Source of the DNA: Cercospora beticola
Lineage: Eukaryota; Ascomycota; Dothideomycetes; Mycosphaerellales; Mycosphaerellaceae
Direction: 5' to 3'
Assembly (NCBI RefSeq): GCF_033473495.1
Contig: NC_088938.1
Span: forward strand, 3,348,001-3,412,000
Length of the DNA stretch: 64,000 nucleotides
Positions 1 through 64,000 of the stretch are shown in pieces. The notes beneath the pieces were generated by a model. It was not told where the DNA came from. It saw only the letters and a list, made by a program, of their open reading frames with translations, and made no database searches. The position numbers and the translations under genes are program-made. Numbering within the stretch: the stretch's first letter is position 1; each line of letters begins with the position of its first letter.

Positions 1-87
1 CGGCCAACAGTCGCACATCTTGGCCCGCGCACTGAGCACGACGCATTACGCGTGTCGTCTGGGCGCAAGCCTCGCGCGGATAGCATA

Positions 88-3015
88 ATGGACGACTCAC
101 GCCTTGCGCCAGTCGGACGCAGCATCGCGGAGCAACATGATCGCGACAGAAGAGTTAAAGAAGCAAAGAGCATGACTCAGACGCTCTTGCGCCACGCCGA
201 GCGACAAGGCACAACACCTCCGCCATATGAGTTTCTGGAGTTGATCGGAAAAGGAGCATTCGGTCGCGTCTTCAAATGCTTAGACAAGCAGACAAACAAC
301 CTTGTGGCGGTGAAGATAATCAGTATTGATGAGTCCGATTGGTCAAACTCCATGAATGGCGATCCTACACAGACCATTAGCGAATTCAAGAAGGAGGTCA
401 GCACTCTGCGGCAGTTGAAGGACAACAATGCTAAGAACGTCAATGTCATTCACGATGCTTTCGACTGGCACTCACAACTCTGGATAGTATCCGATTACTG
501 TACTGGTGGCAGTGTGCGAACGCTGATGCGGCCCTTTGAGAAGAATGGCAAGCCCATTGGTCTGCCCGAACATTACATCATCCCCATTGCTCGGGAGCTT
601 GCTATTGGCATCAAGTCAATGCACGAGCTGCAAATCATACATCGCGATATCAAGTGCGCAAACGTCTATATTACTGAGACCGGAGATATCCAGCTCGGAG
701 ATTTTGGCATCGTAGGAGTCATCGATCACGACAATCAGAAACGCAGGACGGTGATAGGAACGCCGCACTGGATGCCCCATGAGTTGGTCGGACGTTTGGA
801 ACATGGGAGTATAGATGAGAACGAGGAGGGCTATGGCGCCGAGATCGATGTCTGGTCTTACGGCGTCACGATTTATGAGATGGCTACTGGTTCACCACCT
901 TACGCTACCACCGCACTTCACTTTCTGCCTGAAATGATCAAGAAAGCACCTCCACGCCTCGAAGGGGATGACTACTCGCCAGAGCTGCGTGACTTCGTTG
1001 CATTCTGCCTGAACACGGACAAGGAGGCTCGTCCGAGCGCAGCGGCATTGCTGAATCATCCGTACATCAGAGATACCAGCAGGATCTATCCTACGCGCAA
1101 TCTAGTCAGACTGATCGAGAGATTCAAGATCTGGGAGCATGGTGGAGGCTCCCGTGCTTCCTTGTGGATGGGGGCTCCGTCTGACTCTCATGCTTCTCGT
1201 CGCGGTGACGATGGCCAGGAAGAGGAAGAGGATGATCTTGAGGACTGGAACTTCAGCACCTCTGAAAACTTCGATCAAGAATTAGGACGACGTCTCAGTC
1301 AATTGCCGCCTGGAGCCATGTTTGATGATTGGAACTTTGACACTCCGACCGGTTCGAGTCTACCGCCTTTGCAGACTAAGAACCTCACAGTGGCCGAGCG
1401 CATCAAGCAAGAGCACATTGAGAAAGCGGCAAATCGTGGCGAGAGATTGCTCAATAAAGTCTTTGACACGAATGATCCCGAGGGCTACCAGCTCGAGAAG
1501 CCTCCCGAGGAGCCGATGCCCCCCATGCCGCCTCCATCCGACCTGCCATTACGAGCGTATGAACAGAGTACCAACAGCAGAGAGAGTGTTCTAGTGATGG
1601 TGGACCTAGACGAAGCTGTGACACCAGGCACCACATCTCTGGATCTGCGGATGGCGGCTATCAATGAGGACACCATCAGGCCTGCAGCTCGAAAGCTGCG
1701 GCATGATGACGATGATGAAGAAGACAGATACCAGTACGGTCAGCACGACGATGACGAGCGGCGCAAAACCATGGAGTGGAACTTTGCGACCGCTATGCCA
1801 CGCAAACAACGTGATACGAGGGACTGGAAGTTCGAAACAGCCGAGCCTATTCATCCAGCCATGCGCGCGCAGACCACAAAGGCAAGACCAGAGACCATGG
1901 CGTGGTCGTTTGCGAATGCAGGACCGGCAGCTGTCGATGATGGCGAGGACATCGTCACAGCTAGTAGCGACAGCGCACTGGAGCCAGGCTTTCGTCCGCA
2001 GCTGATGCACTCGGCGACCGAGCCGCTGGGCCATATGAGAGGACTCTCGAGCGGCTTTGAATTCGGCCCAGACAGAGACTCGGTCACATCATTGATCGAT
2101 CTTGACGCAGGCTTGGCAGAGCGAGTGCGTGTAGGCAATGAGATCAATCGGCCAGGCACTGCGAGCTCGCACATGACAGATGCCACTTCTGGGAATCCAT
2201 TCGATCTGGAGGAAGATGGCGCTCAAAAGGACGCCGACCGAAGCCGATTCTCATACCACAAGCCATACTCTTCGGAAGGCGGCGGCATCAAGAGACTAAG
2301 CCACAAGACAATGCCGATGCACGCCCGCGGTGCCAGTCTATCCAGTACTGAGCCCGACCTGGAACCCACGCTGGAGCCCGCGTTGGCCACAGCAGGCACG
2401 TACGAAAGTCCCGCCGCCGCAGCAAATCCGCATCATCTCAGCTTCAGTACACTCGAGCAAGGACTCGGTCTAACACCCGTAGAAAGCGACGACAACCAAT
2501 GGCCCAGCTTCGGTAGCTATGAGACATTAGAAAGCAGCCCGCAATACATCCCCACACCCAACGAGGATCGGAACCTCCCACGCCTTGGCGACAGTCTCAT
2601 GATCGACCACAGACTACGCACACACGCCGCCAGCATGTCCTCGCGCTCTCGCGAACCCAGCAACGAACCACCGGGACCCGAAATCGATTTTCCCAATCTT
2701 CAACCACCTCATCCGGACGCTTTGTCTGAATTGGTGGACGATTCGTTGCTTGAGAATGAATTGGGGCGGTTATTGAATGATTGCTCGTGGGCTTTGACGA
2801 GTGTTTCCAAGGCTTTGCATCAGCATGCTAGTATTGAAGCTGATGTTGATGATGAGATTAGTTCGGAAATTGATAGTGGGTTTAACAGTAGTCAGCAGCA
2901 GGATACGGAGGATGAAGAGCATGATTTTTTGACGGCGAGGAGGAGGCCGAGGAGGGAGGAGCAACAGACGAGGGTTTCGCCGCATTTGCCTAGTTCGGGG
3001 AGTTTTCAGCAGTGA
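88..3015 (+). CDS. Ste20/GCK-family serine/threonine kinase (Kic1/Nak1/MST3-like)
   Basis: The kinase domain spans about residues 47-330 counted from the ATG at 88. It has the glycine loop GKGAFGRV, VAVK lysine, HRDIKCAN catalytic loop, DFG, and GTPHWMPHE in place of the usual GTPxWMAPE. This pattern is typical of STE20-type germinal-centre kinases acting in polarity and septation (RAM/MOR-type signalling). The roughly 640-residue tail is acidic and low in complexity. It carries five short tryptophan motifs (DWNFST, DWNFDT, EWNFAT, DWKFET, AWSFAN), a feature I associate with fungal Kic1/Nak1-like kinases. ATG 88 has A at -3. The frame stays open back to base 1 with no earlier ATG, so an upstream exon or start outside the window is possible. 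No intron is seen. The kinase call is firm; the subfamily is inferred. Confidence 0.85.
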   Translation: MDDSRLAPVGRSIAEQHDRDRRVKEAKSMTQTLLRHAERQGTTPPPYEFLELIGKGAFGRVFKCLDKQTNNLVAVKIISIDESDWSNSMNGDPTQTISEFKKEVSTLRQLKDNNAKNVNVIHDAFDWHSQLWIVSDYCTGGSVRTLMRPFEKNGKPIGLPEHYIIPIARELAIGIKSMHELQIIHRDIKCANVYITETGDIQLGDFGIVGVIDHDNQKRRTVIGTPHWMPHELVGRLEHGSIDENEEGYGAEIDVWSYGVTIYEMATGSPPYATTALHFLPEMIKKAPPRLEGDDYSPELRDFVAFCLNTDKEARPSAAALLNHPYIRDTSRIYPTRNLVRLIERFKIWEHGGGSRASLWMGAPSDSHASRRGDDGQEEEEDDLEDWNFSTSENFDQELGRRLSQLPPGAMFDDWNFDTPTGSSLPPLQTKNLTVAERIKQEHIEKAANRGERLLNKVFDTNDPEGYQLEKPPEEPMPPMPPPSDLPLRAYEQSTNSRESVLVMVDLDEAVTPGTTSLDLRMAAINEDTIRPAARKLRHDDDDEEDRYQYGQHDDDERRKTMEWNFATAMPRKQRDTRDWKFETAEPIHPAMRAQTTKARPETMAWSFANAGPAAVDDGEDIVTASSDSALEPGFRPQLMHSATEPLGHMRGLSSGFEFGPDRDSVTSLIDLDAGLAERVRVGNEINRPGTASSHMTDATSGNPFDLEEDGAQKDADRSRFSYHKPYSSEGGGIKRLSHKTMPMHARGASLSSTEPDLEPTLEPALATAGTYESPAAAANPHHLSFSTLEQGLGLTPVESDDNQWPSFGSYETLESSPQYIPTPNEDRNLPRLGDSLMIDHRLRTHAASMSSRSREPSNEPPGPEIDFPNLQPPHPDALSELVDDSLLENELGRLLNDCSWALTSVSKALHQHASIEADVDDEISSEIDSGFNSSQQQDTEDEEHDFLTARRRPRREEQQTRVSPHLPSSGSFQQ

Positions 3016-6000
3016 GTTGGTGGGTTGGAAGTGTGTCTTTGTGGAAAAGAGCGATGCATTGGTGGGATAGGGTATGGTAGCGGCATGGGTTGCCTCAGAA
3101 GTCGAAAACGATTGTGATGATTGAGGCATGAAAATCAACGTCCAAGTCAGCGAACAACATCATACTTCCAACTCGGGTTGTCGTCTCAGAGCTCTATACG
3201 GAATTGTGATGATACTTTCAAAGCTTTCGCTTGTTTGTGGTGCGTACGGTCCACTTAACTTCACGAATGGGCAGACCATCACGATGGAAGACGATGAAGC
3301 CTTCTTGAATCTTGACCCGAACAAATGCACTCACCTTCAACTCTCAGCAGTCACTCTTCGCCTCGCCTCTCCGATCACATCTACTCTCCGAATCTCGAGC
3401 GAGCGCTTAGAGGATCGTACATGGGTGTCATACCGTACGCACGGAAAACCAGAGGCGCGACTTCGGGTCACGTCGGCGGAGGACCAGGATGCAATGCCTT
3501 TCGCGAAAGCCCTGCCAAGACTTTCCGCGTGGCAGATGTGATGAATGTTCTTGTTCGAAATTCGAATGTGATGTCCAGCTTGGACTTTTTTTTTACGCTT
3601 TCGTGTGACGGGTAGGGTTGTTTTCCAAATCATTCGGGTTCGTTTCTTGCCGTGTAGGACCGGTATTCCGGTATTGGTCCCAATGAGGATGTAGTCACTG
3701 TGCAGTGGCCAGAACATTTGCTGCTGAGGCATGACAAGGTGTCTGCGGAGGTGATGTTCTTGTCGTGGTTTGCCACATGAGATGTTGTTGTTCCATGAGT
3801 CGTGGACCGAGGTTGTGAACATAAGCCTAGAATTGTTCATCTTTGAATGTGTGGACAATTCAATGTTTGCCACAGAGCTGTGATTCATGAGTAGTAGTTA
3901 CCGGCTAACGCCGAATGTGTGTGTGGTGCCAGTCAGTTACGCACATTGATGCCTGAGCCCATCTCTGAATGCTCCAGAATGGACGCAGCACCAAAGGAAA
4001 AGGAAGTGGATACATGCTGTGTCTGGAGTCATGTGCTGCAGCTTGAATTCACAAACGCGTGGCGAGGGAACCCAACCTCGCGGAAACAACTCCAATACCG
4101 TGATTTGAATTCTTCCAACACTGTTTGGAACATCAATTGACTTGCAAAGAGGACAGGTGCTCCATGTCGAGAGGGAAGTTCGGAGGCGTTCCCGGCGGGT
4201 AAACGTGCAGATACGTATCATGACCCCAAAAGATTCCAGCAACCTAGAGAGGGTCTTGCACAGGATTACCCGCCGTTGATCAACTCCTCTTCAACATCTC
4301 GGCTTCTGAATTGTAGGGTCCCGGCATTGCGATATTGCGGTGTGCCAGTGGCAGTTTTCAAACGTCGAGTCCTGGTAGTGTTTGCAGCTCAAAGCTGGCT
4401 CAATTCAAAGCGATGAGGTCTCATTGACAATCGGCGTCGGGAAGGTGATCGCGCAGACTAAGTCATCGGTGGTTTTCGGCGCATACCGAGCCACGGACAC
4501 AATCGGCCTATGAGCAGGTGTTCCGGGTACGTATCTGACGTCCGGTCCAGGAGATTAGGCGTTTCTGACAGCAGGATTCTGCGGAGTGCAGCGTTTGACT
4601 CTCGAACGCCATAGCTGTGCCTTACCTTGGGTCGCACAAATGCCTATGGTTACACGGGATCCGTAAGTGTGTAGTCGTATGCTATTGTTAGCTGAATTCG
4701 GCCACTATGGTGAGTAGCCATGTCGCTTCATTTTACTCAATGCTGCTACGCCCATTCTCCTCAATGCGGTCAGATGACCGCATCTGCTCTGACGGAGGAA
4801 GTGATGAGATCAGTGTTCATTTCGCTAGCACGTGGTCCGAACAAGGCCGCGCAAGATGTCTTCGGCAACGCATTGATCCATGAGGCTCTTGATGTGAGAA
4901 CGATCCATGCATAAGTCTGATAGAGCAATGATGTTCTTCGCCTTGTGCTTGAGGGCACGTGACGTGTCGCACCATCAGAGGCCAGTGAACCTAACAGCCG
5001 CGGTGGATGTGTTTAGAGCCCCTGATCTCCGCAGGATGGCGAACCGTCCACACAAGGGCCTGCTTCAGAATGGTGGCGTCGTGGATTTGTGCGCCGTTCT
5101 GGCAGTTGTTTTGCTCGAGGTCCATGCGCGGATATTTTGGTGCTGTTGGCGACACTTTGACCAAGCCACCTCCCACAGTTTGCTGCAGGTGACAATTCGT
5201 CGACCACTGAGGGTGACGGCTACGATCGTCGATCGAGTACAGCACATCTGCGAGGAAGGCCATCCGTTATACCATCCTCTGGTGTCGAGAAATGCTGGAC
5301 CGCTGTTCAGTGGTCTCGAAGCGCAATGCGTGAAGCGGCCATCCGGGTGCTTGACACTCGATGGTGCAGTGCACATCGCGAGCACGTGTTGTTGATCGGT
5401 TCTGGAAGAGGTGGCAGCCATCCCACGTCGGGCAACGATATGACGACGTTCGCTCGCCAGCAGTCAGGATTGAGGCAGTGCCCCAGGCCACCCGAGTCAA
5501 GCATTCGCGATTGTGTCGAACGCCAAACCCGATAAAGCGCACAAGGTTTCCGGGAGAGCTTCGTGAGAGCCGTCGCTCGGCTGGCGTGCATGCACGGGCC
5601 ACGAATCCCATCATTTCATCTGCAGGCACCGTCAGCAGCGAGCCGAAACAACAGCGCAAGAGCCGCGGTGGGGAGCGCAGCGCAGCGGAGCGGAGGACGC
5701 GTCCAGTGGCGTCGCAGTACAGTCCGCTGCTGGCCGTGCACCTGCTGCCGGTGCTGGTCGACAGGCTGGCAAACGCGCATTTGTGGCCGTCAAGCGAGTT
5801 CGCCAACGCACGAATTGGTGGAGAGAGGAACAGTAAGCGTTGGGAGCCAGAGATGCAGCGTCGCATCAGGCAGTCACAGCGCCAATCTCTTTTGTGCGAT
5901 TAAGGTTCAGACTACTTCTAAGCATAACGTCGTGGCTGACCCAACTCAGAGTGGTCGCTCTGGGGAGTGGTCTTGGCCATCGGATAGGCAATGCCGAAGG

Positions 6001-7938
6001 AATCGAGCTTAAGTCGGTGGCGGATGCCTCTGGCACACTTTGCTGAAGCCAGCAGCGCCGCGATAGGTGCTTGGTGAAGCCATAGTGAAGGTGGCGCGCT
6101 AGGCCGAGCGACAGTTTGGGAAGGTCGAAAGACGAGAAAGACCGAGGCGAGGGAGCAGCAGGCGGAGATGGTGGATGGATGCCTCGTTGTTGCGGTCACT
6201 CGTGCCTGTGCAATTGGCGAGCAAGCACGAACGCACGCTGCATGCACGAGTAGGAAGTGTGCTGGTGAGTGCAAGTGTAAATGGTCCGTGGAAGCGATTG
6301 GAGGAGATTTCGCTAGCGGCGTCGACTTTCAACCTGGGCCGAGCGCACCCAAAGGCTCCACCGCGCACCGGTACTGCTGCTGCTGTGTGTGTGCGCGGAA
6401 GGGGAGCAAGCGGAGTCACAACCGACCACTCCGACGACAAGGCGCGACAAGATTGCAGCCGTTGCGGCAAAACAGCAGGGCAGGGCAGGGCGGTGGCAGT
6501 GGTGTCGCTCGTTCGGCTGTGGTCGACACCGTTGTGCGCTATCATTTGCAGCGCGCGAAATGAACATGCAAGACATCACCCGGTGGGAGAAAGAATACAG
6601 AGAGTCTGATGGGGGCCGAGCTTGGAAGACGTCGTCGTGCGTGACGGTGTGAGCATACCAGACAGCAAGCAGCACGATAGTGATGAGGGGGCGCCATTCA
6701 AGCCAGCAGGAATATTCCCGGCGGCGCTGCTTAATTATTGCGTACAGCAGCAGCAACAGCAGCAGGAGGAGGAGATCTGGTGGCTCGGGTGTGAGCAAGC
6801 CGTCGCTATTGGCGCCTCTTGCACACGCTAGCTGGCGTAGTTCGGGTCAAGCGATGAGATGGCGTGGAGGGGAATGCAGTGGTGCTGGTGCTGGCTATGC
6901 TCGCATCGCGCCTCCCTCGTCCAGTATCATCATCACGAGCAGGAGGTCATCATCTACGGCCTCGTACAACGCATCTGGAGTGGTTCGTGTCCTGAATCGT
7001 AGCGCACAGGCGGGCCAGCATAGACCAGCATCGACCAGGGAGAACACAGCACGGGCGGAGATGCGCATCGCATCCCTGCACTCATGACGAAGACCCTCTG
7101 CGCTAAGCTCAGCCGCTAGACAGGGATGGCGTCGATGTGCCCAGAGATGCCGACGGGCTTCAGCACTTCCCCCACCCACACTACTCACCACAATCTTGTT
7201 GCGTGCGTCGCAGCAGGGTCACTGCTCGAGGCAGGGGACCTTTGCGCCGGGTGGCTTGCTCCTCCACTGATATCATCCGTGTGAAAGGGAGCCGCTACGC
7301 TGGCCAACGTCGCTACATAACCACTGCGACACCTCGCATCGCCCTCTTCGTCCATGATCAGCATCCCTCAGCTCCACTAAACATCACTGCCATACAAGCT
7401 CACACCTTACGCTACTTCGGGCTGCAAGAAACCACGCCTCCCTGGCAAAGATCAACACGACACTGCGCGCCCATCATTGCCCGACGCAGTCCTCGACCCT
7501 CATCATCGCGCCTGGCCGAAAGCGCGCCTGCATTGCCCTGCTGCACTCTGCCACAACTCGACCCTTCTGAAACACCTCCCGTCAACGACAACGGGCCAAG
7601 GACCGGCGCTCTAGTTGCATAGGGGTCCCACCGCTTCCCATTGACGGACTGCCTTTTGGACGTGCCTCCCCAAGTACCACTCGGTCCTCACCGATCGGCG
7701 CTCTTATTTACCTTGAGCATTCGGCTACTCGACCACACACTTTCGGCCACTCCCAGCCTCGAGGAACGCAGCACTTAAGCACGCTGATCCCGCACATCCT
7801 CCGTGACCGATCGCCTCTCCACGTTTCTGAAGCTCGTCTTACACAAGTTGATCGCTGCACACGCTAATACCGGTGTTTCAACGTCGACAACTTCACTCCT
7901 CTTGTATCACTACGCCATCACCACTGCACATCATCAGC
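3016..7938. other. Gene-poor stretch, about 4.9 kb
   Basis: Several open frames of 90-200 codons occur on both strands (for example around 3.1-3.9 kb and 5.0-6.8 kb). They overlap each other, have no recognisable domain, and no single frame shows a convincing intron pattern. The last 1-2 kb before 7939 is rich in short pyrimidine runs and is probably promoter and 5' leader of the FlbC-like gene. I see no tRNA or transposon here. Confidence 0.5.
6745..6774 (+). repeat. CAG/GAG trinucleotide run
   Basis: An imperfect run of CAG units passes into GAG units in the gene-poor upstream region of the FlbC-like gene. It is simple sequence with no other significance I can see. Confidence 0.7.
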
Positions 7939-9105
7939 ATGGCTATGGCCGTTGATTCTCGCCAGCAACACCCATTCAGCAGCATGGGTTACGACAACAT
8001 GAGGTATCCTCCTCAGGCGGCGCCGCAGTTCACGAATCCCTGGGTGTCTGCGCCGGCTTCCAATCAGAGTCACCTGTACGCGACGTCGATGCCTCAGACT
8101 ACTGTCGGCGGAGACTCGCGATATGACCAGACACCCTCGGTTTCAGCTGCCTACGCCGGAGGCCTCACTGCTGGCCCCATTGCACAAGGTATTCACCCCC
8201 AGTTGGACCCGGAGCTCTTCCAGGAGACAAGCTTACCAGTCGCCGAAGATATGAGCGCTCCCAGGCCGTATGGTGCACCGTACACGTCTGCTCCCAACCC
8301 GCAATCCACATATGCGCCTACATCAGCGCCCCAGTACGCAACCGCGTATGGATACGACAGGCGCTCGTCGCACCCGTCAGTAGCTTCCAGCATCTTTCTC
8401 GGAGAGCCGATCGAGGCCCAGAGATATCGCCAAAGTTCGTTAATTGACTTCAACACCAGACTGAACCACGCTTCCGAAGCAGAGCGACAAAGCTTCAGTG
8501 ATGCCCTTGACGCAAGCCGCGGCATGGTTGCCATGAGCCAGTCAGATATCACTCCACGAAATATCTACGGATCTACCAGCAACAGCCGCTCGTCGACAGA
8601 CTCGTATGGGTTCCCATCTGGGCACTCATCGCACTCTTCGATCTCTTCCGCCAGCACGTATCCAACCTACTACAACAGCTCTGTGAGCGAAGCATCCGTT
8701 GGCGATTACAGCTCCGCTAGCGAATCCGTCGATCTCTCGCACTCGCGAACTCTTCCCCGACCACAAGGGCTGTCAGGCATGCCACCTGCGCCGCAATCCA
8801 TGATGGGTCAATTCAGCTCCAAGGTGTCTTCCAGCTCGCAGAAGAAGCACAAGTGCAAGATTTGCGACAAGCGATTCACACGACCAAGCTCTCTTCAAAC
8901 ACATATGTACAGCCACACAGGCGAGAAGCGTAAGCAGATCCAGGTGCCTTTTTCATGCACTCTTGACTAACTCCTCTCAGCGTTTGCATGCGACGTCGAA
9001 GGATGTGGACGTCACTTCTCCGTCGTCTCCAACTTGAGGAGACATCGCAAGGTCCACAAGGGTGAGGGCCAAGAACACAATTCGCCAGACGAAGACGAAG
9101 AATAG
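7939..9105 (+). CDS. flbC: C2H2 zinc-finger transcription factor, FlbC-like
   Basis: Two exons, 7939..8929 and 8981..9105, encode 371 residues. The 51-bp intron (GTAAGC to CTCAG) is phase 1. Removing it restores the inter-finger linker HTGEKPF, which is strong support for the model. Finger 1 (C-x2-C-x12-H-x3-H, RFTRPSSLQTHMYSH) and finger 2 (C-x4-C-x12-H-x3-H, GRHFSVVSNLRRHRKVH) lie at the extreme C-terminus, followed by an acidic tail. The rest is Ser/Pro/Gln/Tyr-rich and probably disordered. Length, C-terminal paired fingers and finger sequence match Aspergillus FlbC, an activator of conidiation (brlA pathway). The start ATGGCT at 7939 has A at -3; an open frame runs upstream without another ATG. 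Family is confident; orthology to FlbC is likely but not proven. Confidence 0.75.
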
Positions 9106-10994
9106 ACGACAAACGAACAGCTGTACAGAACCGCGACAGATGGCGACGAAACGGACACAGGCGCACACATTGATACTGGATTTTTAATTTTCGACGATTC
9201 ACTCGCTTTTTCAAACCTTGATACCCCAAGCTTCGGCGCGCGCGATCTGACGAGGAACATATTTTAACCCTCGAATTTTGGCAAGGCGTTTGGGCGTGCG
9301 AGTTCAACTTGTTTTTTGTAATGCTGCCAGGGAAGAATGGCATGCACGATGGACATATTGTTTTGGGAAAGGCTACCTGTATGAGTAGACCTTGGCGACG
9401 ACAGAAAGTGGCCGACCGTGGGATAGAGGGAATTGTGCCATTGTGTGCACATATGATGACTTGAACTACAGGGAATTTACCCAGAGACGAAGAGAGAGAA
9501 GGGGGCAAAAACGGTCCAAAGCTGCGGTCTTCAGAACAGTCGCTATCAGCGCGCGGAAAAACTCGCCATGTACATTACACTATTCGGCAGAGTAGAAGGG
9601 GCTGTACCAACAACACGCATTGTTCACACTTGCACTTGCACATGTTCATCTCATTTCTTTTCCTGTTCGTGCTCACATATCCTGGGAAGCTCAACAAACG
9701 GATCGTCTGTCGTTTTCCCTTTTCGTCCAAGCAAGCTGTGATCACGCCTACGCTTCTCTCGAAATTCGTTCCCGCCGAGGCTATTACAGCACAGTAAGCG
9801 CGCCGGCGTCGCAGGATGTGGGAGGAGAGTATGCTTTTCGCGCTAGGTGACGCCTCTGCCGGTGGTGATGGGCAAGCCACTGAGAAGCCTGAGAAGCCTT
9901 CCGATGGGATAGAGGCAGAGCTACGCACATAAGCGTAAGAGGCGTTGCAGATCTCCTTTTTGCCCTGCAGAGGAAGCGAGGCTGAGGTGTCCAATGATGG
10001 GAGCGGAGAGGGAGGAAGTGGAGAAGAAAGGCGATGTAACATCACTTTTCCTAATGGAGATGTTCCAGCTCTGCTGATGCGAGTGCGAAAGCTGCTGCTG
10101 CGCGCTGCGCTTCTTGTTCGAGGTCAAGCATGAGTCGGGTGGATGCGTACGGCGGTGTGAAAGGCTTTGGTGTGCTGCTTGACTACTGCGATCACCGTCC
10201 GTTCGTTCGTTCGTTCGGCGCTGAGCGATATTCTCACTCTCCATCGTGCATGCACTACGCTCTACGCACCAAGTAAACACCCATGCACCGCAGCACACGG
10301 ACATGACCGCCGCCGTCATGATGGCGAGACGCGTGCCACCAAACTGCCCACTTCCCACGTGAAGAAGGGCACGCACCGACATGGCTGCTGCGTGGTGCGT
10401 GCTACAGAGAGGCTCTTCTGCTGCTGCTGCTGCTTGACGACATTTCTCATTTTCGTGATACTGTGGGCGACGTCATGCGGCATGGGTCACGATGCAGGCG
10501 TGCGCTGTCGAGGGCAACCAACGAACATGGACATGGACATGGGCCTCTCGTGTTCCTGTCTGTCCAAGCAATCGCCCAGATATGGACCCTGAAGTGTAGT
10601 GTATGAGATACTGTGGAGGAAGTGACGATGTGGAAGGGACAAAGTCTGGATTTCGTGGCATGGGTACCTGCCATAACGCACAGCACACATCCTCAGGCAG
10701 TCACGCGCCACCCATCGAATTCTCTTTCCGCCATGCGAATTATTAGCTCCTGCGCTACACAACTACAACATCCATCAAAAGCATTGCGACATGTCGCGTC
10801 TTGGCAAATATTGAATATTGATACCGTGCGAACGCACACCAGTATTCGGAATTCCAGCCTTCCGCCGCCGCCACCACCATCAGCACTCTGCCACGGCACT
10901 TTCGCAAACGCCCATTCGAGACCGGCAAAACCGCATTGTACGAAACGAAGTACCAGGTCCAGAATGCCAATGCAAACGCCACACCACAGCAGAT
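9106..10994. other. Intergenic, about 1.9 kb, 3' of the FlbC-like gene
   Basis: No convincing gene. There are several overlapping short open frames, a (GTTC)4 tract at 10201-10216 and a CTG run near 10420-10435. It sits between convergent genes, so it probably holds two 3' UTRs and spacer. Confidence 0.5.
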
Positions 10995-12788
10995 TCACTC
11001 AGCATCATCCAAGACATCGGCCTTGCGCTTCTTCAACACTGCCCCTCCATTGACACCCATACCATTACTGCAGGCCGAGACCTTGTTAACAACCCCATTC
11101 CACTCCTTTAGCTTCTTTCCCGCACTGGCAGGATCGTAGAGTTGAGCGCCAGCCCCAGCCTGCCGAACCGCACCCGCAGACCCTGTGCCAACTTCACACA
11201 CTCCATCAGCAGCAGGACCGTCCGCAGTCGTACTCCTCAATTCAGGAAACGGCGTCAAAATTCTATCAATATCCCCCCACCACGTCGGAAACTTCTGATA
11301 CCACTCCACACATTGCGCAAGCCCTTCTTCAAACGAAACTCTCTGCTTCCAACCCAATTTCGCCAATTTATCCCCATTCACTGCATACCGACAATCATTG
11401 AACGGTCGATCTCGAGTGTATTGGATATGTTTCTCGAAATCTTCTATTCCGAAAGCTTTGCACAATTTCTTTGCGAGTTCGAGGTTTTCGATTTCGTCTT
11501 TGGAATCGACGTTGTAGATCTCACCCATTGTTCCTTTGTGCAGGATTGTGTCGAAGGCATCGGCTGCGTCTCCTGCGTAGAGGTACCGTCGCGAATTGTC
11601 TCCTTTGCCGTGGATGAAGAGGGGTTTGTTTCGTTGGAGGAGATTGATGAATTTGGGGATGATTTCTGTGGGAGAGGCGGGAGGGTACAAGGTTAGTCTT
11701 TGCTTTGCTTGCTTTGGATGTGAAACACAGCACGAGGGGACGGCAAGGTAAGATTCAACCAGGATTCTTGCGACTTTTAGAGTTTGGAGGGCTTGCTTAC
11801 GCACTTTCTGGAAACTGGCAAGGACTCATTGTCAGCATTTCCTTGTCACTCGGATCCCTTCTGGTCGGATTGGATTGCGAGGGAACAACGAAAGGGCGAA
11901 ACCCAATCGTTTCGTTTCAAAAGAAGAAGATGATGCACCAGAAGGAGCACTTACTTGATGTGGACCGTAAACATTGTTCAGCCTTATCATGACGACCGGC
12001 AACGCGAAGCTCTTCACATAAGCTCGCACCATCATCTCGGCACAGGCTTTACTTGCTGAGTAAGGGTTCGTTGGATGAAGAGGGCTTTCTTCGTGCAATT
12101 CTGCTTCGCCTTTGGGGACTTCGCCGTAGACCTGCATCAAGATGTAAGTACCTCGCTCCTCCATCTCCATCCCATTCTTCTTTTCTTTGATACTTTGGAG
12201 TGGTCTGAACTCACCTCATCAGTACTAATATGATAAAACCTCCTCACACTTTCCGTAACTTTGGCACTCTCCAACAAAACATGCGTCCCCATGACATTGT
12301 TATGCGTGAAAGTAAACGAATTCCCAAAAGATAAGTCTACATGAGACTGTGCGGCCAAATGGAAAATCGTATCGATTTTGTAGGTCTGGAGACATTTGAG
12401 GACGTCGCTTTGGGACATTATGTCGCCGTGGTAGAAGCGGAAGTTGGGGAAGGAATCGAGGAGGCGGGAGTTGTTGAGGGAACTGCAGTAGTCGAGTTTG
12501 TCGAAGGAGATTATGTTGTATGATGAAGGGTATTTTGTTACGAGGTGGCGGATGAGGTAGGAGGCGATGAAGCCTTCGCCGCCGGTTACGAGGATGTTGT
12601 GGACGTCGGGGAGTGGTTCGAAGGAGGTTTGGCCGGTTAGGATGGGGGCGTCGCGCCAGCAGCCATCGTCGATGAAGAAGCGGGATTCGAGACTGCCTGG
12701 ATATGAAGTTGTCAGTACGGTAAGTGTGATTGGGACGACGAGCTTCTGCCATACCGCCGCTTTGGAAGCCTGCTCCTGCTGCTTCCAT
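10995..12788 (-). CDS. UDP-glucose 4,6-dehydratase (RmlB/RHM-type extended SDR)
   Basis: Five exons on the minus strand (12755-12788, 12215-12696, 11955-12131, 11805-11814, 10995-11665) give 457 residues. It is an extended short-chain dehydrogenase: NAD-binding loop VTGGEGFIASYL, HLAAQSHVD, STDEVYGEV, catalytic YSASK (in NPYSASKACAE) and NNVYGPHQFPEK. The sequence resembles bacterial dTDP-glucose dehydratase and the dehydratase part of plant RHM. Fungal relatives in Magnaporthe and Botrytis convert UDP-glucose to UDP-4-keto-6-deoxyglucose, the first step to UDP-rhamnose. The C-terminal 60-70 residues are low in complexity (Ala/Gly-rich, then basic). Exon 4 is only 10 bp. The epimerase/reductase that would complete the pathway lies 2 kb away on the other strand, with a nucleotide-sugar transporter between, which supports UDP-glucose over dTDP-glucose as substrate. 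Cytosolic enzyme. Confidence 0.88.
11805..11814 (-). other. 10-bp micro-exon of the dehydratase gene
   Basis: The 10 bases between a CCAG acceptor and a GTGCGT donor restore the motif GPHQFPEKIIPKF. Exon 3 ends with the codon for Q, the micro-exon supplies F-P-E plus one base, and exon 5 completes K. Without it, the flanking exons do not join in frame at their canonical sites. Flanking introns are 140 and 139 bp, long for this window. Confidence 0.85.
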
Positions 12789-13079
12789 TGTGTTGGAGAT
12801 TTTGAACAATGATTAAACGACTCAATTGGCAAAGCAATGCGTGAACGTGAAGTAACGGGAACTCGATGGCATTGTGAAAGCTGTCTCCTGTGTTGGAAGA
12901 ACACATTGCATAGCTGTCGATAGGTGGTGCAAGGGAGATATGCTGAGGAATTGGAATGCAAATGTTCTAGAAAACTTTTCGCTCTTCGACGCGTGAGTTA
13001 TGCGCGTCTGGCTGGAAGTACTGCCTTCGAGAACATCGATCAACTGTTTCATTGAGCATAATTCGTTACGTTATTCAAG
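12789..13079. promoter_or_regulatory. Shared promoter between dehydratase and nucleotide-sugar transporter
   Basis: Only 291 bp separate the two divergent start codons, so both promoters must lie here or overlap the 5' ends. I see no named binding site. Co-regulation is an inference from spacing and shared pathway. Confidence 0.5.
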
Positions 13080-14335
13080 ATGGAGCAGGAAAAGAAGTTG
13101 AGAGAGTCAATTGACGAGAATGAAGAGGCGCAAGCTTTTCTCAAGCAAGAAGAGGAAGGCCATTTCGCAGAATCACCACAAGATGATGAAGACCACTCGA
13201 CGCGACATCCTCCCACGACTGCGCCAAAAGGACTTAGCAATCGCTTCTGGATCAGTGCGGCCGTCAATACCGTGTCCACCGCAGCCATCGTGAGCTTTTC
13301 CATCTCCAAAAATCCACAACAATGCCAATCGCCCTTCTAACACAAATCTCAGGTCTTCATCAACAAACGCATCTTCCAAACCGCCTCCCTCCGCCACGCC
13401 CAAGTCACCTTCGCAGCCTTCCACTTCTTCATAACGTTCCTCCTCCTCTACCTCGTCTCCCGGCCGACGATCAACCTCTTCCCAGCGAAGAAACTAGACA
13501 TTTACACTTTACTCCCACTCGCCGCTGCGATGATTTTCAACGTTGTTCTACCAAACGCTTCGCTCGCCTATTCCAGTATACAATTCTATCAAGTCGCTCG
13601 CGTCCTTTTGACGCCTTGTGTCGCGGGACTGAATTTTGTGTTGTATCAACAACGGATACCGCGGTTGGCGGCTTGGACTCTTGTGCCGGTTTGTTGCGGG
13701 GTGGCGGTTGTTTCGTATTATGATACTATGAAGAAGACGGGACAGAAAGAGGTGCAGATACAGACTACGACGAGACCGCTTGGTGTTTTCTTTGCGATTA
13801 CGGGTGTTGTGGCGAGTTCGTTGTATACGGTCTGGATCAAATTTTATCATGGGAAGTTGGAGTGTTCGAGTATGCAGTTGTTGATGAATCAGGCGCCGAT
13901 TAGTGTGGTGATGATGTTGTATGTTGTACCTTTTGCGGATGATGTTACGGTTTGGAGGGATGTGGGAGGGGGTGTTTATGGGTTGATTGGAGTTGTGAGT
14001 TCCAGCTTCCGTTTTGGTTTTGGAGAGGATGAAGCTGACTTTGTGAACAGAGCGGACTTCTGGCTTGTTTGATCAATCTTTCGCAATTTGTGATCATCAA
14101 TGAGGCGGGACCGGTGAGCAGCACTGTTGTGGGGCACTTCAAAACTTGCTTGGTCATTGCTATGGGATGGATGGTTTCGGGCAAGTCTTTGATTGATGGG
14201 AGTCTGCTGGGGATTGCTTTGGCTGTGGGCGGCATCATCTCGTGAGTGCCCTGTTCTCTGCCGCTTGTGAAATGCTGACTCACACGTTGACGCAGGTACT
14301 CTTACGTGATGCAGAAGCAGCAGACGCGAGGATGA
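13080..14335 (+). CDS. Nucleotide-sugar transporter, TPT/SLC35E type (candidate UDP-rhamnose carrier)
   Basis: Four exons (13080-13289, 13353-13994, 14051-14241, 14296-14335) encode 360 residues. After an acidic, charged N-terminus of about 55 residues come repeated hydrophobic segments typical of the ten-helix drug/metabolite transporter fold. Motifs match the KT/TPT nucleotide-sugar group: FINKRIF in helix 1, AYSSIQFYQVARVLLTP, and SSTVVGHFKTCLVIAMGW near the end. Plant relatives carry UDP-rhamnose/UDP-galactose or UDP-xylose into the Golgi. The gene lies between the two UDP-rhamnose biosynthetic genes, so UDP-rhamnose is the obvious candidate cargo; that is inference from position. All introns are 54-63 bp with clean GT-AG ends, and each exon join keeps the frame. 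The short C-terminal exon is rich in K/Q. Golgi membrane expected. Confidence 0.85.
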
Positions 14336-14535
14336 AGCTGGCCAAGAAGCGCCCTTGCGAGTGAGTGGCACACGGATGCATACCGGGACGTTGGCTCCTT
14401 GCTTGAGATCGATACACCAGGAGCTCCTCGCTTGCCGTGAGTCAGACAGGACATCTGTACTTTTAACCTGAGACATATCTTAGCACGGCCGCCATTCGTC
14501 GTTTGCTTCCTTCAAGCAGTTTTCGAAAACCACAA

Positions 14536-15609
14536 ATGCTTTCTGCTATTCGTTCGACTCTCACCACACTTCAGCAGCCTTTCAACACTAACGCCAGCAT
14601 GTCTTCGCAAGATCGGTTTCTTGTCTGGGGTGCGCAGGGCTGGATTGGTGGTATGCTGATTGAGCTGCTCAAACAGCAAGGCAAAGATGTCCATGGGACG
14701 ACCACCCGCATGCACGAGCAAGAGGCCGTTCGTCGTACTCTCGACGAGATTCGGCCAACCCATGTCATCAACTGTGCGGGCAAGACTGGCACTCCGAATG
14801 TCGATTGGTGCGAGAGCCACAAGCTTGAGACCATGGAAAGCAATGGATTGGGAGCCTTCATGGTGACCTATGAGTGTCAGAAGAGGAACATCCACTGCAC
14901 TGTGCTGGCCACGGGTTGTAAGTGCATACTCAACTTTGCATAGTCTTCAGGTATTGATACTTACCTCTTCCGCCCAGGCATCTACACCTCCGAGTACACG
15001 CCAGACAACTCCACTGTCACGTCCCAACCCTTCACCGAGGCCGATCCACCCAACTTTACAGGCTCCTTCTACAGCAAGACCAAAGCGCCCATCGAGACGT
15101 TCCTCGCTCACTACCCCAACAATTTGACACTCCGCCTCCGCATGCCTGTCTCTGCAGACCTGAATCGCCGCTCCTTTGTCACCAAGATTCTGAACTACAA
15201 GAACATCGTCAATATCCCCAACTCACACTCCATCCTGCCCAACCTCCTTCCAGTCGTCATCGCCATGTCCGAGCACCGCGAGACTGGAGTCTACAACTTC
15301 ACAAATCCTGGCTCGATCTCGCACAACGAAGTTCTAGAGCTCTACAAAGAGATCGTCGACTCCAGTATCACGTGGCAGAACTTCTCGTTGGAAGAACAAG
15401 GAGAAGTGATTGTGGCAGAAAGGAGTAATTGTGCACTGGACGCGAGCAAGTTGGTGGAGAAGGTGAGAGAGTACAGAGAAAATGAGGGCAGAAAGGAGCT
15501 TGATGTTCCGGAGATTAGGGTGGCGTACCGGAGGTGCTTTGAGGAGATTGCGAAGAAGATGGGTGGTGAGGGCGTACAGCAGAAGGGTGGAGCGATGGGC
15601 ATGGCCTGA
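14536..15609 (+). CDS. UDP-4-keto-6-deoxyglucose 3,5-epimerase/4-reductase (UDP-rhamnose synthase)
   Basis: Two exons, 14536..14917 and 14978..15609, encode 337 residues; the 60-bp intron splits the Cys codon of ATGC. It begins with the nucleotide-binding motif WGAQGWIGG. It contains THVINCAGKTG, PNVDWCESHK, PNFTGSFYSKTK (catalytic Y-x3-K), LRLRMPVSADL, VNIPNSHSILP and YNFTNPGSISHNE. These match the plant NRS/ER proteins and the C-terminal half of RHM almost motif by motif. The enzyme would turn UDP-4-keto-6-deoxyglucose into UDP-L-rhamnose with NADPH. A second in-frame ATG at 14599 would give a 316-residue protein closer to the family length; either start is possible. It lies 200 bp downstream of the transporter, same strand, completing a three-gene rhamnose set with the dehydratase. 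Cytosolic. Confidence 0.9.
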
Positions 15610-16144
15610 AGGAAGGGAGGAAATTGTGCTACTTTGTCATCCCTTGTTACGAGACATGGTAGTCCGTGAAGCAAGGCGTCTCTCCTCTCTAACGTGCCGA
15701 GTCGAGCTTGTCATAGTGCTTGTGAATATATCCGCTCTCTCCTCATCAAGTTCACTACCAATGCGTGGTTACATCGCCCTGCGAGTGCGTTGCATGATCA
15801 TGTCGCTGCTTGCAATCGCTGTGTTCAAGTTTTGTGGGCCCCGGATGTACGAAAGCATGCACTCAAGTCGTAGTGTATGATCAGAATACATGTTTGCTGT
15901 GAATGTAGAGTGAGCTCTGATGCTGAAGTGGTGCGAGAGATGAAGGAGCTGGACGCGTCGCAGGTGTCGTCGATGGTTGTGGAAGCTGGATGTCAGCCTC
16001 AGGCACACGCCAAGAAAACACCCGAGCTCCGCACCGCAGTCGAACATTTTGGGAAGTTTTGCGGCGCGCGACACAGCTCTCGCACAACACATACCACACC
16101 AACACCAGTCCAAGTCCTTAAACAACCTATTTCTCACCGAAGAC
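15610..16144. other. Intergenic, promoter of the P0 gene
   Basis: No gene is visible. The last 60 bases before 16145 are rich in CA/CT and lack ATG, like a highly expressed fungal gene's leader. Confidence 0.5.
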
Positions 16145-17145
16145 ATGGGGGGCAAGACTGGAAACAAGGCTGGCTACTTCGACAAGCTCAAGGGCTTGCT
16201 CGAGGAGTACAAGTCCATCTTCATCGTCCAAGTCGACAATGTCTCGTCGCAGCAGATGCACGAGATCCGTCAGGCTCTCCGTGGCGAGGGTGTCGTGCTG
16301 ATGGGCAAGAACACCATGGTCGGTGCATACAAATATACGTGAAAGAAGGAATGGGATACTGATGAGCTGGACAGGTCCGCCGTGCGCTCAAGACCTTCAT
16401 GGGTGACTTCCCTGAGTACGAGCGTCTCCTCCCACACGTCAAGGGCAACGTCGGTTTCATCTTCACCAACGGTGACCTCAAGGCCACCCGCGACAAGATT
16501 CTCGCCAACCGTGTCGCCGCTCCTGCCCGTGCTGGTGCCGTCGCTCCCGCCGATGTGTACGTTCCAGCCGGAAACACTGGTATGGAACCAGGAAAGACCT
16601 CTTTCTTCCAGGCTCTCGGTGTCCCAACCAAGATCGCTCGTGGTACCATTGAAATTACTGCCGACGTCAAGGTCGCCGAGGCTGGCAGCAGGGTCGGAGC
16701 TTCCGAAGCTACCCTTCTGAACATGCTGAACATCTCTCCCTTCACCTACGGTATGAGCATTGCTCAGATCTACGACCAGGGTCAGACTTTCGCTTCCTCC
16801 GTGCTCGACATTGAGGAGAGCCAGCTCCTCAAGGCTTTCAGCTCCGCCATCTCCGCTGTCAGCTCCATCTCGCTCGCCCTCAACTACCCAACCCTCCCAT
16901 CTGTCATGCACAGCTTGGTCAACGCCTACAAGAAGACCATCTCGGTCGCCATCGAGATCGACTACGAGTGGGACGCCATCCACGAGCTCAAGGACCGCAT
17001 CGCCAACCCAGACGCCTACGCCGCCGCTGCCCCAGCTGCTTCTTCCGCCCCAGCCGCTGGTGGTGATGCTCCAGCTGCCGCTGCTAAGGAGGAGGAGAAG
17101 GAGGAGTCTGAGGACGACGACATGGGCTTCGGTCTCTTCGACTAA
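16145..17145 (+). CDS. RPP0: 60S acidic ribosomal protein P0
   Basis: Two exons, 16145..16318 and 16375..17145, encode 314 residues, the usual P0 length. The rRNA-binding N-terminal domain ([33 protein letters not shown]) is followed by the P1/P2-binding helices and an Ala-rich hinge. It ends with the invariant acidic stalk tail [14 protein letters not shown], which recruits elongation factors. The 56-bp intron uses an unusual donor, GTCGGT, but the join KNTMV-RRALKT is exactly the family sequence, and no other donor keeps the frame. Codon use is strongly C-biased at third positions (GTC, ATC, CTC), as expected for a very highly expressed gene. Confidence 0.97.
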
Positions 17146-20100
17146 GTGTAGTCAGAGATTGCTGTCCGGAAAGAGATGTGCTTTTGTAGACTTGGAAGAG
17201 TCAACGATGAATGAACAAGGCTACACTCGGCTTAAATACCGTCTCACCACTGTACACTGTCTTGCACTGACCTCGTACGGTTGCCCAGATGTCTCAATTG
17301 GTAAGTTCATGCCATTTTTTTTTCAGTCGATTTACATGATGAACCTTTTTAACTCCAATACCCCATGGCGACAACTTACACGCAACACAACTTTAAAACA
17401 AACAATCCTGACACACACCGAATGATCCAATGTTCTTATTGCCTGATTAAAGGAAGGGACTTGTGCTGATTCGTGAACACAGTTTCCATATTTCGTCCTT
17501 CCATTCCATCTCACTTGATCCACCAACCGTGAACTCGAATATGCCCAGTCCCAATTACTGACCGAGCAGCTACTCCCTCATCTCTGCGCGGAAGGCGTTC
17601 TCGATCCTCGCTGGAAAGAGCACGGGAGGCTCGATTTTCACTAAACAGGTATGTTCTGCTGTCCTGGCCTCCTCCCCCTTTACCCAGCGACATGATGACA
17701 ACAACAACTCCGTATTCCTCCATGACGGCTAAGTCAACTCTAATTTTTATCTCGATCGCGCAATCTCTCTCATGCTGTTCAATCGTGCTATTTGAAGTCC
17801 TCTTGCTGATGATGGACCCATAGACGATTTGTCAAATTCTGGGAACCAGATTTTGACTTTGGCAACGAAGCTCTCTCCGTGCTCTTGTGCCCGCAGCCAC
17901 TGACTCTCAATGAGGTACTCTGTGATGCGGTCCGTGATCGATGCAGGCTTGCGACTTCCTTGTTCTGTTGCAGGCTCTCTTATCCATCGCTCGTAAGCAT
18001 GATGCAGCGAACACAATTCCCAGCTCCTCAAACCCACGCTTGTGACTTGCCCTACAGTCACACGTGAGTCAAGCAGTGTGGTCGGAACGCCAACAGACCT
18101 TTTCCCTACGGTCGTCTGGGCTTGCTGAGGCTCGAAGTGACGGCGGCAAATCTGAAGGAAATGGTGAGCGCTCTTGCAATTGGTATGATGGCATCATGCG
18201 ACATCGACCTACCATCTGACCGGATTCCAGCGTGGCTGCCGTGGCCGGAGAACGAAAAGCCTCCCGCACCTCCCGAGCCTTGAGTGGGCGCCTGGGAAGA
18301 AATCGCAATGACTGACGGCATCATCGCCGACGACATACTGGGATCTCAATGCGCAAGCTGCATTCTGGTGGCGGTGTCTGCACCATGAAGAGTGCTGTTT
18401 CGTTCACGTGTTCGTTGCTGGCTTTTTCCTCGTCAACAGCCGCATCGCGCACAGTGTCTTGGTCCACCACAGCCGTATCAGGATCGGGCACAGTCGGCTT
18501 GTCTGCAGCCAGCGCTTCCTTCAGTTTGTCGAGTGAGGCTCGAAGCTCTTCCAAAGATGCATCGACCGCCTCATCTTCGCCGACAGGATGGTAACGCCAG
18601 ACAATTTGCCACACTGATTGGGCCTCGATGAAGCACTCATTGGCCTCTCCAGTCTCCAAGTAAGATTCAGCACTTCATGCGGTGGCATCGAGGAGCAGCG
18701 TTGCCGTCGAGCAGTTCGTTGGCTTTTTCGATCCATGCCTCTCAGCTCGTCGTTGTCGTGGAGCTCGGTAGCATCGTTGTGAGCCCGGCTAAAGGCGACG
18801 CCAATGATGGCACTCATGCCGTGTAGATCTGGTAAACAACGCGCGGCGCATTCAACTGCGTCCCATTAACGACTCCTCCACACCTCAACACACATCCACC
18901 ACATCAGCAGCACCACAATGGCGGCATCATGCGCATGCCGCAAACTGCAACCCGCGCAGCTCCCCCGCTTTCGACACTCTCACATCCAAGACATTACTCG
19001 ACAGCCTGGGAAGCATGAAGCGCAACTCCATACTAGTCTCGGCGACAATGTGGAGACGTCCACTTGTGAAACAAGCAGAAGAAACACCACCATCTGTCCA
19101 ATGTCTAGCATAGTCTCACGATATCTCTAGGAAGCCAGCATACCCCCTCTTCACGCAGCGCAAGGGTCTTCTCCAATTCCCTGGTTCCCGTGTATTCGGC
19201 TGCACCAGCAACATCTGCACCAGAGGACATTCGGCCGCAGACAGATTTCTGCGACGCAATTGTGGCCGCAGTCAGACTAATGAATAGACATCTGACTATC
19301 GTGTCGCGGCAACAGACGGCTTTGACACTTCCAAGGAAGACGTACTATCATCCAACAGGCATTCTCTCGCCATGATGTGCTAGGTACAGCACTTGAAATC
19401 CATAACCCTCGAACCACTTAACTACACGCGCGACGCGTCTCTTGAAACGTCTCAAACGGTGAAACGTGCTAAGCAACACGCCTTAAGTGCGGCTCTGGCG
19501 GTAGTTTGACACACTACTGTATCAGTGAAGACGATGACGATATCGTTGTTGGTGATGATCACCGAGTTCCGTAGCTTTCCTACACATCCACGCAGTGACC
19601 ACAAACTGAGGGCTTCGCATCTTCCGGCTTCCATACGTCACGCACGCACGAACGTGAACATGCTCGTATCGCATGAGACAGTTGCGAAAACGTGCTGAAC
19701 TCGCAAGACTCGAAAGCACGGATACGGATGTTGACTTAGGATCTCCGATGTCTCGCCGTCTTTCTCCTTTCGCAACCATCACCATTTTGATTTCCGAGAA
19801 CAAGCCCCAACCCTACCCCTCCGCATGTTCGCTGTTTCTTCGAAAGCCCCAATGCATTCTCCACGTCGCGTCGTGCGTCGCAGATTTTTTTCTTTCGCAA
19901 GCATGAAGTCCCGATAAGCCAATGACACCTTTCATCTCAACATCTTCCGACAAGACCATAATGTGGTAGGAGTTCGGGCATCTCCTGTCGCGCAACCCGG
20001 ACAGCTCCGCTTGGCAAAGACGCGAGATCTCCGTCTAGGAGCACCTTGCACACCCAGACATAGTCTAAGCAACAGCACTGGTTTCGCGGTTTCACGGCAG

Positions 20101-20803
20101 CACAGATAAGGGAGATGTGCGACAGTGGAGTTACTTGGGTATGCAAGTGTGTCGTTAGCTAGACATAGAGTCTTTGCGGCTCTCATGGTGATCTGTGAAC
20201 TGATTTCCTGGCTGTTCGCTTTTGTTTACTGTTCGTTCATTGATACCCAACCAACCCAACTTTGATTCGGAATTCAAGCCCAATCCAAGGAAAACGAGGT
20301 TGGCTTACCCTTCGCTTCGCATGCGCTTGGACGTCTCGTTTCATTCTGAGAATTTTTTTCCACGCCTGCTGTTCTTGGAGGGTGAGACGCTTGGGTCGCC
20401 CGGTTAGTTTAAAAGTGGACGGGTTTCCAGCGAAACGTTTCGCAGATCACGTTTCTTGCGATTTACGATACCACGGGCGGCGGTTGAAGAGGACGTTGGA
20501 AGGGGTTGGGAAAGAACGTTGCGATAAGGACATTCGTTTGGAGGGATACATATCTGAGGTGCACGCGTGAGGGAAAGTCAAAAGCATTGCGACGCTGTCA
20601 TTCGTTTGGGTTGCTTGGTTGGAAGGAACGAGTCCGAGGAAAACGCCAAGAAAGGGAAAGAGTGATCAAAAAAAAGAATCGAGATGGAAACTATCGCATC
20701 ATGTCTCGAGTCGACGGCGATAAACAGCTATTTGGGTATGTTGTTGACCTCGTCCACGTTTCTGCGCATTGAACTGACTGGCCTCATAGACATCGTCCCA
20801 GAG
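17146..20803. other. Gene-poor stretch, about 3.7 kb
   Basis: Apart from the possible degraded gene at 18069-18817, I see no supported gene. An ATGGCGG with a leader-like CA-rich context occurs at 18918. The frame after it ends at 19130 with no known domain, and neighbouring frames also look partly coding-like, so a small intron-containing gene between 18.9 and 19.3 kb cannot be excluded. Confidence 0.45.
18069..18817 (-). pseudogene. Possible degraded or mis-read gene, unknown family
   Basis: The middle part (about 18345-18659) translates to a plausible soluble protein with an amphipathic helix (LEELRASLDKLKEALAADKP) and an acidic linker ending in SLRIEIP. A GTATGT donor follows, then a CCCAG acceptor leading to a Gly/Ser-rich segment (GSGGAGGFSFSGHGSHAG). 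A further GTAGGT/TTCAG pair leads to a short tail ending at 18069. Upstream, a reading frame resembling a helical repeat (EKANELLDGN) cannot be joined to the middle part by any canonical splice. Either the gene is broken by a frameshift or I have the wrong model. No family recognised. Confidence 0.3.
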
Positions 20804-21271
20804 ATGCTCTCGTCTCAACAAGAAGAGACCAACAGCGGCCTCTCCTCACCCACCAGCTCTCCCTCGCCCATTCTCGCCACCGACGCTGAACACCCCTGCA
20901 CCTCGTGCGGCGGACAACGCTCGCGACGCGTCTCCATGGTCTCGGACCCAAAGGTCGAACCCTCATACGCAGGTCGCACCTACCACCCATGCACCAACAG
21001 TCGCTGTCGTCGCGGCCGAGCCAATACTCTCGATCGCGAATGGCACGCCTGGCAAGTGCACGGCGAGAACCCAAAATGCGATTGCGGGTTGCCGAGTAAG
21101 CAGGGTCGACAGGAGCCTGGAGACTTGTTTCCCGGCTATGGGATCTGGGAGTGTGCATTCGGGAGCTGCAAGTATCGCAGTCGAGACCGTAAGGGGAGGA
21201 GTGTGGAGAAGGGAGAGGTGAAGGCCAAGGATGTCGAGAGGTTCATTCCATGGCTGCTGAACGGGAGGTGA
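20804..21271 (+). CDS. Small Cys-rich zinc-finger-like protein (GRF-like), copy 1
   Basis: A single exon of 155 residues. After a Ser/Thr-rich N-terminus come four cysteine groups: HPCTSCG, HPCTNSRC, PKCDCG and WECAFGSC. The layout, with PxCxCG followed some 25 residues later by WxC-x4-C and basic residues, recalls GRF-type zinc fingers and their fungal relatives. Two further genes with the same general plan occur at 33837-34385 and 34854-35630. The frame is open upstream, but the first well-placed ATG (G at -3) is 20804. A possible upstream exon at 20701 does not splice in frame. Function unknown; nucleic-acid binding is a guess from the fold type. Confidence 0.6.
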   Translation: MLSSQQEETNSGLSSPTSSPSPILATDAEHPCTSCGGQRSRRVSMVSDPKVEPSYAGRTYHPCTNSRCRRGRANTLDREWHAWQVHGENPKCDCGLPSKQGRQEPGDLFPGYGIWECAFGSCKYRSRDRKGRSVEKGEVKAKDVERFIPWLLNGR

Positions 21272-21409
21272 ATGCTGCACGACAGGCTGCAGTAAGAGTT
21301 TGTTGTGTTCAGTCTTGGAGCGGTTCTTGATTGTTTTTGAGATACCCGGGCAAGCGCAAGGCGTTGGGCGGAGTTTTTGATATTGATATCCAATAATAAG
21401 CCAATTTTG

Positions 21410-22966
21410 TCAGTCCTGCTCTGGCTCGTCCTGTGCTTCCTGATCTCTTCGTTTTCGCAAGTTCGCTACAGTATACAAAAAGTCGTCCAATTCTTTCTCG
21501 CTGGCGTCTGTCGTGAGTGATGGGTGCTCGTTGAGCAAGTCCAGGTTGAAGGTCTCCGCGATCGGCTTCCACGAGCCGCAACGCACTGGCAGTTCGGGAG
21601 AATCGTGCACGCTGCAGAGGACGGTGCCCAAACGCTTGGACCCGTCAGCACGAGCGTCGAGAGATACGAGTAGATGGTCGCCAAGCGCTGTTACGTCGAG
21701 TGGTATCGCCGGTAGAGACAAGGTGGTGGAAGCCACTTCGCTGTCCTCCAAGGCTTCCTGAGGTGTCGATTCCAATGCTGGACGTGAGATCAGGAAGAGG
21801 GCTGGGACTCTCTCGCACGCCACGGCAATAACCCAGTCGGTCCCTTGCCCTGTCTGCACGTCAAAGCTCCAGATGCCCGAGACAGCGCATTTCGCCTCAG
21901 CATCTCCAGTGACACCCTTGACAAGAGCTTTCAGGTCGACCTTCTTCAGCAGCTTGAACGACTCCCAGTTCCAGACACCTAGCCAATCGTCACCGCCGCC
22001 ACTAACAAGAAGATCACTAGTTCCCACTTGGCAGATCTTGCTCACAAATTCCTTGTGTCCTAGACAGAAGCCTTCGATGATATGCGCCTGGGGTGGCCCT
22101 CTCGAGATGCGGATATGCTCGTCTCTGTCGGCAGTCAGGATGTAGCCTCTTTGTCGGCCATCGATTTCCCGTGTAAGATATTTCATATCTGTCAGCATCG
22201 AGACGTGGCCCAGCTCGAGCTTATGTTCGAACTTGAGCACTTCCTTTCGTGGCGTGAAATTTTTCTGATTCATCTGGGCGGCCAACGCCTTGCGATTCCG
22301 TTGAGAATGTACAGTTGATTCGCTTGCAGAAATCTTGAAAGGGGTCTCGGTGGGAGGATTGAGTGCTCGCTCCTCGGTCTGTACGTCGTCTACCGTCGCC
22401 GCTATCAGAGGCATGGAATAGACATCGCCGAACTTGTCTGCCACGAGGATCGTTTCGTTGTCTGGAGGGACCTGGATAGCACATGGTCGCTTGGGCATTG
22501 GCCTGGAGCTGATCTCGGTGAGGCGTCCTTCGGGAGCTTCAAACACGCGTACAAACTTGTCGTCTGTCACTGCTACCACATAGCGTTGATTTGGAGTGAC
22601 AGTGAGCTTGATCACATTGGGAGCCTTGGTTGGCAATTTCGGAGTATCGCTGCTCGTCTTTTGTCTCTTGGTCGGACGCTCGCCATTCTCGACTTCGTTG
22701 ATGACCTCGGCAGGGGCGTCTTCTTCCTGTTGGCTATCAGTCGGACTTGACACCCTGACGGAGACGGGCTGAGACTACGAAGCGAAGAGAAGTCGATTGA
22801 CCACTGCTACACCTACCTGTTGCGTCTGAGGCCATTCGGAAATGATCTCGTTGGAGGTCAGGCTCAGCGAGATCAGCTTCGGCCCACAGGCAGCGACCAA
22901 GAAGCCATTGCTGGTGAGGTCGGTGGGGTCTCGACCATGCACGATGCACTGAAATGGATGACGCAT
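21410..22966 (-). CDS. TRM82: tRNA (guanine-N7) methyltransferase non-catalytic WD-repeat subunit Trm82
   Basis: Two exons, 22817-22966 and 21410-22768 (minus), encode 502 residues. The 48-bp intron (GTAGGT to TCTCAG) is phase 0. Exon 1 starts MRHPFQCIVHG, the usual first WD strand. Downstream are IKLTVTPNQRYVVAVTDDK, ILVADKFGDVYSMPL, LELGHVSMLTDM, RDEHIRISRGPPQAH (Trm82 hallmark), IEGFCLGHKEFVSKI and LLVSGGGDDWLGVWNW. The protein is a seven-bladed propeller partner of the Trm8 catalytic subunit, making m7G46 in tRNA variable loops in nucleus and cytoplasm. The second exon begins with a low-complexity insertion containing a basic KRQK motif. An in-frame GTG inside exon 2 is not a start. Confidence 0.9.
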
Positions 22967-23776
22967 GCTGGCGGTGGGAGGAGTGAGCTCGTTGCTGGTC
23001 GGTCGGGAGAAAAGAGAAGCCGGACTCCCTTCCGCCGCTGGAGGTGCTGACAGAAGAGAAATTTAGGCTTCGTCATGCACGTCGGATCGGCCTTCCGAGC
23101 GGGCGATCCAACGTCGCCAAGCCTTCCATCACAGTCGACATAGCGGCCATTCCACCATGTATTTCGGCCGGAAAAGTTGGGCAGCAGGTCGGCGATGCTC
23201 TGACACGCCTCTGGTCACCACGTCGGCCTCGTGGAAAGGTTCGTTCATGCGATGCCCAGGAAGGAATGGGCGTGGAAGAGGAGAGAACTATGCAGAAGCC
23301 GGATGGGCCCGTCCAAATGCCTGTCAGCCGGCGCATTATTTTGAGGTGCAGCGCTGAACGGACGAAGTTGATGTCTTTCACTGTTTGCTGTCCGCTAATT
23401 CCCAGCATCTTCACCTCTGTGTGAGCATACCTCAACTGTCTGTCGAATCCGACGCACCGTGCACCGATTGCGCAACGACGAGACCAACGAAAGTTTGGTG
23501 AGTGATCGCCCGCCAGCGCCGCCTGCCTCGCCCGCCTTCCTGTCGCCCTCTTCTCTTCTCGATCACCGAACCACTCGCACACACCACCACAGCCTCCGCA
23601 ATTTTTCCGCCAGGAGCATGTACTGACAGAAGTCCCCCAGCAGCTGCCGTTTCCACGAGTGTGTCAAACTTCTCCGCACAGCTGAACAAACATCCACCAG
23701 CCATCTTCCAACCCGATAGCAGCCTGATTGCCGACAACCCCAGCCTCAACCACCGACACCCGCGCCCCTCTTCACC
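22967..23776. other. Intergenic, divergent promoters of TRM82 and YDJ1
   Basis: 810 bp without a supported gene. The part nearest 23776 is C/A-rich with many CCACC and CAACC runs, typical of a fungal 5' leader. Confidence 0.5.
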
Positions 23777-25109
23777 ATGGTGAGAGACACCAAATTCTAC
23801 GACGTCCTCGGCGTCTCACCCGATGCCGACGAATCGAAGCTCAAGACCGCCTACCGGAAAGGCGCTCTGAAGCACCACCCAGACAAGAACGCCCACGATC
23901 CGGGAGCCGCAGAAAAATTCAAGGAAATCTCACACGCATACGAGGTCCTTTCAGATCCCCAGAAGCGCCAAATCTATGACCAGTATGGCGAGGAAGGTCT
24001 CGAGCAGGGCGGCGGTGGTGCAGGAGGCATGGCTGCTGAGGACCTGTTCGCCCAGTTCTTCGGCGGTGGTGGTGGTGGTTTCGGTGGCATGTTCGGCGGT
24101 GGCATGAGAGATCAAGGGCCAAAGAAGGCACGCACCATCCACCACGTACACAAAGTTTCACTCGAGGACATTTACCGCGGAAAGGTCTCGAAGCTCGCAC
24201 TGCAAAAGTCCGTCATCTGCGCCAAGTGCGATGGACGAGGTGGTAAGGAGGGCGCTGTCAAGACATGTGCGGGCTGCAACGGCCAGGGCATGAAGACAAT
24301 GATGCGCCAAATGGGTCCCATGATTCAGCGCTTCCAGACTGTCTGCCCAGACTGTAACGGTGAGGGTGAACAGATCCGGGAGAAGGATAAGTGCAAGCAA
24401 TGCAACGGCAAGAAAACTGTCATCGAGCGAAAGGTCCTCCACGTGCACGTCGACCGCGGTGTGCAGAGCGGCACCAAGATTGACTTCCGTGGCGAGGGTG
24501 ACCAGATGCCAGGCGTACAGCCCGGTGACGTCCAGTTCGAGATCGAGCAGAAGCCACATGCACGATTCCAGCGCAAGGGTGACGATCTCTTCTACCACGC
24601 TGAGATCGATCTTTTGACTGCCCTCGCGGGTGGTGCCATTTACATTGAGCACCTCGATGACAGATGGTTGACCGTGGAGATTCTCCCCGGCGAGGTCATC
24701 TCACCAGGTATGCAGTGGCAGTACATGATTTTCAGCCGCGCCCCAGCTAACACATCTCACAGGCGAGGTCAAGGTCATCCGAGGCCAAGGCATGCCATCA
24801 TACAGGCACCACGACTACGGCAACATGTACGTCCAGTTCGATGTCAAATTCCCAGAGCGACTTTCTGGGCCGCCGGATGCCGACGGCTACCCAACCCCGC
24901 TTGCACCAGAGCAGATCAAAGCTCTCGAAAGTGTTCTTCCGCCACGCCTACCGCAAAACATCCCACCTCCAGATGCCATGACCGAGGACTACCCACTCGA
25001 GAAGGTCGACCCCACGCGAGAAGGCGAGCGTGTTGCAAGAGGCGTCACAGACGAAGACGACGATGAGATGCACGCCGGTGGTGAAAGAGTGCAATGCGCG
25101 TCGCAGTAA
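23777..25109 (+). CDS. YDJ1: Class I Hsp40 co-chaperone Ydj1/Mas5-like, farnesylated
   Basis: Two exons, 23777..24707 and 24763..25109, encode 425 residues. The J domain includes the HPD tripeptide ([10 protein letters not shown]). A Gly/Phe-rich linker, four zinc-binding CxxCxGxG-type repeats ([31 protein letters not shown]) and two client-binding domains follow. The protein ends in CASQ, a CaaX box identical to that of yeast Ydj1, so farnesylation and membrane association are expected. It stimulates cytosolic Hsp70 and assists protein import and refolding. The 55-bp phase-1 intron has GCTAAC as branch site and restores [15 protein letters not shown]. Confidence 0.95.
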
Positions 25110-25645
25110 ACGGAAATATGGACACGATACCCATGAAGTGGATGACGAGCCGAGCAGGATAGAGACGAAGTTTTCATGATGCACACGGAGCGCCGGACAC
25201 GATAGATCGTAGTCGATGACGCTGCGCCTCCGAGCTGTAGACTCGGAAGTTGTGGCTGATGGACTCGGCACGCTCTAGCACACCAATTGCATAGAGATTT
25301 TTGCTTTGCTTCAGTGAAACGAGCATTCATCTGCGAGACTTCTGATGGAGAGCATAGCCATTACAGTTTGTGGCTCTGGGAGTACGGCGTCATAGAAAGA
25401 TGATTCTCTCTAGCCAGGACTAAATGGGTAGTAGCGATTAGCTGTTCTATCTTTACCTCTTTGCACAATTACATTTTTGGTGTGTCAAGATCTATGTCTG
25501 ATGGGAAGGTGTGAAAACGAGACACATTTTCTATGACATTCGGCAGGTTGGAGATGCAAATGCTGCTTATGCTAACCGCTTTCTTGCAGGCTTGTCATGG
25601 GTGGCAACACAATGATTCAGCGGCCCACATGCGACCGGAGTCGAT
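25110..25645. other. Intergenic with one copy of a diverged repeat
   Basis: Convergent 3' ends meet here. No gene is seen. A repeat copy occupies 25408-25472. Confidence 0.5.
25408..25472 (+). repeat. Diverged dispersed repeat, copy 1
   Basis: About 65 bases starting tctctagccaggac align with 27646-27710 in the same orientation at roughly 85-90% identity with one indel. Most differences are C/G to T/A transitions. No terminal repeats or coding capacity seen. Confidence 0.75.
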
Positions 25646-26671
25646 TCAAGCCAAAACAAAGCTCTCTTCCTTCAAGCTCTCACTCAGACCACAAGCTCTG
25701 AGCTCGTCGTACATAATCACGTGGGCGTAAAGCAGTCCACGGAAGTGGTGGCCTCCGCTGCCATTCGGGCTCAGCGCCACCGGAAATTTGGCCCCGGCCA
25801 GCAACGCAATCACGTCGCCTTCCTCAAGCGATCTCGCCGGCCCAAGGGCAACGAATCCAGACGCGGTCGTGCAGATGTCTACATCTCCAATCACGGCAGT
25901 AGCATACATGGCGTACTTTCCAATGTCAAATTGCATCCCATATTCCACCCTCTCAGTGACCTCAGTTGGAATGCCGGCAGCTCGCCACCATAGCTGGAAC
26001 GCCTCGCTCAGCGTATCTTGGATGTGGTGAACTTTTGACAGCGTGCTTCGCGCTGCCCACCTTTTGTAAGGATCGAAGGCCCGCTTGCTCTGTCTGAAAT
26101 CTTCCAAATCTTGTCGCCACTGCGAGCTGCCCAAGTCTTCTGGCATAGGTGGACATTCGCTGGAAGTGCCGAACGCAGAGTACGGCTTGCGTGAGGGTAC
26201 TGCCTCGATGGCTGCCATGAGCTGCGCCTTCAATGCTGGCTTCGGCGCATCAAACATTCTTCCTCTCAGCAAGGCTGTCGCTTCAATGGTGTCGAAACGG
26301 GCGCCCTTGACCGTTAATTGCTTTCCGTCCTCGCTGAGCTTCACCACGGCCTGCTCCGAGATATTCCCACCCCATCCCTTCCATGGTGTATCTGTACCGT
26401 TTTGGCCTATGGTCCTCAACAGACTGCTGTCCAGAAGCTTCGTGAAATTCAAAGACCAGGTGGGAGCTTGACTTCGCGGAGCAGGCTCAGCTCCCAACAA
26501 GTCCCATATGGCGAGATGCTGTTGCACGAGATCGACGCATACGTTGCTCTCGCAACGACTTCGAGCAGAATTGGATCGGGCATGGTATTCTTCTTCTTTT
26601 CGAATTGTTGTTGGATCTTCGATTGAAGGCAAGAACTGATTCAGATCTGTTTTAGGGCAATCCTGGGTCAA
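25646..26671 (-). pseudogene. HET-family protein remnant lacking the HET domain
   Basis: The open frame encodes the part that normally follows a HET (heterokaryon incompatibility) domain. It has a linker with LTVKGARFDTIEA, and a C-terminal block GFVALGPARSLEEGDVIALL, then PVALSPNG, HHFRGLLYAHVIMYDEL, matching the family pattern of GP, GD, P-V-x-R and aY-hGiM-dGE. There is no ATG at its 5' end: the first usable codon is TTG with an in-frame TGA eight codons upstream. The next 470 bp hold no frame that could encode the missing HET domain, and no splice joins in phase. The gene is therefore probably truncated and non-functional. An unseen 5' exon is the alternative. Confidence 0.65.
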
Positions 26672-27145
26672 GTGTTCTCTGTTTCCTTCTTCTCAGGCTG
26701 TCAATTAGTGTGGTGGTCAATGTTGATCCTTCAGCCGCAGCCTTGTGTTGTTACGGAACTTGCCCTTTGCTTCTTGCATTACCTTCTCTTCATGGCTCGC
26801 GAGTCCGGACATTGTCTGGCACAAGCCGCTCCGTTCATTGTACTAGCCAAAGACAGAGGAGTGATTCGTCGTCTCAGCCCAGGCCTCTGTGGTTTGGTTC
26901 TACTCTGAAATCGAGCTATTGTACACAACTTCGAATATGTCTCGGTTCATGTTCAAACACGGCTTCGTCGTAAAGGAAAGCTACGGCGTACTCAGCGCTC
27001 TACATAAAAGGCCGAGTCTTCGAAAGTGTTGTGAGGCAGATACCCCCTTTACAATCGATCGCTACCAGACACCAACAATACCGACGTCCCACCCACAAAG
27101 TACGATAACACAAAAGCTTGTGGCGATCAAGAAGGAGAAAGAACA
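26672..27145. other. Intergenic beside the HET remnant
   Basis: 474 bp. A weak GTAATG donor and CTAAT/GACAG acceptor pattern is present on the minus strand, but no phase joins it to the HET remnant. Otherwise nothing seen; probably promoter of the small gene at 27146. Confidence 0.4.
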
Positions 27146-27565
27146 ATGGAGAACATAGGAGAAGAGGATCCGTTCCACGTGTACCATGCATCGATATGCA
27201 CGAGCAAGGGGCAAATTCACCACCACACAGTCATCTACATTCGCAAATCCGAGAAGGCCCCGACAGGACATCGATATCACATCAAAAAACCCGTCCATGG
27301 AGATGCAGGAACAGTCGAGTTCGAAACCACACCTTGTTACAATCCCAAGCGGTCGCCAGGTTTCGTTTCCGAAGCATACGTCGGAGGAATATTAGGCAAG
27401 CATCTGAAGGAATTGAGGAACATTTGTCAACGTACTATACGGGATGTTGAGGTGGTGAGGATGGATGATGGAAGTCATGCATGGGCGGAGAGTGTGATAA
27501 AGCCGGCGATCCAGCAACGACTTTGTCGACAAGAGGGGCAGAAGGCGGAGTTGTTAAGTGAATGA
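27146..27565 (+). CDS. Small uncharacterised protein, tandem paralog A
   Basis: A single exon, 139 residues, ATG with A at -3. No signal peptide and no known domain. It aligns with the product of 27904-28293: HASICTSKG with TASICVTSG, IYIRKSE with IFIDKSE, LKELRNICQR with LSELETICRE, MDDGSHAWAE with MDDGSILWAT, and a final LCR with ICR. The two clearly descend from one gene. They lie next to a HET remnant and straddle a repeat copy. Function unknown; the composition is that of a small soluble cytosolic protein. Confidence 0.65.
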   Translation: MENIGEEDPFHVYHASICTSKGQIHHHTVIYIRKSEKAPTGHRYHIKKPVHGDAGTVEFETTPCYNPKRSPGFVSEAYVGGILGKHLKELRNICQRTIRDVEVVRMDDGSHAWAESVIKPAIQQRLCRQEGQKAELLSE

Positions 27566-27645
27566 GTGAGGGGAACGGAGATAGGAAGAGGAAGGCTGAA
27601 TGGTGGAAGAGGGGCATCGAAAGGCAAAAGCATCAGATTGAGCAA

Positions 27646-27710
27646 TTCTAGCCAGGACTAATAGGTAGTAGCGATTAGTTGTTCTATCTTTACCTCTTTG
27701 TATAATTATA
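27646..27710 (+). repeat. Diverged dispersed repeat, copy 2
   Basis: Direct-orientation partner of 25408-25472, located between the two small paralogs. Relative to copy 1 it reads TA where copy 1 reads CA in the gcacaatt segment, and it shows further C-to-T or G-to-A changes. Confidence 0.75.
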
Positions 27711-27903
27711 CGTTCTCCGACCTGATTATGCGGCAGATCCGGACCACTACAATTAACAGCTCTAAGGCAGAGCAGCACCGACATTCGACACCCACGTTCA
27801 GGGAAGAGAGCAGCAAACAAGCTAACACCTGATTTGTGAAAGAGCCAGTTCTGCCTCTTCAAGCCCGCCATAATACAAACGACCTTGCATACAGAGCGAC
27901 AAC

Positions 27904-28293
27904 ATGGCACAAACAACGGAAGAAATGCCACAAGAATTCACTGCGTCAATTTGCGTAACCTCAGGTACCAGAGCTGAGCACGCAATCATCTTCATCGACA
28001 AGTCGGAAGGCGAAGGCACCCGCTACCGCATGAAAGAAGTCCACTTTGGACATACTACGGCCGTAGAGACGAGGATTATGGAGCTTGAAGTCGTGACCTC
28101 CTTGCATCCACGGTAGTCGAAAATGTTGTTTCAATACGAGACTAACGTTTCAAGAATTTGGTCGACGGACTTGAGCGAATTGGAGACCATTTGTAGGGAA
28201 GTGGATGCTAAGTGGACGAAAATGGATGATGGAAGTATTCTGTGGGCGACAGAATTGATGCAGAGGGCGATTGCGAAGGGTATTTGTCGGTGA
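27904..28293 (+). CDS. Small uncharacterised protein, tandem paralog B
   Basis: Two exons, 27904..28112 and 28155..28293, encode 115 residues. The 42-bp intron has a GTAGTC donor, CTAAC branch site and TCAAG acceptor. Splicing it restores alignment to the single-exon paralog A over the C-terminal LETICRE...MDDGS...WA segment, so the join is well supported. It is shorter than paralog A by about 20 residues in the middle, where A has a Gly/Pro-rich loop. No recognised domain. Confidence 0.65.
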
Positions 28294-28504
28294 AGAGGTG
28301 AGAGGTGAATGCGTTTACTTTGCAGGCAAGGGACGCACAGGAGAGGAATCAAAGTATGGAAAGAGAGAAGATCGAGCAGCGGATGAATCTGATCCATTAA
28401 AAGAGTAGAAAACCAAAAGAAGATGAATCTGAGTCCTACGATCGGGACTATTTGCCTGACATCAACGCAATGGAAACGCCCTCTGTTTTTTCTTTCAAGG
28501 ATAT

Positions 28505-29455
28505 CTAATAAAATACGAGATATTGCCAGTAAAAGGCATAAACCCAACGTTCACTGAAATACGTCGGCATGATTTTTTCGATCGACTCTACCCACCATGC
28601 AGGTGTCGAGCCCCACCATAGAGGAGCATCAGCAAATTCCCACCACTCGGGATAGAATCCTGCAACGTCCCAATCAATGATCGTCACTCGAAAGATGCCG
28701 CTGCCGTCGGGGTTTGTACCCAGTCTCGTGAGCATGATATTTTTGGGCGCAAGATCGCCGTGCGTGAAGACGGTGCGGGTGTTGGTCCCCCATATTTCAC
28801 GCGCCATTTTGTTGCAGATTGTTGATACGGGCTTAAAGGGTTCTTGTGTCGGCTCGTCTGTGAGACGCTGCATCCACGAATCGACGAAGGCGTCGTAGGT
28901 GGCGAAGGGGCCGAGACGTTCGGGTGAGGCGTCGGCACCAGGTGGAAGTTTCAATTGGTTTTTGAAGATTGTGAGACTGTTATTGACATAGTGCGTGCCT
29001 CCCACGCCTCCGAGGTAGCCTTCATCGGGGATCTTTCGAATTTCATTGATTTGTTCGCGGATCAGCCGGATGACTCCTTCTTTGTCTACTGGGGAGAGTT
29101 TGTTGAATGCTGCTTCGACCGTTTCGCCTTCGATGTAGTCGGTCACAATGTAGAGTTCGCCTTTGCTGTCACCGCCTTTCGCGCCTGGGAGATAACCATG
29201 GGCGCGGTATTTTGGAGCGGCGATTTTGGGGTATTTGGTCAGAAACTTCATGTTCTCGACTTCACGGAACTCGGTGCGACCTCCGTATTTGACCGCATAT
29301 TTTCCAAATCGTAACACTTTGCTGCCTCTATTCTTGCCTGGATCCTCTTCATAGATGAAGTCTCTACAAGCGGCAATCTCTTCAGGTGTAGGGATCGGCT
29401 GCCCTTCCACGGGCGTTGCAATGCTCAGCGCAGCAATGCTTGGAACCTCAGACAT
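28505..29455 (-). CDS. APH-family (aminoglycoside phosphotransferase-like) kinase
   Basis: A single exon of 316 residues. The kinase-like fold is shown by the lysine strand GKYAVKYGG, the hinge YIVTDYIEGETV, the catalytic loop VFTHGDLAPKNIML and the metal-binding IDWDVAGFYPEWWE. This combination is typical of the large fungal APH/choline-kinase-like family, many of which sit in accessory regions with unknown small-molecule substrates. There is no antibiotic resistance implication from sequence alone. The protein ends soon after the WxFAxxPLWW-type segment, as in fungal relatives. Confidence 0.85.
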   Translation of the reverse strand: MSEVPSIAALSIATPVEGQPIPTPEEIAACRDFIYEEDPGKNRGSKVLRFGKYAVKYGGRTEFREVENMKFLTKYPKIAAPKYRAHGYLPGAKGGDSKGELYIVTDYIEGETVEAAFNKLSPVDKEGVIRLIREQINEIRKIPDEGYLGGVGGTHYVNNSLTIFKNQLKLPPGADASPERLGPFATYDAFVDSWMQRLTDEPTQEPFKPVSTICNKMAREIWGTNTRTVFTHGDLAPKNIMLTRLGTNPDGSGIFRVTIIDWDVAGFYPEWWEFADAPLWWGSTPAWWVESIEKIMPTYFSERWVYAFYWQYLVFY

Positions 29456-29912
29456 GGTTGTGCCAAAAGAGAAGCTACGTGAGTAGATGGATTGGTGTTA
29501 GTCGCAGCTGTTCAAGTTTTGCTGAATGAGCGTAACATATCATCGCCATCTTCAGCTGCGTATTGTCGGACAAAGAATGGGTTGGTCGTGCTTTTCAGGA
29601 TCGCGTGAAAGAAAAATACCTCAGTGGACGGATCCGGCGACCGGGTTTCTTTGTTGATCGAACGCGGCTACCATGCTACATTCCGGCCGACCATCGGATC
29701 GTCTGGCTGTATGAAGAACAAAGATTATGATGATAGCGTCTTTTGAAACGTACATTTCGAAGGGTTGATTTACTTGAAATCATTATGCACAACGAGTGCA
29801 TGGCCTGAGGAGGATCAAGTTCGAGGGCGCGTGCGTGCATTCATAGGCGTTTCATGTACTTGCTGTAATCACCTGATGGTTCGCCTTATACCTAAGTCCC
29901 ATGCACGCACGG
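29456..29912. other. Intergenic
   Basis: 457 bp between the APH-like gene's start and the oxidoreductase stop, both on the minus strand. Nothing recognisable; it should contain the APH-like gene's promoter. Confidence 0.4.
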
Positions 29913-31128
29913 TCACAATTTGATGACCACCTTTCCAACATGCTTCCCCGAGTATAAGTAGTCGAATGCCTCAGGCGACTGCTCAAAAGAGAACACTTTG
30001 TCGATCACCGGTTCCAGGCTGACTTTTCGTTCTGATAAGAACTGGTTCATTCTTTCGTAGTCGATCTTGGATCCAACGGCAATGCCCCTGCGAACGTCAG
30101 AATTGTTCCTCACGCGGCAGCGTACCTCTCCAAAGGAAGTGACTTACTTCAAGATTGCAGTCTTGTACATGATGGACATGAGCTCACTGGGGTTCCATTG
30201 TCCGTCCAAGCCTGCCAGGAAGCCGACCAAGGAGACCACACCTCCTCTCTGGCGCAAAGATTTGAGGTCGGTAATCAACGAACCGACTCCTGTGTTGTTA
30301 ACAACTACGTCAACGCCTCTACCGTTAGTCAGACGGGCAACTTCGCTCTCCTGATCCGGACTCGTCTTGTAATTGATGCCCTCGACTTTGGACCAAGCTT
30401 TCTTGAGATTCGCGATCTTCTCATCAGAGGAAGATGTGATAATAGATGTGATATCAGCGGCTTCACAAAGAATCAAAGCGAACAAGCTCACACCTCCGGT
30501 GCCTGCGATGAGAATGAGCCCGTGGATGACGGCGTGATGGGCATGTGCACAAACATACCCTGCAATAGAACACTACGAGTACTCTCCAACGATTGCGGCC
30601 AATTGAGCGCCGACCATGCAGTTACCCCAGCGCAGGTCAGAGTGGAGGCCTGGCACGCTGTTAGCCGTCGATCATTCCCAATGTCTGGGATGGATGACCT
30701 ACCTCTTCCCAGGAGAGATGTGGGGGCAAGTGCACAAGAACACTATCATCAAAGACAGCGTATTCCCGCAACACGCCCGGAACATCTCCCCCCAGTGCTC
30801 GCATGGCATCGTCCTCGTGGCCAGTAAGGACGGAGAGATTGAAAATTGGCGCGACGTGGTCCCCTTTCTTGAAGTTGGTCACCTCGGACCCGACAGCCAC
30901 AACTTCAGCAGCGCAATCAGAAGCAGGCATGCCGCGATCCTCGACCTCGACAGGATATTTCCCATTCAGCATTGCCACATCGCGGTAGTTGAGAGAGACG
31001 GCGTGGATCTTGATCAGCACATCGTGGGATCCGATGTTCTGCGGAAGTGTCTCCTCTGAGAGCTTGATGGTATGTGGTAGATCACCTTCAGTACGCCTGA
31101 AGGCCCGGTACGTTGTAGGAAGCGCCAT
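29913..31128 (-). CDS. Zn-type alcohol dehydrogenase/quinone oxidoreductase (MDR superfamily)
   Basis: Four exons (30703-31128, 30559-30649, 30148-30502, 29913-30087; minus) encode 348 residues. Motifs run in family order: SHDVLIKIHAVSLNYRD, MPASDCAAEVVAVG, the GD-H-V-ap turn (KKGDHVAPIF), the EEASTLTCAGVTAWSAL segment, the cofactor loop GTGGVSLFAL, GRGVDVVVNNTG and the closing GKHVGKVVIKL. Exon joins were fixed by these motifs, with introns of 53-60 bp. Fungal members reduce or oxidise alcohols, enals or quinones with NAD(P)H; the substrate here cannot be told. No structural-zinc cysteine cluster is visible, so it fits the zinc-independent quinone-reductase-like branch. It lies 5 kb from the NRPS end, so a tailoring role is possible but unsupported. 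Confidence 0.85.
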
Positions 31129-31936
31129 GATGATTGATGCGATGCATTCTGGGAATCGCAGGGTGAGCCAGCCGGTATTTGTAGCCTGACCCAGTCTCTC
31201 AATGCTGTGCTGTACGATTGACAACTGCGGAATGCTTATGAAGCAGCCATCCTTATGCAAGAATATGAACGAACCACCGACCTGATGACGACGATGTATG
31301 CATGCCCAGAGAAGCGGACGGGGAATGGCTCCAAGCCACAAGGATCATACACTTGCCGCGCACCAGGAAAGCTGCTTATTAATAATGGTTACTCAGCTTG
31401 CAAGCGAGTTCGCTATCCCACATGTGCTCGTTCGCATCCCTCTTGTGAAAATGCCTGTGGCTCGGCAGTCTTTCGACGGCGTATCGGAGGCTCGTGTTGG
31501 TAGAACGTAATTTATGTCTGAGCTAGAAATGGCCTCGGCCCTTGCATAAATTAGTAATCTTTGGCTATGCACAGGTGCTTTCTAAGTGAGCAGATCTTTG
31601 CCTCAAATAGGAATACTAGCCCGTCGTCGAGCCGATGGAGAACACAAGCAAGAAGATTCTACTGTGTATAGATGCAAGCTTCATGTGTTATGACAGAATC
31701 AGATGATGGACTTCCAGAATGTTGATGTTGAGGTCGAGAAGTTCAAGATTTTGTTGGACAGTGGAGCCGATGCTGTTCCCTCCTTCCTGTTTTGGAATGT
31801 AGGGTGGTTGACGCCAAGACATTTGTCCTCGCCTTTGCCACTTTATCACAATCATCACACTTGACTTCTCCCTCATTGAAGACATATCAGCCTACTAAGT
31901 ATATATGGGATTGGCGAAGAGCAATCTCAGATCATT
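31129..31936. other. Divergent promoter region, oxidoreductase and GNAT genes
   Basis: 808 bp with only short overlapping frames. A TATA-like tract (AAGTATATATGG) at about 31898-31909 lies some 30 bp before the GNAT start, and the oxidoreductase promoter must lie at the other end. Confidence 0.45.
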
Positions 31937-33073
31937 ATGCCGCCGCCGCCTCCACATCCCATACATGTGCATGCTTTGACCAACGCCAAGGATGACTCGA
32001 ACGTGAAGAGTGCTCTCAAAATACTCGAACCTCATTCGCCTGTCTCGATACCATTACACAGGAGACTTCAATTCGGAAGATTCTTTGAAGCGACGACGCT
32101 TCTAACAAGCTTGGCATGCTTTGAAGCCGGGCCTGGGCCTGGGCCTGAAGATGAAGAATGGATTATGGCCTTTGTGGATCGGAGTTGTAGGCCCGAGACT
32201 GAGGTCTGGATGTACGGGAGCTGGGAGGGAGGGGGGATTGGCGAACATGGGGTTCCGAGTGCACATCAGCAGCAACAGCAGCAAGACGCTTTGATCTTGT
32301 CGCTCATCCGATCGATCAAGGCTCTTGGACCGGCTCCAAAGTCGATTCATCAGGACATACTAGCCAAAGCTGCAGCCAGAGCCTCTGCCGACAAGCACAC
32401 TTCCTCCAGCGACAACGACGACCTCCAAGACCATTCTGGCGTTTCGCGTAAAGACTACACTGCCCACCTCCTCAACCCAAACCTGATTCTCTTCGGCGCG
32501 ACACATTCTTCAACGACACAGATCCTCACTCGCAACCATGTGATCAAACACGTCTTCGATTCGGGTCTCGTAGCCAATTGGACCTTTGTATTCGACATCG
32601 ATGATTTGCCAGAATCTGCTACATCCTTGGAGCTGCCCGCAGGTCTGCATTGGGGAGAGTTGGAACAACAGCATTTCGTTCTTGTGAGATCACGGACACA
32701 GATTCCAAGGCAGGATCGAACGCTGGCTGTGCTACCTAACGTTGCAATCTTCGAGAGTCAAATTGGGAAGCCGATTGCATGGGTTTTCGTTGGCCTGGAT
32801 GGGAGTCTGACGACGCTGCATGTTGAGGAAGAATGGAGAGGAAAGGGGCTAGCCAAGATGATTGCAGTGAAAATATGGAGGGAGAAAATGGAAGTCTTCT
32901 GGGAAAAAGAGGAGCCAAGAAGTGGTCAGAAGGAGAAGGCGAGGAGGCTGGCGCATGATTATGTTATTAGCGGGAATGAAGCTAGCAAGAAAGTTAGTGA
33001 GCGGTTGGGTGGGAGGCATTATGCCGATACCTTCTGGATAAGGGTCAATTTAGATTCGGTAAGTGAAGCATAG
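31937..33073 (+). CDS. GNAT-family N-acetyltransferase (FR47/GLYAT-like C-terminal domain)
   Basis: A single exon, 378 residues. The C-terminal third carries the acetyl-CoA binding region: GKPIAWVFVGLDGSLTTLHV, then the pyrophosphate loop EEEWRGKGLAKMIAVKIWRE (R-G-K-G-x-A pattern). The N-terminal part has a CAG-encoded run of six glutamines near residue 115 and a charged linker. Layout and length resemble fungal proteins with an FR47-like domain related to glycine N-acyltransferase. Substrate unknown. The rightmost 60 residues are polar and may be disordered. Start ATGCCG has A at -3. Confidence 0.8.
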   Translation: MPPPPPHPIHVHALTNAKDDSNVKSALKILEPHSPVSIPLHRRLQFGRFFEATTLLTSLACFEAGPGPGPEDEEWIMAFVDRSCRPETEVWMYGSWEGGGIGEHGVPSAHQQQQQQDALILSLIRSIKALGPAPKSIHQDILAKAAARASADKHTSSSDNDDLQDHSGVSRKDYTAHLLNPNLILFGATHSSTTQILTRNHVIKHVFDSGLVANWTFVFDIDDLPESATSLELPAGLHWGELEQQHFVLVRSRTQIPRQDRTLAVLPNVAIFESQIGKPIAWVFVGLDGSLTTLHVEEEWRGKGLAKMIAVKIWREKMEVFWEKEEPRSGQKEKARRLAHDYVISGNEASKKVSERLGGRHYADTFWIRVNLDSVSEA

Positions 33074-33227
33074 ATCACCAGGATTTGGAGTAGAGATACG
33101 AGGAGTATGATAGAAGTCACCTGCCTGCTCAGCTTCGAATGACAGTGAGGATCTGACAGCGTCCAAGCTGAGTGTGAGTGGGATTGTCCCGAGTTAAGCA
33201 TGCTTCAGGAGGCCATGGCACATGACA

Positions 33228-33800
33228 TCAGTTGCGGATCAGGAAGTGATCGCCTGCAGCAGCTTCAAGAGCCCGTTCAGCCCGCCGATCTTTGTCCTCC
33301 TTGCCCTTATAGCCCGTTGTGCCAAGTGCTGCATGAGGGAGCGACATCCTCAAGTCAAGCTGTGCTTGCCATTGCGCACATTCTTCGTCGCCACTCGCTG
33401 TGATTTCAGCTTCGAGCTGTAGTCTGGTATCCGAGATAGCTGCTCAATCCGAGCAGTTTTGCCTTCCAGTGGCTCGCAGCTGCGGAGATGTTGGAAGCAG
33501 TGGCGGTACCCTTCTCCACTCGAGCCTCTGTGCCCTCTCCTATCGCGTGCTGGATCACATCAGGCGGCGTCGTGGCGGAAAATCTTGCACAGAAAGCTCG
33601 AGTGCTCTGCGGATATCTCTTCGAATCCGTTACGTTCTTCGTGGTGTGCTGGGCCTGATCCAGTGGCAAGGTAAAAGAGATATTCTGAGAGATGAGTTCC
33701 ATCAAGATTGGTTCTAAGTCTATCAAAGACGATGTGGCGGCGCAGCCCAAGAAGCTATCGTGACTCACTGTCAAGACCTTCTAGAAGCACCTGCTGACAT
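33228..33800 (-). pseudogene. Likely gene with broken or complex structure, unknown family
   Basis: Two good coding blocks lie on the minus strand. Upstream: LEPILMELISQNISFTLPLD, then a Lys/Arg-rich stretch. Downstream: LQLEAEITASGDEECAQWQA, then a basic helix, ending AGDHFLIRN with stop at 33228-33230. A start at 33800 with an intron to a GATAG acceptor gives a clean N-terminus (MSADLEPILM). The blocks are in different frames, and between about 33420 and 33500 I cannot find one GT-AG intron that joins them. Either two short introns or a frameshift is present. Composition suggests a coiled-coil protein of about 180-200 residues. Family not recognised. Confidence 0.4.
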
Positions 33801-33836
33801 GGATTACCAAGCAAGTCAAATTCCCACACGACCAGA

Positions 33837-34385
33837 TCAACGGAATTTCACACTCGGCCTCTGCTCGTGCTCCTCGCCAAAATCGCACCTCAGCGCCGCA
33901 CACTCGAAGACTTTCTCAGAGCCTTTCTTCAAGTCAGTCTCATCCACGTAGATCCTCTTGAACCTCGAGACGACATTGCAGTGGCAGAGTGGATTTTTGG
34001 CGGGATCGACGCCCTGCTGATCGTCTCCGGGAAAGGCCACGGCCGCTCGTTGATGGCGATTCGTACACGACTGATTCGAGCACTTGAATGATGCGCCGTA
34101 TTGGAGCAAGGTCTTCTCGATGGTAGGCCGAGCGCAGCGTGTGCAGAGAACTTGATAGCCTTGGGTTACCGAGGCCAGGGAAGCGGGTACGTCGTGAATT
34201 CGAATCTCTTTCCAGGTGACGTCTATGACTGAGACGGAGGTATGAGCACGGGTCATTGAGGGCGAAACGTACGAGCTGAGGTCAGAGTGGGAAGACTTAC
34301 CACTCTCCTTTGCAACAGGTTTGTGATCCACGTCGCTTTGCCCGATCTCGCAAGCCTCGCTGCGTTGCACAGCTGGAGCGACCAT
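33837..34385 (-). CDS. Cys-rich zinc-finger-like protein (GRF-like), copy 2
   Basis: 182 residues if unspliced. Cysteine groups are LCTRCARP, KCSNQSC, NPLCHCN and FECAALRC, the same four-group layout as the protein at 20804-21271. The nucleotides 34229-34300 have perfect intron ends (GTAAGT, TCTCAG) and are 72 bp long, so splicing keeps the frame and would give a 158-residue protein; I cannot decide between them. It ends directly upstream of a decayed-looking gene on the same strand. Function unknown. Confidence 0.55.
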   Translation of the reverse strand: MVAPAVQRSEACEIGQSDVDHKPVAKESGKSSHSDLSSYVSPSMTRAHTSVSVIDVTWKEIRIHDVPASLASVTQGYQVLCTRCARPTIEKTLLQYGASFKCSNQSCTNRHQRAAVAFPGDDQQGVDPAKNPLCHCNVVSRFKRIYVDETDLKKGSEKVFECAALRCDFGEEHEQRPSVKFR

Positions 34386-34853
34386 GTTGTATCTGCTTGC
34401 TTGACTTTGGAGGAAGCAGTTCGTGCGTTGTCTGTCTGTCCGTCTCAGTTGCTTCTTTTTGCTTCTTTTTGCGAGTACGAAATATGTGGATCATGTACTG
34501 CTATTTGTTTTTTCCAGGGCTCGAAAGGTACGACAGATTTTTGGTTGACGTGATGCAGGTATCCTCTGGTCGCACGAGTCAGAGTACCCTTTTAGGTGAC
34601 CGATTCCATGTGCCTGACGTCTTGCTTGGGCCTCGAGACAAATGTGGAAGGTGGTGACTAACGTAATTCCTCATGGGCGAGTATTATGGGGATCCCACCA
34701 GTCGGGGGACATTTATTTTAGCTGACTGCGAGTCGGACCAGCCAACTTCGCAAGTTGCCACCTGTCAAGCCTGTGCTCGTGTGCGAGAGGCTCATGTAAT
34801 ATAACAATGCGGACAAAACCATATTGCCTCGAGGTCGATGCACCATGATCACC
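34386..34853. other. Intergenic between the two Cys-rich genes
   Basis: 468 bp, with a repeated TTGCTTCTTTTT motif around 34450-34475 and no gene. Confidence 0.4.
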
Positions 34854-35630
34854 TCAATGACCCTTGAGGCCTCGGTGCGTATCCTCTTCCACAGTTGTGG
34901 CCCGGAAGCCCTGACCGAGAGCCGCCTGGACCATCTTACCATCGAGTCTGTCAGAATGATACCAACATATCCCCTTGGCACAATTCCAATATCCTCTTGA
35001 GTGATCGTGAGGAATTCCTGCTTTGCACGCGGGGCAGTTGGAGCGACCATAGGCTTGCTGCCGAGAAGGACGACCGCGACGACACTGAGGATTTTCCTTG
35101 CGTATGCCTCGACTGTCATCCCAACACATGAAGCTATCACGGTGGGTTTGCATCTGGGTGCATTTCCAATACCATCGGCCTCCATTACCGTTTGGAGACC
35201 CGTGTACCACCATCTTTCGGATTCCTTGAGACCCGCAGTGTCGACACACAGGTGGCTCTTGCAATGGAAACTCGGACAAGATTTCATGTTCTGTCGGTAC
35301 TGCTTCATTCTCTGATAGCTCGCTTGGTATCTGCTGAGGGTTGGTCACTCGACGGGGGTTGGAGGCAGGCTGGGAGTTGAGTTTGGCTGTCGCGCTCGAC
35401 ACGCTCGCCATGCTGTGAACGGATGTGCCTGGATCAGCTCTTGTCTGGGCAGTGAGTGAGCTCAGAGCAATGCCCTGTGTTTTCTGACAATTAGCCATCT
35501 GGAACAGACTGTCGATAGCGTCAAGTCCTCTGCCGCTGGCTTCGGGAAGCCCTTCTTTGGCACATGTTTTTTCTTGCATTGCACTCAAGACCGCCGGCAT
35601 GCACCGTGTACCTCTCTCGCCAGAGACCAT
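34854..35630 (-). CDS. GRF-type zinc-finger protein, copy 3
   Basis: 258 residues. The first 120 are polar and low in complexity. The C-terminal half has two zinc-finger-like units. The first is PVCRHCGSQG followed by VHGSPNGNGGRWYWKC, which fits the GRF finger (CxxCG, then GPNxGRxFYxC). The second is NCPACKAG with the WNCAKGICWYHS strand. A third partial cysteine (FMCW) lies between. GRF fingers bind single-stranded nucleic acids in several nucleases and helicases; here there is no enzyme domain. The next in-frame ATG (MANCQKTQ) would shorten it by about 44 residues. It ends 267 bp downstream of the NRPS stop on the same strand. Confidence 0.6.
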   Translation of the reverse strand: MVSGERGTRCMPAVLSAMQEKTCAKEGLPEASGRGLDAIDSLFQMANCQKTQGIALSSLTAQTRADPGTSVHSMASVSSATAKLNSQPASNPRRVTNPQQIPSELSENEAVPTEHEILSEFPLQEPPVCRHCGSQGIRKMVVHGSPNGNGGRWYWKCTQMQTHRDSFMCWDDSRGIRKENPQCRRGRPSRQQAYGRSNCPACKAGIPHDHSRGYWNCAKGICWYHSDRLDGKMVQAALGQGFRATTVEEDTHRGLKGH

Positions 35631-35897
35631 GTTCGTCTGCTGGAGGAGAGTCCGTCACCGTGGGCGTTCGGCTAAGATGAGCTTGGTCAGATGCAATCGG
35701 CCTTGCAGGTGTGCAGATGTGCAGGTGTGCAGCTGCATGGAAGTGGTTCAGGTGTATTTGCATTGGGTGATGGCGTACCCCGCTCGCAATGAAATATAGT
35801 TCACTCATCCTCAGGGGCGCAGGCATGGTCCGAGGACTGAGCTTGCTTTGTCCACTCACCACATCTCCCAGGCCGCGCGACTCTTGTCGGGCAAAAT

Positions 35898-37136
35898 TCA
35901 GCTGAATTCTCCAAGTTTCTGGAGGAGCATATCGAGGAGACTCTCCGCTGCTGACTTGCAGAGACCAACATTGCTCGAAGCCAAGTCGACAACATGTTCA
36001 GAGCCATCTCCCACAGGGCTGCACAGAAGGAACAGACCGGTCCCTGGCAAATCCCCGGTGTCGATCCAACGCGCCTTGAACATCGCAGTGCTACTTTGAT
36101 GTCGCATATTCGCAGTTGCATCGATATCGGGATTCTGATATTGGATGATCGAGCCAAATGTGGTATCGGATGGCCAATCTGTGCAATGTTCGACGATTTC
36201 AGGAAGGCTGACCGAATCGGCTCCCCCAAGCGACGCTTGCTGGTCTTGTACGTAGCGCAAGAAATCCGTCACTGTGCTATGTATTCCAGTTTGAACTCGC
36301 ATCGGGACTTTGTTGACGCATGGGCCAAAGACGTTATGGATGTCCTGAAGCGAGCCACCACGGCCTGCCACCACTTGGCCGTAGACCACGTCGGATTTGC
36401 CGCACAATTGAGCCAGCACCAGAGCCCAAGCTGCTCCAAAGATTGTAGCTGGAGTGAAGCCTTCTATCACAGGAAGATGCAGCTTCCGAGCGGTTTGGAC
36501 AATTGCGTTTCCTGGAGTCTGATCGGTCGTAGAACTGAGCGTCGACATGGTCGAGCCAGCGAGCCGTCGTCGCCAGAAATCGTAGCTGTGAGTATTGTGC
36601 CTGGCAGTGTGGTCCACGAAACGTGAGAATGGAACAGCACTAGGAATCTCGTTGTTAGTCAGCAAGGCTTGGAAAGCGCTGCAGAGCATATTGATCGCCA
36701 CGCCGTCATATTGAGCATGGGATAGCCTGATAATCAAACTGAAGCAATCGGAGCCCGGCAGATGAGCGACGAGAAACTTTGTGAGTGGCTGATCGGGGTG
36801 AAATCTTTGTCGCTGATCCGTGATGCAAAGTTGCTTGACAAAATCGTCGCTTCGTTGGGTCTCTGGTGTGTGAAAGGCGATTTGCACCGGCTGTGCTTTG
36901 AGTATCACCTGGAACAGTGACCTCTCGTCCACGTCTTGCACGAAGACAGTGCGAAGGGTATCGTATTTGTCAACAATCTGCTGACAACAGGTCTGCAAGT
37001 GCTGGAGGTAGTCGCCATTCCGGAATTCGAGGGAGAGGTAGTTGAACGCAGGCATATTGCCACAGACAGCTTCCGTGACGAACTCTTTCTGGATGTATGT
37101 CGCTGGGAGGATGTCTGCAATATCACCGAAACCGAG
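35898..37136 (-). other. NRPS terminal condensation (CT) domain
   Basis: Residues about 7624-8032. It lacks the PxTPLQ opening (reads LPATYIQKEF). It carries RLSHAQYDG in place of HHxxxDG, a form seen in fungal terminal C domains that release and often cyclise the peptide. The GRGG and FGPCVNKVP motifs of the second half are present. The gene ends here without a further carrier. Confidence 0.8.
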
Positions 37137-40100
37137 ATCAAGTTGCTTCGCCACCACCTGTGAAGTTGCAGCTGGCACCATATTGAAAGGCTTGTACTGG
37201 TCGTCCTGGCTTTTGACCTGGACATCAGCATTGCTGTCACAAAGGCGTGCAAGATCTGCGATGGTGGGATGCTGAAATATGTCCTTGACTTGTAAGGTCA
37301 ATCCGTGCTTTCGTGCTGCACTGGCAAGCTTCATGGCCAAGATAGAGTCACCGCCGCTGCGGAAGAAGTTCAGATGTACTCCAATGTGCTTTTCCTCGAC
37401 AGCGAGCACCTGTGCCCACAGCTGAGCCAGAATACGCTCGGACGCCGTTTGCGGTTTCTGCAACTCGCTCTGACCGCGAAGGTCAGCTATTTGCTGGGAG
37501 GTCAGATTGACGCCCAGTTGCTGCAGGAGTCGTCGATCTGCCTTCCCAGAGACCGTCAGTGGCATTTTGGTCAAAGGAACCAGAAGCCGTGGCAACATAT
37601 ACACAGGCAGGCTCTCGCTCAAGACGAGCTCCATGCGGCGTGCGATGGTAGTTGCCGTAGCGATGGCGCTCTCATCCAATGCAACAACCACATCAGGCCC
37701 AGCCTTGTTCATTTGCACGAAAGCGGCGAGAGCAATAGACGGATTTCCTTGCAGCTTTACCGGCTCAACGATGACGGCCTCTGCCTCCGGAAGGAATGCC
37801 GCTAGATGCTGCTCGATTTCCCCGACTTCAACCCTCTGGCCATTGACCTTGACCTGCTGGTCTTTCCTGCCAACAAAGCTTATGGTTCCATCCGAGTTGT
37901 ATTTGACCAGATCACCCGTTTTGTACAGTCTGGAACCAGTCAGCCAGTCGGGAGACTCGATGAAGGCTGCGTCTGTCTTCGCCTGGTCGTGAAGATATCC
38001 TCTGCTCAAGGGATGGCCTTCCACGACCAGCTCGCCGACTGCTCCCACGGGCAATAATCTGTGTCGCTGGGACCCTGGGTCAACTATCCAGCTTCGCCAG
38101 CCCGGCGTGATTGCCTTCCCGATAGTCGCTTTTGCTTGTGGTCCAGACGAGTAGTCTGCAGTGAAGCAAATTACGCAAGTTTCAGTGGGGCCGTATGCGA
38201 CTATGAACTTGCGCAATGTACTCCAAGCCTTTCGGTCCGATTCGGTAAGGACTTCGCCTCCGACAATGAGTACATCAAGTTTCTGAAGATCGACCAGAGG
38301 AATGCATCGCGCCAGCGAGGGAGTCAAGAACGCCCAGTTTACTTGACGTTCTGTCATGAATCTCGTCAAGAGCTCGTAGTCGCTTCTGTGGGCTTCCGAA
38401 GGCACTACTATGCATCCACCGTAGATCAAGGTGGTGAAGATTTCCATAATACAACCATCGAACACGTACGAGCTGAATTGAAGCACCCTTGGCTTGCTTT
38501 TGAAGCACATGGCCTTGCCATGAGCTAGGCAGCTCGTGCCTATGTGGCAAAGTGACAGGTCAGTAGCATGCTCAGGCATCGCTATGTTCGGAAGGAGGAA
38601 AAAGACTTACTGGCTGCTCCGTGCTCTAGCACGACGCCTTTTGGTGTGCCTGTACTTCCAGAGGTAAAGATCAGATAGGCAATATCGGACGACCTACAAT
38701 CCACGGATATCCAGACGGCGCTAGAAGTAGAATCTGTCGCCGAGTCGCCTCCCAAGATTATTGGGGTGATCGTTTTAGGCAGTTCCAAAGAAGCGGACAG
38801 TTCGCCAGAGGTGACGACTACCTTGGCCTTTGTCTGTTTCAAGATGTGGTCAATTCGGGACTTCGGGTGCTTTGAGTCCAGAGGTACGAAAGAGCAGCCA
38901 GCTTTGAGGATACCGAGCATTGCAACGATAGCCCACATGGATTTCTCGAAGCAGATTGGGATGAATTGGTTCGAGCCTCCAGCAGAGTTGCCCTGCGTCG
39001 GAGATACATGTTGGAAGATGCGCTGCGCCAGCTTTGTCGATAGTGCGTCAAGTTCTGCATAGGTTAGGTCACCGTCCCAAGCTGATACAGCAGAAGCTGT
39101 AGGCTGTTGCAACACTCTTTGCGCCACCAGCTCGTGAAGACATGCATCGACCTTTTGTGGCTCGGTAGAGTTCCAGTGTCGAACTCGATCGAGATCTTGT
39201 GACCCAATGAGCTCGAGGTCTGAGATGGTGAGCTCCGGACTTGTGATGATGCCAGAAACTGCGGCACTAAATGCTGCAGCAACACTGGAAATGTGCTGTG
39301 CCACCGACGATTTATGCACCAAGCTGATGTCGACGCCGCTAGCTCCATGATGCACCTGCACGGCGATATCGAACTGTGGATGTTAGCTTTGTGTAAAATT
39401 ACGGGCTCACGATCAGTACATGCTTACCTCAGAAGGGTCACTGGCCTCACGCATCTCAATACGAATGTCGCTTTGCGTACCGTCCAAAGCTATGCTGTTG
39501 TCGCCACGAACAGAGATTCCAGTGTTGAATAATTTATCAGAGCCCAGTGCCAGTCCATGGAATATGTCTGCCAGAGGGTAAAGTTGGTGTTGCAAAGCTT
39601 TCGTGGCTGCATTTTGCGTTGTCCGAACCAATTCCCGCAGAGATCCTTCTCTGGCCGGCGGAAGTGCTATAGCGAGAGGCAATGTGGCAATCAAAGGCCC
39701 TGCAATGTGTTCAATTCCATGAATCGGAAGATCACGACCTGACGCGATCCAGCCAAAGCATGGCCGAGCACTCCGAGTGTATGCTTGCAGAACAAGAGCC
39801 CAAGCAGTATAGAAGACACTGGATGCGGACACATCATTCTCTCGGCAGAATTGTCGCAGCTTGATGTGATCGATTTCTGGTGCTGCAGTTTCCAGAGGTT
39901 CATTGTGTGTGCGATCTGCATCAATCGGGAAATGGCACGGCTCAACGTCAATGAGGTGTTCCGTCCAGAAGAGTTTCGAACTCTCCTCGTTGTCGCGATT
40001 GTTTCCATATTCGACGTAGCTCCGGTAGGATATGCTCTCAGGTAGTGGTGTGCCATCATAGGCGTGGCTAAAATCGCGAAGTATAAGATTGAAAGTATAG

Positions 40101-43100
40101 GCGTCGACCAAGGCGTGATTGATGATGAGAGTGAACGATACCCAATCCTTCTCGCCGGGCGATAAGTCGACCACGTGCTGAGGACCTGTAGCAGAAACTT
40201 TGCCTGCATCGAGTAGGGCGCTCTGTGCGGCACCGTTTTCGGGATGGAGACGGATGATAGGGTCAGACCGCCGTAGTACAACTTGTGCGAATTCCATGCC
40301 TGGCACCTCTCCCGTGAAGACGGTGCGCAGTATGGCATGTCGCTGTACCGTCTGTTTCCAGGCCTCGGCCACGCGTTCAACATCGACTTTGCTGCTCTGC
40401 TCACATCGGGGATGGATGTGGAAGGTGTAGCGGACGAAGTAAGAACGCGGGTCTTTGAGTTGATTGATTAGAATCCCTCGCTGGACTGGCGCACAAGGGT
40501 ACACATCCTCGAGATCGTCGAGTTCCAGGCCGAGACGTGGCAGGGTATTTAGCTGGAAGTGCTCAAAGTCTTCTGGACTCTCGAATGCAAATGGGAACTT
40601 GTCGAAGGAGCAGTCGGAGTCGCCAGCTGCCACGTTGTCACCCGCGTAGGTTTCGTTGACCAGAGGTGCCGAGTTGCGTCCAGACAGTAGTGCCAGTTGG
40701 ACACAAGTTTTCTCCCTGAAGATGTCGCTGACTTGGATTGCAAGTTTCGAGGCTCGGCAGGCTGCAGCCAACTGCATCGCTGTAATAGAGTCCCCTCCAA
40801 GGGCGAAGAAGCTATCGGCGAGCCCAATGCTGTCCTCTGGACGCTGCAGCACTTCGGCCATGAGACGACGCATTGTCTTTTCACTTGTAGTAATCGGCTG
40901 CTGCGACACCCTGGATTGAGCAATCGGCTCGTAGGACGCGAGCTGTTCGAAAGTCATGCCGGCTCCGACCTTCACAAGCTCAGCAGTATCAACTCGCCCG
41001 TCCGCAGTCAAAGGTAATGCTTCTAAACACACAATGGCCGAAGGAATGCAGTGATAGGACATCGTGGACCTGAGCTGCTTGTTCAATTGATCTGCTCTTT
41101 GAGCAAGCAGTGTGCGCAAAGAGGGAAGAGCTTCAGCGTCACCATTGGCAGCAACGAATGCCACCAGTATTTGCCCGTTCCTGTCTTGTGGTTTCGCTGG
41201 CGTAACAACTGTATCGAAACCGAAAAGTGAAGAATCAGGGTTCCGAAGCGCGGTCTGAAGTCCCTCTTTGAAGCAGTGTGCGACCTCAATCAAGTCGACC
41301 CACTGGCCGGATATTTTCGCATGAGTCTCCACGCTGCCAACACTGATGAGGTCTCCGGATTTGTCCTGCCGAACCAGCTCATTGGTGATGATGACACGTC
41401 TCTTTCGTCCGGGTTGACTGCGACTGCCATGAGACAACCATGCTGTGCTGTCCATGAATAGTGCTGAGCTCTCTATGGCAAAGCTTTCTTCATGTGGTGA
41501 AAGCTCCAGTACCAGCTGACCTACGCTGCCGGGAGCACATATGCGACCATGATTTCCGGGGTCTACGACCCAAGCCCGCGCTTCATGATCTTGGAAAACA
41601 TTCAGTGCAGCTGTCTCTGCCTTGAGCCGGAGCCGGAGTGGCGCTGCAATGTCTATGAATCTTCGTTGTTGACCCCAGATCTGCTCGAGTGTTTCGGGCG
41701 GCATCGTCAAAAGATCGCCAACTGCGACAGAAGGCGCCTCGGCCATTTGCGGTAATACACAAGCCAGTGCGGATAGCAATTCATTCACTGCACTCTGCGA
41801 GATAGAACGTCGATCGAACTTCGCAGACAAAACCACGCCATCGTGTGCGACTTCGCACTGGAGCATCAGTGGGTAGGTTTGTATTTGAGCTTGGCCGTCG
41901 GTGTGCCATTTGCCAAAGCAATCGGTTGAGCTTGAAATCGAAGTCTGCTCTTTTGGCTGTACAATAATCAAGGTGCGGAACTGGGATGCAAGAGCAGCGC
42001 CTCCTTTGAGACTTCGTATTTGTTGCAAGCCGGCCTGTTCGAATGGTATCATGCTAGCGTCTTGCGCTTGAACCTCGGCCAGTAGTGTGGACGCCGTTGA
42101 GCGCTCGTTGATGCGTACACGAACAGGAACTGTGGCTATTGTCGGACCGACACAATTTTCGACGCCAACAATCGGAGCACTGCGACCATATTGTGTGCAG
42201 CCAAAGACAACGTCGTCGGAGTTGATGTGTCGGCCCACAACTACTGCCCACGCTGCTTTGATCATCGTTGCAACAGTGAAGCCCGTCTCGCTTGCCGCTT
42301 TGAAGGCACTGAACCGCTCGGCACGTCCAATGTCGCTCTTTTGCACTGCCTGCAGTTCCGTGCCGTTGTTTGGAACAAGTGGCGAAGGTCTAGGAGCTGG
42401 GAAGTGCTGGGAGCAGAAGTCTCCAAGATAGGAGGTCCAGAATTTTTGCCAACTGCTATTTTCTTTGGACTTCACCAGGTGCTCGATGAAGACGTTAAAC
42501 TTGACCAGCGAACGCGCAGGTGCGGATCCAGCATTTTCGTAGTGTCCAGCTACTGTGTCAAGAACCAGTGACAGAGACCAGGCATCAAACAGAGCGTGAT
42601 GAATTGACCAAATGAAGTAGCGTTTGCCATTCCTCTCGTTCTGGTCATTGTCACTGGCGATCGCAAAGTCGACCAAAGGTTCGCCCAACCCGGGAGGGGA
42701 AGACTTTCGTGCTTGTATGTATTCGTGCCGTTGTGACGTTTTGATGGTCTTCCATGTGATATCCTGATGCTGTAGCACGACCTGGAAAAGTCCGTGGGTG
42801 CCGAGTTGTGCGATTCTGGTTCGCAGGATGGGAATAGCTTGTACTGCGTTTTGCCATGCCTGTTGCCACCGGGCCATGTCTACAGATGGCAGCAGCTCCA
42901 ATGCATAGCAGGCAAGATAGTCGCTCTGCAAGTTTGCGGAGAGGGCCAACATGCCTTCCTGTAATGGTGTGCATTGGTACACATCTTCAACCAGATCTTG
43001 TGACACCCCGCAAGCACCTGCTGCTAGCTCGCGAGCAGATTCTGGCTTCAGACGCTCGGGCAAAATTGAGAATTGTGGTGGGCCGACACTGCTCGGAGAC

Positions 43101-46100
43101 TCCAATTGCAACGAGGCTGCATTCGCCATGTGCTGAAGCACAGGATGTCGAAGGACGTCAGAGACTGTCAGAATAAGCTGCGCCTCCCGAGCCCCAGCAG
43201 ATAGCTTGAGCGCAGAAAGCGAGTCTCCTCCAAGCTTGAGGAAGTGCGACTGGCGTCCGATCGAGGCCTCTTCAACACTCAGCACTTTGGCGTAGATTGT
43301 ACGAAGCCTCTTCTCCTTCTCCGTCCTTGGCAGCTCGACAGCACCTTGATTTTGAGTGGCATGACGTGCTCTGAGACTCGCTAGTTGCTGCGCGCTCAAA
43401 GCTTGGAGAAGCTCCCGGAGATGACGACGGTCTGCCTTTCCAACCACTGTCAAAGGGAAGCGGCTCAGCGGTATGTAAAGCTTCGGGACCATGTAAGACG
43501 GGAGTCGCTCGCTGAGTTGTTGATCGAGCGAAGCGGCATCGAAAGAGTCGTCGACTACAATGTCCTCGGCATTGCAATGAGCTGACTGCAAGAAAGCTAC
43601 CACCGCTGCAGGAGTCTGCGTGGTCACTTGCACAAAGTCAACAGCAACAGAAGCGCCTGTGAGACACTCGCGGATGGTGTTCTCGATTTCACCAATTTCC
43701 ACCCTCTGACCATTGATCTTGATTTGGTCGTCTTTGCGCGAGAGGTAGATGATTGAGCCATCGTGATGGTATTTGACCAAGTCTCCTGTGCGGTACAGTC
43801 TCTTGGAGCCAATTAGCCACTCTAGTGAACGAATGAATGCCGAAGTCGTTTTGATATCATCATGTAGATAGCCACGTGCAAGTGTAGGCCCTTCTACCAG
43901 AAGTTCACCAACAGCTCCAATGGGTGCAAGCTTCGTCGGATCATTGGGGATCGTGATCCAACTTCGGCTGGTAGGCGTGATAGACTTTCCAATTGTGTCC
44001 TTCGCGTGTGTCTGTCGTGTTTTGCTGGAGTCGCATGCATAATCCGCCGTGACACAAAAGACGCATGTTTCCGTAGGACCATATCCGATCATGAATCTCG
44101 GTACTTTTGTCCTCCAGAATGTGCGATCAGAGTTCAGAACAGCTTCGCCGCCTACGGCAAGAACGTCGAGAGTACCATTCAGCCGGTCAAAATCGAGTAG
44201 ACGAGCTCGGGAGGGTGTAAAGAAAGCCCAATTGACTCCTTGGTCGACCATGAAGCGCTCCAGGTTGTCGGTCCTGTCGGCTTCCGAAGGTATGCATACG
44301 CAGCCGCCATGGAACAGAGTCGTGAGGATCTCAATGATGCTGGCATCAAAGACGTACGAGCTGTGAGAACCGTGTCAGCACACGAACGCAGAACCCTCAC
44401 CTAGCAGATTGTGACATTGCCATCACACTGACTGTGCAGATTGAAGAAGAAAGGTTGCGGGGCTTGGGCTCACTTACGAGAACTGTAGGACCCGCGAACT
44501 GGAACCAATGCCCATGGTCGGTCCGAACTGCATACAAGCGCTGCTAACAGCCCCGTGCTCCAGCACAACGCCTTTGGGTTTCCCGGTAGAGGTACCGCTG
44601 GTAAAGAGGATGTAGGCAGCATCACAAGAACTGACAGCCGGAAGATCGATAGTCAGAGATGCCGCCTCGGTCAGAGTCTTATCGTTCACTATGATTGGCA
44701 AATAGTCGGACGAGAACTGATTGGCATACTGGACCGAAACCAGTACTACGTTTGCTTGCGTTTGTGCCAGAACCTGATGATGTCTCATGGCTGGCCACTT
44801 TGCATCGAGCGGTACATATGTCGCGCCGGCTTTCAGGACAGCGAGCATAGAGACTATGGCCCAGAGCGATTTGTCGAAACATAAGGGAACCATGGACTGT
44901 GGGGTGACGCCAGAAGCGACAAGAAGGAATGCGAGCCGAGTAGACAATCGGTCCAGTTCTGCGTAACTGAGATCGCCGTCCCAGGCAGAAAGGGCCGGAG
45001 AACTGGGACTACGGCAGGCCCTGTCTGTGATGAGCTCGTGAACGCAACGCATGGGCGTGAGCGGAACTGGCGCGGTCGAGTTCCACTGCAGTATAGTATC
45101 AATTGCCTGCTGGCCAACAAGCTGGACACTGTCAATCGATGATTCTGCTGAACTCGACACAATGGATGAGATCGCAGTCCTGAGCGACTCCGCAACGCTT
45201 GATGCAATCTCTGTCGGAAGTGATGAGGTATAGTTGAGTGAAATGTCCACTGTAGATGGGCCGCTCTGGATCTGCACTGCAATGTCGTACTTCAAGATAG
45301 TCAGCATGAAGTCAAAAGTTGAGTGGCCCAGTCTCGCTGAGGGGTTTACTTACCTCTGTAAGATCCTGCCCTGCGGAAAATTCGAATGCTATTTGGTCTT
45401 CACAAAGTCGAGCAGCAGAGGTAACCATGGGCGTGACCGATAAGACAGTATTGAAGAGCCTCGCTGTCTCTAAGCCGAGCGTGCGATGAAGCTCAATGAG
45501 GGAAATGGTCTGGTGACGAAGAGCATCTAGTGTCCTGTCCTGGATATTTCGTACGAGTTGAACAATCGACGAGGAGTCCTCCAGCGAGATAGTGCATGGC
45601 AGTGTAGTCACCAACGGGCCAACTATCGATTCGATTCCTGTACAAGTGCATGAATGGTCAGCTGCTCTTTCGAGAACCATGAATTATCTACTGCCACAGA
45701 GTCCTACAGCTTGACTCGGACTGTGGGAGATCTGCTCACCTTGCACGTCTTGATCTCGACCAGAAGCAACGAATCCGAAACATGGACGGTCACTGCCGGT
45801 GAATGCTCGTAAGACCAGCGCCAATGCCAGTTGACAAATGCTGGACAATGTGACATCGAAGGACTCGCAGAAGAGCCTAAGCTTACTGGCGTCGAGAGAA
45901 GGAGCCTTCACAGTCAATGGCTTCAGTTCACAATCCGACGCCACTTCTCCAATCGGAAATATGCACGATTCCACTCCTTTTAGATGGTCTGCCCAAAAGC
46001 GCTGCGTCTCTTCCTTCGGCTGGCGAAGGGTGTAGGCGATGTAATCACTGTACAGGCCGATCTCCTGGTTAGTAGATGAAGAGCTGTAAATCTGAAGCAT

Positions 46101-49100
46101 ATCGCGCATCAGGATATGCATAGATTGCGCATCTATGCACGCATGATGGATTGTGAGGATGAACTGCGTCTTGGAACCTGCTCTGATGTCGACTCGATGA
46201 GTCGGTAGCGCGGGCTGATCCCCGCCCTGCCATACCGAGCCACAGATCTGGTGCGGTGGCTTCAGTTTCTCATTTTGCGCAATGATCTGAGCGGTCTGCT
46301 TGCTTTGACGCAGCACAATCTGCGCGAATCCAGTATGGCCGGGTAAGCTGTCCACAAAAACGGTTCGAAGTATTGCATGGCGCTCTACCACCTTTTGCCA
46401 CGTAGCTTGCAGACGACCAATGTTGACTGGCTTGCCTTCAGGAGCGATGACATTGAACTCAAAGCGAGGGTAGTACATGTGTGGTGCGTTAGCTTGACCC
46501 AGCAGCATCCCCTCCTGTACAGGAGAACAGGGGTACACATCTTCGACCTCTGTCAATGAAAGTCCGAGACGAGGCAGAGTGTTGTCGAGGAAAGTCTGCA
46601 GACTGACATAATCCTCAAACGCCAGTGGGAACAACAGCGAGGAGGTGGAAGTAACCTTCTGCTCTTCTTTGTCATTACCGTTGATCTTGGCCCTTGGAGA
46701 CAGCCGTTCTGAGACCAGGAGAGCCAGATTGCCAATCGTCTTTTGTCTGAAGATATCTTCCATGCGGAGGCAGCTCAAGCCGTCTTTGCGACAAGCAGCG
46801 ATAACTCGCATTGCCGTGATTGAGTCTCCTCCAAGCTGGAAGAAGTTTGTCTCTGCGTGGAGTTCGGCCTCCGGGCAACCAAGCACCCGTGCCCAGATGG
46901 ATTGTAGCGTCTTCGCCTCTTGAGTATCGACAGCGGTGGTTTGCTCTGACTCTGTCTGGTGCTTGACCAACTCGGAAATGGTCAATTCGGATCCGATCTC
47001 CCGTAGACGACGCCTGTCAGTCTTTCCCGTTGGCGCGAGAGGGATGGTCTCTATCATGAGGTATGCGTCTGGCACCATGTAGGAAGGCACCTGATTTGAA
47101 AGCAGCTCGCTGATCTGTTGAGCCTGCTCGGGTCTAAGATGAAGCACATGCGTATTGGTCTCGTTAGACGTAGCACAGAATGCAACGAGTAAGGAGCGCC
47201 CGTAGCTATCTTTTGGTTTGACCAGCTCGGCCGCCACATGCACAGTACTGGTCCCAAGGCATGTTCGCACAGCTTGAGTCACTTGGTGCTCAACTTCTCC
47301 GAGCTCCACGCGTTGCCCGCGAACTTTTACTTGGCCGTCTCTGCGCCCAATGAAGCTCAATCTTCCATCGAGTTCAGGTGCATACCTGACAAGGTCTCCT
47401 GTGCGGTAGAGCTGCATATCATGGCTTCTCTTGACGAGCTCAGCATCATCAATCATCCACTTCGGCGGCTCGATGAAGGCTGCTGCCGTTTTCACCGGAT
47501 CGTGCAAGTAGCCAGCTCCAACCAGCGGCCCAGTGAGCACCAGTTCACCAATGGCGCCGATTGGAGCGAGGCGGTGGCTATCGAATGGATCTGCTATCCA
47601 CGCATGAAGCCCAACGCCCACGCCGATAGAAGGATCACAGTCAGTGTCACTCTTGTTGATGTGCTGGATGGTGCTTGTGACAGTACACTCAGCAGGTCCA
47701 TAAGTGTTGATCAATTCGACTCCGGAAAGCGCCCAACGAGCGACAGCCGAGGCCGTCATTGGCTCACCGATCAGTGATAGAATCTTCAGGCTCGGAACTT
47801 GGGAAGGATCGAGCATGCGAGCGAGCGAAGGAGTCAGATGGGCGTAGTTGACTTGCATGCGTTCGATTGCTCCAGGCACATTGTTCCAACGCTCGTAAGC
47901 ACTGGGCACGCATAGGCAGCCTCCGGCGATCCAGGTGTGCAGCATATTGGACCACGAAACATCGAATGCATACGAGACGAAGTCGAAAACGCGAGAGGTA
48001 CTGTCGAACCGTAGGGCCTCGTGCTGGTAGTGTGCGGCAGTACTGAAATTCGCATGGGTAATTATGATACCTTGAGCGATCGATAGTTAGCATTGTGGCA
48101 GACAGTATGAAGTAGAAGAGACCGGAGAGGAAGAAAATGGGCATAGCGACGTGACCTACCTTTTGGTGTCCCCGTGGAACCGCTCGTGTAGACGCAGTAC
48201 AAGCCATGCGATGGATCGACTACTGGCAATGTGCCCTCAGAAGAGGTCAGAGGTAGATTCGAAAACAACTGCTTGTCCAATTTGATCGAGCGCACAGTCG
48301 AAGAAGCCGTTGCGAGGTGCTCTGTAGCCTTAGAGCATAAGATCACAGGTGGAGCAACCTGCTTCACAATGGCCTGCAGTCTTCCAGGCGGGGAGCTGAT
48401 GTCCACGTTCAAGCAAGCACCTCCTGCTTTCATAACTGCCATGATGGCGATTGAGGTCCATTTCGATTTCTCGAAGAACAATGGAATCACCGCTTTGTGA
48501 ATCTCGCCAATGTTGCATAGGCGGATGGCCAGCTGATTCGACAGAGAGTCCAGCTCTCCGTACGTCAATGAGCCGTCCCATGAGCAAACAGCAATGGCAT
48601 CGGGCTGGGTAGCCACTTGCTCTGCAATCAACTCGTGCACACACGCATTGATGCTCTGCAGCTTACTTGAGTTCCAGCTCTTAATCTGGGCTAGATCCTC
48701 GGGCGTGGTGATGCTGAGATCCTCTGTTGTCATCGTTTGATGAGCATCGGCCAGCTGCGGAACAATGTACACGAGCTGGCGCAGCAGACGCGATATCTCG
48801 TCTCTCTTGATACATTGCGGGTTGAAATCTGCGCTGATGCTGAAACCCTGGCGGCGCAACTCCACTCGTAGGACCAAAGGATATGTTCGCACACTGGCGC
48901 CACCATGATCAGGAAGCCAAGTACCGAACGATGACATTTGGAGCCTGCCATCACCGTCGGGTTGTAGCATTATCAGAGTCTGAAAGTCGCAAGCTGCGCT
49001 GGCATCCGCGCTGCATGCGGCAATCTTTGCGAGACCCATCTGCTCATGAGGGATCATGGTAGCGCTCATTTCCTGTGTGCTTGAGAGGAGATCTGCGATC

Positions 49101-52100
49101 ATGTGAGGGCCTTGCGTGAGCTGTATTCGGACCGGTATGGTTGCTACAGTTGGTCCTGTAACTCGATCGATGCTCTGAACCGGAGCGTTGCGTCCAGAAA
49201 CGGTGCATCCGAACACGACATCGCGTGAAGCAGTATGGCCGGCTACCACAAGCGCCCACCCTACCTTCATCAACGTAGCCAGCGTAATGTCCGATCTCTG
49301 GTTGGTGCCAAGACTGCAAACATCTTCGACGACTTCTCTCTGCACTCGCATACTAGCCCCTGGAGAAGGCTGCGGGAAGTGCGTGCAGTCTACGCCTTCA
49401 AGATACGACTGCCAGAATTGCCGTCCTGCCGTTTCGGGCAGTGTTCCCAAGTAGTGTATGAACACATCGTGGCCCAGGTACGTGGGCTTCGTCATTGAGC
49501 TGCGGTAGGTTTCCGAGACTGCTTCCAACATCAAGGCCAGAGAAAAGCCGTCGAACACAGAATGATGCATTGTCAACACGAATTGCTTTTGCTTATGCTT
49601 AGACATTGCGAGCCGTATGAGCGGCTGCCCAAGGCCCATTGAATCTGTCTTCTCGCGTTCGACATATGCATCCAAGGGGATATCAAACTCCCTCCAGCTG
49701 AGAGCGTCGTCGACCACAATTTGGAAGAGGCCAAAGTCACCTAGCTCAGCGATCCTTGTGCGCATGATGGACAGTTTAGCAAAAGTCGACCCCCAGGCTG
49801 CACACCAGCGGTCCTCGTCGACGTGGTCGCCTAGATCAAGCGCATAGCATATAATGTATTCGCCTGGATGCTTGACAGATAACGCCATCATGCCAGCCTG
49901 GAGTTCCGTGCAAGGGTACACATTGCTGATCCTGTCTTCCGCGACGCCGCACGACTCTGCAGCAAGCTGCTGTGCTAACTCGGCACCCAGAGAAGAAGGA
50001 AGCATCGAGAAGGCGGGAACATTGATTGCACCTACTCTTGGCTGACTTGTTGCTTTGCCAGCCGCTTGGAGATACTCTGCCAGATCAGAAAGCTTTGGCT
50101 TGAGGAAGACGTCGCTGACGGACACGTCTAGCTCCAACTCGAGCGCCTGTGATGCAAGCTTGATTGCCGACAAAGAGTCTCCACCCAGCCTGAAGAAACT
50201 GTCTGAGACACTAATAGATTCTGCTGCAATCTCCAGTGCTCGTGCGAAAAGGTCGCGAAGCCGATGCTCCACGGTATTGCGAGGTGCCTGGACGTGCTGT
50301 CTGTCGCGTCCACGAAGCGCGAATTGGATTTGATCCTGCGATAGATCTCCGGCCAGCTGTTCAAGCATCCTTCTATCAGTCTTGCCGGAAAGTGTGAGCG
50401 GGATGTGGTTCACTCTGATGTACAACTTGGGGCACATGTATCCAGGTAAATGCTTGGCGAGCTTTTCATCAGCACCAGCAGTGATTGTGGCAACGAGGTC
50501 GATATCGGATTTGTTGAGAAGCAGGCAGCAACGCTGATCTGCGTACGGCACAGCTCCTTCGTCGATTTGAACGAAAGCCACAACACTTGGCGTCTGGCGA
50601 TCTGGCAGAATAAGAGTGGTAACGACGACTTTGTCCACAAGTGGTAGACACGCCCGGACGTGGTTCTCTATCTCGCCCAGCTCCACTCTCTGGCCGTTGA
50701 TCTTGGTCTGGTTATCCTCTCGTCGGCCAATGAAGTCAAGAGTGCCATCATGATTGTATCTTACAAGGTCGCCTGTTTTGTAGATTCTGTTAAGGATGCC
50801 GCTCGAAGCCTCTTCCAGCCAGGCAGAGTTGGAGATGAAGGACGCTGCTGTCTTGTCTGGATCGTGGAGATAGCCTCTCGCGAGAATGCCGCCCTGGACT
50901 ACGAGCTCGCCAACAGCGCCTACGGGCATGAGTTTGTCGTGGTTGGTTCCGCTGACCACCCACGCTCGAGATCCGATCGGTGTTCCGATTCTGCTCCTCG
51001 AGGCAAGCTCGGCTGCTTGCACTGTGCCTGCAACACACACGATCGAGCACTCTGTGGGACCGTACCCGACCATGACATTACGCACGCAATTCCAGTCTTG
51101 CAGCGCGCTAGGCGTTACTCGCTCGCCGCACAAGATCAAAGTCTCCAATGAATACAAATGTGCAGGCGATAACGTGCTTGACATCGAAGGCGTGAGGCAA
51201 GCCCAGGTGATGCCAAAGTCCCGGATCGTAGGCCCAAGATGCGAAACCCTAGCCTCATCGCTTGGAATACAGACACATCCGCCGAAGATGAGTGTTGTGA
51301 AGATTTCCTGGACGCTAGCGTCGAAGACGTGGGCGGAGAATTGTAGCACTCGCTGTTTCCCAATGAACCCCATCGCTCTGCCATGCTCGAGGCAGCTCGT
51401 GCTTATGGCGCTGTGTGGCACGACGACGCCTTTACTCTTACCGGTGCTGCCACTGGTAAAAAGTACGTACGCCGCGTTGCTCTGTGTTGCATGAGTCTCG
51501 AGCTCTCTCACATCAGCTGAAGGGAGACCGCGAATACTTTCAGCATCGACGATCACAACATGGCAGTCGGCCAGTGCAGGTAACTTCGCACAGCTCCGTG
51601 ATGCAAGAACTATTTCGGCTTTCGTCTGCTCGAGGATCTCCTGTTGTCGCGAGACGGGATGGTCTGGAGCCAAAGGTACAAATGCTCCTCCTGCTTTGAG
51701 TGTAGCCAGAGTTGCAACCACTGTCCACATAGACTTTTTGAAGCAGAATGGAACAAGAACTTCAGGTCCGACGCCCTTGCTATGTAAGTGAAGTGCAAGC
51801 TTGTCCGAAAGCTTCTTGAGCTCCAGGTAGGACAACTTCCCGTCCCATGCCTCGACCGCTGTATCTTGAGGGCTCTCTTCGGCTTGTTGCTCAACGAGGT
51901 CATGGAGGCAGCAGCGTTGCGAAGTCTCGGGCGGAGTGTGATTCCAATCCCAGAGTTGTTTGAGATCGATGTGGCTGATCAAAGCAACGTTGCGGGCTGT
52001 CACCTGAGGGTCGGAGGCAACGCTAGAGATTGCTGTGCTGAGGGCAGATGCTACGCTGGTAGCCGTCTCCGGTGACATGAGAGAAGCAGCGTACATGATG

Positions 52101-55100
52101 GAGATGCGAGTGCTTTCGCTGTTGGATGCCACCTGAACGGCGATGTCAAATTCTGTGGGATCTTGACCGCCTCGCGTCTTGAGTGTAATTTCTGGGTCTT
52201 GAGCGGTCGCAGCATTTCCTTGTCCCGGAGTGACAGAGACAGCTGTATTGAAAGGCTTTGCGCGAAGATCAAGGCTATGAAGAATCTCATGGAGTGGTAA
52301 GAGGTTGTGCGCCATGGAGTTGACATGCTCGGATTGTGCTTGTCGAATAATGTCGATGAGAGCTATGTCGTCTGCCAAGTTGATCATAGATGGCAAAGTC
52401 ACGATGAGTGGACCAACAATCTCGTCCACTCCCGCAATGGGATGATCTCTGCCGGACGATACGTAGCCGAAGCACGGCGACGCGCAGCCAACGTAAGCCT
52501 GTAGTACCAATGCCCAGGCCACTTGGCAGACACTGGAGACAGTGATCTCGTGTTTTTGACAGAATTCTTGCAGTTGAGTATGGTCGACAGCCGGCGCGTC
52601 AATATGATTGATACTGTCATTGTCTCGTGATCCATCGAGCGATGGGAATTGGCAGGGCTCTATGCCCTCGAAACGCTTGGCCCAATAGTCTCGGGCTTCC
52701 GCAGTAGGCCTCGACTCAGCATAGGAGACGTAGTCTCTGAAAGTCGCAACTGGCGCAGCGGTAGGAAGACAGCCCTTGTATGCCAGTTGTAGGTCCCGCA
52801 AGATCAGATTGTAAGCATGAGCGTCCACCAGGGCGTGGTTGACTGTCAGCTTCAAGAGTGGTCGATCTTCGTCGCCACGAGTAATGACAAAACTATGGTC
52901 TGGAGCAGCTTGTGCGGATCGCTGACACAGTGAAGCAGAGTGATCGTGGGCATCAAGCAAGTTTCGCACATCAGCGTCGACTTCTTTGAGGACAATCTGA
53001 GCGAAACCAGTTCCAGGCATGTTATCGACCAGAATCGTGCGTAAGATATCATGTCTTCGCACCACTTGACGCCAAGCTGTCTGCAATCGACCGAAGTCCA
53101 CTGTGTCAGGAAGGATGTCAATTTCGAAGCAGACCCGATACATCGCAGGGTTCACGGCCTGACTGACAAGTATTCCTTTCTGGATTGCGGCACACGGATA
53201 TACATCTTGGACGTTGGATCGTGAGATTTTCATCGATGCGAGCAAGCCATTCTCAAATGCTTCAAGGGTGGCGTAGTCCCCAAACGGCAGTATGAAGTCC
53301 GTGAGTGTCCATTTTTGAGAAAGCGCTGGAAGAGCAGTGGGCAGCTGGTTCAAGGACTGTTCGTAAGCCGATATCCAATCCATGATCTTGTCCTGGCAGT
53401 GGGTGCGTGTGTTGTACACAAACATGATGTGTAAGCACTCGTTCCGCATACTGGCGACGACATCAAACAGAGCAAAGCGCTTTTCGCTCGCGAACGTCTT
53501 CCAAGGCTCCCCAATATCGTGCTCGACCGGGTGAAAAAGGCTGTCGGTTGCATGTTGCACAATCCCAATGCCGTTGTTAAATACTAGTTCCTCAATTGAT
53601 GACGATCCGAATGTTGTACGGCCTTTCGGATTTCCCATGCGAGAAGTGAAATACGCCCAGCCATTGCGAGGGAGACTGCGCATGCAGTCTTTCACCTGCA
53701 TGATTGCTGTAACCAAGTCTGAGCCTGCGGGCTGGTCGACCTGGACAGGACTCAGAGTCGTGAACCAACCCACGGTCTCAGAGATGTCAAACTTGTCGTC
53801 AAAAGGCTCTCGGCCATGGCCTTCGTTGAAAATCTGCAGAGGATCCTCGCGATCGGTGAAGATTGAGCCGAACGAGTGAATCAACGCAGCAATCAAGAGC
53901 TCTACTGGTCGGGTGCTGAAGGCTTCATTGCATTCCGAGCCGAGTAGCGCCGCAGTGGACAGCTTTGGCAGAGCGAAGGTTCTGATCGCAGCATTGTCCC
54001 AAGTATTTGACGACAAGAGCATGTCTTTCTCGCCCCAATAGCTCAGCTGGCGCGGGCGCAAGGTGAATGGCAGGGCCGCACGTGGCTCCAGGTGCAGGCG
54101 TGCATGTTCTGCTAGCGCTATGCACCACTCTTGGAAGCTCGTCGACGCAACCGAAGGCAGAGACTTCTGCGGCGAAGTGATTAGCGTCTCGAGGTCTCGG
54201 AGAATGATCGACCAAGACACATAATCAACAACCAGATGATGGATCGTAAGGAGAAGTCGTTGTCTCTCGCCAACGTCCAGCAACAATGCGGAGAGCAATG
54301 GACCCTGTTCCACGTCCAGTACCTTCTGGCTGGTGACCATTGCCAAGGTTTCCTGGCCCGAGATAATGGCGCGATGCTCTACGATGTAGGCCTCCGAAGC
54401 TGCACTCAGAACCACCTGGCTCCATGTCTTTTCGCCGTTGTCAAGGTCTGTCTTTCGGAAGCGTGCGCGCAGCATTGGATGCCGCCGGACTAGCAGCGAT
54501 ACTGCCCCATCGAGCTGAGTTCGTGTGAGCCTCTGACCCAGTTCAAGGTACTGCGATTGGTGAAAATTAGGTCGTGCCTGCGAATTCAAGGCCAGATACA
54601 TCTGCTGCACTGGCGACAGGGCGAATGGCGTGCCCTCTTGATGACTGCCTTCACTGTTCCCGGCTTGCTGTGAAGAGAGACCGTCTCTTGCTTGTATCAC
54701 CGCCGCAAGGTTCGCAACAGTCTTGTGCTTCCACACATCTTGAACGGTGAGCTTGAGACCGGCAGCTCGGCAGCTCGAGATCAAGCCCATTGCGGATATG
54801 GAGTCGCCTCCCAGGCGGAAAAAGCTGTCGTCCGCGCCCACTTGCTTCACGGTGCGGCGTACAGCACGTGCGAACAAGCCTTGAACAGTTTTCTCCAACT
54901 CAGTCGTAGGCTGTCTTCGCTCATGCTGTCCTTCGATCTCGATGCCGATTAAATCCTTGTACAGCATACCAGCAGCAAGCTCATGCAATCTCTTGCGATC
55001 AGTCTTCCCGGTGGTCGACAACGGAAGTTGTGGGAGAATGACATATCCAGAAGGGACCATGTACGATGGCACATCGTCCGCCAGCCTTTTCGTGACCTTT

Positions 55101-58100
55101 TCCGCCTTTCCAGCGAGTCGTGATTCGCTATCTGCGACCGATGCTGATGTTCCGGACCGAGCAAGGAAGCAGATGAGCACTCCGCTGGCGTCTTTTAGGT
55201 TGACCACAGCAGAGGCTACCCGAGCGTCGAAGAAGGTCGCAGTAACACGAAGCGCGTTTCCAACGTGGTGATCGATCTCTTCCAGCTCAACACGTTGACC
55301 GCGGATTTTGACTTGGCCATCCTTGCGGCCTAAGAAGATAAGATCTCCTGCAGAGTTATAACGTACCAGGTCGCCAGTCCCTAGTGTTATGTCAGTGACG
55401 CACTTAAGGCATTGGAATGCCCTCTCCCTCTCCCTATTCCAGATTACTTACTGTAAACTCGTCCACGACGACCAGCCTGGATCAGCCAAGGAGGATCGGA
55501 CAGAAAACTCGCACTTGTGAGGTCTGGTCGTCCGTGGTATCCGCGCGCTACAAGAGGACCTTCCAGAACCAGCTCTCCGACAGCATATACCGGACACAGC
55601 CGATTCGGGTCATCTGGATCGACTATCCAGGTACAAAGACCTACACCTCCGCGCCCGATGTTAGTCGGCGGCACATCATCATCAGACATCGTCGAGATAG
55701 CAGAGCACTCTGCAGGCCCGTAGAACCATCTCACTCGGGTATGCCGTCTCCACCGCTCGGCTTGACTCTGAGTCGTCAGTTCGCCACCGACTTCGAGTGC
55801 ATCCAGTGAGTCCAACGCGGAAGTAGTAAGAAGGTCTGCTACTTTGGGTGTAAGATTTGCGAAGTTGGCCTTGAAGCGCAGGAGACTGCCTGACAGATCG
55901 TTCATCCTGTCTGTTTCGGAAGGAATGCAGAAACAGCCGCCGACGTACAAGCAATGCAGTAGGTTATGCCATGCCATGTCGAAAGCATACGAAGAGAAAT
56001 CGTAAACACGAGAGCTGTTGGTGAGCCCGAGACGTGCTTTCTGGTGCACCAACGCGCTACTGAAGTTTGAGTGGGTGATGGTTATCATCTTTGGGATGCC
56101 AGTGCTGCCGCTGGTGAGCACGTTGTACAAGCTGTTTTCGGGGTGGATTGTTGGCACCGTGAGTAGGCCTTGATCGGTATTTTGGGATTTGCCGCCAATG
56201 GTGTCGTGACCGACGACAAAGACAGTCGTGTGAAATCCCTCCTGACGGCACGCAGCCACCAGAGAATTCGCAAGGTCTTCAGAGTGTTTTGTACACAGTA
56301 TGAGTTTCGGCTGTGCTTGCTGTACAATGGCATGCAGTCGTGTCAACGGCTGAGCGATATCCATTGCAACCGATGCAGATGATGCCTTCATTACACCCAG
56401 CATGGCAACAGGCATCCACATCGACTTCTGGAAGCAGAGCGGAACGATACTCTCTGGGCCGAGATCAAGCCCAAGCTGATGCAGGCGCCGAGCAAGGTTG
56501 CTCGTCAGTTGCTCAAGCTCCGCATATGTCAGTTCTCCATCCCATGCACAAATCGCAGGGGACTGTAGATGTAGTGTAGCTTGTTCTGAAAGCATTTCGT
56601 GCACCAGACGTTGGCACTCTTCCTGAACATCCCCCGCCATAGTCCGCAATTGCTGCACGTTACGATCAGTAGTGATAGAAATATCACCGACAGTCTTGTC
56701 TCCGGGATCGATTAATTGCTGTATTATGTAGGAGAGGGAATCGACCACTGAAGCGACCACGTCACGCTGTACGAGAGCCTCGACGAACATTGCTCTAATG
56801 TTTACGCCGTTTTCCCGTAGCTCGCATTGAAGCAGCAAGGGATATGTCCAAGGATCGGTCATGTAGTCGCGAAGCCACGTTCCGACAGCTTCCATGCGAA
56901 ACGTCTCGTCCTCTTCGGGCAAGATCACAAGCAAGGTGCGAAAATTGCAAGCTGTGTCTGCCTCTGTGCTGACACTCGCAATGTTTCGAAGGCCAGCCTG
57001 CTCGAAAGGCATCATGGAAGCGGTTTCTTGCTGCACCTCTGCCAACAAGTGCTTTGCTGGTTGATTTTCCTTGCCTTCTAGCAGTATGCGGATGGGGACT
57101 GTGGCAATCGTTGGGCCCACGACACGCTCGATGCCCGGGACAGGTGCCGATCTACCAGAGACCGTGCAGCCGAACACTACATCCTTCGAAGCAGCGAAGC
57201 TACTCAGGACAATAGCCAAGGCTGTCTGCACCACCGAAGCTGTAGTGTTGTGCGTCGAGGCCGACCGAGGTATCTGTTGGGTTGGGCAGAATTGCTCGAA
57301 ATATTCGAGCGAGTCCGATTTCGCATCGCTGGATGCTGCCGTGGCTGGAGGAAAATGAGTGCAGACCGCGCCATGCAAGTACTTGCGCCAGTATTCCTGC
57401 CAATTGTCTCTGGACACAGCCTGAAAGTGCTTGATAAAAAGATTGAAAGGTGTGGCCTGCAAAGGTGACACATTGAGGTATCGGTCAGATATAGCCTTTA
57501 GTATCATAGGCAATGACCATGCGTCGAACAGGGCATGATGAATCTTGAAGACCCAATATCGGCTCGAGGGAGTCTCAACAATAGTATGTTCGGACAATGG
57601 AGACCCAAGATTGACAGAGTTGCAACCCTGAGCCATATACTCTGCCAAACTTTCGGCGCAGCACACCTGCAGGGGAACACGCGAAGCCGAGGTGACAGTT
57701 TGCATGAAGTGTTGTTTGCCGGAGTCCTCGATGCTCACGATACGAGTCCGCAAGATTGGGAGGGACTGGATGGTAGCATCGAGAGCTGCCCGCCATTTGC
57801 ATGTGCTTGTCGTACTTGCTAGTTCGAGAACGTACTGGTTAACGTACCCACCTCCGTTGGTTTCCAGTGACAGAGCAAACATGCCGGCCTGCAAAGGAGT
57901 ACACGGATAGATGTCTTCGATGTCAGCTTCCGAGATGCTCGATGCTGATGAAGCGGCCTTGCTCGCAAATTTGCGACATGTATCTGACAGAAGAGAAAAG
58001 GGAGGGACGTAAATCTCATCGTTTGTCCATCGAATCGGCTCCATGCACTTGGCGACATCTCCGAGAGTTGCAAGGCGGAATATGTCGCCCACAGTGATGC

Positions 58101-60628
58101 AGAACCCTTTCGCTCTCGCCGCCGAGACCAGCTTCATGGCCTTGATCGATTCACCGCCCAGGCTAAAGAAGTTGTCCTCCATGCCGATTGCATTCGCTGG
58201 GACGCAGAAAACACGTGTTATGAGTTGATGCAAGATCTGCTCCTTGGGGCTATATCCAGAGATGCTCCGGGCCCGGGTCTTCCTACGTGCAGCACGGTCC
58301 AAAATGTAAGCTCGCCCGAGGCGTCTAAGCTCTTTGCGGTCTGTCTTGCCTGTTCCCGTACATGGCAGGCGTGGTATTTGGAGCCAGAACGAGGGTATCA
58401 TGTAATTTGGAACTCTAGCAGAGAGCGCTGGCACCACATTGTCGCGAATACATTCGTCGTAGCCGTCTTCGCAGCTTGCATCTCCGAGATCAACATCGGG
58501 ATGTGGAGCGAATGGGGTGAAGAAGATGACCAAATAATTGTTCGATCCAGAAGCATTGTCTACGGTCACGGCTTCCGCAACGACCATGCAGTCGGAGGGC
58601 AGAAGCTGCGACACATGATGTTGCACTTCACCAAGTTCGATCCTTTGGCCACCTTGATCACGTATCAGCGTGCAGCCTCGATAGTAGCGTTGAAGTGCTC
58701 AACTTACGAATCTTAACCTGTGAATCTTTTCTGCCAAGACAAAGAATGGTTTGACCGTCGCTGCCAAGCTGCCCGAGGTCTCCGGTTCTGAAGAAGGCAA
58801 TGCCCTTCGGGCGAGCCATTTGCACTGCCCACTTGGGTATTGAAACAAACGCATGTGCCGTCTGCTGGTCGTCATCCAAATAACCACGCGCGACCCCAGC
58901 ACTTTCAACGATAATCTCGCCAACGCATCCGGGCCATACCAATGAATCGATGTTATGAGAATCCACAAGCCAGAGTCGAGCACCGACACCATAGCCGATG
59001 CTTTGCACATGGCTATCGGGGTACACTCTGGTAGTACTGCAAATGGTCGACGTTTCGGACTGGCCATAGGCACAGAAAAGCTTGACGCAACTCGCCCAGG
59101 TGCCACGCATGGCCGGTGTGATGGGTTCCCCTCCAAGGACGAGCGTCTCGAGGTCTGGCACCTGCTCTGGTTGGACAGCAGCTATTGCAGAAGGCGTAAA
59201 GAGCGCCCAGTTGACGGCATATTCTCGCATGAAGTCAGCAATCCGGTTCGCACGATCGTGCTCGCTTGGCACGACTACGCAGCCACCGAACATGAGCACA
59301 GTCAGCGTCTCAACCAGACAAGCACCGAATGAGTAAGAGGCGAATTGAAGAGCGCGCGTCGACTGCGAAAATAATAGTGAGGTACCAAAGCACCTCGCAC
59401 TGGCGACGAAGGCTGCGTGCTCTACGGCGATGCACTTGGGCTTATTGGTGGATCCGGAGGTGAAGACATGATATGCCACTTCCGACGAACGCGTGTGAAG
59501 GATGGCTGTATGGTTTATCTCGGCAAGAGTCTCGAGGAAGTCGAGATCGATCGCCAGGCAATGCCATACGATGCCGTGGAGTGTGCTTCGATGAGCTGTC
59601 GAGACGAGGGCGATCTTGGCTGCAACGCGCTCGCATTGGTCTTGGAGTCTGGCACGTGGGTGTGTCGCGTCTAGTAGGACCAGGTTCGCTCCTGCTTTGA
59701 GGACAGCGAGCATACATACCAGTGTGAGCAAGGACTTCTCGAAGCATAGCGGAATACTCTCGCCTGACCCGACGCCAAGCCCTGCGAGATGTTGGGCGAG
59801 GCGACTGCTGAGCTGGTCCAATTCGAGGTAGGAAAGGTCACCGTCCCATGAAGCCACGGCGGGGCGAGACGGAGCTGCCCGGGCCTGCGCGGAGATCACG
59901 TCGTGGATGCATTCATCGCTCACGGTGAGCGTTTGTTGCGCATTTTGCTGCACGAGACGCGCCTGTTCCTCGGCGTCGACGCCGGACAGGGCGGCGATGG
60001 GCGTGGATGCCGCGGCGCGATCGATCTGCTCCAGCACGTGTCGTGCATGGCGGAGGAGACGGGCAGCGTGCTCGTGGGATATTCCGTGGGCGTCGTAGCG
60101 AAGGCTGAGCTGGAGGACGTGGTCGTCGCCAGCGGAGGCCACCACATGCAAGAGGACGGGAAGGGCGGAGTCCGCTGGATCCGGTCCCCCGCCGGCGGAG
60201 TGGACAGCGACGACAGACTGAAAGCCGCCATCGATGCCGCTCTCCGCGTCGTTGTCGTCGTTGTTGTTGCCGCGCAGACGCGTCGCAGCGGCCAAACGCG
60301 TCACCAATTCGCCCACGGACCATGCCCAATTGAGCGTGATGTGCACCGCCGTCGGCACCCCGCATCCGCTCAACCTCCGCCCAAAGCGCACATCGTCGTT
60401 GTTCGTCCACTGCGACACCACCACCGCCCACGCACCCAACACCAACACCGCCGGCGAGGCATCGTGCGTGCGCCTCAGCTGCAGCTGCGCTGCGTCGATG
60501 CGCTCCGCCGGCCGCGGCTGATGGGACGGCGAAGGGAGTGGCGGCCACACCGCAACATCCACGCCCGCCGCCTGCTTGCTCCCGTGGGCTTTCGCTTCGG
60601 CGTCTACCTGTTCCGCGGATCCTGTCAT
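35898..60628 (-). CDS. Seven-module non-ribosomal peptide synthetase, 8,035 residues
   Basis: One minus-strand gene of nine exons: 58708-60628, 55452-58652, 48160-55380, 45740-48070, 45354-45637, 44478-45289, 39428-44360, 38611-39373, 35898-38539. Every join was fixed by a conserved motif (KIRGQRIELGE, RVYRTGDLVRY, TPKGIIITH, VQGIESIVGP, LTE-YDIAVQ, QFSSYVFD, PSE-FDIAVQ, EHGAASTSCL), and the sum is an exact multiple of three. Domain order is half-C, A1-T1, C1-A2-T2-E, C2-A3-T3, C3-A4-T4, C4-A5-T5, C5-A6(truncated)-T6, C6-A7-T7, CT. All seven carriers keep the phosphopantetheine serine (GGDS or GGES). There is no thioesterase or reductase; release would be by the terminal C domain, often macrocyclising in fungi. 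Start ATG 60628 has A at -3, and no coding frame lies upstream. Product unknown: a six- or seven-residue peptide with one D-residue at position 2 is the simplest reading. Confidence 0.93.
37236..40516 (-). other. NRPS module 7 (C6-A7-T7)
   Basis: C6 (residues about 6539-6957) has YPCAPVQRGIL and INHALVDAYT (Asn first, His second) and is cut by intron 7. A7 (about 6977-7498) has TSGSTGTPKG, intron 8, YVFDGCIME, YGPTETC, KTGDLVKY, SGKADRR. Tentative code: D-G-M-L-I-G-A-V-I-K. T7 reads FFRSGGDSI, with Ser in place of the usual Leu but the modified Ser 7554 present. Confidence 0.82.
40676..42994 (-). other. NRPS module 6 (C5-truncated A6-T6)
   Basis: C5 (residues about 5713-6128) is intact (YQCTPLQEGM, HHALFDAWS). 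The following A domain (about 6145-6390) keeps only its last third: ARAWVVDPGNHGRICAPGSV, a degenerate TNELVRQDKSGD for A7, KISGQWVDLIEV for A8. Its A10 reads DGRVDT, with Arg in place of the catalytic Lys. Cores A1 to A5 are missing in frame, about 350 codons. T6 is intact (LGGDSITAM, Ser 6448). The module cannot activate its own substrate. Confidence 0.85.
43112..46553 (-). other. NRPS module 5 (C4-A5-T5)
   Basis: C4 (residues about 4621-5042) has YPCSPVQEGML and IHHACIDAQ, and is cut by introns 4 and 5. A5 (about 5068-5573) has a one-residue insertion in its A3 core (TSGTSTGKPKG), then YVFDASIIE after intron 6, YGPTETC, RTGDLVKY, VGKADRR. Tentative code: D-A-I-F-A-G-G-V-F-K. T5 Ser 5637 (FLKLGGDSL). 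Confidence 0.82.
46710..49936 (-). other. NRPS module 4 (C3-A4-T4)
   Basis: C3 (residues about 3523-3920) has YPCTELQAGM and HHSVFDGFS. A4 (about 3950-4470) is cut by intron 3 right after TSGSTGTPKG. It continues with YAFDVSWSN, YGPAECT, RTGDLVRY and TGKTDRRRL. Tentative code: D-V-S-L-S-I-T-V-T-K. A4 is most like A2. T4 Ser 4531. Confidence 0.82.
50063..53221 (-). other. NRPS module 3 (C2-A3-T3)
   Basis: C2 (residues about 2428-2840) has YPCAAIQKGIL and VNHALVDA, with Asn at the first position of the HHxxxD motif but the catalytic second His kept. A3 (about 2865-3380) has TSGSTGKSKG, HVFDASVQE, YGPTECS, KTGDLVRY, SGKTDRR. Tentative code: D-A-Q-L-I-C-G-I-V-K. T3 Ser 3443. C2 follows the E domain and so should accept a D-residue donor. 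Confidence 0.82.
53288..57921 (-). other. NRPS module 2 (C1-A2-T2-E)
   Basis: C1 (residues about 885-1290) has YPCTPLQAGM and HHALFDAWS. A2 (about 1319-1840) has YAFDMAWHN, YGPAECS and, after intron 2, RTGDLVRY and TTGKTDRKRL. Tentative code: D-M-H-L-E-G-F-A-I-K. T2 Ser is residue 1901 (LGGDSISAM). The E domain (about 1955-2405) has HHLVVDYVSW with both histidines, NEGHGRE and GWFTT, so it should epimerise residue 2. This is the only E domain in the protein. Confidence 0.85.
58034..59917 (-). other. NRPS module 1 (A1-T1), initiation, atypical A domain
   Basis: A1 spans residues about 238-750 and T1 about 775-847 (Ser 809 in LGGES). A3 core is TSGSTNKPKC rather than TSGSTGKPKG. A5 is AYGQSET rather than YGPTE. 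The A4 region reads SYSFGACLVE, so Gly 435 replaces the Asp that normally binds the alpha-amino group. A10 lysine is present (TGTGKTDR, Lys 743). Eye-aligned ten-residue code: G-A-V-F-V-G-A-T-I-K. This suggests a substrate without an alpha-amino group, such as an aryl acid. Intron 1 cuts the A8 motif. Confidence 0.75.
59984..60496 (-). other. NRPS N-terminal half-condensation remnant
   Basis: Residues about 45-215 match only the second half of a C domain: LGAWAVVVSQWTNNDDVRFG, then a degenerate SGCGVPTAV and Ala/Asp-rich sequence. The HHxxxDG half is absent. Such partial C domains at the N-terminus are common in fungal NRPSs starting with A-T and are thought to be structural. GC content and Ala/Asp/Asn repeats are unusually high here. 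Confidence 0.75.
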
Positions 60629-61894
60629 GATGCTTCTTTCTCCGTTGGCTGCGCTCTGGCCAGCCAAAATTGCGTCAAATTCTCCTTTCTCGTTGCGGGC
60701 TTCCCAGCAGCTCTTGTTGCTCTACGATATCTTTCCACGACCTCGCGCAATATCACCTTCGAACCGCCATTGCTCTAGCCTCTGTGCATAGACTCAGCTC
60801 ACAGCGCTTCCCGAACGCATCGCCGTTTACTCGGACTATCCCTCTGCGATGGCCTGGATCCTAGCTTCACCTCTGAAGCTACATCCATCACCAAAGCTTG
60901 TGTGTGCGCAGCCTCCTGATCTGTGCGGGCGCCCCATGCTTGAAGCGGCATTGAAAACCTCCCTTGCTCAGCTTGTTATGGAACCAGGAAGGTCTTGATG
61001 GGCTACCAGGTTGTGAAACTTTATCGACCTGGCTATTGATTTGTAACCCCAGTGCGAATTCCCTTGAAATGCTCCCCTCAGAAATTACGGACTACAGGCA
61101 ATCTTGCCCCGCTCTGTATAGCGCGTTACGGAATGAATGTATCGAGGAGTCGCAGGAAAGAGCTCAAATATCGCAGCTTCAGAAAAGTCGGGTGCTGACC
61201 CGGACGTCACGACCGTGACATTTTTCGCGCATCCAGCGTATCACTACAAATTATTTTTGAATCTACCTTTGGCTCCCCGGAAGAACGCTTGATCGCTGCG
61301 AGTGTGTGCTGTTTTCACGATATTAATTACACTGGTGATAACCGTTCCGGAATGGCCCGTCTGTCGTTATTTCGGGGTCAAGGGCATCAGTCGCTACAAA
61401 TACTCTCAAGGCCCTGGAAAGACGTGTCTTCGGCGATGGTGACGAGAGCAAGGACATCTACAGACTCCCCATGGCACCCGCGGGAGAACAAAAGTCAAAG
61501 TACCTCGCTGACTGATGAAAGCTGCTAGGTACATAATCGCGCAACCAGCAGCGACGGCTGAACTCATAACATGATCTTGCCGGTTCATCCCTCATCCACG
61601 CACGCTTTAGGTATAGTCGCCGGCCGCAGAAATGGCGGAAGACTTTTCAATGCCATGTCACCTTGGCAGTAAAGGCTGTCGGGCACGCTGTCAGCGCCTT
61701 GTCGCTATGCCATCAGTTCAGCCGCGCCGGGTGTGCAATGGCAGATCCGGCGTGCGACCGCAAAGGACAGCGAGTCGTGACCGGAAGCTGAAGCCGTCTA
61801 CAGAGCTCCCATTGATCTGAAAACTACGCCAGCGCAGGTAATTCGATTGCGTGCATGAACGGTCATCTGAAAGCCATCGCAAGGACGCACCAAC
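60629..61894. promoter_or_regulatory. Divergent promoter of NRPS and ABC transporter
   Basis: 1,266 bp with no gene. It separates the two start codons, so both promoters are here. A CRE-like half site (GACGTCAC) lies at 61203-61210 and is the only motif worth naming; its use is unproven. Confidence 0.6.
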
Positions 61895-64000
61895 ATGGAG
61901 CAACGAGACACAAACCTGTCACCATCGGCGAGCGCCTCACCACAACAAACGAAGCGAGGCCCACGACAGATAGGGCTCTGGCGAATCCTCAGTTATGCGA
62001 CGCCAACACATCGATGGATGCTCGCTGCGACAGCACTTCTGTCTGCGATCAACGGATCGATGCTGCCACTTATGAACGTTGTGTTCGGGCGCGTAGTGCA
62101 GAGGTTCAATCGCTACTTTGAGCCAAACTCGGACTTTTCCGAACGTCACTTCCGCCGAGAGATCGATCGCCTAGCTCTCTACATTGTGTACCTCTTTATC
62201 GGAAAACTGTTGATGAGCTTCGTATCAAAATACGTCTTCAGACACGTCGGCATCGTCCTTTGCGCAGCGCTGAGAAAAGCCTACTTCACGGCACTATTCG
62301 ACCAACCTGTTCGTGCAATCGACAATCTCAAACCCGGATCAGCCACATTTGCCTTGACTACCGTTGTCACCACGATCCAGAACGCGCTTGCTGACAAGCT
62401 CGAGGTGCTGATTGAGTCTCTCGGTTTGATCATTGCTGCATACATGGTGGGCTTCTGGCATTCATGGGCTCTGACGCTGGCTTCGACGTCTCTCACTCTA
62501 CTGGCACTCATCAGCTACGGGTTCATTGGGCCTGCGATCAACAAGCTCGATGTTGCGGCCATCGAGGTCGACGCGAAAGCAGCTGCCGAAGCTTCCAATG
62601 CATATCGAGGTATTAGGGTGGTCAAGTCGCTGGGTGCAGAAGATGCCATGACGGCACGATACGCAGCATGGACTCGTGAGGGTCGTCGTCAGGGATTGAA
62701 GAAGTCGCCGTGGGTAGGCGTATTGTTTGGGCTATACTTCTTCTGCGCATATGCCAACATCGCATTGACGTTCTGGTTGGGCTTGAAGTTATATGTTCGG
62801 GGCATGATAAATGACATTGGAGACATTGTGACGTGAGTGTACCCTGCCTAGACAAGCTCTGCTTATGGCTGACTGATCTTGTCGCAGTGTCCTCTTCTCC
62901 CTCATCGCGATCATGCCGGCAGTTGGAGGCCTCGCTCCTCTCATGATTGGCATCAACCGCGCTGTTGCGGGTGCAAAAGTTCTCTTCGACCTGATCGATG
63001 CTGAAGCATTGAAGCCCGGGGGCCTTACAGCACCGGAAGTGGACGTTAATGCCGACCTCCATCTCAAAAATGTCTGCTTCTCCTACCCGGGACGACCGGA
63101 TACGAGAATTTTGCGAGACTTATGCCTCACCATTTCGTCTGGCCAATCAACAGCCATTGTTGGATCTTCTGGATGTGGCAAGAGTACCATCGTTGCGCTT
63201 CTAGAGCGCTGGTACGATCTGTCTGAACGCAATCATCCGCCTTCGGCACAGGACGACGATGAGAATGCAACCGCGAACACACCAGTAGCTACGGTCTTGC
63301 AGAACACCGGCACAATATGCCTAGGCCACCACAATCTCGAGACGCTCGATCGACGCTGGTGGCGCTCGCAAATTGGTCTCGTTGAGCAGCAGTCCATTCT
63401 CTTCGACGAGTCGATCTACGAGAATGTTGCGCGCGGATTAGCTGGCTCGACTTGGCAAGATGCGGAGGAAAGCAAGAAGCGGGAGCTTGTGGAGGAAGCT
63501 TGCAAAGATGCTTATGCCCACAATTTTGTCACGCGTCTTTCCAAAGGCTACGAGACGATCGTAGGCGAGGGCGGAGTCAAGCTTTCTGGTGGTCAGCGGC
63601 AACGCCTTGCCATCGCGAGGTGCATTGTGAAGCGACCGGCCATCTTGATCTTTGACGAAGCAACAAGCTCAATTGACGTACACTCCGAGAGGATTGTTGA
63701 TCAAGCGATCGACCGGATCTCAAAGGGCAGGACGACCATCATCATCGCCCATCGCCTCTCCACAATTCAAAGGGCGGATCAGATTGTGGTTCTCGATCGT
63801 GGCACCGTCGTAGAGCAAGGGCCACGAGAGGAGTTGGCTCAACGTGTCGACGGCAAATTTTACGAGCTCGTCAGCACACAACAAGTGCGGAATGCCAATG
63901 CCAATGGCGAAGATGCAATCATCGAAGACGAAATCTTGGGTGGTAATGTGGTCGAAGAGCTCTCCGAGAAGGGCTCCCAGCCATCTGCGAGCGATTACGA
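61895..64000 (+). CDS. MDR-type (ABCB) transporter, N-terminal half, runs off the window
   Basis: Exon 1 is 61895..62832 and exon 2 starts at 62888; the 55-bp intron (GTGAGT to CGCAG) splits a Thr codon. The first transmembrane domain covers about residues 30-350, with the family sequence FALTTVVTTIQNALADKL and EASNAYRGIRVVKSLGAE. The first nucleotide-binding domain has Walker A GSSGCGKST (about residue 405), Q-loop region VEQQSILFDESIYENV, signature LSGGQRQR (about 545), Walker B ILIFDEATSS and H-loop IIIAHRLSTI. This is the first half of a full-size exporter (TMD-NBD-TMD-NBD). The acidic linker begins at the window edge. Its divergent position next to the NRPS suggests it exports the peptide and may give self-protection. 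Start ATGGAG has A at -3. Confidence 0.93.

What the first reader, a model, noticed from the sequence alone, without database searches (positions are those of the whole stretch)
40960..41710. In-frame loss of about two thirds of the sixth adenylation domain
Between the end of C5 and T6 only the C-terminal part of an A domain remains. Cores A1-A5 are missing, A7/A8 are degenerate and the catalytic Lys is replaced by Arg. Yet the frame is open, C5 and T6 keep their active-site residues, and the gene is otherwise intact. T6 must be skipped or be loaded by another A domain, so product length cannot be read by colinearity.
Basis: seen in the sequence. Interest (0 to 1): 0.75.

Follow-up and report, generated by a model that had tools for sequence, protein, structure and literature searches.

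The report
Adenylation domain cut to a stump
A giant fungal enzyme that builds small peptides has lost the loading part of its sixth unit in a clean, old, in-frame cut; the same kind of cut is known from fungal iron-scavenging enzymes and turns up in several unrelated enzymes, so the unit is probably loaded by a neighbour or passed over.

Summary
The window carries a fungal NRPS gene (minus strand, 8035 aa, 9 predicted exons) with seven T domains but six complete A domains. Between C5 and T6 only an A stump remains (homology 41599-40979): no PF00501 match, a marginal PF13193 match, A7/A8/A10 degenerate, the A10 Lys replaced by Arg. The frame is open (0 stops, 7.5 expected), so neither assembly collapse nor hidden intron fits. 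C5, T6 and C6 keep their motifs.

No relative with a complete A6 was found. The best orthologue (P0025, Pseudocercospora fijiensis, partial gene model) matches A1-A5 and A7 one to one and lacks A6-T6-C6; the C tree suggests that it lost the unit.

This is a known kind: the 'dA' of SidD/NPS6 lacks ~290 aa, and SidD's orphan T is loaded by another A domain (PMC10192304 passages). Here ~297 aa are missing. Equal stumps occur in 13 other proteins; a tree and an AU test (p 0.013) speak for repeated origin. Most likely T6 is charged by another A domain, A5 first; bypass is the main rival.

The parts
35898..60628 (-). NRPS gene model, 8035 aa, 9 exons: 60628-58708, 58652-55452, 55380-48160, 48070-45740, 45637-45354, 45289-44478, 44360-39428, 39373-38611, 38539-35898; order A1-T1-C1-A2-T2-E2-C2-A3-T3-C3-A4-T4-C4-A5-T5-C5-stump-T6-C6-A7-T7-CT
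   Evidence: Open frames; GT-AG introns; Pfam; own HMMs. Start codon and introns are predictions; the labels E2 (HHLVVDYVSW motif) and CT are by eye and recall.
41816..43060 (-). C5 condensation domain, HHALFDA intact
   Evidence: domain bounds, motif, coordinates; 49% to C5 of P0025
41600..41815 (-). tail of C5 and linker up to the stump; 'EQIW' of the C-A linker kept, cores A1-A5 absent
40979..41599 (-). A6 stump: C-terminal part of an A domain from the strand before core A6 (Trp, invariant in the 13 rows, at 41572-41570) to A10
   Evidence: own AC profile 65 bits, PF13193, alignment, model (block pLDDT mostly 72-93; 57-62 at model residues 71-100), fold matches
41375..41395 (-). degenerate core A7 (VIITNEL for YKTGDL)
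40985..40999 (-). degenerate core A10 (GRVDT for GKxDR): Lys replaced by Arg
40694..40921 (-). T6 thiolation domain, GGDS with the pantetheine Ser
   Evidence: (110 bits with a profile that includes it); PCP matches
39314..40579 (-). C6 condensation domain (intron 39427-39374 inside); no counterpart in P0025
   Evidence: domain comparison; C tree
35901..39373 (-). A7-T7-CT (with the end of C6); A7 is the orthologue of A6 of P0025 (56% and 59%)

Best explanation
Module 6 once had a complete A domain, probably of the A2/A4 type. In this lineage about 297 aa (the N-terminal, substrate- and ATP-binding bulk, cores A1-A5) were lost in frame, and the remaining part decayed into an inactive but folded stump (last beta subdomain plus the small C-terminal subdomain) that keeps T6 at its usual place between C5 and C6. 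T6 and C6 stayed in use: T6 is charged by another A domain of the synthetase, first candidate A5 one module upstream, as SidD A1 charges T2 behind its dA and SidC A3 charges T4 and T5. Shown here: the truncation, its divergence, intact motifs of C5/T6/C6, absence of the unit in one orthologue model. Predicted: the fold. Inferred: loading by another A domain, and A5 as the loader.
For: Open frame and broken cores. T6 and C6 keep active-site motifs; C6 has an end branch (0.91) like that of P0025 C4 (0.89), while the stump has the longest of 60 rows (2.59). Direct precedent with the same amount missing and measured loading: SidD/NPS6 dA and SidC (PMC10192304 passages). Same-size stumps in 13 other proteins, all followed by a T with GGDS (14 of 14 with this one), among them four from Aspergillus and Lecanicillium with degenerate cores. 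The stump is predicted as a folded A C-terminal part joined to T.
Against: No biochemistry and no product. P0025 does without the whole unit, which suits a dispensable or bypassed module. The C6 end branch is above the median (0.5) and fourth longest of 36, so mild relaxation is not excluded. Ten-letter codes of the six A domains, read by eye at recalled positions, show no twin that would mark a shared substrate. Rates were judged on proteins only; no dN/dS was possible. The placing of the stump beside A2/A4 is weak (support 49/82, open fork).
Confidence: 0.5

Rival explanations
1. Module 6 is bypassed: the chain passes from T5 to module 7 without a residue from module 6, so the product has six building blocks as expected for the P0025 enzyme; stump-T6-C6 is a passive spacer.
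For: The six complete A domains correspond one to one with the six of P0025, which lacks A6-T6-C6. Deletion of the A6 domain of plipastatin synthetase gave products with skipped modules (PMC5984369 passages).
Against: T6 Ser and C6 motifs kept; in the fungal cases described the orphan T is loaded. P0025 is a partial gene model.
Confidence: 0.28
2. T6 is loaded in trans by an A domain of another protein.
For: Known for bacterial orphan modules (syringomycin SyrB1 in PMC8949500 passages; CmnI/CmnA in the abstract start of PMC12400406). The genome has further A domains (14 scored, of 149 first-look candidates).
Against: No AMP-binding domain in the 10 other ORFs of the window that were tested (not all ORFs).
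Confidence: 0.1
3. The gene is decaying and makes nothing useful; the stump is the first large lesion.
For: A second gene of this genome also has an A domain with an internal in-frame gap (L029).
Against: The other A, T and C domains keep their motifs and the joined exons have no internal stop over 8035 codons; equal stumps are found in other lineages.
Confidence: 0.09
4. Assembly or annotation artefact.
For: Truncations in other species rest on gene models; P0124 and P0129 keep intact motifs and could be model errors.
Against: Here the stump is contiguous DNA in one open frame with eroded cores.
Confidence: 0.03

Closest known systems
dA-T-C module 2 of SidD and NPS6 fungal siderophore synthetases
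   Same: truncated A domain lacking ~290 aa from its N-terminus between C and T, T and C kept (PMC10192304 passages; PMC2823734 passages: all ChNPS6 homologues A-T-C-dA-T-C)
   Different: there a two-module siderophore enzyme with the dA in module 2; here module 6 of a seven-module enzyme without known product, with an orthologue model lacking the unit. No SidD/NPS6 sequence was compared here.
A-less T-C repeats of ferrichrome synthetases (SidC, NPS2, Sib1)
   Same: T domains without their own A; in SidC loaded by an upstream A; A loss proposed as a recurrent process (PMC2644324 passages)
   Different: here a 299-aa spacing with a folded remnant; spacings without any A match are 60-210 aa
Stumps in P0046/P0050/P0062/P0071 (three Aspergillus species, Lecanicillium) and P0004 (Fusarium decemcellulare)
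   Same: same piece kept, C-to-T spacing 281-289 aa against 299
   Different: other modules (2 of 5; 4 of 7); in the tree P0004's stump groups with its own paralogues, the Aspergillus-type ones are unresolved

Membership tests
dA-T-C module (SidD/NPS6 kind) | A domain lacks about 290 aa at its N-terminal side, cores A1-A5 absent | tested here: met
   299 aa against a mean of 596 in 1037 spacings, i.e. ~297 aa missing; no PF00501
dA-T-C module (SidD/NPS6 kind) | Following T and C domains keep their active-site motifs | tested here: met
   GGDSI and NHALVDA
dA-T-C module (SidD/NPS6 kind) | Orphan T loaded by an A domain of another module | not testable with these tools
   needs intact-protein mass spectrometry
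SidD/NPS6 orthologue | two-module A-T-C-dA-T-C order | tested here: not met
   seven-module order
Ferrichrome synthetase (SidC/NPS2) | C-terminal T-C repeats after the last A domain | tested here: not met
   A7-T7-CT ends the protein
Orthologue group of P0025 | each A domain best matched by the A domain at the same rank, A7 by A6 | tested here: met
   all six A N-terminal halves have P0025 as best hit among 123 proteins; (18 chosen proteins plus own paralogues) five of six C-terminal halves (A3 prefers P0001) and C1, E2, C2, C3, C5 do so, while C4 scores slightly higher with own C2 (716 against 709) and C6 and CT have no P0025 counterpart

The most novel reading that the evidence does not exclude
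Fungal NRPSs repeatedly and independently switch off an A domain in one stereotyped way: they drop the same ~290-300 aa and keep the same ~245-aa piece (last beta subdomain plus small C-terminal subdomain) with a C-to-stump linker of fixed length, because that piece is needed to hold the orphan T where another A domain can charge it. The stump would then be a selected part, a 'pseudo-A' spacer, and a readable flag for non-colinear loading; P0025 would show the alternative outcome, loss of the whole unit.
Probability: 0.4. Interest if true: 0.65.

Novelty: new member of a known kind. Interest (0 to 1): 0.45.

Why it matters
Product prediction for fungal NRPSs counts A domains or T domains; here they differ (6 and 7). 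In the precedents read here the orphan T domain is still used. If the stump is a selected spacer, its fixed boundary offers a simple sequence flag for inter-modular loading, and gives a concrete, testable account of how fungal assembly lines become non-linear.

Tried and rejected
Relatives with a complete A6: not found. Searches (120 of 971 matches listed, 1154 candidates scored; 3 matches in all; 120 of 828 listed, 1085 scored) were the three protein searches; rankings sum repeated domains, so an orthologue that is short or has few repeats can lie below the cut, meant to find orthologues through the single E domain, did not even list P0025. Absence is therefore weak evidence.

Common descent of all stumps: looked likely when P0004 and the Aspergillus-type rows aligned end to end, then spoken against by the tree (10 stumps: 6 changes needed, at least 4 forced by starred branches, 0% of 200 bootstrap trees with one) and by an AU test on 8 of these 10 rows, P0124 and P0129 left out for their intact motifs (p 0.0127). 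Long branches make both uncertain, and the bootstrap had not settled. 4 of the 14 stumps (P0050, P0174, P0207, P0217) were not put into the tree, as other members of their groups stood for them. P0234 (spacing 203, a C-terminal match only) was not counted as a stump.

NPS6/SidD orthologue in the same genome as a control: not identified.

Literature: eight searches. The phrase searches 'truncated A domain' + NRPS (4 papers) and 'degenerate A domain' + NRPS (3 papers), listed none whose title or shown abstract start announces repeated origin at one boundary. Of the papers these listed, passages of PMC10192304, PMC6563249, PMC2644324, PMC2823734 and PMC8949500 were seen; PMC8692599, PMC5811625, PMC5118889, PMC7486941 and PMC10522769 were seen in listings only. 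PMC2644324 already proposes differential loss of A domains within ferrichrome synthetases. Passages of PMC3642064 gave nothing on this. This is a small, open-licence search.

Full report
What is there. The window is part of a 36-Mb genome held in 10 contigs, fungal by its introns and by its nearest proteins. On the minus strand, open frames joined by eight GT-AG introns give an NRPS of 8035 aa. Pfam and profiles built from its own domains give: A1-T1-C1-A2-T2-E2-C2-A3-T3-C3-A4-T4-C4-A5-T5-C5-stump-T6-C6-A7-T7-CT (E2 and CT named by eye and recall). The gene thus has seven T and six complete A domains.

The orthologue. Among 123 proteins P0025 of Pseudocercospora fijiensis (6685 aa, 'partial') is the best hit of all six A N-terminal halves; (18 chosen proteins) it is also best for five of six C-terminal halves (not A3). 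A1 to A5 match at equal rank, A7 matches its A6 (56% and 59%), C5 matches its C5 (49%). Its C5 runs straight into the A7 counterpart; no domain of it is the counterpart of the stump or of C6, and T6 matches its T4 and T2 best (T domains are short, and several other T domains do not match rank for rank either). In a C-domain tree C6 branches off before the split of C4 and P0025 C4 (SH-aLRT 86 and 92, not starred), so the unit looks older than the split and lost in P0025. Two adjacent near-copies of about 22 aa at the start of A6 of P0025 (residues 6088-6130) could be a join scar; this is only a lead. Both lineages thus seem to have disabled module 6, in different ways. P0025 is a gene model and its DNA was not seen.

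Is the rest of the module alive? C6 has an end branch of 0.91, like P0025 C4 (0.89), but above the median of 0.5 and fourth longest of 36 rows. The stump has the longest of 60 rows (2.59). T6 keeps GGDS. This contrast argues that T6-C6 is in use, though without codon data it is not proof.

Recurrence. Over 242 proteins (241 plus this one) there are 1171 C-to-T spacings. They fall into full A (about 550-700), no A (60-210), a set above 900, and 14 stumps at 264-309. Nine further spacings of 365-547 carry an N-terminal-half match. The first 120 proteins were found with a query containing the stump (5 stumps); the 118 new ones were found with an E domain (8 stumps, six of them alike in module 5). 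The distance from C end to the Trp is 82-89 aa in 13 of 14 and 58 in P0129. All 14 are followed by a T with GGDS; the A10 Lys is lost in 10 of 14 and kept in P0124, P0129, P0148 and P0217 (with for P0207). In a tree of 60 A C-terminal halves with 10 stumps, those of P0004, P0124, P0129 and the module-5 group sit among paralogues of their own protein, those of this window and of the Aspergillus type fall in a weak, unresolved group with A2/A4-type domains. The label needs 6 changes, at least 4 forced, and one clade of 8 stumps is rejected at p 0.0127. The boundary therefore seems to have been reached more than once. Limits: outside this window the truncations rest on gene models; P0124 and P0129 keep intact motifs and may be model errors; long branches are involved; the stump label needed a recognisable C-terminal half, although the histogram itself did not.

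What is known. PMC10192304 (passages) calls A-less modules a recurring feature of fungal NRPSs, describes the dA of SidD and Nps6 as lacking ~290 aa from the N-terminus, cites earlier work that SidD A1 loads T1 and T2, and shows that SidC A3 loads T4 and T5, in its bimolecular assays only if the N-terminal C domain of the T construct is present. PMC2823734 (passages) reports dA-T-C in all ChNPS6 homologues; PMC2644324 (passages) proposes repeated A loss with compensation by iterative charging. PMC5984369 (passages) reports skipping after deletion of one A domain, while deletion of another only truncated the product. The present case belongs to this known kind; the missing length is the same.

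Reading. T6 is most likely charged by another A domain, A5 first because the measured cases act one or two modules downstream; bypass is next. The bolder reading is that the stump is a selected spacer with a fixed boundary.

Noticed in passing
L029 (G000:C2:5182001-5187500), minus strand, locus 3590-3333: A second NRPS of the same genome has an A domain with an in-frame internal gap: profile positions 1-31 are followed by 206-256, while the C-terminal half matches in full (215 bits); different from the stump.
   Followed up: partly
P0025 residues 6088-6130: Two adjacent near-copies of 21-22 aa at the N-terminus of A6 of the P. fijiensis orthologue, possibly the scar of the join that removed A6-T6-C6.
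   Followed up: no
39314-57918, minus strand: The synthetase shows a bimodular repeat: C1, C3, C5 fall on one side and C2, C4, C6 on the other side of the C tree; A3, A5, A7 group together.
   Followed up: partly
59329-59309 (A1): In A1 the residue usually Asp at the start of the specificity code is Gly (FGACLVE), as in P0025 A1, hinting at a substrate other than an ordinary alpha-amino acid (position and meaning recalled).
   Followed up: no
61895-63998, plus strand: ABC transporter reading frames beside the NRPS (PF00664, PF00005), a possible exporter.
   Followed up: no
L012 and L021: Two further NRPS loci of this genome with A-less T-C repeats, as in ferrichrome synthetases.
   Followed up: no
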